Source: a virus. Taken from it: a stretch of DNA of 39,020 nt. Of the stretch, positions 1 through 39,020 are shown piece by piece (the stretch's first letter is position 1; every line of letters starts with the position of its first letter). Position numbers and translations under genes: made by a program. The stretch is taken from IMG/VR virus record IMGVR_UViG_3300030333_005072, positions 8,753 to 47,772 of that record; one strand, given 5' to 3'. Below the pieces are notes generated by a model, which did not search any database, was not told where the DNA came from, and worked only from the letters and a program-made list of their open reading frames with translations.

Positions 1-61
1 CAATTTCTCCCATTGAAGGATGGTGTTGCTGCACCAATTCTATCATCTCCTTAAGAATCAT
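1..61 (-). CDS. Start of a small unknown protein, cut by the left edge
   Basis: Only the first 20 codons are present, beginning MILKEMIELVQQHHPSMGEI. The ATG at 59-61 overlaps the end of the upstream coiled-coil gene by 11 bases and is preceded by a strong GGAGGAGG ribosome binding site inside that gene, which decides the start. A second in-frame ATG five codons later lies directly against an AAGGAG and is too close to be used. It continues the leftward virion operon, so a structural or virion-assembly role is inferred from position only. No family can be named from this fragment. Confidence 0.6.
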   Translation of the reverse strand, partial: MILKEMIELVQQHHPSMGEI

Positions 62-2480
62 CCGATTTACCTCCTCCTAGTAGAATATTAAAGTTTTCAT
101 TGTATTCTCGACTAAATTCTGCAATACTAGCTTGAAGAGTTTCTATATCTTTAGACTCTGTAGTCATCTTTGTATTAAAATCAGCCGTAATTGTTTGCCA
201 TTCTTGAACAGCTCTATTCATCTCTAAAGAGAATCTTTGAATTTCATTTTGATTAAGCTCCGCTATTCTTTGCAATTCTAAACTATAATTACTAGAATCT
301 GCTTTATAATCTTCAGAAGCTTTTTGTTGATCCATAGCAAACTGCTGAGCAGCTTTATTCATTTGAGCTCCCCATCTATTAACTTCTGCTTGATACTTAC
401 CAAGCTCAACTTCTGTTTGTTTAGCAGTCTTAGCCATTTCTTGAGCAGCATTAGTCTTGCTAATATCTGTAGCACTTCTAGCATCTTGCATTGCTTTATC
501 ATGAGCCATTTGAGCATCACTCATAGCTTTTTGTACTGTAGATTGATATATTACTATTTCTTCTTCTAATTTTTTAGACTCCTGATTAATGTCAGCACTA
601 TATTTAGAAAGAGCAGTTTGAGTATCTGTTTGCCATATAGTTAATTCTCTTTGAATATTTTGAGTATGTTGAGAAACTAGTTTATTAATCTCAGTATTAT
701 ATTCTTGTATTTCATTAGAGTATAAAGATAACTCATTCTGATCTGCCTGTAATTCAGTTTGAGCAGCTTGTGCTGCATTTCTTATACTAACATCAGTTGA
801 TAGTTGTTGAGTTTGAAGTAATCTAGCTTGGTCTAATTGTGCTTGTGACATTTTCTTCTGAATATCAGCTTGAAATTCTACATTAGCATCATTAAAAGCA
901 TTTAGTTTATCTTGTAAGTCCAATTGATACTGTTGTAAAGCATCTGCATTCTCTTGTTGCCATCTTTGATACTTTAAGGCAAATTCATTTTGAGTCCACA
1001 CTTGAATAGCAGAATTAACCTCTGCTTGATATTTTTGAAGATCAGCAGCATACTTCTGTAAATCGTTCTTGATATTACCCATTTCAGTAGCAACTTCTTG
1101 AGCTGCATTTCTTTCAGCTGCATTAGTAGCTAATTGAGCATCTTGAAGCGCTTTTTGTTGTTCTAACTGAGCATTCTGTATAGCTTCTTGAACAGTTGTA
1201 GAATATATTGCATTTTCTTTATTAAATTCATTTGTTTCGTTTTGAAGGTCAGATTGATACTTTTGTAATATCATTTGAATCTTTCTGCCTTGTGCTCCAG
1301 CCAACTCTGCATCTTCTTCATTTTCTATCAAATTAGTCATAGTTTGCCAGTCTGCGTGAGTCTGTTCACCTGAAGAACCTGTTGCAAACCAAGATATTCC
1401 AGGTTTTGTGTATGTAGGAGCAGTACCTAAACTACCTACAGTTGTAGCGCTTGCAGTTGAATGACTATACGCTGCATAAGAGCCAGTACCTAATGTTAAT
1501 GTGGGCACTGATATAGAAGATAAATCTAAATCATTTAAAGCAGTTGAACCAGATGGAAAACTAACCAATGTAAAACTAGGGCTAGTATATTCTGGAGGTG
1601 TACCAAATGAACTAATAGAAGCTGTTACTCCAGCAGAAGCTGTTGCAGCATCATAAGTAGAACCTAATGTTGCTGAAGTTGGTGTTGTTACCCCACTTAA
1701 ATCTAATGCAGTTGCAGACAATGCAGTTGCTCCAACATATGTTACTGCATTCCAACTAGGAGCTGTTCCTAAACTTCCAACAGTAATAGCAGATTCAGTA
1801 GAACCAGTAGCAGCATTATATGTAATAGTTCCTGGTGATGGAGTACTTAGCGTCGTATCAACTCCTGAAAAATCAACAGCAGTTGCAGCTGTATATGTTG
1901 GTATATCTATAGACGCCGTTGCAAAAGATAACGATGCAGGCATACTGTATGTAGCGCCTGAAGCACCACTAAATCTTTTTGCTGACAACCTTGAACGTAA
2001 TATTGCTTTACATGCTGCTGAATGTGGAAGTACGTGCCAATTTTCAGGAAAGTTTCCATGTTGAGCTCTTCCTGATGCTTGAGTTATATTCCAATCGTGG
2101 AATTGAACCGTCTGAATTTCTGCTGTGCCTCCAGATGGTAGGATTTTAATTTCACTGTTTTTCTTATAGTAAACTGGAGAATCATTTGTTGCATAATATA
2201 TACTATTAATATCCTCTGCTTTAGATGCAAATCTACTTGGTATTTCTATACAGACTTCATCATCCCTTGCAACTTCAAGTATTAAATCGCTATTACCTAC
2301 AGTAGTTTCTGTTGTTCCAGTTGCAAACATATACGCACTCTCAGGATTTAGCTTGCATGCTAAAGTTACCACGGAACGTATTGTATCACTGTAAGCTCTA
2401 TTAGCCTCAATGATCTCTGGACCACTCATTTGACTGCTATCCCCTATAGCATACTGTATGTCATTTGCAATCGTACTCAT
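51..2480 (-). CDS. 809-residue repeat and coiled-coil protein, probably virion-associated
   Basis: I do not recognise the family. The N-terminal ~175 residues look globular. Residues ~180-375 are a Ser/Thr/Ala/Gly-rich, beta-type region with about four imperfect repeats containing phrases such as VGSLGTAP and LDLSGV. Residues ~385-800 are Gln/Ala/Asn-rich predicted coiled coil. They hold at least three diverged copies of a ~110-residue unit marked by ALQDAQLATN, LLQTQQLSTD and AMQDARSATD, each followed by NAAQ. The start has an AAAGGGG ribosome binding site. It follows the major capsid gene, separated by a strong hairpin, and precedes another gene by overlap. Position and architecture suggest a fibrous head or tail component. 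A tail fibre is possible, but no receptor-binding domain is evident. Confidence 0.75.
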   Translation of the reverse strand: MSTIANDIQYAIGDSSQMSGPEIIEANRAYSDTIRSVVTLACKLNPESAYMFATGTTETTVGNSDLILEVARDDEVCIEIPSRFASKAEDINSIYYATNDSPVYYKKNSEIKILPSGGTAEIQTVQFHDWNITQASGRAQHGNFPENWHVLPHSAACKAILRSRLSAKRFSGASGATYSMPASLSFATASIDIPTYTAATAVDFSGVDTTLSTPSPGTITYNAATGSTESAITVGSLGTAPSWNAVTYVGATALSATALDLSGVTTPTSATLGSTYDAATASAGVTASISSFGTPPEYTSPSFTLVSFPSGSTALNDLDLSSISVPTLTLGTGSYAAYSHSTASATTVGSLGTAPTYTKPGISWFATGSSGEQTHADWQTMTNLIENEEDAELAGAQGRKIQMILQKYQSDLQNETNEFNKENAIYSTTVQEAIQNAQLEQQKALQDAQLATNAAERNAAQEVATEMGNIKNDLQKYAADLQKYQAEVNSAIQVWTQNEFALKYQRWQQENADALQQYQLDLQDKLNAFNDANVEFQADIQKKMSQAQLDQARLLQTQQLSTDVSIRNAAQAAQTELQADQNELSLYSNEIQEYNTEINKLVSQHTQNIQRELTIWQTDTQTALSKYSADINQESKKLEEEIVIYQSTVQKAMSDAQMAHDKAMQDARSATDISKTNAAQEMAKTAKQTEVELGKYQAEVNRWGAQMNKAAQQFAMDQQKASEDYKADSSNYSLELQRIAELNQNEIQRFSLEMNRAVQEWQTITADFNTKMTTESKDIETLQASIAEFSREYNENFNILLGGGKSDDS

Positions 2481-2496
2481 TGTACCCCTTTAAGTA

Positions 2497-2520
2497 AGGG
2501 GGAGTTTTTAGGCTCCCCCT
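2497..2520 (-). terminator. Hairpin between capsid and coiled-coil genes (possible partial terminator)
   Basis: A perfect 8-bp inverted repeat, AGGGGGAG with CTCCCCCT, has an 8-nt loop and lies in the 50-nt gap downstream of the major capsid gene. On the minus strand it is followed by TTACTT rather than a clean U-tract, so it may be a leaky terminator or an mRNA stabiliser that lowers expression of the downstream gene relative to capsid. Confidence 0.5.
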
Positions 2521-2530
2521 ATATTAGTTA

Positions 2531-3988
2531 TTAAGACCAGTCGTCAAACTTGATCACTGCATGAGTTTCTGGATTAGATATTTCTAAACCACACTCAGTT
2601 AGTATTTGATCAATTCTGCCGTCAGTTCCAGGTGTTTGAACATTAGTTTCGATACTAGTATCTCTGTTAATGCCGTTACCTGCAAGTGTTCTCAACTTAA
2701 CATTAGCCATATCAACAAGTACCATAGTATTGTCGAATGCGCCTCTAAATAAAGGCTCTTGAACTAATGTGAAGCCACCAAACACAGTATCCACTTCCAT
2801 TAAACGATGACCAAATTTGCCGTTAACAATTCTGGTATCTAATGCAAATGGCATTGCGGCTGATGCGCCTTGAGAACCGATTAGTGAAGCACCTGTAGTG
2901 TTACCTAACTTGTTAAAGTAAGAAATAACACTTCTAGAACAAAGGGCTAACTTTCTTCCTGAGTTTCCTTTTTCAGGAGCATAAAAAGACTCCATCATTT
3001 CTAAGAAACCATCAAAAGAAGCAGCATAGTCACCTTCATCCTGAGAAGAAGTTCCCCAATCCATCTTGTAGACATTACCATATCTTTCTACATATGGTAA
3101 AAGTCCCCATGAATACCTCAGAGGCTCACCTGCGCCTGTTCCTGTATCATCAGAACCTACACCAAATAAAAGTGCTTTCTCAATATCCATCTTATGTTCC
3201 ATAAGTTTTTCTTTCCAGATACGAGTCCACTCATTAGCGTAGCCACGATTAACAGTAGCACGAGCAGTGTTTGACATCATTTGCATAGCTGTTTTGAAGA
3301 TTTGAGTGTATCCCTCTCTTGCATACAGCTCGTCTTTCCAACCATCTGGAAAGCTTGAAGCCTCAGCAAAAGCTGAACCAATCACTTCACCATCCCAACC
3401 ATCTACAAACTTGATTCGAGCGCCATCTACAACTGTTTGTTCGCCACCCTCTACTTTATCAAGAGCTAGAATTTTAACAGTTGGTTTAGCAAGTGCAGAA
3501 GTGTCTGTACCTTGTGATACAACTCTTACTTTTGCAATTACATTAACAGCATCTGTCCAAGTACCATCACCATTAGCGTCATACTGACATTTAATAGCAA
3601 GTATTTGGTTAGGTAAGATAAATTCTGGTTTAACTGCAGTAGTTACAACCTTACCATATTTATCATATAGACAATCAAGGTTAAGCTCAGTATTAGGAAT
3701 ACCGTTACCTCCTGCAGCAGGATCTGATACTACTTCTGCTGTTTGGAAATTACGTCTTTGCCATTGATGTCTGTGTTCTAAGAATTTAAATACTGGATCA
3801 TTAGTAGTCGCTTTTGCAACCTTAGAAAGATATACAAACCAAGGAGATTGTTCTGGAGCAAGCTCTGCAACACGATCTCCGAAGTTATACAGTCTTCTAA
3901 TGTTGTCAAAACTACCAATACCAGCACTAGAAGCATTTACGCCGAAACTGTTCGACTTAAAAGCATCTGTTTGGTTATTATTAGCCAT
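2531..3988 (-). CDS. Major capsid protein (HK97-fold type)
   Basis: The 485-residue protein lies directly after portal and scaffold-like genes, the usual position of the major capsid gene. The N-terminal stretch contains FGDRVAELAPEQSPWFVYLS, followed by KFLEHRHQWQRRNF. This resembles the capsid family found in several marine and SU10-like podoviruses, where a flexible N-arm precedes the HK97 core. Length fits a capsid subunit without a protease domain. The ATG follows TGGAGGTC at good spacing. There is a 25-bp gap to the scaffold-like gene. The assignment rests on synteny plus general resemblance; I cannot point to a single diagnostic residue motif. Confidence 0.8.
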   Translation of the reverse strand: MANNNQTDAFKSNSFGVNASSAGIGSFDNIRRLYNFGDRVAELAPEQSPWFVYLSKVAKATTNDPVFKFLEHRHQWQRRNFQTAEVVSDPAAGGNGIPNTELNLDCLYDKYGKVVTTAVKPEFILPNQILAIKCQYDANGDGTWTDAVNVIAKVRVVSQGTDTSALAKPTVKILALDKVEGGEQTVVDGARIKFVDGWDGEVIGSAFAEASSFPDGWKDELYAREGYTQIFKTAMQMMSNTARATVNRGYANEWTRIWKEKLMEHKMDIEKALLFGVGSDDTGTGAGEPLRYSWGLLPYVERYGNVYKMDWGTSSQDEGDYAASFDGFLEMMESFYAPEKGNSGRKLALCSRSVISYFNKLGNTTGASLIGSQGASAAMPFALDTRIVNGKFGHRLMEVDTVFGGFTLVQEPLFRGAFDNTMVLVDMANVKLRTLAGNGINRDTSIETNVQTPGTDGRIDQILTECGLEISNPETHAVIKFDDWS

Positions 3989-4013
3989 AGTTATTGACCT
4001 CCATAGTCATTAG

Positions 4014-4979
4014 TTAAAAGTTTGTCGCGTTTTTGTGTGAGGAGATCATAGAGTCGACAATATCATCAACTGGAGATTTTGTAGCCTCTGTTTGAGCATT
4101 TAATCCCGAAGTAACACCCATTGGACGTGGAACTGATTGCGCTCTTTGAACCTGACTAAAATCCTTAGAAGGGGTATTTATAGGTTGTTGCGCAGGTGCA
4201 GTACCTTTTCGCATGCGATACAATTCAACAAGATTATCCATTGAGATAGATTCAGGGTCTGACATTGTTCTAACAAATTCAAGCGATTCATTCTGATCCA
4301 TGTTATATTTTTCACTAACATGAGAAATCATTTGTTGAACCTCTCTATTTTGTTGCTCTTGAGCTTCCCTTTGCATTTTTGCTTGTTCTGCTTCTTTTCT
4401 CATAGCATCATTCTGTTCTTGTACTTTAGCGATTTGCCATTGAGAGTGTAGACGGTTATATTCGCCCATTTGATCTCTCCATTCATCAAGGTCGTCCATA
4501 TATGCTGCACTTTCACTAGTAGGTTCGGTATACGCAGCTTCCCTATTAAATCCTCTAGGCTTTTGTGGTCTAGGCGGTGGTGCAGGAAAATACTCCTCCT
4601 GACTTGCCGCTTCAACTTTAGGCTCTTCAGTTTGTTGGGGTTGTTGGATTTGCGCATTAGCTTGCATATTTTTAATATACTCATTTCGCGCGTCCAACTC
4701 ATTGCGTAGCTTATCTGCTTGTGATTGCCAATATTCGTAACGAACTTGCTCATTGTCAGGTTTTGTTTCGCTTGAAGCATGATTCGGGTTGTCTACAGGT
4801 TCGGAAGCTGGTTCCTGACTTGTAAAGCTTGTATCTTCTTCAAAAGCCGCCTGATTCGGCGTGACTTCAAAATTGCTGAACATATCTTCAAACGAGCCAG
4901 AGTCTTGGGTTTCGCCTGCGGTTACATCTTGAGGTGTAACATTTTGTTCAACTTCTTGGTTTATTTGTTCTTCTGCCAT
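4014..4979 (-). CDS. Scaffold-like protein
   Basis: The 321-residue protein is very rich in Glu, Gln, Asn and Asp, with low-complexity stretches at residues ~1-90 and a helical coiled-coil section at ~165-220 (QEQNDAMRKEAEQAKMQREA). It has few hydrophobic residues and no recognisable enzyme motif. Placement between portal and major capsid, together with acidic helical composition, is typical of internal scaffolding proteins that direct procapsid assembly and then leave. The ATG has a CTAAGGAG ribosome binding site. Function is inferred from position and composition; sequence identity among scaffolds is usually too low to confirm by eye. Confidence 0.7.
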   Translation of the reverse strand: MAEEQINQEVEQNVTPQDVTAGETQDSGSFEDMFSNFEVTPNQAAFEEDTSFTSQEPASEPVDNPNHASSETKPDNEQVRYEYWQSQADKLRNELDARNEYIKNMQANAQIQQPQQTEEPKVEAASQEEYFPAPPPRPQKPRGFNREAAYTEPTSESAAYMDDLDEWRDQMGEYNRLHSQWQIAKVQEQNDAMRKEAEQAKMQREAQEQQNREVQQMISHVSEKYNMDQNESLEFVRTMSDPESISMDNLVELYRMRKGTAPAQQPINTPSKDFSQVQRAQSVPRPMGVTSGLNAQTEATKSPVDDIVDSMISSHKNATNF

Positions 4980-4988
4980 TTTTTCTCC

Positions 4989-7367
4989 TTAGGAGCTCTT
5001 ACTTGAAGAGGTGTCCTTCTTTGGTGGTTTTTTAGCTTCTCTAACAATTGTTTTAGCTTCAGTCAAAGTATCATCTAATCTCTTTTCAAATACAGTACCT
5101 GCTGCCTTAACTTTGTTTTCTACACCATCCAGATTAGATTTAAATTTCTCAACTTCAACCTTTTGCTTGAGGTGAACATTCTCTCTAGTAAGAGTTTGCA
5201 TGTCTCCAGAAAGAGATTTAAGCTGCTCTTGTGCCTGTTCGAGTTGTTGCTCAAGTTTCTGTATGATGTCTGTTCTTTGTAGTACACCTTCCATATCAAA
5301 GATTTCTGTTTTCTTTAATACTTCTTGTCTATCTACTAAACCTTTTTCTAGAGCTTCCATATAGAACTCTAGCTCTGCATATCTATTTGATGGTAAAGTG
5401 GAACCAGAAACAACCGCCACATCATATGACCCAACAGCTATATCATTAAATACCTTAACCTCGTTCTTTTTATCATCGTATAGTTTTTTATTAATAGCGT
5501 ACTCCGTAATAGAGTTATTTGGATTAGTAACTCTAAACACTTTTTCGTTTGTATATAATTCTTGCATTAAATCAATAGCTACTTTACCGACTCTAACTAA
5601 GCCACCTTCAATATCAGCTAATTTAGATTTTATTTTTCTCTGCCCAAATTCATCAATACTAATAGTAGCTTTATATGTTTGAGGAGCAGATTGTGAATTA
5701 CCCATCATAAGTTCATATAATCCTAATGCATGATCAATATCATTTTTAGCAGCAGCCTCATTTTGATAAAGCTCATTAGGTAGAGGGGCTGGTTGAGCAA
5801 CCACAGGTTGCCCCATATCAAAATCTACTTCAATACCTACTCCAGGTTGTGCCCATTTCTCCTCAAAATCTTTCATATCAACTGAACCTGTTGGAACAAG
5901 GACCTTTAGATTTGTTGAAGTTGTAGCATGTGCTATAACTAAAGATCTTATTTTATTTATGTATTGCTGCAATCCTTTAACTAGTCTTACATCTGACATT
6001 GGATATGGGGTTCTAGTATGTAAGTTCATAAAAGGAACTATTGGATATTTATCTGTAGGTAAAACCCTACTATACAGCTTAACATCTCCCAACACAACAC
6101 AAAGGTGAACTCTCTCGACCTCTCTTGTTGCAACTTTGATAAAACCAGCCTCTACCAGCTGTGCGTACGTAACTTTTTCTACTCCAGGCTGAGAAAAGGC
6201 CATTCCAGCCTCTTTATATGCCTGTTCTTCAAATTGTTTAATCTGCTCAGCAGACTGTTCTTGAAATTTTTGTAACTCTAAGGCAGCTCTTTCTGGTACT
6301 ATTTCATTTAATTGTATACCTTCTTGAAGCTCTTTCTCTTTTTCTTTATAAGCAACCAAGCTTTCCTGAGTCATTCGTTCTATATCTTTGTTTATCTTAG
6401 AAGAAGCTGAATTTATTAATCCTTCTTTTCTTCTTGAGAGCTCTTCTTCGATAACGCCTATTTGACTTTCATTCTCTATAACCTTTCCTTCATATATCCC
6501 GCCAACTCTAGTCATATATTCTTGAAGTTCTTCTTCTTCCATCACAAGTTCTTTATTATCCCAACTTTGATGAACTATAGCTCTTTTTACATATTTCTTA
6601 TAATATCTTTCATATCCTCTAACATATTCAGTTTTTGAGTCACCTTGAGTATCCTTATCTCCAGGGAAGAAAACAGATGCTTGGTCAAATTCACCTACTC
6701 TATTTGTATTAGCATATTGTCCTGTTAATCCCATTTCCCCAAAAGCGTTTTCACCTTCAGCATTATCTATTGCAGATTTGTATAAAGGATATATTTTCTT
6801 AGCTTGTTCTTTAGTAAATACTTTACTATAAATTATATTTTCTGCATCATCTAAAAACCTATGACTTGAATTAGGATCTACATATACATCTAGAGGGTCT
6901 AGAGCTGTAAAACAAACTTCGCCTTTACCATTATCTTTAGATGGGTCTTGATAAACAAGAGCATATCCAGCTCCACATACATAGTAATCATCAACTATTT
7001 GACGAACTTGTTGTTGTCCATCTGATATATCATACATATAAGAAAGCATACCACTCATAACATTAGCAACTTTATTATCACTATCTTCTCGTGGTGCACA
7101 TCTAAACGATGGTCTGTTAGTAGTTATTAATGCTTTTGCAGATTCTACTGCAGGATGAATCCTATTTACAACTATAGGAGCTTGACCTCTTGCTTCTAAT
7201 ACGTCTTTTTGCTCTTGAGTCCATTGATTTCCCAATCTGAATTCTCTATCTTCTTGGGCCGCAGAAGCCCAGTCAGACCTTTTATCTCTATAAGTCTTAA
7301 AAAGGTCCTGTGTTTCCTCAACAACTGAATCCTTAGGTGTTAACGTATTTTTTTCAATGTACCCCAT
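4989..7367 (-). CDS. Portal protein, P22-like
   Basis: This 792-residue protein is predicted to form the dodecameric ring at the capsid vertex through which DNA is packaged and ejected. The N-terminal region has the hallmarks of P22-type portals: FRLGNQWTQEQKDVLEARGQ, then PIVVNRIHPAVESAKALI, then GAGYALVYQDPS and LDPLDVYVDPNS. A charged coiled-coil section at ~275-390 interrupts the body. The C-terminal ~100 residues are again helical and Lys/Glu-rich, as in portals with a barrel extension. The gene lies between large terminase and scaffold, and its start is only 16 bp from the terminase stop. The ribosome binding site is weak, so translation may be coupled. The P22-like type supports a podovirus-like virion. 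Confidence 0.88.
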   Translation of the reverse strand: MGYIEKNTLTPKDSVVEETQDLFKTYRDKRSDWASAAQEDREFRLGNQWTQEQKDVLEARGQAPIVVNRIHPAVESAKALITTNRPSFRCAPREDSDNKVANVMSGMLSYMYDISDGQQQVRQIVDDYYVCGAGYALVYQDPSKDNGKGEVCFTALDPLDVYVDPNSSHRFLDDAENIIYSKVFTKEQAKKIYPLYKSAIDNAEGENAFGEMGLTGQYANTNRVGEFDQASVFFPGDKDTQGDSKTEYVRGYERYYKKYVKRAIVHQSWDNKELVMEEEELQEYMTRVGGIYEGKVIENESQIGVIEEELSRRKEGLINSASSKINKDIERMTQESLVAYKEKEKELQEGIQLNEIVPERAALELQKFQEQSAEQIKQFEEQAYKEAGMAFSQPGVEKVTYAQLVEAGFIKVATREVERVHLCVVLGDVKLYSRVLPTDKYPIVPFMNLHTRTPYPMSDVRLVKGLQQYINKIRSLVIAHATTSTNLKVLVPTGSVDMKDFEEKWAQPGVGIEVDFDMGQPVVAQPAPLPNELYQNEAAAKNDIDHALGLYELMMGNSQSAPQTYKATISIDEFGQRKIKSKLADIEGGLVRVGKVAIDLMQELYTNEKVFRVTNPNNSITEYAINKKLYDDKKNEVKVFNDIAVGSYDVAVVSGSTLPSNRYAELEFYMEALEKGLVDRQEVLKKTEIFDMEGVLQRTDIIQKLEQQLEQAQEQLKSLSGDMQTLTRENVHLKQKVEVEKFKSNLDGVENKVKAAGTVFEKRLDDTLTEAKTIVREAKKPPKKDTSSSKSS

Positions 7368-7383
7368 CAGCTTAATATACTCA

Positions 7384-8877
7384 TTATCGTGTCATCCAAT
7401 CAAGTATTGATTTCTTTTTTTCTACTTTTTTTCTAGGGTCAAAACTTTCAACTCTACAAGGTCTAGCTCCCTCGAGAGATGTCCATATTGCATCCATTAT
7501 ATCATCATTCTTACCTTTTGGGTATGCTAAAAACTCTGCTTGAGCTATAGTATCTCTTGGTCTAAAGTAAAATTCACCCTTAGCAACCATAGGTACTAAT
7601 GATAATAATCTTTCACTTTTTCTAGTTCTAGGCTTTACACCCTTTTCTAATCCAGGAATATAAAGATTTTCTTCTAACATCATTTTTTTAACTTGAGACC
7701 TTAAGGCTTCTTGGTATGCTACTGTTTCTATTTTAACCTTTTTATGTCTATATTGTTTAAATTTCTTAATTATTAAATCTGGTTGTTCTGAAGGTGCTAT
7801 CCTACCTCTTTCAATATCTACAATATATTTATTACCTTCGTAATCTATAGCAATTGTTACCATTACAAAGTAGTCAGCAATAGCAGATAATGAACTTGCA
7901 GGGTCAATACCTCCATAAAGTTCAACTGGCTTGATGTCTTTTCCATCCCCTGTCTCTCTTACCAAGCAAGGTTGACCATTGATTCTTTCAAAATCATAGT
8001 GATGTAACTTTATCCACTCTGGTTTAAATGGAGCTTCATCAGGAGATTGTGCTATATTCATATACTCTTGATAGAAACCATTAACGTTTCCTACTGTAGT
8101 ATACTCCTCTTTAATAGATTCAATTCTTTCTGGAGGAAATCTTTCAGGCCAAATACTATTATCATTTTCATCTATTATTGAATACCATAAAACATGCCAT
8201 GCGGGAGAGTCTTTTGCCCAATAAAGAAAGCAATCTTCAGATATAACGGTACCTATCATTGCAATTTTACCCTCATCTGACAATGAAGGTATAACTGCCT
8301 CAGTAACCCACTTACGATTCTTAGTCCTTCCTTCAACAGTAAAGGCATTTAACTCAGACTCGAAATCGTCTATTATAATTAAAGTAGGTCTAGTATCTCC
8401 TTCTATGAAACCCCTAACTCTTTGACCAGTACCTACAGCAACAATCCTTACTCCATTAGCAGTTATAATATCAGTTTGGGCCCACCTAGTAGCAGTATTG
8501 GGGCCTTGATCGCCAAATAGTTCTTTAAATGGTTGAGAATGGGTTAAATGATATTTAATACGACTTAAAAAGTTTACAGACTGAGCTTGTGACTCAGATA
8601 CTATAACTATAAATTCATCCTCACTGGGATCTTTAAATGCTATCCTATGTAGAGGTAAGATTAGGGTGGTGACTGTGCTTTTTGCTGTCCCCCGAGGTGC
8701 TGCGATCAACACCCTTCTCTTACTATTATCGTTTAAAGAGTGATAAATATCTCTGTGGAATGGTGGTGTGGTTTTGCGGAGGGCTGTGGGGAAACAATGC
8801 CTTCCAAAAAGTGCCATATTATTCTTTAATTTCCTCAGAACTTGCTTCTGGGCATATCTTTCTTCGTAATCAGTCAC
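7384..8877 (-). CDS. terL: Terminase large subunit
   Basis: This is the ATP-driven DNA packaging motor and headful or cos nuclease. Walker A is APRGTAKST at residues 60-68, and Walker B is LIIIDD ending at D170-D171, followed by a Glu. The C-terminal RNase H-like nuclease shows GGIDPASS (D325), an acidic residue at E384 and the terminal NDDIMDAIW (D458, D459, D462). Length (497) is normal for the family. The start is a GTG at 8875-8877, overlapping the end of the upstream gene by 8 bases and preceded by GAGGAA. An internal ATG at residue 21 is an alternative but would cut the conserved N-terminal region. All catalytic residues appear intact. Confidence 0.95.
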   Translation of the reverse strand: MTDYEERYAQKQVLRKLKNNMALFGRHCFPTALRKTTPPFHRDIYHSLNDNSKRRVLIAAPRGTAKSTVTTLILPLHRIAFKDPSEDEFIVIVSESQAQSVNFLSRIKYHLTHSQPFKELFGDQGPNTATRWAQTDIITANGVRIVAVGTGQRVRGFIEGDTRPTLIIIDDFESELNAFTVEGRTKNRKWVTEAVIPSLSDEGKIAMIGTVISEDCFLYWAKDSPAWHVLWYSIIDENDNSIWPERFPPERIESIKEEYTTVGNVNGFYQEYMNIAQSPDEAPFKPEWIKLHHYDFERINGQPCLVRETGDGKDIKPVELYGGIDPASSLSAIADYFVMVTIAIDYEGNKYIVDIERGRIAPSEQPDLIIKKFKQYRHKKVKIETVAYQEALRSQVKKMMLEENLYIPGLEKGVKPRTRKSERLLSLVPMVAKGEFYFRPRDTIAQAEFLAYPKGKNDDIMDAIWTSLEGARPCRVESFDPRKKVEKKKSILDWMTR

Positions 8878-9637
8878 TATTTGTTGTTTCCTCTATGATT
8901 GTTTGTTTAGCGTTCAATTGAGCTTCTTCAGCTTTTAACTCCTCAAGAAGCGCTTTTGTATTAGTAGCTGTTAGTTGGTTTTCTGTTTTTACAACCTTTT
9001 TATCCTTCATTCCGAGCATATCCTGGATATTCTCTATAACTCTTATAAAATTTGTAATATCTTTTTTGTCCTTAGCCATTTCCATAGCTGTACTTAAAAG
9101 ATCTATTATATCTCCCTCACTATAACCTTTATCTTCTAGTAAGGCTTTTAAATTATCTTGAACCATTGTTTTGAAAACCTCCGATTTCATGTATCTTGTG
9201 TATTTTCTCCTATCTGAAGGAGTAGCATCCTTAAAAACTGTATCTATAGCCATATTATAGTCCCAAGTGGCTCCATATGCAATGGCTAAATCTTGCATAG
9301 GTTTTTGCTTTGCCCTTACTTCAATTGGTCTTTTTCCTGAATAAGTCGTGTTAGACTTTCTACCCCCAACATTGAAAGGCCTATGATCGCGATTAGGATT
9401 GTGAAAACAATAACCCCAAGGCATACGAATATAGTCGTTAGAGCCTCTCTTATTATCTGTATAGCTTTTCCGTTGAATAACTTTCGCAACATAGTTGTCA
9501 TCGCTGAGAGCGTACTCTCCAATTGATGCCTTTGTCCAATGTTTGTATGGTATCTTCCTCTCATCAGCCTCTCCTTTAGTGTAGATGTTATACACTACAG
9601 TGCCTTTATCTTTATGAGCAATCTGTATCGTGTACAT
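8870..9637 (-). CDS. terS: Putative terminase small subunit
   Basis: This 255-residue protein is encoded immediately upstream of, and overlapping, the large terminase. The N-terminal half is basic and contains an odd Trp/Tyr/Arg-rich stretch near residues 70-105. The C-terminal half is helical with a likely coiled coil and ends in a Lys/Glu/Gln-rich tail (residues ~205-250), a common layout for small terminase oligomers that recognise DNA. I see no clean helix-turn-helix signature. The ATG follows AAGGAGAT. The call rests mainly on synteny. Alternatives include another DNA-binding packaging accessory protein. Confidence 0.5.
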   Translation of the reverse strand: MYTIQIAHKDKGTVVYNIYTKGEADERKIPYKHWTKASIGEYALSDDNYVAKVIQRKSYTDNKRGSNDYIRMPWGYCFHNPNRDHRPFNVGGRKSNTTYSGKRPIEVRAKQKPMQDLAIAYGATWDYNMAIDTVFKDATPSDRRKYTRYMKSEVFKTMVQDNLKALLEDKGYSEGDIIDLLSTAMEMAKDKKDITNFIRVIENIQDMLGMKDKKVVKTENQLTATNTKALLEELKAEEAQLNAKQTIIEETTNSD

Positions 9638-10295
9638 ATAAGTAATCTCCTTTTTGGTTAACCTCTTTTTTAGTATAACCTTTTAATTCTGGAACCTCTA
9701 AGTTGAATTCAGCTAAAATAGTAGGATTATCTCTATATATAGCAAATTTACCCCCATTTATAACCTTATTTTCACAACCTTCTGTGTCTATTTTAATGAA
9801 ATCTATCTTTGGTAGGCACAATTTATCAATAGTATGCGTTAATATTTCTTTTTTATGCTCATCAACAAGATTCTCAGTCATATCACAATCTTTAGGGTCA
9901 TATTCTGTAATTTCAAGTGCTGTTCCACCTAAATTATTAAATTGTTTCCATAAAATGCGAGTCAAATCTATTGAATCTGACAATGCAATATTAAACGGGA
10001 CTATATTATTAATTTTATTTATACCGATATGGTAACATAATCTTTTATATAGCTCGGGTTGAGGTTCAAAAGCGTACACCCTTTTACATATTTTAGCGCA
10101 CTTTAACGAAAAAGTGCCCACATGGGCACCTATATCTAATACAATGGAGTCTTTATGTATATATTTATCTATTATCTCATTAAATTCAGGATGCCAGTCT
10201 CTACCCATACGTATTTCTTGCTGTATATGATCCTCATCGCTTAATAGTAAACGCCCGTAAGGCGCTATATACTCATGATCCAATCTTAACTCCAT
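9612..10295 (-). CDS. FkbM-family SAM-dependent methyltransferase
   Basis: The 227-residue protein is predicted to methylate a hydroxyl group, commonly on a sugar or glycan, using S-adenosylmethionine. Motif I is SIVLDIGAHVGTFSLKCA. The acidic residue that binds the SAM ribose is in VYAFEPQPELYKRL. The FkbM-specific IDFIKIDTEGCENKVINGG is present, where the IDxEG core is diagnostic. Length matches a stand-alone FkbM domain. It overlaps the small-terminase gene and a Cys-rich gene at its ends, so it is expressed with the packaging genes. With two glycosyltransferases elsewhere in the window it may act in glycan modification, of the virion or of host surface sugars; the substrate cannot be read from sequence. 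Confidence 0.85.
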   Translation of the reverse strand: MELRLDHEYIAPYGRLLLSDEDHIQQEIRMGRDWHPEFNEIIDKYIHKDSIVLDIGAHVGTFSLKCAKICKRVYAFEPQPELYKRLCYHIGINKINNIVPFNIALSDSIDLTRILWKQFNNLGGTALEITEYDPKDCDMTENLVDEHKKEILTHTIDKLCLPKIDFIKIDTEGCENKVINGGKFAIYRDNPTILAEFNLEVPELKGYTKKEVNQKGDYLYVHDTDCS

Positions 10296-10479
10296 TAAAT
10301 TTCTCTATTATATAGTCTAATAAAGGATGATCTATTGTAGGTGGCTCTATAACCTTACCATACTCAGACATTGCGTTTGCAGATTCTTCTATCCATATAC
10401 ATTTGCGACATCCAGGACATTTCCTAGCCTCGCATCTCCTCATCTGTCTCTTTGCTTCTTCGGTGTTGCAGAACCACAT
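10273..10479 (-). CDS. Small Cys-rich protein, possible zinc binding
   Basis: The 68-residue protein has Cys at the N-terminus (MWFC), then CEARKCPGCRKC, giving a tight cluster that could bind one zinc ion. The rest is unremarkable and no family is recognised. The start overlaps the upstream small ORF by 56 bases and the end overlaps the methyltransferase start by 23 bases, consistent with translational coupling in this compact operon. A GAAGGAC lies upstream at slightly long spacing. Function unknown. Confidence 0.6.
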   Translation of the reverse strand: MWFCNTEEAKRQMRRCEARKCPGCRKCIWIEESANAMSEYGKVIEPPTIDHPLLDYIIEKFNGVKIGS

Positions 10480-10618
10480 AGTCTTCTAGTCCTTCGGTTT
10501 CCCTTAATAATAGATACCACTCTGAATCTAGCATTTGTCCAGACAGGTAACATTCATAAAGACTTCTACACTTATTCTTTAAGCTCATAATGTGGGAAGT
10601 CATCAAATCTATTGTCAT
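10424..10618 (-). CDS. Small unknown protein
   Basis: This short ORF encodes roughly 55-74 residues depending on the start. The stretch CRSLYECYLSGQMLDSEWYLLLRE is helical and looks genuine, while the N-terminal part overlaps the M15 peptidase gene. I place the start at the ATG ending at 10618 (MTIDLMTS). ATG codons at 10603 and 10588 (MSLKNKCR) are equally possible, and none has a clear ribosome binding site, so coupling to the peptidase is likely. It overlaps the next gene by 56 bases in another frame. Function unknown; a phage lysis accessory is conceivable from position but unsupported. Confidence 0.45.
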   Translation of the reverse strand: MTIDLMTSHIMSLKNKCRSLYECYLSGQMLDSEWYLLLRETEGLEDYVVLQHRRSKETDEEMRG

Positions 10619-10964
10619 GAACGTACCAGTCCTGATCCCAATCTCCACCCCAGCGTAGGTTTATCCCCATACTCTTTGCAATGCCGAGCACAAAGCCTGC
10701 AAAAAGATGGAAACGCTCCCTGTCGTTCCAATCAATAGGATAAGGGACCACATCAACAGCCCTAGACGGACTAGCGTTATGACGACCATTGGGGAACTTA
10801 ACCTTAGTTTTGCCTTCTTCAAACAGCTTATTCTGTCTTTCTTCACTCCTGTGTCCTTCTAATACACTGCAGTCAACATGCTTTATAACCTCGTTAAACA
10901 CCTTCTGAAGCTTAGGATTACACGTACTGAGCTGTTCTCTTGATTTCTTACCGAATCTTGGCAT
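10572..10964 (-). CDS. M15-family (VanY-like) zinc peptidase, probable endolysin
   Basis: The 130-residue protein is predicted to cleave a peptide bond in peptidoglycan stem peptides for lysis at the end of infection, or as a virion enzyme at entry. Zinc-site residues of the M15 fold are visible: H62 in NGRHNASPS, D71 in SRAVDV, and H125 in DFPHYE. WGGDWD near residue 106 is typical of the family. The size equals a bare catalytic domain, with no cell-wall binding domain or signal peptide, so a holin or membrane lesion would be needed for export. It is the first gene of the leftward operon. The start has AAAGGGGA and lies just below a promoter-like sequence. Confidence 0.85.
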   Translation of the reverse strand: MPRFGKKSREQLSTCNPKLQKVFNEVIKHVDCSVLEGHRSEERQNKLFEEGKTKVKFPNGRHNASPSRAVDVVPYPIDWNDRERFHLFAGFVLGIAKSMGINLRWGGDWDQDWYVHDNRFDDFPHYELKE

Positions 10965-10996
10965 AAAGTCCCCTTTAGTCTATATATAGTCTATGT

Positions 10997-11025
10997 AATA
11001 TACTAAAAAAATTAAAGACATACAA
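10997..11025 (-). promoter_or_regulatory. Candidate sigma70-like promoter for the leftward operon
   Basis: Read on the minus strand, TTGTAT (11020-11025) is followed after exactly 17 nt by TATATT (10997-11002). The -10 matches 5 of 6 consensus positions but the -35 only 3 of 6. It lies about 30 bp upstream of the M15 peptidase start, where a promoter is expected. The region is AT-rich, so chance matches are likely. Confidence 0.35.
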
Positions 11026-11329
11026 TCCAGAATCTATTTAAATGGCGATTACAACTTAGACTGGTTGTAGTCTTAGTAAGTAGTGTTGTTATTCGGTGTG
11101 TGGTTCGCAGAAACTTACACGTTTTTGGATCACAAAAGCAAGTTAAAAGTGCGTTTTTAAAAAAATATTGTAGAATGGGTATGTGCGATATATCATCTTT
11201 GTGCCCCCCTCGGCGTAAGTGGCATAGGGGTCAATCGCCGTTGAGTTTATTTTCAGCCTCGGTTGACATTAAGAACGCGCTCGCACCTCACACTCACGTG
11301 TGGGCTCGCGCTCTGCCCCTTGTCGCTTG

Positions 11330-11348
11330 GGCTGGTGAACCATCAGCC
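11330..11348 (+). promoter_or_regulatory. Eight-bp triloop hairpin before the first early gene
   Basis: The left arm GGCTGGTG pairs with CATCAGCC around the loop AAC, with one G-U pair. It lies 41 bp before the first rightward ATG and is not followed by a T-run, so it is not a standard terminator. It could be part of an mRNA leader or an unusual promoter. A motif pair (ACATAATAAC, ACTAATAG) follows it and recurs at 12728-12753. Confidence 0.5.
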
Positions 11349-11389
11349 TCATACATAATAACTCATAACTAATAGATAGGAGGTTCTTT

Positions 11390-11704
11390 ATGAACTTTAG
11401 TGTACGTAATACTCGTAATGGTAAACTAGTAACTAATAACATCACTCAGAAGAAAGAGTGGGTAGAGGCTGAGGGTTACAGTGATAACCTTAAGGTCGTG
11501 TTCCACTCCCCTGATTCAGGCTTTGATATTCCTACAACCCTTGAAGCGTCTCGTATAGCAGACTGGGTTGAGCAGAAGAAAGCCTTGAATCAAGTGTTGT
11601 TGTGCAAGCCTAACAGTGACTATATAGGTGGTAAGGTTACTGAATTCGATAATGGTGACATCCAAGTCATTTATCGCGCTGCAACAACACCAATGGTGTG
11701 GTAG
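11390..11704 (+). CDS. First early protein, unknown function
   Basis: The 104-residue soluble protein, MNFSVRNTRNGKL onward, has no recognised domain. It has mixed beta/alpha character, a single Cys and no membrane segment. The ATG follows TAGGAGG at good spacing. It is the first gene of the rightward operon after a ~400-bp structured leader and is followed by a terminator-like hairpin. That arrangement is typical of a strongly expressed immediate-early phage protein that acts on host functions. This role is inferred only from position. Confidence 0.7.
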   Translation: MNFSVRNTRNGKLVTNNITQKKEWVEAEGYSDNLKVVFHSPDSGFDIPTTLEASRIADWVEQKKALNQVLLCKPNSDYIGGKVTEFDNGDIQVIYRAATTPMVW

Positions 11705-11719
11705 CATAGTCTATGGAAG

Positions 11720-11747
11720 AGGGGGAGCAATCTCCCTTTTCTTTTTA
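11720..11747 (+). terminator. Rho-independent-type terminator or attenuator
   Basis: The stem GGGAG-CAAT-CTCCC, extendable on the left by G-U pairing, is followed directly by TTTTCTTTTT. It lies 18 bp after the first early gene. Because more same-strand genes follow, it may limit read-through into the operon. Confidence 0.65.
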
Positions 11748-11795
11748 TATTACACATAACCCAATAATGTCTAATTAACTGGAGGTACAAAGAAT

Positions 11796-11951
11796 ATGTA
11801 TTATTTAGGTACAATAACACGCAATAACACAGTATTTTATAAGTTTGTTAATACCCTAACTAGGCAAGTTGTAGAAATAGCCAAAAAGGGTAAGAATTCA
11901 CAATTGGGTGTAGCATCACGCAGCGCAAGAGACTATTTCTTCGGGGCGTAA
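11796..11951 (+). CDS. Small basic unknown protein
   Basis: This 51-residue protein (MYYLGTITRNN at the start, ARDYFFGA at the end) is preceded by CTGGAGGT at suitable spacing. It is basic with no recognisable motif. It stands alone between two hairpins (11720-11747 and 12008-12037). Phage early regions often hold such small host-takeover proteins; nothing in the sequence says what this one does. Confidence 0.6.
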   Translation: MYYLGTITRNNTVFYKFVNTLTRQVVEIAKKGKNSQLGVASRSARDYFFGA

Positions 11952-12007
11952 AGGTGATACACTCGCTAACCAAATAACCGCACTCACATCCTACCTTTAT
12001 CCCCATT

Positions 12008-12037
12008 ATAGGGCTGACTTTGATTAGTTGGCCCTAT
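12008..12037 (+). terminator. Long stem-loop between early genes
   Basis: ATAGGGC (12008-12014) pairs perfectly with GCCCTAT (12031-12037). The inner part TGACT/AGTTG extends the stem to 12 bp with two wobbles around a 6-nt loop. It is followed by TCTTT, a weak U-tract. It could be a weak terminator, an RNase III site or an mRNA stabiliser. Confidence 0.5.
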
Positions 12038-12068
12038 TCTTTAAGGTAGTACAAATAAAGGAGGCTAT

Positions 12069-12254
12069 ATGGCCAAAGTTAAATCATTTTATTGGGACGA
12101 GATAAATAATGCTGATGATACGCACTATGCTGATCACCAGATTGACTTGTTCTATGAACAGTTAAGAGAAGAACAGGAAACATTTGTAATGTCTAGTGAA
12201 GAACAGGCAGCATACGAAGCTTATATGGAGGATACTAGACATGTTCGAAGATAA
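12069..12254 (+). CDS. Small acidic unknown protein
   Basis: The 61-residue protein is strongly acidic and rich in Glu, Asp, Gln and Tyr (MAKVKSFYWDEINNADD at the start), with a helical middle. The start is set by AAAGGAGG seven bases upstream. Its end overlaps the next gene by 14 bases, indicating coupled translation. Small acidic early phage proteins sometimes mimic DNA or inhibit host enzymes; that is only a possibility here. Confidence 0.65.
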   Translation: MAKVKSFYWDEINNADDTHYADHQIDLFYEQLREEQETFVMSSEEQAAYEAYMEDTRHVRR

Positions 12255-12447
12255 ATACCTAGAGTTTAAAAAGCGCACAGATGATTATGATAAACAAGAG
12301 ATAGTCGCTTATGAATCGTGCGAAACTGTTAGAATAGACCCTGAGAAGCGTACAGTATATTTTAAGGACACTTATGTGCCATTTGATAAGATACTTATAG
12401 TTGCTGAGCAATTAAGGGAGGGTTTTGATGGTTTGGAGCACGAATAA
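12241..12447 (+). CDS. Small acidic unknown protein
   Basis: This 68-residue protein begins MFEDKYLEFKKR. The ATG at 12241 is preferred over an upstream in-frame ATG because GGAGG (12227-12231) lies nine bases before it. The sequence is charged, with a beta-like centre (CETVRIDPEKRTVYFKDT) and a helical C-terminus. No family recognised. It overlaps its neighbours on both sides, forming a coupled three-gene set 12069-12607. Confidence 0.65.
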   Translation: MFEDKYLEFKKRTDDYDKQEIVAYESCETVRIDPEKRTVYFKDTYVPFDKILIVAEQLREGFDGLEHE

Positions 12448-12607
12448 ACAATGTCCTTTTAAATATAAATATGAGCTTGTAGAGTGGGCACACAATAAAT
12501 GGCCAGATAAGTCAGAGGCCTATTTTAATAAGATGACCAAGAGTAAACTATACGCCATATTCTACAACACAAGGGACAAGCCTAAAAGGAGGAAGATGGC
12601 TTGGTAG
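12428..12607 (+). CDS. Small basic unknown protein
   Basis: The 59-residue protein starts MVWSTNKQCPFKYKYELVEW and ends in a Lys/Arg-rich tail (RDKPKRRKMAW). It contains YELVEWAHNKWPDKSEAYFNKM, a helical segment that resembles short nucleic-acid-binding helices but fits no named motif. The ATG follows AAGGGAGGG inside the previous gene. A nucleic-acid-binding role is possible from charge only. Confidence 0.65.
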   Translation: MVWSTNKQCPFKYKYELVEWAHNKWPDKSEAYFNKMTKSKLYAIFYNTRDKPKRRKMAW

Positions 12608-12860
12608 GCACAGCCAAACAAGGCGTGTTGCTAACGTGACAAGTGCCGTGTACCTCAGGGGTTTATGTCTTCCCTTGGCATAGACCCCGAACAATTATGT
12701 GTGGATGCGTGATACATACCCCACGTCACATAATAACAGAAAACAACTAATAGGGGAGTAAAGGAAGGGGCAAGTAGAGATGTTGCATAGTCATAAAATC
12801 ATACTCTATGTGCCGACTCCCCTATTACTAACCAATAACAGTAAAATAAAGGAGGGCTAT
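12608..12860 (+). promoter_or_regulatory. Structured leader of the ubiquitin-like cassette (three inverted repeats)
   Basis: These 253 bp contain no credible gene but three successive inverted repeats. 12658-12688 is GGGGTTTATG with CATAGACCCC (10 bp, one wobble, 11-nt loop). 12694-12734 is ATTATGTG with CACATAAT, plus inner TGG/CCA. 12749-12826 is AATAGGGGAGT with ACTCCCCTATT, a perfect 11-bp closing stem enclosing 56 nt with smaller pairings such as CATAG/CTATG. The third ends 25 nt before the GGAGGG of the Ubl gene. Together they look like a folded 5' leader, which could act as terminators, processing sites or a regulatory RNA. Confidence 0.6.
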
Positions 12861-13073
12861 ATGCCTGATATTAAACTAATGAACAATACTGCTAACTTCG
12901 CTGATGCTACTGTTAGAAGCACGAATGTTAGCGAATTAAAAGAGGAGTTAAGTATTCCTCATAACTCTACGATCAATGTTAATGGAGTTATTGCTAATAA
13001 CAGCACTGTCCTTGAAGATGGTCAGTACATTGCAATTGTTACAGATAATAAAACTGGTGGCAAAGGCAAATAA
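12861..13073 (+). CDS. Ubiquitin-like modifier (ThiS/MoaD-type beta-grasp) with C-terminal Gly-Gly and tail
   Basis: The 70-residue protein has the pattern of a sulfur-carrier or ubiquitin-like beta-grasp fold. Residues ~36-42 (STINVNG) and 49-60 (TVLEDGQYIAIV) match the VxVNG and LxDGDxVAII strands of ThiS/MoaD relatives. The C-terminus is DNKTGGKGK, with Gly66-Gly67 followed by Lys-Gly-Lys. A mature Gly-Gly end would need removal of three residues, as with ubiquitin precursors. The ATG is set by AAAGGAGGG. It is followed by E2-like, JAB and E1-like genes, so conjugation to proteins is more likely than cofactor synthesis: no ThiG, MoaE or other cofactor gene is nearby. A PRTRC-C-like or BilA-like relative is the best comparison. 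The fold is inferred from motif pattern, not modelled. Confidence 0.8.
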   Translation: MPDIKLMNNTANFADATVRSTNVSELKEELSIPHNSTINVNGVIANNSTVLEDGQYIAIVTDNKTGGKGK

Positions 13074-13084
13074 CATAAACACAA

Positions 13085-13150
13085 GAGCGGCACACGGTAA
13101 CAGCCCGAGTCTATAAGACATCAAAAATGTGCAAATCAAGCTTGCTGCTC
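13085..13150 (+). ncRNA. Cloverleaf-like structured element between Ubl and E2-like genes
   Basis: GAGCGGCA (13085-13092) pairs with TGCTGCTC (13143-13150), 8 bp with one G-U. Inside lie several small stems in series: CGG/CCG, GTCT-ATA-AGAC, ACAT/ATGT, and GCAA with TTGC around a 7-nt loop. The total length resembles a tRNA, but the D-, anticodon- and T-arm signatures are absent, so a functional tRNA is not claimed. It lies 8 bp before the E2 gene's ribosome binding site and could set the Ubl to E2 expression ratio. Confidence 0.45.
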
Positions 13151-13169
13151 ACAATTTAAGGAGGGATAT

Positions 13170-14633
13170 ATGCTATTACACGAGTATAATCCAAATCTTA
13201 GAGAACTATCAGAAGAGATATTACTTGGCCCACAGGCTGAGGTTCTTGAAAAGATAAATGCTTTTAATCAATCGTGGATTCAGCGCGTACCTGACTTAAA
13301 GCATATTAAATGCACAAAAACATTTAGGTGGTCACCAGGTATGGTTGAGATTGTTAAGACAGCAACAATGTACAATGTACTGCAATGGCACAAGAAAGGT
13401 AATGTTAAGTTTGTGTATACACGTAGAGATGATCATAGTTGGAACTGGAATAGAATGAGAGACCAAATAATAGAGATAGACCTTATGTTATCTAGATTAA
13501 GAAGTAGAGGCCTCGTATTCCAAGACAATACTGAATTAATAAGAGATAAGTTCACTGAGTGGAAATCATTACTTATAGAAAGATTAGCAGATGTAAATGC
13601 TGTTACTCAAGAAAGAGCTACATTTAGCGTAAGTATTGAAGAGCAGAGAAGTCCACAGGTTGTAATAACTCTACGATTAAATGACCCCACTATAACTGTT
13701 ACAAATGAACATAATGTTATAGGCGAAGTAAATGTAGGTAACTGTGAGTTTAGATTTAAATTCGACTTAATAAAATATATCAATCAATTATGTATAAGAG
13801 AGATTGATGAAATGAGGAATTCAAATATAAACATAAAAGCTGATGGTAAAACAGAAGATGATGATGCCAGAAGTACTAGTTATCCTACATTGTTATTCCC
13901 ATACATTGGTAGATTTTATAACTATAGAGGCGAATCTGACCCTAATTCATATAGAAATATATGTCTTGGAGACTTTCAAAGAGAAGCGTTTGATGCTATA
14001 GCTAAGAGTGATTTAATGGCGTTATGGATACATATGCAAGGTATACTTAGATATGATTATCCAAGTACTAATCCATTAAATAACTTAAGACTATCATTCT
14101 ATGGAATGCCATCACACCACGGAGATTCGTTTAGAAGAATAGTAGGGCAAAACACTGAAGAATGTGCTAATAGATTATGGAACAGCATCACACTTGACTC
14201 ACGTTTAATGTGGGTTGGTCCAGATTCACAGACATATCTAGAACAAAACAGAGAAGAGGCAGAAGAATCAATACAAGAGTTTAGAAGCTTTTGTAATGAT
14301 ATTGACTGCACATTAAGAGATGAATGTGATAGATATAGAGAAATAGCAGCACATAGAGAGCCAGAAGAAAATGTTGTTGTACAAGACATACCTGGCCAAG
14401 AGATGACTGTGAATGAACAAGCAGAAGCACACGAAGTAACTGCAGAAGAACAAGCAGAAGCAGAAAACGTGTCAGAGGAGACTATCACACAAGATATGAC
14501 TCCTACAACTATAGAACCAGATCAAGAAACTGATGAACAAATCCAAGAGCGTATGAGACAATGGGCTAATACTTGGGGCAACAATACCATCTTAAACTTT
14601 GATCATAACACTGAGGAGGACGCAAATGTCTAA
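13170..14633 (+). CDS. E2-like (UBC-fold) ubiquitin-conjugating protein with long extensions
   Basis: The 487-residue protein contains a segment typical of prokaryotic E2-like proteins: FPYIGRFYNYRG, then YRNICLGDF, then SDLMALWIHMQGILRYDYPSTNP (residues ~245-300). Cys265 in NICLG is the predicted catalytic cysteine, corresponding to ICLD in eukaryotic E2 enzymes and CLG in bacterial relatives. A beta-rich stretch at ~150-200 (ATFSVSIEEQ, QVVITLRL) could supply the preceding meander. The N-terminal 140 residues are helical and basic. Residues ~395-487 are a Glu-rich, low-complexity tail with two related phrases (TVNEQAEAHE, TAEEQAEAEN). The ATG has AAGGAGGG. The 3' end overlaps the JAB gene. 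The UBC call depends on the cysteine motif and on the neighbours; other parts are unrecognised. Confidence 0.68.
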   Translation: MLLHEYNPNLRELSEEILLGPQAEVLEKINAFNQSWIQRVPDLKHIKCTKTFRWSPGMVEIVKTATMYNVLQWHKKGNVKFVYTRRDDHSWNWNRMRDQIIEIDLMLSRLRSRGLVFQDNTELIRDKFTEWKSLLIERLADVNAVTQERATFSVSIEEQRSPQVVITLRLNDPTITVTNEHNVIGEVNVGNCEFRFKFDLIKYINQLCIREIDEMRNSNINIKADGKTEDDDARSTSYPTLLFPYIGRFYNYRGESDPNSYRNICLGDFQREAFDAIAKSDLMALWIHMQGILRYDYPSTNPLNNLRLSFYGMPSHHGDSFRRIVGQNTEECANRLWNSITLDSRLMWVGPDSQTYLEQNREEAEESIQEFRSFCNDIDCTLRDECDRYREIAAHREPEENVVVQDIPGQEMTVNEQAEAHEVTAEEQAEAENVSEETITQDMTPTTIEPDQETDEQIQERMRQWANTWGNNTILNFDHNTEEDANV

Positions 14634-15519
14634 CTTTTATATGGCAGAACAGCACTGGAAGAAGATTATACAATACTCCCAGGCTGCATATGATAACTGG
14701 AAGTCTGAAATAAGCGGAATGATGATAGCTTATAAAGATAAAGAAGGCGATTACTTGCTAACTGAGCCTGTTATCTTAAAACAAACAGTTTCAGGAGCTA
14801 ACACAACATTAGATAAAGAGGCCTTAGCTGAATACTATGTTAAAACAGCAATGAAACACAAAAAGAAAGATAGTTTACAGTTCGTATGGTGGCATAGTCA
14901 TCATACAATGGACGCATTCTGGAGTGGAACAGATCTATCTACTATAGAGGAGATGAGTGAAGGAGCTATGTCACTATCATTAGTAGTTAATCTTAAACAA
15001 GAATACAAGTTCAGAGTCAGTATCTGGGATCCAATTGAGATGCATAAGGATATAGAGATAAAGATAATGGGTAAAGACAAGAAGATACCAGCTAAGATAA
15101 TGACTGAAGTAACAGCAATGTGTGAGAAGCCAACAACTGTAGTTTCTAACATGTGGACTAGTAAAAGAAAATCAAACTCAGATAGAGTACAAACATCATT
15201 ATTTAATGAGAGCTACTTAAAACATCCAAGTCAAGTAGAAGAAATAGCTAGTGATATTGATGATATTATATCTGAATATTGTAGTGGAAACAACGCCTTT
15301 GATGAAGTAAAAGGTATGTTTAAAGCTATAAATACACAATTACACGAAGAAGGAAGCGTGTATAGAGTAGGTATTCCAAAGACTCAAGAGGAACTCGATT
15401 CTATAGCAATGTATATACTACCCTATAAGTATATATATAAGGCTACAGATATAGAAGAGTGGTCTGTGGAAAAAGTAATGTATGGCGATATGGGAGGGAC
15501 ATTTAATGATCTCGTATAG
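14626..15519 (+). CDS. JAB/JAMM (MPN+) metalloprotease, deubiquitinase-like
   Basis: The 297-residue protein is predicted to be a zinc isopeptidase that trims the Ubl precursor and/or removes it from targets. The full JAMM signature is present: Glu28 (SEISGMM), then H90-S-H92, seven residues, Ser100-Gly-Thr-Asp103 in WWHSHHTMDAFWSGTD. The JAB domain fills residues ~10-140. The C-terminal ~150 residues are mixed and unrecognised. The ATG at 14626 is chosen over an upstream in-frame ATG because GAGGAGGA is six bases before it; it overlaps the E2-like gene by 8 bases. Its own end overlaps the E1-like gene by 14 bases. All catalytic residues are intact. There is no NlpC/P60 partner, so it is not the phage-tail JAB type. 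Confidence 0.88.
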   Translation: MSNFYMAEQHWKKIIQYSQAAYDNWKSEISGMMIAYKDKEGDYLLTEPVILKQTVSGANTTLDKEALAEYYVKTAMKHKKKDSLQFVWWHSHHTMDAFWSGTDLSTIEEMSEGAMSLSLVVNLKQEYKFRVSIWDPIEMHKDIEIKIMGKDKKIPAKIMTEVTAMCEKPTTVVSNMWTSKRKSNSDRVQTSLFNESYLKHPSQVEEIASDIDDIISEYCSGNNAFDEVKGMFKAINTQLHEEGSVYRVGIPKTQEELDSIAMYILPYKYIYKATDIEEWSVEKVMYGDMGGTFNDLV

Positions 15520-16159
15520 ATATGAAGGCATAGTTGATAACTTTGCTGATTACACCTATCACATACTAGGTTGCGGGGCAATAGGGAGCTCCGCAGCTAC
15601 CCAAATAACTAGAATGGGAGGTAGAAACTTTAAATTATATGATATGGATATTGTCAGTGATGAGAATATAGGAGTTTCTATGTATAGAGATAATCAAGTT
15701 GGAGAAAATAAAGTAAATGCTTTATATACTTTAATAAAAGAAATAAGTCCATCTATCGAAGTATCTTTATATCATAAGTTATTTGAAGATTATTATCCAG
15801 AAGGAGCTGATATAATAGTATTAGGGTTTGACTCTATGAAAGCTAGATTTGATGCTATGGAAACAATCTTAAGAACAAAACAACCTGATTATGTTATAGA
15901 TGGTAGAATGGGTGCTGAGCATTATCAGCAATATACTATATTTAAACCTACTATAATGAAATACAGTAAAACTTGGTATTCAGACGAGGATGGAAGTCCT
16001 GAACCCTGTAATGCTAAGGCTACAAGCTATTGTAGCAATATGGCTGGAAGCTTTATATCTAACACAATAAGAAAGATATGTAGTAAACAGCCTTATCACG
16101 GGAATATTTCCTTTAACTTCCCAACAATGACACTTGAAAAATCGGGGTATATTTCGTAA
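15506..16159 (+). CDS. ThiF/E1-like Ubl-activating enzyme
   Basis: This 217-residue minimal E1-type adenylating enzyme is predicted to adenylate the Ubl C-terminal glycine and pass it on as a thioester. The nucleotide-binding GCGAIG is at 22-27, acidic residues D46/D48 in LYDMDIVSDENIG, the Arg-containing MYRDNQVGENKV (R61, K69), and D109 in LGFDS. Cys168 and Cys176 in EPCNAKATSYC are candidates for the catalytic cysteine. There is no CxxC zinc pair and no C-terminal ubiquitin-fold or rhodanese domain, so it is shorter than ThiF/MoeB (about 250). The ATG at 15506 is preferred because GGGAGGG precedes it. Last gene of the cassette; a hairpin overlaps its 3' end. Confidence 0.88.
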   Translation: MISYRYEGIVDNFADYTYHILGCGAIGSSAATQITRMGGRNFKLYDMDIVSDENIGVSMYRDNQVGENKVNALYTLIKEISPSIEVSLYHKLFEDYYPEGADIIVLGFDSMKARFDAMETILRTKQPDYVIDGRMGAEHYQQYTIFKPTIMKYSKTWYSDEDGSPEPCNAKATSYCSNMAGSFISNTIRKICSKQPYHGNISFNFPTMTLEKSGYIS

Positions 16160-16169
16160 ATTATATCCC
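16144..16169 (+). terminator. Hairpin at the end of the ubiquitin-like cassette
   Basis: GGGGTATA (16144-16151) pairs with TATATCCC (16162-16169) with one wobble, spanning the stop codon of the E1-like gene. There is no strong T-run after it. It may separate expression of the cassette from the replication genes that follow. Confidence 0.4.
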
Positions 16170-16198
16170 TTAACCCCTTATTTAACTAGGAGGAATAA

Positions 16199-17065
16199 AT
16201 GCTAAATATTCAAACAGTTACGACTGATTGGAAGGAAGGATTGCCTGGAGGTTTAACCTGGTATTTTGTAGGACAACCTAAGACAGGGAAAACAACTCAA
16301 TCCTCTAGATGGAGCAAGAAAGGTTCTAAAGGTGTATTAGTAATAGATACAGATTTAGGATCTGACTTTGTTGATGGTGCAAATGTAGTTACTTGTACAT
16401 CATTAACTCCACCAATCAGGCCAGTAATGAAAGATGGTGTACAAATCACCAAAGATGGAAAACCACAACAAGAAATAATACCTAATAATGAAAGAGGTTA
16501 TTATTATAGGAGTGGTCCTAAAGCAGGAGAGCCAATGGATACATATTCATTAGGCGAAATACTTAAAGATCTAGAAACAAACTGGGATAAATATGAATTT
16601 GACACAGTAGTTATTGATACTATTGATCAAGTTAATACCTGGATAGAAGATAAAGTTACTAGTGAAATGGGTATAGCAGCTATGGGAGATGGACAATGGG
16701 GCTCAGATTGGGCTCAAGCTAGAAAGAAAAACCTAGATGTTGTAGTTAGATTACAACGATTCCTTAAAATGGTAGGTGGAAATCTAGTATTAATCAGTCA
16801 TAGCAAACCAACAGCAGTGGTAGATAATAAAGCTCAACTAGGACCAAGTTTACCTAGAGGGCTCGCATACAGCCTTACTGCTAAAGCTGATGTTATTGGT
16901 TTATGTCAAGCCGATAAAGAATCAGGTGAGTATATGGTATCATTCGAAGCTTACGATGAAAGAATGGTAGGTTCAAGATTGAGACCATTATCACAAAAGA
17001 AACTGCCATTTAACTATGGCGCTGTAATTAACGCAATAAAATCATATAAAGAACAAGGAGAATAA
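16199..17065 (+). CDS. Sak4-like RecA-fold ATPase (single-strand annealing/recombination)
   Basis: The 288-residue protein belongs by pattern to the short phage RecA-type ATPases often called Sak4, which act with an SSB in homologous recombination. Walker A is GQPKTGKTT at residues 25-33, Walker B FDTVVIDT at ~134-141, and a sensor-like segment GNLVLISHS lies later. It has no N-terminal DNA-binding or C-terminal RecA regulatory domain. The ATG follows AGGAGGA. The next gene starts four bases after its stop and encodes a putative SSB, the usual Sak4 partner. The role in recombination is inferred from family and context. Confidence 0.8.
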   Translation: MLNIQTVTTDWKEGLPGGLTWYFVGQPKTGKTTQSSRWSKKGSKGVLVIDTDLGSDFVDGANVVTCTSLTPPIRPVMKDGVQITKDGKPQQEIIPNNERGYYYRSGPKAGEPMDTYSLGEILKDLETNWDKYEFDTVVIDTIDQVNTWIEDKVTSEMGIAAMGDGQWGSDWAQARKKNLDVVVRLQRFLKMVGGNLVLISHSKPTAVVDNKAQLGPSLPRGLAYSLTAKADVIGLCQADKESGEYMVSFEAYDERMVGSRLRPLSQKKLPFNYGAVINAIKSYKEQGE

Positions 17066-17068
17066 TAT

Positions 17069-17662
17069 ATGGCTATTATGAGAGCTTCTTCAGGTGGTGC
17101 AAACTGGCTTGGAGTACAAAAAGCAGGTATTAAAGACGTAAAAGACGACTCAGGAAGATTTGACTGGGCTGATGTTTATTTAATCTTTGAAATGGATACT
17201 GAAAACAGTGACTTTGAAAGAGCAATGAAAATAACAGGTCAATTTGATTGGAATCCTGATGGTACAATACAAGCTACAGGTCTAGTTAGAAAGATTAATA
17301 ATATGTGTGATGCATTAGGATGGGACGGAGGAGTCAACCAAAACGGTAAATGGGTTGATGAGAACGAACAACCTATAGCTGATATATCTTCATATTTGAG
17401 AGATAAATTTGCTCAACCAACTGGAGATGTAGATAGAAAATTCTTAGTATATGTATATAAAGAAGACGCTAAAGATGGAAAGACATATACAAGAGTACAT
17501 CATCGTTTCTTTGCTAATAAACAAGGCGCTGAAGCTGCTTTAACTGATCATGTAGATTATATGAAGAAGAATGGTTGGATAAAAGAATCAACTGGTATAA
17601 ATAAGCCAGCTGAAGTCGCTAATGACAGTGTTGCTAGTGAGCTCAGCAGCTTTGATGTATAA
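17069..17662 (+). CDS. Putative single-stranded DNA-binding protein
   Basis: The 197-residue protein lies directly after the Sak4-like ATPase and before the primase-helicase. It has beta-rich sections (ADVYLIFEMD, KFLVYVYKED) with many aromatic residues, and ends in a flexible tail with final residues SELSSFDV, loosely like the acidic/hydrophobic tip of SSBs. No exact OB-fold signature is evident by eye. The ATG follows AAGGAG. The helicase start overlaps its stop by 8 bases. Context is the main evidence; an accessory recombination factor is the alternative. Confidence 0.6.
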   Translation: MAIMRASSGGANWLGVQKAGIKDVKDDSGRFDWADVYLIFEMDTENSDFERAMKITGQFDWNPDGTIQATGLVRKINNMCDALGWDGGVNQNGKWVDENEQPIADISSYLRDKFAQPTGDVDRKFLVYVYKEDAKDGKTYTRVHHRFFANKQGAEAALTDHVDYMKKNGWIKESTGINKPAEVANDSVASELSSFDV

Positions 17663-19490
17663 TAAACTAGAGATAGCAATGGGAGGGCCTCGTTACAGAG
17701 GCTCTTTCATTAATTCTAGTGATTTAGGAGGTATAATAAGAAATGCTAATAAAGACACACCTAAAGAGTTATACAGGTCTGTTTATGTGTATGATGATTT
17801 GGCTGTTAGTTTTGCAGAATCACACAACAGCAGCATTGCAAGGTATTCTGGACCAAGAGCCATTGACAAAATCTTTATTGATATTGATAAAGGTAACAAT
17901 ACTGACAATTACGTACTTAACCAGGCTCAAGCCTTAGCTTTCTTCTTAATAGATGAAGCTGAGTTAATGGACGAGAATTTCAGGATTTATTTCTCTGGCT
18001 CAGGTTATCATTTTGCTTTAGATGGAGGTTTATTTAATTTTGAACCTTCACCACAATTACCATTTCTAGTCAAGAACACAATGAGTAAACTATTTAAAGA
18101 TGTGGCTAACATAGATACTATGATCTATATGGCAACAGGACTATATAGAGTACCACATACTATCAATTCAAAGACTCAATTGTATAAAGTTCCTCTGACT
18201 AGAAATGAGTTAATGGGCTTAAATCCAGAAGATATACACGAATTAGCTAAAACTCCACGCTATGACTTTCCTTATACAAAGATGTGCGGAGAAGGAGAGT
18301 TAGAGTCGCATATATATACAGCAGAAAAACCAGAAATATATGAATTTGGTCAAGCAGTAGAACCTAAAAAGGTTGCAACGTGTATACAAACATTGTATGC
18401 AGAAGGCGCACAAGAAGGTTCTAGACATCATAAGTTATTAAGATTAATATCACACTTTAAAAGACACGGTATCCCATCTCAAGCAACCAAGTCATCAATG
18501 TTACATTGGAATGCAGGAAGCTTGAAGGATAGAGAAGTAATATTTCAAGTAGAAGATATTTATAAAAGAAACTTAAGATATGGCTGCCAAGATACTATAT
18601 TGAAATCTGTTTGTAGTCCTAAATGTATATATTACAAAAATAAAGACTATAGTATAGATGTAAAGAACGCATCTGATATGCAAAAATCACTAAGAGAAAG
18701 AATGACCACTGATTTTACAGGAAAAGCAATTGATTTTGCTGCAATGCTTGGCCTGGATACAGATTGTACATTTTATCCAGGAGAGCTAGTAACAATCTTT
18801 GGTCCAACAGGCTCAAATAAAACTACGTTAGCACAAAATATAGCGTTGGGATATGATTTTGTAAACGACAAAATAGATCGTAACAGACAAGTACCAACAC
18901 TGTATTTATCGTTAGAACTTGCAGACTGGGTTATGCATAGACGTAACTTACAGATCATAACAGGAAAGACAAAAGAGGAGATAAATGAATCATATGATGA
19001 GGAGTTTGAAAAACACCACGATTTATTATCTCACTTAGCAATACAAACGATAACGCCAACACTAGAATCAATAACAAAGAAAGTTGAAGAGCTCCAACCA
19101 GCGTTAGTGATTGTAGATTACATTGATTTGGTAGAAACACCATTTAATGTAAGAGGAGAGTATGAGCAAATAAAGTTCATTTCACATAGTTTATCATCAT
19201 TAGCTGTAAATTCAGACATTGTAATTATACAAGTTTCGCAAGTTAGTAGAGACTATTCTAGAAATCAAGTTCTTGATCTGTACGCAGGAAAGGGGTCAGG
19301 AGCTATAGAAAATGCATCAAGAAAAGTTATTGGTGTAAATGGTCAAGCTGGAAGCTTTGATAAGACAGTACATTGTTTTAAGAACACAGATGGTGATCTA
19401 TTTGAAACGAAATTAACTTTTGACACGTCATTCAGACTAAGAAAAGGAGGTGCGAATGAGTCGTTCGGAAACATCTCGAGAATTGATTGA
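17655..19490 (+). CDS. Primase-helicase fusion: AEP-type primase plus DnaB-like helicase
   Basis: The 611-residue replication protein has an N-terminal part that matches archaeo-eukaryotic primase (AEP) motifs. IFIDIDKG contains metal-binding D76 and D78, and YFSGSGYHF at ~112-120 is the second AEP motif. A Cys-bearing segment (CQDTILKSVCSPKC) at ~312-325 may bind zinc or an Fe-S cluster. The C-terminal half is a RecA/DnaB-type helicase: Walker A GPTGSNKTT at 383-391, Walker B LVIVDYIDL around D488, then IIQVSQVSRDYSR. The start is taken as the ATG overlapping the SSB-like stop; an ATG 24 bases later is possible. The fusion replaces separate primase and helicase genes. No DNA polymerase is present in the window. 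Confidence 0.85.
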   Translation: MYNKLEIAMGGPRYRGSFINSSDLGGIIRNANKDTPKELYRSVYVYDDLAVSFAESHNSSIARYSGPRAIDKIFIDIDKGNNTDNYVLNQAQALAFFLIDEAELMDENFRIYFSGSGYHFALDGGLFNFEPSPQLPFLVKNTMSKLFKDVANIDTMIYMATGLYRVPHTINSKTQLYKVPLTRNELMGLNPEDIHELAKTPRYDFPYTKMCGEGELESHIYTAEKPEIYEFGQAVEPKKVATCIQTLYAEGAQEGSRHHKLLRLISHFKRHGIPSQATKSSMLHWNAGSLKDREVIFQVEDIYKRNLRYGCQDTILKSVCSPKCIYYKNKDYSIDVKNASDMQKSLRERMTTDFTGKAIDFAAMLGLDTDCTFYPGELVTIFGPTGSNKTTLAQNIALGYDFVNDKIDRNRQVPTLYLSLELADWVMHRRNLQIITGKTKEEINESYDEEFEKHHDLLSHLAIQTITPTLESITKKVEELQPALVIVDYIDLVETPFNVRGEYEQIKFISHSLSSLAVNSDIVIIQVSQVSRDYSRNQVLDLYAGKGSGAIENASRKVIGVNGQAGSFDKTVHCFKNTDGDLFETKLTFDTSFRLRKGGANESFGNISRID

Positions 19491-20025
19491 TAAATACATC
19501 GAGACTGAACTAGAAAAGGACTATGCAGAAATGGATAGTACCTTAGACGATTCTGAAAAAGCAGAGATCGTTCAATCTTTAGACGAAAGTCTAGAGGAGC
19601 AAAAAGCTGTTTTAAGTAGAAAAGTAGATCAAGTAGACTCTTTTACTCTTGAATTATCAAGACAACAAGGGTTAATAGATGGAGAGATAATGTCCATTAG
19701 AAACGAACTCAATCGTTTACTTTCTAGAAAGAAAGCTATTAAAAGGTCGGAAGAATACTTTAAATCCGTTATATTACCAATGATTATAGAAACATGCGGT
19801 AATGATGGCATTCTTAAAACAGATTCAGCTAGATATAAGTTATACGATACTTGGGGTCCATTAGAAATCACTGATGAAGAAATGATTCCAGATGAGTATA
19901 AAAGATATAAAGTTGAAATAGATAAAAAGAAAGCTAGAAAAGATGTTATAGCTGCTAAGGAAGAAGGCAATCTTGGAATAGCTGGGTTTGACATAAACAA
20001 AAAGAAACGCATTAGAAAATCCTAG
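19456..20025 (+). CDS. Siphovirus Gp157-like protein
   Basis: The 189-residue protein has a long N-terminal coiled coil (residues ~1-100, Glu/Lys-rich), then the layout of the Gp157 family: DSARYKLYDTWGPLEITDEE, then IPDEYKRYKVEIDKKKARKDV and a C-terminal EGNLGIAGFDI. In other phages this family lies among replication and recombination genes and its role is not well defined; association with resistance to other phages has been suggested. The ATG at 19456 has AAGGAGG five bases before it and overlaps the helicase end by 35 bases. The basic C-terminus (KKKRIRKS) could bind nucleic acid. Confidence 0.7.
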   Translation: MSRSETSRELIDKYIETELEKDYAEMDSTLDDSEKAEIVQSLDESLEEQKAVLSRKVDQVDSFTLELSRQQGLIDGEIMSIRNELNRLLSRKKAIKRSEEYFKSVILPMIIETCGNDGILKTDSARYKLYDTWGPLEITDEEMIPDEYKRYKVEIDKKKARKDVIAAKEEGNLGIAGFDINKKKRIRKS

Positions 20026-20033
20026 GAGGTAAA

Positions 20034-20210
20034 ATGCATAAAATAATACTGTTACAACCATTAAAATATGGTTTTCAATTAACATTACTATCATTGATAG
20101 GTATAGGTGTAAGAGCCTATAAAGATAAAAGCGGTGGTTATTCTATAAGCGTAAATCTGGGCTTATGGAGGTTTAACACTTACGCAACTATAGCAATTGA
20201 AGCCACCTAA
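20034..20210 (+). CDS. Small unknown protein
   Basis: This 58-residue protein starts MHKIILLQPLKYGFQL and has a short hydrophobic section (LTLLSLIGIGV) followed by a Gly/Ser/Tyr-rich, beta-like half (GGYSISVNLGLWRF). The start has a strong TAGGAGGT, and the gene fills the gap between the Gp157-like and HNH genes. The hydrophobic stretch is too short for a confident membrane segment. Function unknown. Confidence 0.6.
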   Translation: MHKIILLQPLKYGFQLTLLSLIGIGVRAYKDKSGGYSISVNLGLWRFNTYATIAIEAT

Positions 20211-20223
20211 AAGAAGAGGAAGA

Positions 20224-20670
20224 TTGAGTATATGGGAAGACAAGTTCTTCCCTAAGCTCAAGTTAATGCATGGAAACTTTGCTAAAAAAGTATTTCATAG
20301 ATTGATGAAAAAATCTGTAACTCTTAAATCATCACTAAAAAGAAGATCAAAAGAGTATGAAGTAGCTTGCGAAATACATGTAGATGAGATAAGGACAATG
20401 TTTTATAAACACTACGCTAAACCTTGTAAATATTGTAAGAAAACACTGGATATAACAAATATTGTATGTGATCATATATATCCTATAAGTATGGGAGGAG
20501 ATTCTAATAGAAAAAACCTTCAAATAATATGTAAATCTTGCAATACTAGAAAAGGAAGCTTAAAAGACAAAGACTACAAGTCCTTATTGAAATTCCTAAA
20601 TAGACACCCAGACATGAAACCATACGTTTTGCGTAAATTGGCCAAAGGAGATATGTTTAATGGCAATTAG
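20224..20670 (+). CDS. HNH endonuclease
   Basis: The roughly 148-residue protein has a clear C-terminal HNH domain: CKYC (zinc knuckle), DHIYPISMGGDSN (catalytic DH, with the central Asn in NLQIICKSCN) and the second CKSCNTRKG knuckle. The N-terminal ~70 residues are very basic. The start is a non-ATG codon. TTG at 20224 lies three bases after AGAGGA; TTG at 20197, overlapping the previous gene, would add nine residues. It sits within the replication genes rather than next to terminase, so a homing-type nuclease or a recombination/host-DNA nuclease are both possible. Confidence 0.85.
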   Translation: MSIWEDKFFPKLKLMHGNFAKKVFHRLMKKSVTLKSSLKRRSKEYEVACEIHVDEIRTMFYKHYAKPCKYCKKTLDITNIVCDHIYPISMGGDSNRKNLQIICKSCNTRKGSLKDKDYKSLLKFLNRHPDMKPYVLRKLAKGDMFNGN

Positions 20671-20980
20671 AGTAAATACTGTAAATTTGTGTAAGGGTTT
20701 CATAGTAGCTAATCCAGATTTAGCTGACAATGAACTAGAGCTAGTCTATAATATATGGATTTATGAAGGAAAGAAACATAAACCTGTTATAGATGTAGCT
20801 AAGCTTTCGGTAAAAGATCTGCTGAAACACCTCAGGGATAAAAAACTATCAAGCTGGGAAAACATAACTAGATCTAGAAGAAAGTGTCAAGAGTTATATC
20901 CTGATACAAGGGGGAAGCTATATGAAGCACGACACAGACATCAAGAAACAATCAAGAAAGATGTCAAGAGACAATCTTGA
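20660..20980 (+). CDS. Small basic unknown protein
   Basis: The 106-residue protein has a helical pattern and Arg/Lys-rich C-terminus (SRRKCQELYPDTRGKLYEARHRHQ). Residues ~55-95 could form a helix-turn-helix-like unit (VKDLLKHLRDKKLSSWENITRSRR), suggestive of DNA binding but not diagnostic. The ATG has AAAGGAGA and overlaps the HNH stop by 11 bases. The next small gene starts inside its 3' end. Possible transcription or replication accessory. Confidence 0.65.
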   Translation: MAIRVNTVNLCKGFIVANPDLADNELELVYNIWIYEGKKHKPVIDVAKLSVKDLLKHLRDKKLSSWENITRSRRKCQELYPDTRGKLYEARHRHQETIKKDVKRQS

Positions 20981-21086
20981 GATATTGGTAGAAGAGTTGA
21001 TTAACAAACAATTAACTTTATCTAATCAAAACATAGAACTTAGGGAGAAGCTCAGTAAAATTGAGCAACTCTCTAAAGTAAGGTAA
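20922..21086 (+). CDS. Small coiled-coil protein
   Basis: The 54-residue, highly charged helical protein has a Leu-rich heptad pattern across residues ~18-50 (ILVEELINKQLTLSNQNIEL, then REKLSKIEQL). The ATG is preceded by GGGGGAAG. It overlaps the upstream gene by 59 bases in another frame, which is long for this genome, but the heptad pattern argues that it is real. Likely a small dimerising protein; function unknown. Confidence 0.55.
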   Translation: MKHDTDIKKQSRKMSRDNLEILVEELINKQLTLSNQNIELREKLSKIEQLSKVR

Positions 21087-21237
21087 CAAACAGGGTTTAG
21101 GTATACAAGAGGTAATTCTCGTCGAGTAAAAAGCAAAAACCTGACCACGTACTATTAACTGGCTAGAAGTTGCAGTATAAAAACTTTCAAGGAAGGGCCG
21201 ACCTTGTAAAAAAACGGCAGTTACCTTATATTATGTA
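21087..21237. other. Non-coding gap before the glycosyltransferase genes
   Basis: About 150 bp without a convincing ORF. It contains a small inverted repeat, CAAGG/CCTTG, at 21189-21207, and runs of A on the plus strand. No tRNA arms, clear promoter or strong terminator were found. Confidence 0.4.
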
Positions 21238-21333
21238 ATGAAAATCGACCAAGAAACTAAGCTTACGTTGTTGATAATATTGTGGATATTAGATAAGCTT
21301 GTTATGCTCGCTCTTCTATGGCTTTTCCAATAA
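21238..21333 (+). CDS. Tiny single-span membrane peptide
   Basis: The predicted 31-residue peptide (MKIDQETKLTLLIILWILDK at the start) is a short charged N-terminus followed by one strongly hydrophobic helix ending LALLWLFQ. Its TAA stop overlaps the TAAGGAG that serves as ribosome binding site for the next gene, as is usual in this operon. Its own ribosome binding site is poor, which lowers confidence. A holin-like or membrane-anchored regulator is possible; a chance ORF cannot be excluded. Confidence 0.35.
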   Translation: MKIDQETKLTLLIILWILDKLVMLALLWLFQ

Positions 21334-21343
21334 GGAGTATTAA

Positions 21344-22450
21344 ATGAAAATAGGTGTATACACTGGATACGTCCACCTAAAAATAGACGGTGTAAATGAT
21401 GAATTTCCAGTTATAAATATGAAAGATGATACTGTAATTACTTACAGAGACAATCAAGCTTATGGAAGTGAACTTTCATTAGTGAATTTAGCAAAAGGAT
21501 TAATAAAGAAGGACTGTGAAGTAGTTATATTTAATTCACAGCATATAGGAATATTAGATCAGTTGGATTTTGATGTAATAATAGTTTCTAGATATATAAA
21601 CTTCTGGATGCATTTTGATACAAATATACCTGTGGTAATATGGTTACATGACACAGTAATGGTCAATTGGGTTCAAAGTTCAAGAATGCCTATAGAAGGT
21701 AGGTTTTACATTAAGAATTTATATGATAAAATAAATAGAATAGTGGTATTAACAGACTGGCACAAACAGAATATAATGAATATATACGAATTAGATGATA
21801 AAAAGTTCCAAATAATTGGACATGGACTGCCAGATAGAGATTATCCTAATAAAATACCTAAAAAAGTAGAAAATAAAATGATCTGGACATCAGACTGGGA
21901 AAGAGGTGTAGACAGGGCTGTTAGGATCATAAACAAGATAGAAGACCCTAGTATAAAAATTAATTTTGATATATATGGAGAAGGAAGTAGTGATTCAAGA
22001 ACTCTTGAGAAATATCCAGGATTAAAAGAAGAGATAGAAAAATCACGCCATAATATTAGAACTCATCCATATATAGACAATGATGTATTGCAAGAAGAAT
22101 GGAAGAATTGTGATATATGGTTTTACCCTACTCACTATCCAGAAACATATTGTATTACAGCATTAGAAGCACAAAGACACGGTTGTTTTGTTTTATCAAC
22201 TAGAGTTGCTGCGCTTGAAAATGTAGTAGAAGATAGAGGTATAGTTTGTCATTGTGATCCAAATCATGGAGACTTAGAAGATACAATGGCAATGCAATTA
22301 GAATACTATATAAAAAATAAAAAGAAGACTACTCCGTACAGAAAAAAGGGAATGGAGTGGGCCAAACAGCAAACAATAACTAAAACAGTAAATGAATGGT
22401 ACGCGTTACTTACAAAAGTCATGGAGGAAACCAATGAGGCCAATAAGTAG
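21344..22450 (+). CDS. GT-B fold glycosyltransferase (GT4-like)
   Basis: The 368-residue protein is predicted to transfer a sugar from a nucleotide sugar. The N-terminal half has the Rossmann-like start MKIGVYTGYVHLK, with AYGSELSLVNLAKGL and VVIWLHDT. The C-terminal half holds the donor-site motif of GT4-type enzymes (PETYCITALEAQRHGCFVLS), with two Glu residues eight positions apart. There is no signal peptide, so it is cytoplasmic. The ATG follows TAAGGAG. It lies in the early operon, apart from the second glycosyltransferase, which is in the virion operon. Targets could be phage DNA, host lipopolysaccharide or virion protein; no modified-base synthesis gene is present to favour DNA. Confidence 0.85.
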   Translation: MKIGVYTGYVHLKIDGVNDEFPVINMKDDTVITYRDNQAYGSELSLVNLAKGLIKKDCEVVIFNSQHIGILDQLDFDVIIVSRYINFWMHFDTNIPVVIWLHDTVMVNWVQSSRMPIEGRFYIKNLYDKINRIVVLTDWHKQNIMNIYELDDKKFQIIGHGLPDRDYPNKIPKKVENKMIWTSDWERGVDRAVRIINKIEDPSIKINFDIYGEGSSDSRTLEKYPGLKEEIEKSRHNIRTHPYIDNDVLQEEWKNCDIWFYPTHYPETYCITALEAQRHGCFVLSTRVAALENVVEDRGIVCHCDPNHGDLEDTMAMQLEYYIKNKKKTTPYRKKGMEWAKQQTITKTVNEWYALLTKVMEETNEANK

Positions 22451-22619
22451 TGAATTAGCACACCTATGGATAACAGGTGACGGAAAGAAATTTCTTAATA
22501 GGGAAGAAGCGCGAAACTGGCAAAAACACCTCGAAACTGAGGAAAGGAGAAAGCGCTTTGAAAGAAAAAAACTGGAAATGCTTCGCATGCGGGAGTCAAC
22601 TCCCACCAAACAGCTGTAG
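22434..22619 (+). CDS. Small basic helical protein
   Basis: The 61-residue protein begins MRPISSELAHLWITGDGKKF. It is mostly one long Arg/Lys/Glu helix (HLETEERRKRFERKKLEMLR). The ATG at 22434 is set by GGAGG at 22423-22427 and overlaps the glycosyltransferase stop by 17 bases. Composition suggests nucleic-acid or protein binding, not an enzyme. The next gene starts within it. Confidence 0.6.
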   Translation: MRPISSELAHLWITGDGKKFLNREEARNWQKHLETEERRKRFERKKLEMLRMRESTPTKQL

Positions 22620-22650
22620 TTGTAGAAACTGTGGTTTCGAAGACGGCTGA
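22558..22650 (+). CDS. Tiny zinc-ribbon protein, TTG start
   Basis: The predicted 30-residue protein has two Cys pairs, WKCFACGSQ and CRNCGFEDG, with extra Cys between, which together form a minimal zinc ribbon. Start TTG at 22558 lies seven bases after AGGAGA, an ideal spacing. It overlaps the upstream gene in a different frame. The clean zinc-ribbon pattern in such a short ORF makes chance unlikely. It may be an RNA- or protein-binding regulator; function unknown. Confidence 0.55.
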   Translation: MKEKNWKCFACGSQLPPNSCSCRNCGFEDG

Positions 22651-22690
22651 AGCATGGAATTGAATCAGGTTGATTCGAAAGGAGGAGTAG

Positions 22691-22843
22691 GTGAAGTTAA
22701 ACAAGCAAAAACTATTCGTATGGATAGGAATAATAGTATCATCAATACTAATATGGTATATGCTAGTACAGGCGGTGATACAATTCATGGCGATGCTAAT
22801 AGTGGCGCCAATAATGATGGTAACTGATGTCTTACGGTATTAA
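22691..22843 (+). CDS. Small membrane protein, GTG start
   Basis: The 50-residue protein is hydrophobic through most of its length: IGIIVSSILIWYMLVQAVI, then QFMAMLIVAPIMMV. It has a basic N-terminus (MKLNKQK), giving one long or two short membrane segments. The GTG start follows AAGGAGGAG closely. Another frame across the same bases (ATG at 22654) gives a Gly/Asn-rich peptide without a ribosome binding site. Overlaps the next gene by 17 bases. Size and topology would suit a holin or a membrane-acting early protein; no lysis gene is adjacent. Confidence 0.6.
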   Translation: MKLNKQKLFVWIGIIVSSILIWYMLVQAVIQFMAMLIVAPIMMVTDVLRY

Positions 22844-23066
22844 TAACGCAGAGCCAAGAAGGCTATTAAAGTGTGAAATGTGCCATGTGACAGGTACCAC
22901 AGAAGTATATACTTGGGGGAGTTTCGAAATACTCCCCAAGCACCCTTACTATGAAATGAAGATATGTAAAAAATGTGCTAAAAGAGAGTATGGAACCAAA
23001 AACAAAGTCAAGTTCGATGATTATATCGAAAGGAGAATGTATGCCAAAGAAAAGCAAGTGGATTGA
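22827..23066 (+). CDS. Small zinc-finger-like protein
   Basis: The 79-residue protein has two Cys pairs, LKCEMCHV near residue 16 and KICKKCAKRE near 48, about 30 residues apart, consistent with a single treble-clef or ribbon zinc site. The C-terminus is basic. The start codon overlaps the end of the membrane-protein gene; there is no strong ribosome binding site but coupling is likely. Possibly a nucleic-acid-binding regulator. Confidence 0.65.
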   Translation: MSYGINNAEPRRLLKCEMCHVTGTTEVYTWGSFEILPKHPYYEMKICKKCAKREYGTKNKVKFDDYIERRMYAKEKQVD

Positions 23067-23292
23067 TCTAGGTAAAGTAAGACTCAACTTAAATGAAGAG
23101 TCTAATGAGGCCAACAGACAGCCACACTTTAGAGGTATCTTACCTGCACAACAAAAGATAGAAGAAGGTGATGAAATTTACCTTGCAGGTTGGATAAACA
23201 AGAACGAAAACGACAAGATAACAGGTCTATATTTTACACTTAGTATGCCAGAAAAGAGTAAAGTTAAAAAAGACGACGATCTACCGTTTTAA
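23041..23292 (+). CDS. Small unknown protein
   Basis: The 83-residue protein starts MPKKSKWIDLGKVRLN. The ATG at 23041 is preferred to an earlier in-frame ATG because AGGAGA lies just before it. The middle is beta-like (EIYLAGWINKNENDKITGLYFTLSMP), and the C-terminus is acidic and ends DDDLPF, like the tip of SSB tails that recruit partners. An OB-fold-like ssDNA-binding role is conceivable, but no family is recognised. Stop and next start overlap (TAATG). Confidence 0.6.
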   Translation: MPKKSKWIDLGKVRLNLNEESNEANRQPHFRGILPAQQKIEEGDEIYLAGWINKNENDKITGLYFTLSMPEKSKVKKDDDLPF

Positions 23293-23597
23293 TGAAGTAT
23301 GAAGAAATGGCCTCCTTAATGGATAATATCTTTGAGGAGGTCAAATCTACCAGGGACGAAGGGCAAAAAGAATACGCAAGAAGCACTGATGATGTGCATG
23401 CAAACTTTAAAAGAGTCGCTGAGTTAACTGGTCAAGACCCAAAAGCTGTGATTATGACTTATATGTATAAGCATATAGATGGCATTGCTGCTTATATACA
23501 GGGACATAAATCACAAAGAGAAGACGTAAGAGGAAGAATCACAGATACTATAGTATACCTGCTACTTCTATGGGGATATATAGATTGTGAAAAATAG
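23292..23597 (+). CDS. All-helical small protein, possible nucleotide-modification-associated (DUF1599-like) type
   Basis: The 101-residue protein carries DVHANFKRVAELTG, then VIMTYMYKHIDGIAAY, then a final REDVRGRITDTIVYLLLLWGYI. This resembles a widespread phage family with conserved NF, KH and RD..Y positions, often placed with nucleotide-metabolism or modification genes. The exact biochemical role is unclear. It is the last gene of the rightward operon and starts by 1-base overlap with its neighbour. Family assignment is by pattern memory only. Confidence 0.5.
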   Translation: MKYEEMASLMDNIFEEVKSTRDEGQKEYARSTDDVHANFKRVAELTGQDPKAVIMTYMYKHIDGIAAYIQGHKSQREDVRGRITDTIVYLLLLWGYIDCEK

Positions 23598-23603
23598 CCA
23601 AAT

Positions 23604-23642
23604 TTCGTAAATTAACCATGAGGAACATGGACAATTTGTGAA
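23604..23642. terminator. Long stem-loop between convergent operons
   Basis: TTCGTAAATT (23604-23613) pairs with AATTTGTGAA (23633-23642) through 10 bp with two wobbles. An inner CCATG/CATGG stem encloses the loop AGGAA. It lies seven bases after the last rightward stop and ~55 bases before the end of the leftward operon, where transcripts would meet. No clear U-tract exists on either strand, so it may stop or protect transcripts by another mechanism. Confidence 0.5.
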
Positions 23643-23697
23643 TTGAGCAAAGCAACCGAACTTTTATATTAATAGGAGACTTGCACCATTCCTTGCG

Positions 23698-25011
23698 TCA
23701 AAAAAGATTTTCTTCATCTAATACAAAAGGCTCTGGATGGGGAAGATAACCTTTCATTGACTCTAGTTTTTTCTTCTCCTTAATTACAAACTCTTGATTC
23801 TTTTCTATTCTTTCTAACTGTTCATTATCTAACACATGCTTAGACTTTAATATCTTCTCATTACAAGCAAGAGCAATATCAAATCTATTTACATATGTAG
23901 CAGAGACAGACAACTCATCCCAAAACGCCCAATCTCTTATAAAATTATCTATAAATAGTTCTCTAAAATGAGCTGGAACTTCTAATCTACTTTTATATAG
24001 GAAAGAAGGAACTCTTAATGCTGCTAAACCTATATTTACTGCAGGAAAGAATAACTTTTGATGCCTATAATGTCTCATTATGAAAAAATAAGCCTCTACA
24101 GTTCTAGCTGGGCATGATTGAGATGCCATAAAGAAACACTCAACAGCTTTACTTCCTTCCCCTAAGTTTCCATAGCAATGTCCCATTCTTATTTGAGAAA
24201 CAAACACTTCTTCTGCCCATCCACCAGATTCAGCTCTTTTTTTATAATACTTAATAGCGTCTTCCCATTTAGCATTGTCATAATAAGTGTTAGCCAAATA
24301 GAAGTAGTTCCTTTCCTTAGGCCCATTACCCTCTTCAATAGCCTTTAATAATATATTGCTATCACGTTTAAGTCTATCAGCTCCACTCATCTCTTTATTT
24401 CTTTGCCCATTTCTAAAAGACATTATACAGTATTCTCCAGGCATAAATGCTTTACTAATATCTTTCTCTTTCCATGTCATATATTCATGGACAGGACACA
24501 TCCAGAAGACTTTAATATTACCAGGCCAAATAAGAGGTCTATAATAATAATTAGCTGGAGTTCCTAATTTTACATTATACACTGTATTTTTTTTCATATC
24601 AGAGAAATCTAAGTCTCCATATAAAATATCATCAGCATCCATAGTAAACACGTAATCAGCTGAATTATAAGCAGCTTTACTAGCCATAGTTCTATTTTTA
24701 CCAAAGTCATTATACCACTTATGATGGAGTATTTTTCCTTTAATCTTATGCTTGTCGAAATATTCTTTAATTAAATCAGGAGTACCATCAGTGGATCCTG
24801 TATCACAAATAACATAAGTGGTTATATAGGGTAATAATGGTTCAAAACATCTACGTAAATTAGACGCTTCATCTTTTACTATCATATTAAGGCATACAGT
24901 AGTGCCTTTAGGTAATTTACTCCCAGGGAGATTTGAAGCCAAATGGGATTTCTTCGTCCCTATATTTTTTAGCTTCTCTTCCAACTTGGAGATATGGGAT
25001 TCCAGTTGCAT
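23698..25011 (-). CDS. GT-A (GT2) glycosyltransferase with C-terminal TPR-like repeats
   Basis: The 437-residue protein has an N-terminal GT2 domain (residues ~38-210): VCLNMIVKDEASNLRRC, then CDTGSTDGT, then the metal-binding DADD near residue 126. The C-terminal part has helical TPR-type repeats: FYLANTYYDNAKWEDAIKYY, then IRMGHCYGNLGEGSKAVECF. Proteins of this layout glycosylate surface or virion components. The ATG at 25011 follows AGAGGAA; this places its first ~32 codons inside the giant-protein gene, a 95-base overlap. A later Met lies within the first beta strand and is too late. Co-transcription with virion genes suggests virion glycosylation; the substrate is unknown. Confidence 0.85.
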   Translation of the reverse strand: MQLESHISKLEEKLKNIGTKKSHLASNLPGSKLPKGTTVCLNMIVKDEASNLRRCFEPLLPYITTYVICDTGSTDGTPDLIKEYFDKHKIKGKILHHKWYNDFGKNRTMASKAAYNSADYVFTMDADDILYGDLDFSDMKKNTVYNVKLGTPANYYYRPLIWPGNIKVFWMCPVHEYMTWKEKDISKAFMPGEYCIMSFRNGQRNKEMSGADRLKRDSNILLKAIEEGNGPKERNYFYLANTYYDNAKWEDAIKYYKKRAESGGWAEEVFVSQIRMGHCYGNLGEGSKAVECFFMASQSCPARTVEAYFFIMRHYRHQKLFFPAVNIGLAALRVPSFLYKSRLEVPAHFRELFIDNFIRDWAFWDELSVSATYVNRFDIALACNEKILKSKHVLDNEQLERIEKNQEFVIKEKKKLESMKGYLPHPEPFVLDEENLF

Positions 25012-28000
25012 GTTCTATTCCTCTACTTGGGTTTTCTATTGTTTTCTTGACATCTCTTAGCATTCGTCCAGCAGGAAACATGGTCCATATATAATAATCT
25101 GAAATCTTACCCCAATCATCTGAAAGCATAGCTCTAAATGAAGGAGGTCCTAATCTCAATATAGGAGGAGTTACCATTTGTAAAGGAGCAACCTGGGATG
25201 GCCAAGCTCCAAAGAAAGCTCTATCTCTTTCTCTTTCATCACCGAATAACCATTCTGATGTATCTTGCATCCAGCTATAAGGAGCAGGTAATGCTGATTC
25301 AAATATAGAATAAGCGAACACATTTGCCATTCCTAGAACAAACATATCTGTTATCGCCATTCTTTTAAAAGCTTCGAATTCAGGAGTACCTTCCATAAAG
25401 CCGTGTAAATGGGCTTGATTTATGATGTCCTTTCTAAACCTAACAGAGTTCCATGCCCACAACTGAAACCTTGTCCATACTTTACCTAGAGCAGTCCTAG
25501 CAAAAGCAGGTCTATAAGGAGCAGAATATAAAAACTGTGTAGCTTGCACACCTTTCTTAGCCATCTGTATTAACATAGGATGATCTAATGGCATATCTGC
25601 ATTGCCAAATCTTTGTCTTGCTGCTAAATAATGGGCAACAAAAGCATCCCTTCTAAGAGTTCTTTCAGGAGCTCTCATAAACCAAGACAGTTTATCCATA
25701 ATACTGTCTGAAATGCCGTGTTTTGTAGCTAAATCACGTATCTTAGAGTCTTTGACTTTAGGGTCTTTTTTTATCATATCAACTATTTCATTGAACGCAT
25801 CTTTATATCTACCTTTTCCATACACTGGATTTGCCCCAATCTCATGCAAGAACATCTCAGGTATAACACCATGTTTAGTTACCCAATCATTAACCTCTTC
25901 CATACTAGACCATGGTTTTTCTTTACCATCCTTACCTATCCTTCTTGGTAGATTAAGGTCTATAAATTTTATATTTCTAGAGTTTTTAAAGTTACCCCAT
26001 CCAGCTGAGATCATTGTATGTAGAGTACCACCATATAGGTTTGCTACTGCAGATTTAGGATGCGCTAATAAGCTAGCCATTGAGAATTTAGCTTCAAGGT
26101 TAGACCAATGTCTAATATCATTAACGTCAATTCTTCTTAGTTCTTCAGGCAATTTAGTATCTTTACTGATACCTAATTTCTCTTTAATAGTAGATAATCT
26201 ATTGGCCACCCTATTATCTGCAAACCATTTATAAGGAGTACCACTAAGCTTCATGTTTGGGTCATTAACCATATAGTCAGGAATAACACTTGGATAACCC
26301 ATAGCATCTTGAGCATATAAATCCATATAATTATACCAAGCTCCAGTAAGCTTTTTACCCCATTTATTTCTAAACTCAAAATAGAAATCTTCCATAGATT
26401 TTCTAGTTAAAATCTGAGCTATTTGTCTATGAAATGTATCTATTAAGTTCTTTTGATACACCTCATAAGACTGAGGATCAGTTCTCCATCCAGGTATATG
26501 TGAGGTTCTACTCCTCATATTACCAGTAGAAGGATTCTGTTCAAACCATCTAACATGTTCACTATTAGATTTCTTAGCTGCAATATCTCTTAAAGCTCCT
26601 GAAAAATGATGAAAATCTTCTATATCTCCAGTTAACCATTCACCTTGAATAGATTTATACTTATAAAGCATCTTTTGTATTTCTTCAGCTTTAACCTTTC
26701 CTTGGTATCCTTTAGGAGCATCAGATCTATTTGTTGGCCAATCAGCTCTTTCATTTATAATCTTTATAGTTTTCTTAATATACTCACCAGCTCTTCTTCT
26801 ACCAGCTTGATCAAAAAAGTGAGGATAATAGTTTTCTGCAGGATAATCCCCAGTAGGCATAATTTTATTCTTAAGTAAAACTTCTTTAAACTTCTTACTT
26901 GCCATACCAGACTGAAGCATCACAGAGCGACTTATCTTACGAATACCATCCATACCGAACTTCTCTATTGGAATGGCGTTTCCTACCTTAAACTGCTCAT
27001 TAATATATCTAACAAACTTATTGACGTCTATTTTAGGCTGAGTTTGAGCAACATCATAAAACTGAGGTTCACCTTTTTTCTTTTGAATAAACTTATATAT
27101 AGTAGTCTTAGTTATGTCCTGCTTTACCCAAGTCTTATTTGCCCTATCGTAAAAGAATTCATCACCTTTAATCCATTGCATAGTCTCTATATTACGCTCA
27201 GTTAAAGCCTCGTTTATACGTTCAACCATCTGAGAACCAGTTAATTTTTCAACTTTAGTTCCAGTTTGAACCTCAATCTCAGTATCTTTTAACTCTTTCC
27301 AATTGATACGTTCTAATACTTCTTTATTAACCTGTTCATAAGCCTGTTTATGCATCATAGATAATGGGTCATTAGGGTCCCATCTCATTTTCTGAGGCAT
27401 CCCTTGCTCTCTTATTACAGCAGCTGCTTCATAAAGGTCTCTACCACGCTCTGTATTTAACATTCCTGTCTTTTTTAATGCCTCATTATGAACACCTCTT
27501 TGAACCTCTTCCATCTTAAGTGCTAAATCTGTTGCCTTACCATTCCAGAACTGAGAGCGCTCTATATAGAAAGTAGGCTTAGCTAAAGTTCCTTGCTTTA
27601 CTTCACCTTTATAATTAGTAAAAAAGCCTTGCTCATGAGCCAGTTTAAACTCATGTCTCATTAAATCTCGATTAACAGCTCTAGGAAACATCCACCAATG
27701 TCTTTGTGACAACTCTTTACTAAGCTTATTGCCAGTAAAACTCTCAAACATCCTAGCAAACCAAGTTCCAGACCTTAAATCATTAAAATGTCTATTCATA
27801 GTTCTAAAGTCTTCAAGGGTAAACGCTTCTAAATCTTTATTTAACCATTTTCTAGCAATTAAATTTAAGTCTTCACCTATACTATTATTGTAATAATTGA
27901 TATTGTCAACTAATTGATCGGCTACTTTCTGCATTTCAGGAGTAGTTTTAGTACCAGCTTTAGCCTTAACTCTATCTACCCAAGCATAAGGATCTTCAAA

Positions 28001-31000
28001 CGGATCAACATTCTTAATTTCCTCTACATCCTTAGGTTTATAAGAATCTACTTCTTTCTGAATCTTTGCAGTTTCTTTTTCTGTTGAAGGGTAAGTTTCT
28101 TCCCTAAACAGCTTTCCATATTCTTTTAAAAACTTAGAAACATTTTTATCAGAGACTGCAGAACTACCAAGCGCAGTTCTAGACATGTTTGTAGCATTAA
28201 CTGCCTTAAGCAGCTCATTGTAAGATGCTTGCTCATGAGGTCTTATTTTCTTTTTAGACTTCATAACTCTTTGAAGTTGCTCATAAGGGCCTCTATTTAA
28301 AGAAGATAGTAATAACATGTCAAAAAACTCAGCTTCTTGAACTGTTAATGGTCTTTTCCACTTATTACCTTTACCAATATTAAACTTAAACTCTCTTATT
28401 CTTAAATCTAAATTAGACCTATCTTGATGAGCAGCCTTCATTTCACCTACAGTTAATTCGTCTTCAATCTTAACTTTTTTATCTTTAACCTGCATTTTCT
28501 TAATTTTTTTAACTAGATTAGGATTTCTCTGAAGAAAGTTCATATGATCTATATCTTTAACATGCTGCGCAAACTTTGAAGATGTCTGTATAAAGTCCCT
28601 TCCAAAGTCAGTATTAGGGATCTCACTGGCTAATCTAGAAATTATATCAGCACTAGTCATATCATATAAGTCATTTATCATAAAGTCTTCTGCAGTTCTT
28701 ACATATTGCTCAACAGCATACCTTCTAAAGGCTTCACCTTTTGGTCCACCTTCATTAGCTTTTTCCCAAAACTCTGCGGAGTCCCATTTAGAACCTTTAA
28801 AGATCTCACGAAACTCCGCATCCTTGTAGGTAGCTAAAGCCTCTCTGTTTGCCCAATCCATTAATCTTCTTGTATATACCGTATTAATCATTTTAGCGCC
28901 ACCAACATTTGGATTGAAAGGCACAGCGAAGGTTCCTCTTCCTAGTAAACTTCTTAATCTATTATAATCACCAGTTTCCATACGTTTCTTAAACGTCTTA
29001 TATAAAAGGTCAACCTCTGATGCACTTATCCTATTAAAAGGAGAGTCACTATAGTCTACCTCTCTAACTAATTCTGCCATTTTAGGTAGCATTGTACTTC
29101 TTCCAGGTAGATTATTTAATCCATCTGATAATGCCATTACCTCGTCAAAGGTATGAGCTCTACCTTGTCCCCAGTTTCTTCCATAATAAGCGCTATTAAT
29201 ATCATGTAAAGTCTTATATATTTCCATTCCTCTATAAGCTTTAACCTTATTTATTTTTCCCGCATTCCAAGCTGCTTTATGTTTTTTTGCAACCTCAACT
29301 TCAAAGAAAGACTCAAAAGCCTTCTCAAAGAAGTGATCACGAGAGCGTAAGCCTAATTCATCTAAAGGGTCAGATGGAAAGGCGATTTCTGATCTCATTA
29401 GCTCTCTAGAGTAGTTTAAGTTCTTTCTAGGTTTCACTTTACCAAACCAAGTCTCTACATACCCTTTAGGACTATTCTTAACTTCAGCATAAGCGGACGT
29501 TAATATCTGCTTACTAACAACAGAAGGACCAAGTTGATTACGACCAGCAGCTGCCTCTTGAGAAATGTTTAATCTATGTTTAGGTGAGTACATCCATACT
29601 TGAGACTTCTTTAATGCTCTTTCTTTTTTGGTGCCTTCATGTGTTTTCGTAAGAAGGTGCCTATAGGTAGATCCCTTAGGCATGTTATACATTTTTCTAA
29701 CCCATTCAGGGAGGGGAGCTGTTTTATTGTCACTAATTTTTCCTTCTTTGTCGAGGAATTCCATCTTGTTTTTGCCATAGGCATCTCTCCATGATTTCTT
29801 AAAGCCAAAAAATACGAAAGCTTTATCACCATCAAGATCAGCACCACCAAGAGCTCTCATAGACCTAGGATGCATAAGTATACCATGTCCTTCTATACCA
29901 GTAAAACCTCTAAACTTTAAAACATGAGCGCCAGATATAGAATCCATAGGAACTCTTAAAGACACACTAGTTAAGAATTCTTTAACATTAGGTTTATGAC
30001 CATAGGAATCCCAAAGTTCTCCAAGCTTCATACGTGTCTTTCCAGCTATAAGTCCTTCTGGTAATTCCAATTGAACATTCCTATATGCGTCATCTAAATA
30101 AAATATATCGTCCTTAGTTTCAAGCTCTTTAAATCTCCTATCTTTTCGCATCCAATAACTGTAAGGTCTCATTCTAGCAGATAAACTATTAGGAAGTTTT
30201 GGTCTAAATACTTGATTAGCAATATAGTTTTTCATAGCAGTCATTCTATAATCTCTAACATATTTATGCATGTAAGAACCTATATGGTCTCCAAGTTTTA
30301 ACATTCTTTCAGTTGGAGAAGAATAATCGCTTTGTTCGCTTATAAAGTTTTCTGCCATTTCAGGGTCTATATCCCTACTAGCAGCCATCTCTGAAGCATT
30401 CTTAGCATTTACCTTTAAAATCTCCGAATAAACCCTTTGAGCTAATTTAGCAGGTTCTTTACCTGGCATCTTCATAACCTGTAATAACTCATTCATATTA
30501 ACACGTTCTATATTTACAGCTATATCTTCAATAACTTCATTGTTCCACTTACCTTTAGTATTAGCAAGTTTTCTAAGTTTAGCTGTGTAAGTAGGATCTC
30601 CATCCCACCCAGTTTTAACTATACTTTGAAACATATCTTCAATAACTTTTGGATTAATATTCTCTTTAGCCCAAGGAGTTAAGTTAGTTAATAATTGCTT
30701 AGGAACTCTTTGAGGTTGTATCATATGGAAAGTTTGTTTTTCTGAGTATATACCCCTAATATGATTAATCTCCATTTCATACACTTTAGGTTCGACTTTA
30801 CCAGATACAATATCATCCATCTTATATATCTCTCTATTGCCAAATTGCTTAGCTGCGCTTCTTGGTATCATCATAGCAACACCTTTAGACTTCATAAATG
30901 CATCAGCAGGAGCTAAATCTGTATGAAACATATACTTCCCTAGTAGAGCTCCTCTTTTTGCATTTGGAGACACTATAAATGATTTATTTTGACCTGAAGA

Positions 31001-33583
31001 TGGCATACCAAAATCTTCATTCATAATATCAAGCCAGTCTTTCCTAATTGGTATAGCTCCATCTGTAGCCTCAGTATATTCTGACGCTTTAGACTTATTG
31101 TTTAATTTCTTACCTGGAGCGTCTTCATACAATATAAATCGAATCCTACCTGCTTTAAGAGAGGTCTTTTCTTCAGGTTTCCAATAATCTGTTTTAATCT
31201 TATTTTTATAAAATTCTGTGTTAGCTTCATATCCATTAGTAAACCATATTTGAGCTCTTTTATTATAGGCTACAGCATTCCCTATAAACTGACTACCAAA
31301 TATATCATTCCTACCTATAGTCCCGTTCATTTCTGCATCCCACATTACATTAGAAAGATATATCTTGTTAAATAGTTTGTCTGCTTCAGCCTTTTTCATA
31401 CCTATCATATCTTTAGCAAACTCTTCTCTCGCCTTTCTAAGAGCCTCAGTATTACTAAACCCTTCTTCTTTAGGCATAGACTTTACAGCTTTATCAACAG
31501 TAGTTTTAATTTTAGCAGAACTTAAATTTTCTATATCTGGGTGATTTTTTACAAATATCATTCTGTCTGCATCACCACGTCCAGAAAAATAATGATAACC
31601 CTTTTTTTCTAGCCCTTTATACCATTCTGTTAATTGTTTATTATAGGCTCGATTTCCAATCATATCCCTATAAGCAGTTAATGGAACCTCTTTATATCTT
31701 CCACCCTCTCTAATTACAACATGATCAATTGTAGCATAAGCTCTATCACCTCTATCTCTAACTACACCATTACGAAGGTCAGCATTTTTCATAGCAATCT
31801 CTATTGGCATTTCAGGGACAGGATTATGCTTCCTGTTTTTAGCTAGATTAATAGGATTGTTTATTTCCAATTCTGCCATTTGAGAAGAAGAATCAATAAT
31901 CCTCCCTTTTTCATCACCAGTTAACTTAGCGACAATGCTAAATTGTTTTGGATTCATTCCATTATTTCTAGTATTAATCCATTGTCTTAAATGACCTGCT
32001 TGTTCTTTATTTAGAGTAGTTTTAAACTCTGCTTCAATAGCCTTAACTAAGTCTTCTGATCTGTTAATCTTAGGAGTCTTTCTATTTTGAAACTTAGTTA
32101 GCAATGCATCTACTTTAACTGCGGCTTCTGTAATCTTAGGCATACTACCCTTATGAACACTAGGTAGACTATAAGTTGCGAAGTTCACTGCCTTTAATGT
32201 TATCTCTGGAGTAGCCACTTCATTTAAATCATTGTCAGACATTTTTGTAGTTTCTTTTGAGATGTCGATATTCTCACTTCTTTCTGGAATAGGTTTTTTA
32301 GAATCAATATCTTTAGAAGGTTTTCCCCATGATATTTGCCCAGCTTTATAATCTTCAGCCTTTTCAGGAGTTAGTAATGTTTCACCAAATTTATTAACCT
32401 TTCCAGTATCCTTAAAACCTTCATCTGGCATTCTATCAGTCTTAGATAATATCTGAGTATGTATAAAGCCAGATTCAGCAGCTGTCCCCCAGATTCTTCC
32501 TGCCTCTTCCTTGACTGCTTTTTTAACAGCAGGTGACAATTCTCCCCAACCAGGAGTAAGTTCAGGATCAAAGTTTAATTCTTCAGGCTTTTTCTCACCT
32601 CTTTTTTTAATATTATGAGTATTCATTTTCTTTAAAAACTCATTACGTCCTCTTGCTACAGCAGATGTCTCCATAGCTCCAAACATACCACCTAGTAAGT
32701 ATTGATAAACCTGCTGAGGAGTAGTATCACCCCTAAAGGTAGAAGGTAGCCCAGTAAATAAAGAACCAGCAAGAGCTCTAATTGCCATATCTTGTTTTTG
32801 TTCTAAAGTTACTATTCTTTTTCCAGTCTCATCTCTTACAAGCGTAACAGGTCTTTTAGCTCCAATTTCCCCTAAGCCTCTAAATACTCCACCTGCTATA
32901 AAACCATGCTTAGCTTGACTTAACATTTCATCTACACCATATTGCCAAGAACTAACAGCAGAAGCAATACCAAGATTAAATGCACCTTCTAATATATGTT
33001 TAGGTTTATCTTCTAATAAAAAGTCACTAACAGTTCTAGAAACACCAGCTCTTTGCTCTATTCCCTTTTTAAGAACACTATTGGCAACTTTAGAGCCATA
33101 ATCAGTAGTCTTCTTAGCAATCGCCATTGGAACAGATAACCTTCCCATTTCAGCAGCTTGAGCAAGTTTATGTGCCCCTATCTTTCTAAAGACTTTGCCA
33201 ACACCTGGTACGAAACCAGCAAATCCAGCCAAATGACCAATACTTCTAGAAATTTGCTCCATGTCACTAGTACCTTCAGCAAACCCAGGGTTCCATGTAG
33301 TTATACCATGAAAGAATCCTTTACCAAACTCACCTACTGTCTTTGCCAGTATATTTCTATCCTCTGGAGCCCTCATATTTTTATCTATGCCATACCATTC
33401 CATATGATCTTCGATACGTTTCGACTCTTTACTTGTATATCTATTTGGATTGTCTTGCCAATGCTTCATCATTCGTAATGTTGAATTGGCATCTAGAGTT
33501 GGGCTAAAGGATGTTTGGTAGTCTAATTTCTTATTGACTGCCCTAGCATATTGTGAAGGTAGTGTCTCATAGTCCCAAGCCAT
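24917..33583 (-). CDS. Giant virion-module protein with DxDGD RNA-polymerase-like motif
   Basis: The 2888-residue protein takes 22% of the window. Residues 1249-1253 are DLDGD within RALGGADLDGDKAFVFFG, the metal-binding signature of double-psi beta-barrel RNA polymerases. HGILMHPRSM just before it resembles the segment preceding NADFDGD in beta' and GxDLDGD in eukaryotic RdRPs. A helix-like AAAGRNQLGPSVVSKQIL ~100 residues later could match the bridge-helix region. A first barrel might lie near residues 900-945 (LLGKYMFH, KSKGVAMMIP). The N-terminal ~340 and C-terminal ~600 residues are helical with hydrophobic stretches, as in ejected proteins. The ATG follows TAGGAAAG. It lies among virion genes, so it may be packaged and injected. 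A multidomain polyvalent or ejection protein is the alternative. Confidence 0.65.
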   Translation of the reverse strand: MAWDYETLPSQYARAVNKKLDYQTSFSPTLDANSTLRMMKHWQDNPNRYTSKESKRIEDHMEWYGIDKNMRAPEDRNILAKTVGEFGKGFFHGITTWNPGFAEGTSDMEQISRSIGHLAGFAGFVPGVGKVFRKIGAHKLAQAAEMGRLSVPMAIAKKTTDYGSKVANSVLKKGIEQRAGVSRTVSDFLLEDKPKHILEGAFNLGIASAVSSWQYGVDEMLSQAKHGFIAGGVFRGLGEIGAKRPVTLVRDETGKRIVTLEQKQDMAIRALAGSLFTGLPSTFRGDTTPQQVYQYLLGGMFGAMETSAVARGRNEFLKKMNTHNIKKRGEKKPEELNFDPELTPGWGELSPAVKKAVKEEAGRIWGTAAESGFIHTQILSKTDRMPDEGFKDTGKVNKFGETLLTPEKAEDYKAGQISWGKPSKDIDSKKPIPERSENIDISKETTKMSDNDLNEVATPEITLKAVNFATYSLPSVHKGSMPKITEAAVKVDALLTKFQNRKTPKINRSEDLVKAIEAEFKTTLNKEQAGHLRQWINTRNNGMNPKQFSIVAKLTGDEKGRIIDSSSQMAELEINNPINLAKNRKHNPVPEMPIEIAMKNADLRNGVVRDRGDRAYATIDHVVIREGGRYKEVPLTAYRDMIGNRAYNKQLTEWYKGLEKKGYHYFSGRGDADRMIFVKNHPDIENLSSAKIKTTVDKAVKSMPKEEGFSNTEALRKAREEFAKDMIGMKKAEADKLFNKIYLSNVMWDAEMNGTIGRNDIFGSQFIGNAVAYNKRAQIWFTNGYEANTEFYKNKIKTDYWKPEEKTSLKAGRIRFILYEDAPGKKLNNKSKASEYTEATDGAIPIRKDWLDIMNEDFGMPSSGQNKSFIVSPNAKRGALLGKYMFHTDLAPADAFMKSKGVAMMIPRSAAKQFGNREIYKMDDIVSGKVEPKVYEMEINHIRGIYSEKQTFHMIQPQRVPKQLLTNLTPWAKENINPKVIEDMFQSIVKTGWDGDPTYTAKLRKLANTKGKWNNEVIEDIAVNIERVNMNELLQVMKMPGKEPAKLAQRVYSEILKVNAKNASEMAASRDIDPEMAENFISEQSDYSSPTERMLKLGDHIGSYMHKYVRDYRMTAMKNYIANQVFRPKLPNSLSARMRPYSYWMRKDRRFKELETKDDIFYLDDAYRNVQLELPEGLIAGKTRMKLGELWDSYGHKPNVKEFLTSVSLRVPMDSISGAHVLKFRGFTGIEGHGILMHPRSMRALGGADLDGDKAFVFFGFKKSWRDAYGKNKMEFLDKEGKISDNKTAPLPEWVRKMYNMPKGSTYRHLLTKTHEGTKKERALKKSQVWMYSPKHRLNISQEAAAGRNQLGPSVVSKQILTSAYAEVKNSPKGYVETWFGKVKPRKNLNYSRELMRSEIAFPSDPLDELGLRSRDHFFEKAFESFFEVEVAKKHKAAWNAGKINKVKAYRGMEIYKTLHDINSAYYGRNWGQGRAHTFDEVMALSDGLNNLPGRSTMLPKMAELVREVDYSDSPFNRISASEVDLLYKTFKKRMETGDYNRLRSLLGRGTFAVPFNPNVGGAKMINTVYTRRLMDWANREALATYKDAEFREIFKGSKWDSAEFWEKANEGGPKGEAFRRYAVEQYVRTAEDFMINDLYDMTSADIISRLASEIPNTDFGRDFIQTSSKFAQHVKDIDHMNFLQRNPNLVKKIKKMQVKDKKVKIEDELTVGEMKAAHQDRSNLDLRIREFKFNIGKGNKWKRPLTVQEAEFFDMLLLSSLNRGPYEQLQRVMKSKKKIRPHEQASYNELLKAVNATNMSRTALGSSAVSDKNVSKFLKEYGKLFREETYPSTEKETAKIQKEVDSYKPKDVEEIKNVDPFEDPYAWVDRVKAKAGTKTTPEMQKVADQLVDNINYYNNSIGEDLNLIARKWLNKDLEAFTLEDFRTMNRHFNDLRSGTWFARMFESFTGNKLSKELSQRHWWMFPRAVNRDLMRHEFKLAHEQGFFTNYKGEVKQGTLAKPTFYIERSQFWNGKATDLALKMEEVQRGVHNEALKKTGMLNTERGRDLYEAAAVIREQGMPQKMRWDPNDPLSMMHKQAYEQVNKEVLERINWKELKDTEIEVQTGTKVEKLTGSQMVERINEALTERNIETMQWIKGDEFFYDRANKTWVKQDITKTTIYKFIQKKKGEPQFYDVAQTQPKIDVNKFVRYINEQFKVGNAIPIEKFGMDGIRKISRSVMLQSGMASKKFKEVLLKNKIMPTGDYPAENYYPHFFDQAGRRRAGEYIKKTIKIINERADWPTNRSDAPKGYQGKVKAEEIQKMLYKYKSIQGEWLTGDIEDFHHFSGALRDIAAKKSNSEHVRWFEQNPSTGNMRSRTSHIPGWRTDPQSYEVYQKNLIDTFHRQIAQILTRKSMEDFYFEFRNKWGKKLTGAWYNYMDLYAQDAMGYPSVIPDYMVNDPNMKLSGTPYKWFADNRVANRLSTIKEKLGISKDTKLPEELRRIDVNDIRHWSNLEAKFSMASLLAHPKSAVANLYGGTLHTMISAGWGNFKNSRNIKFIDLNLPRRIGKDGKEKPWSSMEEVNDWVTKHGVIPEMFLHEIGANPVYGKGRYKDAFNEIVDMIKKDPKVKDSKIRDLATKHGISDSIMDKLSWFMRAPERTLRRDAFVAHYLAARQRFGNADMPLDHPMLIQMAKKGVQATQFLYSAPYRPAFARTALGKVWTRFQLWAWNSVRFRKDIINQAHLHGFMEGTPEFEAFKRMAITDMFVLGMANVFAYSIFESALPAPYSWMQDTSEWLFGDERERDRAFFGAWPSQVAPLQMVTPPILRLGPPSFRAMLSDDWGKISDYYIWTMFPAGRMLRDVKKTIENPSRGIEHATGIPYLQVGREAKKYRDEEIPFGFKSPWE

Positions 33584-33592
33584 TATACTTTC

Positions 33593-35422
33593 CTAATATA
33601 GCTCTCGAGGGCGAGGGTCTTGATTGCTACTCGGAGTATTAAATTTTTGGCCAAATGGACCTATATTAGTCGAAGGTGTAAAAGTTGGGTTAGTAGTAGT
33701 TGTTTCTTCTTGTAGTATTGAGTTCAAATCATCCTCTGTTAAGCTATCTATAATAGTATCAGCAATATCAAGAATATCGTATGCAGCCCAACCCATCATA
33801 CCTACACCAATGACAGAGCTTATACCTTCAGGGAAAACAGCACCTGCTGAACCTATACCCATTTTAGTCCCCCATCTATAAGCGTATGACCAACCTTTCT
33901 TCTTAGCAACTTCTTTCATCATCCATGAAGTTCCTTTCTTCTTCCATATTTCATACATTGTCATAGCAGGCTGTGTAGTTAATTTCTTTTTAAGAGTAGA
34001 GCTTTTCTTTATAGCTTTACTTAATTCATCACTTTTATTCTTTATAACATCATCAGCAGCGTCTTTTATAAGAGCATTTGATTTAGGGTCAAGAATTTCA
34101 GCAGCATCCTTTATAGCCTTAACTTTCATATTCTCTAAAGGTCTTATATTAGTTTTTGCAGTAGTTAAAGCTTTAGAAAGTGCGTCTGTAATTTGGCCTG
34201 TTTTTCTATAATGTGCTAAACCTTCTTTAACAGAAGGGTGCATAAACTCTTTATAAGACCAACCTGCAACTGCAGCATCAATTGCAAAATTACCAGTCAT
34301 TAAATCAGTTGGCTCACTTGGTCCATCACCAGTAGGTATATTAGGTGATATAACTTCACCATCATAAACAGCATCAATATTAGGCTCATCATCACCTACG
34401 CTTTCAAAAAGTCCATATGTCGCAAGAAGAGCAGTTGATGCCAAGGCTTTCTTAGGATGTTGTCTTAATAAAGCAGGAATCTTATTTACAATATTCTTAA
34501 AGGTTCCCCATTTTCCTGTATTCTTAGCAACATCTAGCTCTTTTTTGGCTTTACTTATAGTTTCATCAAATAGATTCATTTGCTCACCAGGCTTAATCTT
34601 ATCCATCGCTTCTTTTAGAAATTTTTCTGCTTTCGTTATGTTACTTTTCTGCATTTTATCTAGACCCCAATAGGTCCCACCAGCGACAGTAGCTGTTCCT
34701 ACAGTACTTAATAAAGGATTATCCCCAATAGCTCCCATAGGGTCTTCCCAGAATGATTCATCTGGAGCTAACCAAGCAGGATCCATATCGTATCCCATAG
34801 CCCCTAAAGATTCTTTTCCACCTTCATTATTATATACTCTCATATACCAATTTGCGAACCCAGGGAGTTCTTTCATCTTCTTGTTTATATCTTCTTTAGA
34901 GTAGCCTTCAGATAATAGTTTATTTTGATAGACCATCATCTGTCTGCCTACTTGTTGGTCCCTACCAGCTTGTAATTTAGGATGAAGTGTCCAAAAATCA
35001 GCAATAGAGAAGTTTTCACCCATTATCTCTTTATACCTTCCTAAACTCTCTGTTTCGCTAAGAGGGCTAAATAGTAGATTATTAACTTTACCATTACCTA
35101 GATCAAACTTACCAATCTCACCAGACATTGTATTGGCCCATTCAATCATACCTTCATTCTTAAGACGTATCTTTTGATCAGCTCTATATTGAGATTGACT
35201 TATGGCCATTTTTTGTAGAGCTACTTTTTCCTTTAAGGCTAACTCTCTTTGAGCCATAGCAGTCTTAATATCCATTATTTTTTCAGCATATTCCTGCTTA
35301 TCTTTTTCAAACTCTAAATTATTATGAGCTATAGCAGCCTTAGTCCCTCTATCTAATCCAGATGATATAGAACGACTTATTATTTCTCCGCCAGTGTATT
35401 TAGGTATAAAGTATTCTGCCAT
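33593..35422 (-). CDS. Putative internal virion/ejection protein
   Basis: The 609-residue protein has a charged, coiled-coil N-terminus (residues ~30-95, Lys/Glu/Gln/Ala) and Gly/Ala-rich hydrophobic stretches near residues ~240-255, ~325-340 and ~525-560 (GIGSAGAVFPEGISSVIGVG). Alternating Lys-rich helices and hydrophobic helices are typical of podovirus proteins that leave the head and build a channel through the cell envelope. No enzyme motif is seen. The ATG has AGGAGAT. It ends 9 bases before the giant gene. Function is inferred from composition and from neighbours. Confidence 0.6.
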   Translation of the reverse strand: MAEYFIPKYTGGEIISRSISSGLDRGTKAAIAHNNLEFEKDKQEYAEKIMDIKTAMAQRELALKEKVALQKMAISQSQYRADQKIRLKNEGMIEWANTMSGEIGKFDLGNGKVNNLLFSPLSETESLGRYKEIMGENFSIADFWTLHPKLQAGRDQQVGRQMMVYQNKLLSEGYSKEDINKKMKELPGFANWYMRVYNNEGGKESLGAMGYDMDPAWLAPDESFWEDPMGAIGDNPLLSTVGTATVAGGTYWGLDKMQKSNITKAEKFLKEAMDKIKPGEQMNLFDETISKAKKELDVAKNTGKWGTFKNIVNKIPALLRQHPKKALASTALLATYGLFESVGDDEPNIDAVYDGEVISPNIPTGDGPSEPTDLMTGNFAIDAAVAGWSYKEFMHPSVKEGLAHYRKTGQITDALSKALTTAKTNIRPLENMKVKAIKDAAEILDPKSNALIKDAADDVIKNKSDELSKAIKKSSTLKKKLTTQPAMTMYEIWKKKGTSWMMKEVAKKKGWSYAYRWGTKMGIGSAGAVFPEGISSVIGVGMMGWAAYDILDIADTIIDSLTEDDLNSILQEETTTTNPTFTPSTNIGPFGQKFNTPSSNQDPRPRELY

Positions 35423-35430
35423 TATATCTC

Positions 35431-36579
35431 CTAATATTTTGGTACTACATATTTAGGTTGTTTAAAATATTCTTTTGAGGTAGTGCTTGCGCTGTCTAAT
35501 TCTTTCTTATACCTGTTAAGAAGCTCTTCATACTCCTTCATTATTGCATCAGATGACTTTTGAGAATTAGTAGGTGTCTCAACTTCCTCTTTAACCTCTA
35601 CAACTTGATTGCTAACCTCTTCCTTATTGGCTTTAGCTTCTGCCCGTTTATCCTTATAATCTGAAACTTTGTCTTTTATGTAATTGTAAACAGGAAACTT
35701 CCAATCTAAAGCCTTTAAATCATCTAGAGGGTTATTAAATGTGCCACTTTCTGGTACTTTCTTTTTGTAACCCTTATTATCAGTTTCCTTACGATTCTTA
35801 CTCATATCTGTATAATTAAGGTTATCCTCACTATACGTATTACCTTCCCAAGAACCTTCACCAGAATCATCTGAACCATCTGAATCGATACTTCCAGCCT
35901 CGCTAGAGAATATATTATTAGCATCATTTAATATGTCGCTAGAAGTTTGAATAGAACTGGTTTCTTTCTTCTTAAATTCACTAAAGCTAGGCTTGCTCAT
36001 ATTAGCATCAGACCTAAGGAGCTCATTAATTAAATCTACATCATCAACGCTTAAACTGCTGCTTTCAAGTTCTTCTTTCTTCTTGTTTTCAGCGATCATT
36101 CTATCTATTTCAGCCTGAGTCTTATATTCAGTTTGACCCTTATTATTAGTACCTTTTATTAAAGGTTCTTTTTCTTTAGCCTTATCAACAATTTCTTGAA
36201 AAGAGCCAAGCTTTTTGTCTAGATTGTTTGCATTTAAATTGCTATTATCAGCAACTATAACTTTATCTTGTACCGCAGCAGTATAAAGCAAAGATGGGTC
36301 TACAATGTTACTACCAAACTCACTTTTTGCAAGTGGATTTACAAAGTTAAAGTTTGACCTTTCCTCTAAGTTTATACCTTTATCAGGCGAAGACTTTTTT
36401 CCTGATGCTATCCATTTATCAAATGCACCTTGAGTCTCCTTACCCCAATCTCCATCAGCACCATATTTGGGTAAATCAAACCCAGCAGCCATAAGCTCCT
36501 TCTGTAACCCTACTATAGAAGTCTTACTTAACTTTGATGGGTCAAAATCGGCCTTACCTTTTAATGAATCTAATTTCAC
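35431..36579 (-). CDS. Virion protein with N-terminal peptidoglycan-binding-like domain
   Basis: In this 382-residue protein, residues ~18-57 (LQKELMAAGF, then YGADGDWGKETQGAFDKW) match PG_binding_1: a Leu/Gln helix, the DGxxGxxT turn and an Ala-Phe helix. The rest is Ser/Asp/Lys/Asn-rich and looks disordered (e.g. ~230-270), with short charged helices near the C-terminus. The start is GTG at 36577-36579, overlapping the previous stop (TAGTG), so reinitiation is likely. No hydrolase residues are visible. It could anchor the ejection apparatus to the cell wall. Confidence 0.6.
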   Translation of the reverse strand: MKLDSLKGKADFDPSKLSKTSIVGLQKELMAAGFDLPKYGADGDWGKETQGAFDKWIASGKKSSPDKGINLEERSNFNFVNPLAKSEFGSNIVDPSLLYTAAVQDKVIVADNSNLNANNLDKKLGSFQEIVDKAKEKEPLIKGTNNKGQTEYKTQAEIDRMIAENKKKEELESSSLSVDDVDLINELLRSDANMSKPSFSEFKKKETSSIQTSSDILNDANNIFSSEAGSIDSDGSDDSGEGSWEGNTYSEDNLNYTDMSKNRKETDNKGYKKKVPESGTFNNPLDDLKALDWKFPVYNYIKDKVSDYKDKRAEAKANKEEVSNQVVEVKEEVETPTNSQKSSDAIMKEYEELLNRYKKELDSASTTSKEYFKQPKYVVPKY

Positions 36580-37097
36580 TAAGATTTAGCTTTCTTAAAG
36601 GCTTTCATAAGCATTTTACCAGGGGCCCATTGACCTTCTCCATAACCTAAACGACTCTTACCTTCTTTAGTGGCCAATCGACCATCTCCTATATCAGCCC
36701 AATAACCAGCTTCTCCACCAGGTATTATAGTTTGTGCAGCTTTCTTTAAGAAACTTGGGTCTTTTTTAGCAGCCTTTAAAACCAGAGAATCTTCATCATA
36801 TTCTAAACCTCTATCTGCAGATTCAGCTGGAGCGTTTTCAGGTCTTTCTTTGAAGTTATATACTTCCTTGCCCTGTAAATCTCTTAAGTGATTAACATAA
36901 GATCTCCATGCATACTCAGTATTTCTACCAAACATAGAGTCTTCTGCTAAAGCATTTCCACTAGAATCTGTAAATCCTAGCCTATTTAACATTTTCTGAA
37001 CTTCCATAACGTCATCGTTATTAGTGACGTCAAAATTAGATGGGTCCATCCAACCTTCTTGAGAAGTTCCTAATTTAAAACTATCCTCATAAGCCAT
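36579..37097 (-). CDS. Virion protein with peptidoglycan-binding-like domain
   Basis: The 172-residue protein begins MAYEDSFKLGTSQEGW. Residues ~22-62 (VMEVQKMLNRLGFTDSSG, then EDSMFGRNTEYAWRSY) match the PG_binding_1 pattern. The C-terminus is Gly/Lys-rich. The ATG at 37097 is set by AAAAGGAGAAAAC; an open frame continues upstream to 37187 but reads through the neighbour's end and lacks a ribosome binding site. It pairs with the next gene, which has a second such domain. Probably part of the wall-penetrating or ejection machinery; not catalytic by visible residues. Confidence 0.6.
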   Translation of the reverse strand: MAYEDSFKLGTSQEGWMDPSNFDVTNNDDVMEVQKMLNRLGFTDSSGNALAEDSMFGRNTEYAWRSYVNHLRDLQGKEVYNFKERPENAPAESADRGLEYDEDSLVLKAAKKDPSFLKKAAQTIIPGGEAGYWADIGDGRLATKEGKSRLGYGEGQWAPGKMLMKAFKKAKS

Positions 37098-37111
37098 TGT
37101 TTTCTCCTTTT

Positions 37112-37648
37112 TTAGCCCATTCCCATACCTTGGCTCATCATTTGACCGCCAAAGTTCATTAATCCGCCACCAACACCAGCTCTCCACTGGTTTGTATTTG
37201 TGACATTAGAGGCAATAGTGCTTGCCCCTGCAGTTCTTGTATTAACATCCATATTAGCAACTTGTCCTAAAAGGTTATTACTAGAATTTATATTATTAGC
37301 AAGCAGTTGATTATACTGCCCTCCAACACTTCCAATAATCTGATTAGCAAACTTATCCTTCCACTGTTTCATTATATTACCCTCATCACTATCAGCAAAT
37401 TCTCTACTTACTGAACGCCAAGTGCTAGCAGTTGTATCTGCAGCTTGTTTCTGTATAACTCCTAACTGAGTTTTCATTAAACCACTATTAGGGTCAATTA
37501 AATCTTGCTGTCTTTGATGTAACTCATCCTGATACGGAGAGTGCATCATTTGCATTATCTGATTAGGGTCTATATCGTCAGGTTTAGAGAACATTCCTCC
37601 AATTATTGAAGTTCCTGCCCCTATTGCCATCATCGTTAATGGATCCAT
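37112..37648 (-). CDS. Small virion-module protein with Gly/Met/Asn-rich ends
   Basis: This 178-residue protein starts with a hydrophobic stretch (MDPLTMMAIGAGTSIIGGMF) and ends in GGGLMNFGGQMMSQGMGMG. The middle is helical, Gln/Asn-rich and contains WRSVSREFADSDEGNIMKQW. A hydrophobic N-terminus plus Gly/Met-rich C-terminus recurs in small phage ejection or head-tail proteins of podoviruses. The ATG follows AGGGAGAT. Family not identified; membrane insertion after ejection is an inference. Confidence 0.6.
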   Translation of the reverse strand: MDPLTMMAIGAGTSIIGGMFSKPDDIDPNQIMQMMHSPYQDELHQRQQDLIDPNSGLMKTQLGVIQKQAADTTASTWRSVSREFADSDEGNIMKQWKDKFANQIIGSVGGQYNQLLANNINSSNNLLGQVANMDVNTRTAGASTIASNVTNTNQWRAGVGGGLMNFGGQMMSQGMGMG

Positions 37649-37691
37649 TTAAATCTCCCTTTTATGACTACATTACGTCTATTAAATATAA

Positions 37692-37871
37692 TTACTTCTT
37701 CTTGTCTTTATCAAGGGATTCTTTCTTAGAATTCTCCTCTTTTTCTATTAATGATAAAACTTCTTGTTCAAGTACTTCAATGGCACCTTGAATTTTATAA
37801 AAAGTTTGTTCAGTTGTTTTTAAAGACTTTCTTAGGTTAGAAAGTTTCTCTTTTCCTTCTTCTATTGTCAT
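37692..37871 (-). CDS. Small coiled-coil protein
   Basis: This 59-residue protein (MTIEEGKEKLSNLRKSLKTT at the start) is a Lys/Glu-rich helix with heptad Leu/Ile spacing across residues ~10-44 and a charged tail ending DKDKKK. The ATG follows AAGGAGAAAAC. It lies between two virion genes with short gaps. Similar small helical proteins in phages act as chaperones or minor virion parts; the role here is unknown. Confidence 0.65.
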   Translation of the reverse strand: MTIEEGKEKLSNLRKSLKTTEQTFYKIQGAIEVLEQEVLSLIEKEENSKKESLDKDKKK

Positions 37872-37883
37872 GTTTTCTCCTTA

Positions 37884-38378
37884 TTAATCTTCGGTCCAAG
37901 AACCAGAAGATGTTGAAGCCTCTTCTTCAGGCTGTGTTACACTTGCATTTGCAAAATCTACAAGTTTTACTGTTTTAGTTGAACCTTCTAAATCTATCTT
38001 AATGTATATATCTCCAGTAGGTTTATCATGGTATAATGTATAACTATTTGTAGCTACTTCATAATTAATTGTTTTAACTGTTAATACTGCCGTATTATGT
38101 GCATTTTGAGGGTCTGACATGGTAATTTCATCCCCTATATCAAAACCAAATCCTCCATTTGTAATCTGGAAGATAGGATTGCCTCCTAAACCAACACTTA
38201 CCAAGGTAGTAAAAGACCCTCCATCTCCATTAGTAGAAGTCATAGGACACTTTACGTTTGTTTGCCCAGCCGTCCAAGCCGATGAAGGTGTTGGATTTAA
38301 AGTTTCTACAGTAAGAACTACCTTTTGACCTGGTATCCCCTTACCTGTGTATGCTTGCGATAAAAGTGTTGATGGCAT
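37884..38378 (-). CDS. Small virion-module protein, beta-rich
   Basis: The 164-residue protein has Thr/Val/Gly-rich beta-type sequence (GQKVVLTVETL, FQITNGGFGFDIGDEITMSD) and a Ser/Glu/Thr-rich tail ending SSGSWTED. No signal peptide or enzyme motif. The pattern NGGFGFDIGDEITM resembles repeated segments in phage structural proteins of marine metagenomes. The ATG follows AAGGAGAATTAA. Probably a head decoration, head-tail or fibre-associated component; inferred from position and composition. Confidence 0.6.
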   Translation of the reverse strand: MPSTLLSQAYTGKGIPGQKVVLTVETLNPTPSSAWTAGQTNVKCPMTSTNGDGGSFTTLVSVGLGGNPIFQITNGGFGFDIGDEITMSDPQNAHNTAVLTVKTINYEVATNSYTLYHDKPTGDIYIKIDLEGSTKTVKLVDFANASVTQPEEEASTSSGSWTED

Positions 38379-38388
38379 TTAATTCTCC

Positions 38389-39020
38389 TTATGCATCTGT
38401 TTCAAATATAGTTAATATACCATAGTATGCATAAAAACCTGTACTATTTGTATATCTCATACCAGAACCTAAAAATAAATCTGTAGTAGGTGTTCCTGCT
38501 GGAACCTCTCCCCAATAAGGACCCTTTCCAGTAGTATTATAAGCTCCTAGCCAGGTTGCCTCAAGGTCCGCATAACCAGCACTTCCTCCATACTCATCGT
38601 AACTTGAAGCCCTATACATAAAATTATACACAATATCATTGTATCCATTTTGTTGCTGATGGACCATTTGACCAGCATAAGTTGTGTCATCACTTGGTCG
38701 ATGAGACAATTCAGGGTGCATATGAAAAACTAATTTTCTACCTGTTGGGACTACAGAAGGATAACCTAATAAGCCTAATAAAGTTCCAATCTTACTATCA
38801 GTTGAACTATCTTTTCTCCACCCCCAAAAACCACCAGTATAGACTATTATAGGATAATCAAAACCTCTTCTGTTAAATCCATCTCCACCTATTTTAGAAT
38901 AATCTCCAGTTGCACCGTGTCTAACTAATATTCCTTCATCTCCCTCTGTATCTCCACTATTATTTCCAGCCCAAGAACCTATTATGGTCTCTTTAGAGTA
39001 TCCACTATACGCTTGAGTTA
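38389..39020 (-). CDS. Structural protein, cut by the right edge
   Basis: The reading frame is open from the stop at 38389 to the window end, giving at least 210 residues, although an internal ATG at 38721 could suggest a shorter protein. The upstream part reads sensibly (SGYSKETIIGSWAGNNSGD, then YPIIVYTGGFWGWRKDSS). It is Gly/Tyr/Trp/Thr-rich and beta-like, as in tail-fibre, spike or virion-decoration proteins. There is no ribosome binding site before the internal ATG, so the true start is outside the window. Receptor-binding or capsid-surface function is only a guess. Confidence 0.65.
   Translation of the reverse strand, partial: TQAYSGYSKETIIGSWAGNNSGDTEGDEGILVRHGATGDYSKIGGDGFNRRGFDYPIIVYTGGFWGWRKDSSTDSKIGTLLGLLGYPSVVPTGRKLVFHMHPELSHRPSDDTTYAGQMVHQQQNGYNDIVYNFMYRASSYDEYGGSAGYADLEATWLGAYNTTGKGPYWGEVPAGTPTTDLFLGSGMRYTNSTGFYAYYGILTIFETDA

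Follow-up and report, generated by a model that had tools for sequence, protein, structure and literature searches.

Positions 12861-16159 of the window, the whole stretch of 39,020 nucleotides analysed here (positions 8,753 to 47,772 of the IMG/VR virus record IMGVR_UViG_3300030333_005072), carry four successive genes predicted to encode a ubiquitin-like modifier (Ubl), an E2-like protein, a JAMM isopeptidase (JAB) and a minimal E1, each with a separate ribosome site. Gene starts were refined by means of homolog starts and ribosome-binding sites, whereby the earlier-listed starts of JAB (14599) and E1 (15482) proved to be too early. With the corrected starts the E2 and JAB genes overlap by 8 nt and the JAB and E1 genes by 14 nt, in agreement with the overlaps reported in a sequence-only reading of this DNA. 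The features of the locus and two downstream neighbours are as follows.

12861..13073, plus strand: Ubl, 70 aa, ending in ...NKTGG-KGK; SD AGGAGGG at 12850-12856
13170..14633, plus strand: E2-like protein, 487 aa, UBC-like core at about residues 121-292; SD AAGGAGGG at 13158-13165
13962..13964, plus strand: codon of Cys265, the putative catalytic residue of E2, downstream of F-P-Y-I (H-P-Y-I in homologs)
14626..15519, plus strand: JAB/JAMM isopeptidase, 297 aa, by Prok-JAB match and homolog alignment; SD GAGGAGGA at 14613-14620
14893..14934, plus strand: JAMM core HSHHTMDAFWSGTD; H, H, S and D invariant in 16/16
15190..15204, plus strand: sliding-clamp-type motif QTSLF, JAB linker residues 189-193
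15506..16159, plus strand: E1 of 217 aa counted from start 15506, made up of one ThiF-type adenylation domain; SD GGGAGGG at 15492-15498
16007..16009, plus strand: codon of the Cys in the motif PCNAKAT / PCTAKHT, putatively the catalytic residue of E1 and conserved without exception (16/16, crAss001 among them)
16199..17065, plus strand: Sak4-like annealing protein (phrog_124, E=7.7e-20)
17622..19490, plus strand: primase/DnaB-type helicase (phrog_19, E=3.6e-27; phrog_16345, E=5.8e-20)

Properties of the four proteins

The Ubl, described earlier as a beta-grasp modifier ending in Gly-Gly-Lys-Gly-Lys, indeed ends in GG-KGK, and its AlphaFold model adopts a beta-grasp fold (pLDDT 84.9). Its match to Pfam ThiS was just below the cut-off (E=6e-4), and a Foldseek search with the model gave ThiS (3cwi) as best match, followed by SUMO, NEDD8 and Caldiarchaeum ubiquitin. 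K64, G66 and G67 are invariant (n=22). In the Ubl tails a conserved [NDS]K[TVR]GG or KSG precedes a variable stretch of 0-97 residues, which is what precursors that undergo processing should show; gp79 of crAss001 has KKIKSG and then a C-terminal extension.

The JAB protein matched Prok-JAB just below the Pfam cut-off (E=3.7e-5), and the JAMM residues E..HSHx7SxxD are invariant in 16/16 aligned sequences including crAss, which bears out the earlier assignment of a protease with every catalytic residue. The same applies to the ThiF/E1-like enzyme (Pfam ThiF, E=2.5e-18), whose profile matches Uba1, UBA6, UBA5, MoeB and Cap2 and in which G30xG32xxxS36, R13, D54/D56, N62, K77, D117 and C176 are invariant (16/16 including crAss001). 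Since regex-based gene picking favours some catalytic residues, all statements on invariance made here rest on alignments A1-A6. The parts general to Ubl pathways, a beta-grasp modifier with C-terminal Gly, a JAMM isopeptidase motif, and the ATP-site residues and catalytic Cys of E1, are thus all present.

The E2-like protein gave no family match in the Pfam search and no significant PDB match by sequence or fold. The core of its model (pLDDT >90) shows the UBC-like order helix-sheet-Cys loop-helix, and fold matches below the threshold include TSG101-UEV and Cap2. Its Cys (Cys265 in the window) is invariant both in type A (39/39) and in type B (10/10), two cassette types described below; a profile alignment brings the E2s of the two types together at the active-site motif (E=1.4e-5). 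This motif, HPx..C, resembles the classic HPN..C motif of E2 enzymes. The earlier assignment as E2-like with a CLG cysteine is backed by the invariant Cys and the order of the model, but not by a significant PDB fold match.

Distribution and types of the cassette

All four genes are present in the same order in 13/13 relatives whose contigs reach the locus (ThiF profile search), and 68/68 further loci with room upstream show this order, too, the Ubl included. The search for the same order in other phages, proposed in the sequence-only reading, was thus positive, and the four genes can be regarded as real. Relatives were recovered through a terminase search and the E1 alignment; single-sequence E2 and ThiF scans of viral contigs gave no match, the patterns being too strict. 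The cassette was found in 13 of the 14 primase-bearing relatives, and the contig of the remaining one is cut off at the locus. Judged by these gene contents, it is core and not accessory to this marine phage group. Carriers comprise hundreds of marine contigs, the cultured human-gut phage crAss001 and Flavobacterium phages. A GTDB scan returned one weak relative; as its pattern was narrow, absence of the cassette from cells is only suggested.

A second cassette type (type B), with a Ubl ending in NKSG, is swapped in, and whole cassettes have been exchanged between related phages. In the E1 tree the types A, to which the window belongs, and B form separate clades; owing to long branches the tree gives no placement of the two against PRTRC or ThiF. 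Flavobacterium phages and Steigviridae, the latter with gp79-gp76 of crAss001, have a third version, which lies within the replication module and whose genes are hidden under the annotations 'ThiF', 'metalloprotease' and 'hypothetical'. The marine phages, Steigviridae and Flavobacterium phages are unrelated lineages, and all carry the cassette in the replication/recombination module. Both in this widespread group of marine phages and in crAss001 a Ubl pathway would count among the core genes, masked by annotation. The neighbouring replication genes may reflect shared timing only.

Comparison with known conjugation systems

Complete Ubl conjugation pathways in bacteria are mostly defence or plasmid modules, and Bil and PRTRC clusters had been named for this locus as having the same parts. 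The parts are alike, but membership in either system did not hold. Ubl, E2, JAB and E1 are common to BilABCD and the phage cassette, and BilC processes the Bil modifier (PMC11354881). BilA has two Ubl domains, BilB a CEHH motif and BilD an IAD-AAD pseudodimer with Cys domain (PMC11354881), whereas the phage cassette has one 70-aa Ubl domain, the HPx..C motif and a single-domain E1 of 217 aa, and is a phage-encoded core gene set of the replication module. Neither a two-domain Ubl nor a two-domain E1 with Cys domain is present in the window cassette, and no conserved CEHH follows the E2 Cys. On domain number and CEHH, filing the cassette as Bil was rejected.

In PRTRC, ThiF, JAB, Ubl and an E2-fold protein are clustered as in the phage cassette, and the type-B E2 shows a weak but in-register alignment to PRTRC protein B (ISGGSLCQGG, E=0.009). 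This assignment was rejected as well, as the scores are far below the cut-offs (PRTRC_A 13.0 vs 101.8 bits; PRTRC_ThiF 24.8 vs 144.75; no match for PRTRC B and C) and ParB and PRTRC E/F are absent among the cassette neighbours scanned (compare L279). Bub and the 6a-6d operons described by Iyer et al. 2006 are likewise predicted Ubl-E1-E2-JAB conjugation operons; all of these belong to bacteria, ICEs or plasmids, and the only phage case found in that paper is the lambda/T1 tail Ubl-JAB pair (PMC1779556). No description of the phage cassette was found in the literature searched, an earlier mention in Bil/Bub papers of 2024-2026 being possible.

A sliding-clamp-type motif and the proposed role

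New here is a clamp-type motif in the JABs and the type-B E2s. In the JABs it reads Q-x-x-[LMI]-[FW] or Q-x-x-L-x-F, lies within a divergent linker and occurs in 42/56 clusters compared to 3.3 expected (local shuffle; maximum 9 in 500 shuffles), and the pattern is found in 5.3% of other windows. The remaining 14 clusters gave no match in the stretch tested, several having near variants. The crAss001 JAB has QGELPF, and the C-terminus of type-B E2s carries QGTLF/QLSF (22/31 vs 0.05 expected); the type A E2 of the window has no such motif. Aligned QGDLF/QGNLF/QRSLF are present in 5/5 Steigvirid DNA polymerases. The bacterial clamp-binding consensus is Q-phi-x-[LM]-[FL] or Q-phi-x-[LM]-x-[FL] (PMC11139829). 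The phage motif, while positionally conserved and far above chance, is less strict than the sequence optimal in E. coli, with G, T or R frequent at position 2. Position 5 is W in 13/37 pentamers, a residue which weakened clamp binding in E. coli (PMC11139829). As a further docking candidate, QKKLPF of Sak4 was rejected, as it was judged to lie within a conserved fold segment and not in a variable linker. The JAB motif probably docks the cassette on a sliding clamp, the ring by which DNA polymerase is kept on DNA.

Eukaryotes use ubiquitin at replication forks. From sequences and models we infer conjugation, substrate, clamp binding and benefit for the phage cassette, which very probably is a working reversible Ubl-conjugation system. 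JAB would cut the precursor of the Ubl behind GG in type A and behind SG in types B and C, and a homodimer-type E1 would adenylate the terminal Gly and then hold the Ubl as thioester. E2 would accept it on the HPx..C cysteine and transfer it to lysines without a separate E3. JAB, plus E2 in type B, would dock on the sliding clamp via Q-x-x-L-F, so that tagging and untagging would take place at the fork, the targets being the clamp itself or replication and repair proteins bound to it. We hold this whole reading, reversible conjugation at the replisome with docking on the clamp included, with moderate confidence. The complete cassette read earlier is well supported; the broad role suggested with it, modification of host or phage proteins or countering of a host Ubl pathway, we narrowed to replication because the cassette is core, lies in the replication module of unrelated lineages and carries the clamp-type motif in JAB and type-B E2.

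Alternatively, a genuine Ubl system might be aimed at host or virion proteins generally, with Q-x-x-L-F binding a partner other than the clamp. Every conjugation part is present for this, and tagging of phage tails by bacterial Bil has been reported (cited in PMC12135933), but the position inside the replication module of unrelated lineages and the motif shared with Steigvirid DNA polymerases make it unlikely. Counter-defence against host Bil or CBASS Cap2/Cap3, e.g. by a competing Ubl or a JAB stripping host tags, would suit hosts known to use Ubl-based defence, the local resemblance of the E1 to CBASS E1-E2 models, and whole-cassette swaps as in arms-race genes. JAB alone would be enough for this purpose, yet four parts are always retained in a core cassette, and location and motif are left unexplained; we consider it distinctly unlikely.

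Two further readings question conjugation itself. The 487-aa protein might be some other conserved phage protein with a coincidental E2-like motif, in line with its missing Pfam and PDB matches. The Cys after HPx, invariant in two highly diverged types with aligning profiles, the UBC order of the model, the sub-threshold TSG101-UEV and Cap2 matches and a gene always located between Ubl and JAB/E1 render this improbable. A sulfur-carrier or cofactor operon of ThiS-ThiF type without protein conjugation would agree with ThiS as best Ubl match and the ThiF-type domain of the E1. But no ThiG, ThiH or MoaE is among the neighbouring genes scanned, ThiG/MoaE-type partners being those by which the sequence-only reading would have recognised cofactor synthesis, and JAB and the conserved E2-like protein with its invariant Cys are always present, leaving this reading highly improbable.

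If the clamp action is true, the cassette would correspond, in prokaryotes, to the switching of PCNA by ubiquitin/SUMO, serving to seize or remodel the replication fork. The proposed analogy concerns conjugation and removal at a sliding clamp; clamp types and motifs differ from those of eukaryotic PCNA modification. Four conserved Steigviridae genes would gain a function, and the origin of Ubl control of replication forks would become testable in a simple system.

Docking is likely to be on the clamp of the host, since beta clamp and family A/B/C polymerase models gave no match in 10 records, the marine phages thus having no recognisable clamp or polymerase gene. That phages of at least three lineages run a Ubl cycle on the host clamp or clamp-bound proteins, with the eraser and in one type also the writer docked, is a possibility we put forward tentatively. 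One of the 10 records, G025, is apparently circular. Given the strong SD sites of the cassette, a Bacteroidota host should not be taken for granted.

The cassette and its surroundings

In the source virus record (47.8 kb), of which the window is a part, the terminase, portal and major head genes lie on one strand and the early/replication block on the opposite strand. At window positions 12861-16159 this record carries four genuine genes encoding a ubiquitin-like modifier (Ubl), an E2-like protein, a JAMM isopeptidase (JAB) and a ThiF-type E1, as the sequence-only reading had claimed. In the family search the E1 exhibited a clear ThiF domain (E=2.5e-18), the JAB a value of 3.7e-5, slightly below the cut-off, and the Ubl a match to ThiS (6e-4); no family match was obtained for the 487-aa E2-like protein. 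A strong Shine-Dalgarno site is present at the start of each gene. The overlaps of E2 with JAB and of JAB with E1 noted earlier amount to 8 and 14 nt. Behind the cassette follow:

Sak4-like annealing protein
197-aa protein
primase/helicase
Gp157
HNH nuclease

Elsewhere in the window, a 105-aa protein (22975-23292) has the C-terminus KKDDDLPF, reminiscent of the acidic tail found in bacterial single-strand DNA-binding protein. A 2888-aa protein (24917-33583), for which Pfam gave no match, adjoins a glycosyltransferase/TPR protein (23698-25011).

Conservation and versions of the cassette

Among the terminase relatives in IMG/VR (502 loci), 13 of 36 longer records gave a ThiF match, and all 13 show the order Ubl, E2-like, JAB, E1, Sak4. 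Thereby the gene order that was to be sought in other phages was found. A primase is present in 14 records and the cassette in all of these except G020, which stops about 1.1 kb upstream of the primase. The E1 profile detected at least 402 related loci, and a profile for a second marine type (type B, Ubl tail SG instead of the GG of the window type, type A) 171. Among the extracted loci that include E2 and JAB and reach far enough upstream, 40/40 of type A and 28/28 of type B have a Ubl with the tail motif.

The nucleotide loop, Arg, Asp, Asn, Lys, Asp and C-x-x-K-x-T cysteine of the E1 are invariant (16/16), and the E and HSHx7SxxD of the JAB are present in all 16 sequences if a two-residue insertion is tolerated in two of them. 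The E2 Cys is invariant in 39 type A and 10 type B proteins, preceded by HPH in the latter. The Ubl was predicted to adopt a beta-grasp fold; among solved structures ThiS is closest, followed by SUMO, NEDD8 and archaeal ubiquitin. In the E2 model a confidently predicted core shows a UBC-like order of helix, strand run, Cys loop and two helices, but there was no significant match in the PDB; TSG101-UEV and Cap2 were among the weak hits.

Between 0 and 97 residues follow GG/SG in marine phages, and more than 100 in crAss001. This constant glycine end with variable or absent residues behind it gives the Ubl the look of a processed precursor, for which the JAB would be the obvious protease.

Type A E1s share about 54-64% identity with the window E1, type B E1s 19-24% (full alignment), and both form separate, well supported clades in the E1 tree. 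Relatives with a Sak4 63-65% identical carry type B, whereas relatives with a Sak4 25-33% identical carry type A, indicating that entire cassettes have been exchanged in place. In type A E2s a conserved M-x-x-W-A element takes the place of the C-terminal Q-x-x-L-F tail of type B.

Matches to the window E1 (about 30%) were also obtained in crAss-like phages of the Steigviridae and in Flavobacterium phages. The genes of this third version bear no annotation beyond ThiF, metalloprotease or hypothetical. In crAss001 the module is flanked by primase and uracil-DNA glycosylase and comprises:

gp79: N-terminal beta-grasp-like domain ending KKIKSG, then a C-terminal extension
gp78: E2-like protein, motif YMHSH...PCTG
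gp77: JAB
gp76: E1

Profile comparisons gave 7.6e-5 (A vs B) and 2.6e-4 (A vs crAss) for the Ubl, and 1.4e-5 (A vs B) and 0.014 (B vs crAss, in register) for the E2. Searched by fold, the window E2 also retrieved a 420-aa phage protein (E=1.8e-3), equal in length to the E2 of Fpv1; a weak hit was a 435-aa protein of cr128_1, as long as the gp78 homolog of that phage.

In Flavobacterium phage Fpv1 (L193:4716-7008) the JAB appears to be split into two ORFs; the 250-aa gene between them, on the opposite strand, resembles a mobile element or intron that has been inserted. Several cassette-carrying Steigviridae have an aspartyl protease gene near the DNA polymerase (crAss001 gp66, L281:19493-20008; L282, L283, L284), labelled retropepsin-like in Dulem virus 41.

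The phage cassette resembles Bil, Bub and the operons of Iyer 2006 in parts and predicted chemistry. The earlier likeness to Bil holds for the parts, but defining features of Bil and of PRTRC were tested and not found. In Iyer 2006 (PMC1779556) the only phage case found described is the pairing of Ubl and JAB in lambda-like tails. The open literature searched, whose coverage lacks several key papers, gave no account of a full cassette in a phage, or of crAss001 gp76-79 as one; the complete cassette in phages may be new, its parts and predicted chemistry being known from bacterial operons.

A clamp-type motif and a possible mechanism

About 75-105 residues past the JAMM Asp, in a linker otherwise hard to align, we detected Q-x-x-[LMIV]-[FWLY] or Q-x-x-[LMI]-x-[FL] in 42 of 56 JAB clusters (60% identity), compared to 3.3 expected (maximum 9; 500 local shuffles); elsewhere in these proteins it occurs in 5.3% of windows. 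Of the 31 distinct C-terminal tails of type B E2s, 22 finish with QGTLF, QATLF, QLSF or QLSL (0.05 expected). The bacterial clamp-binding motif, Q-phi-x-[LM]-[FL] or Q-phi-x-[LM]-x-[FL], is located in tails or loops (PMC11139829). As a control, five Steigviridae DNA polymerases have QGDLF, QGNLF or QRSLF at one aligned position, two with an extra N-terminal copy. These polymerases belong to family A (crAss001 gp64 in L281; L282-L285), and the conserved motif suggests that they use the host clamp.

Neither a beta clamp, searched with one Pfam model that could miss a diverged phage clamp, nor a family A, B or C polymerase was found in 10 marine records. One of these, G025, is probably a complete circle since its primase is split over both contig ends.

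The genes, residues, order, location and motif statistics are observed; each biochemical step and the purpose of the cassette are inferred. The JAB would trim the Ubl precursor, the E1 activate it and the E2 transfer it without a separate E3, the JAB also removing it from targets. JAB, and at times also E2, may be tethered at the sliding clamp; candidate substrates are the clamp itself, the polymerase of the host, competing repair proteins bound at the clamp, and recombination proteins of the phage.

The C-terminal extension of gp79 (L003:2241-2918) and its aligned homologs ends in an S-x-x-E-I-x-x-M-F-x-F-like motif, conserved in most Steigviridae and possibly a second docking motif.
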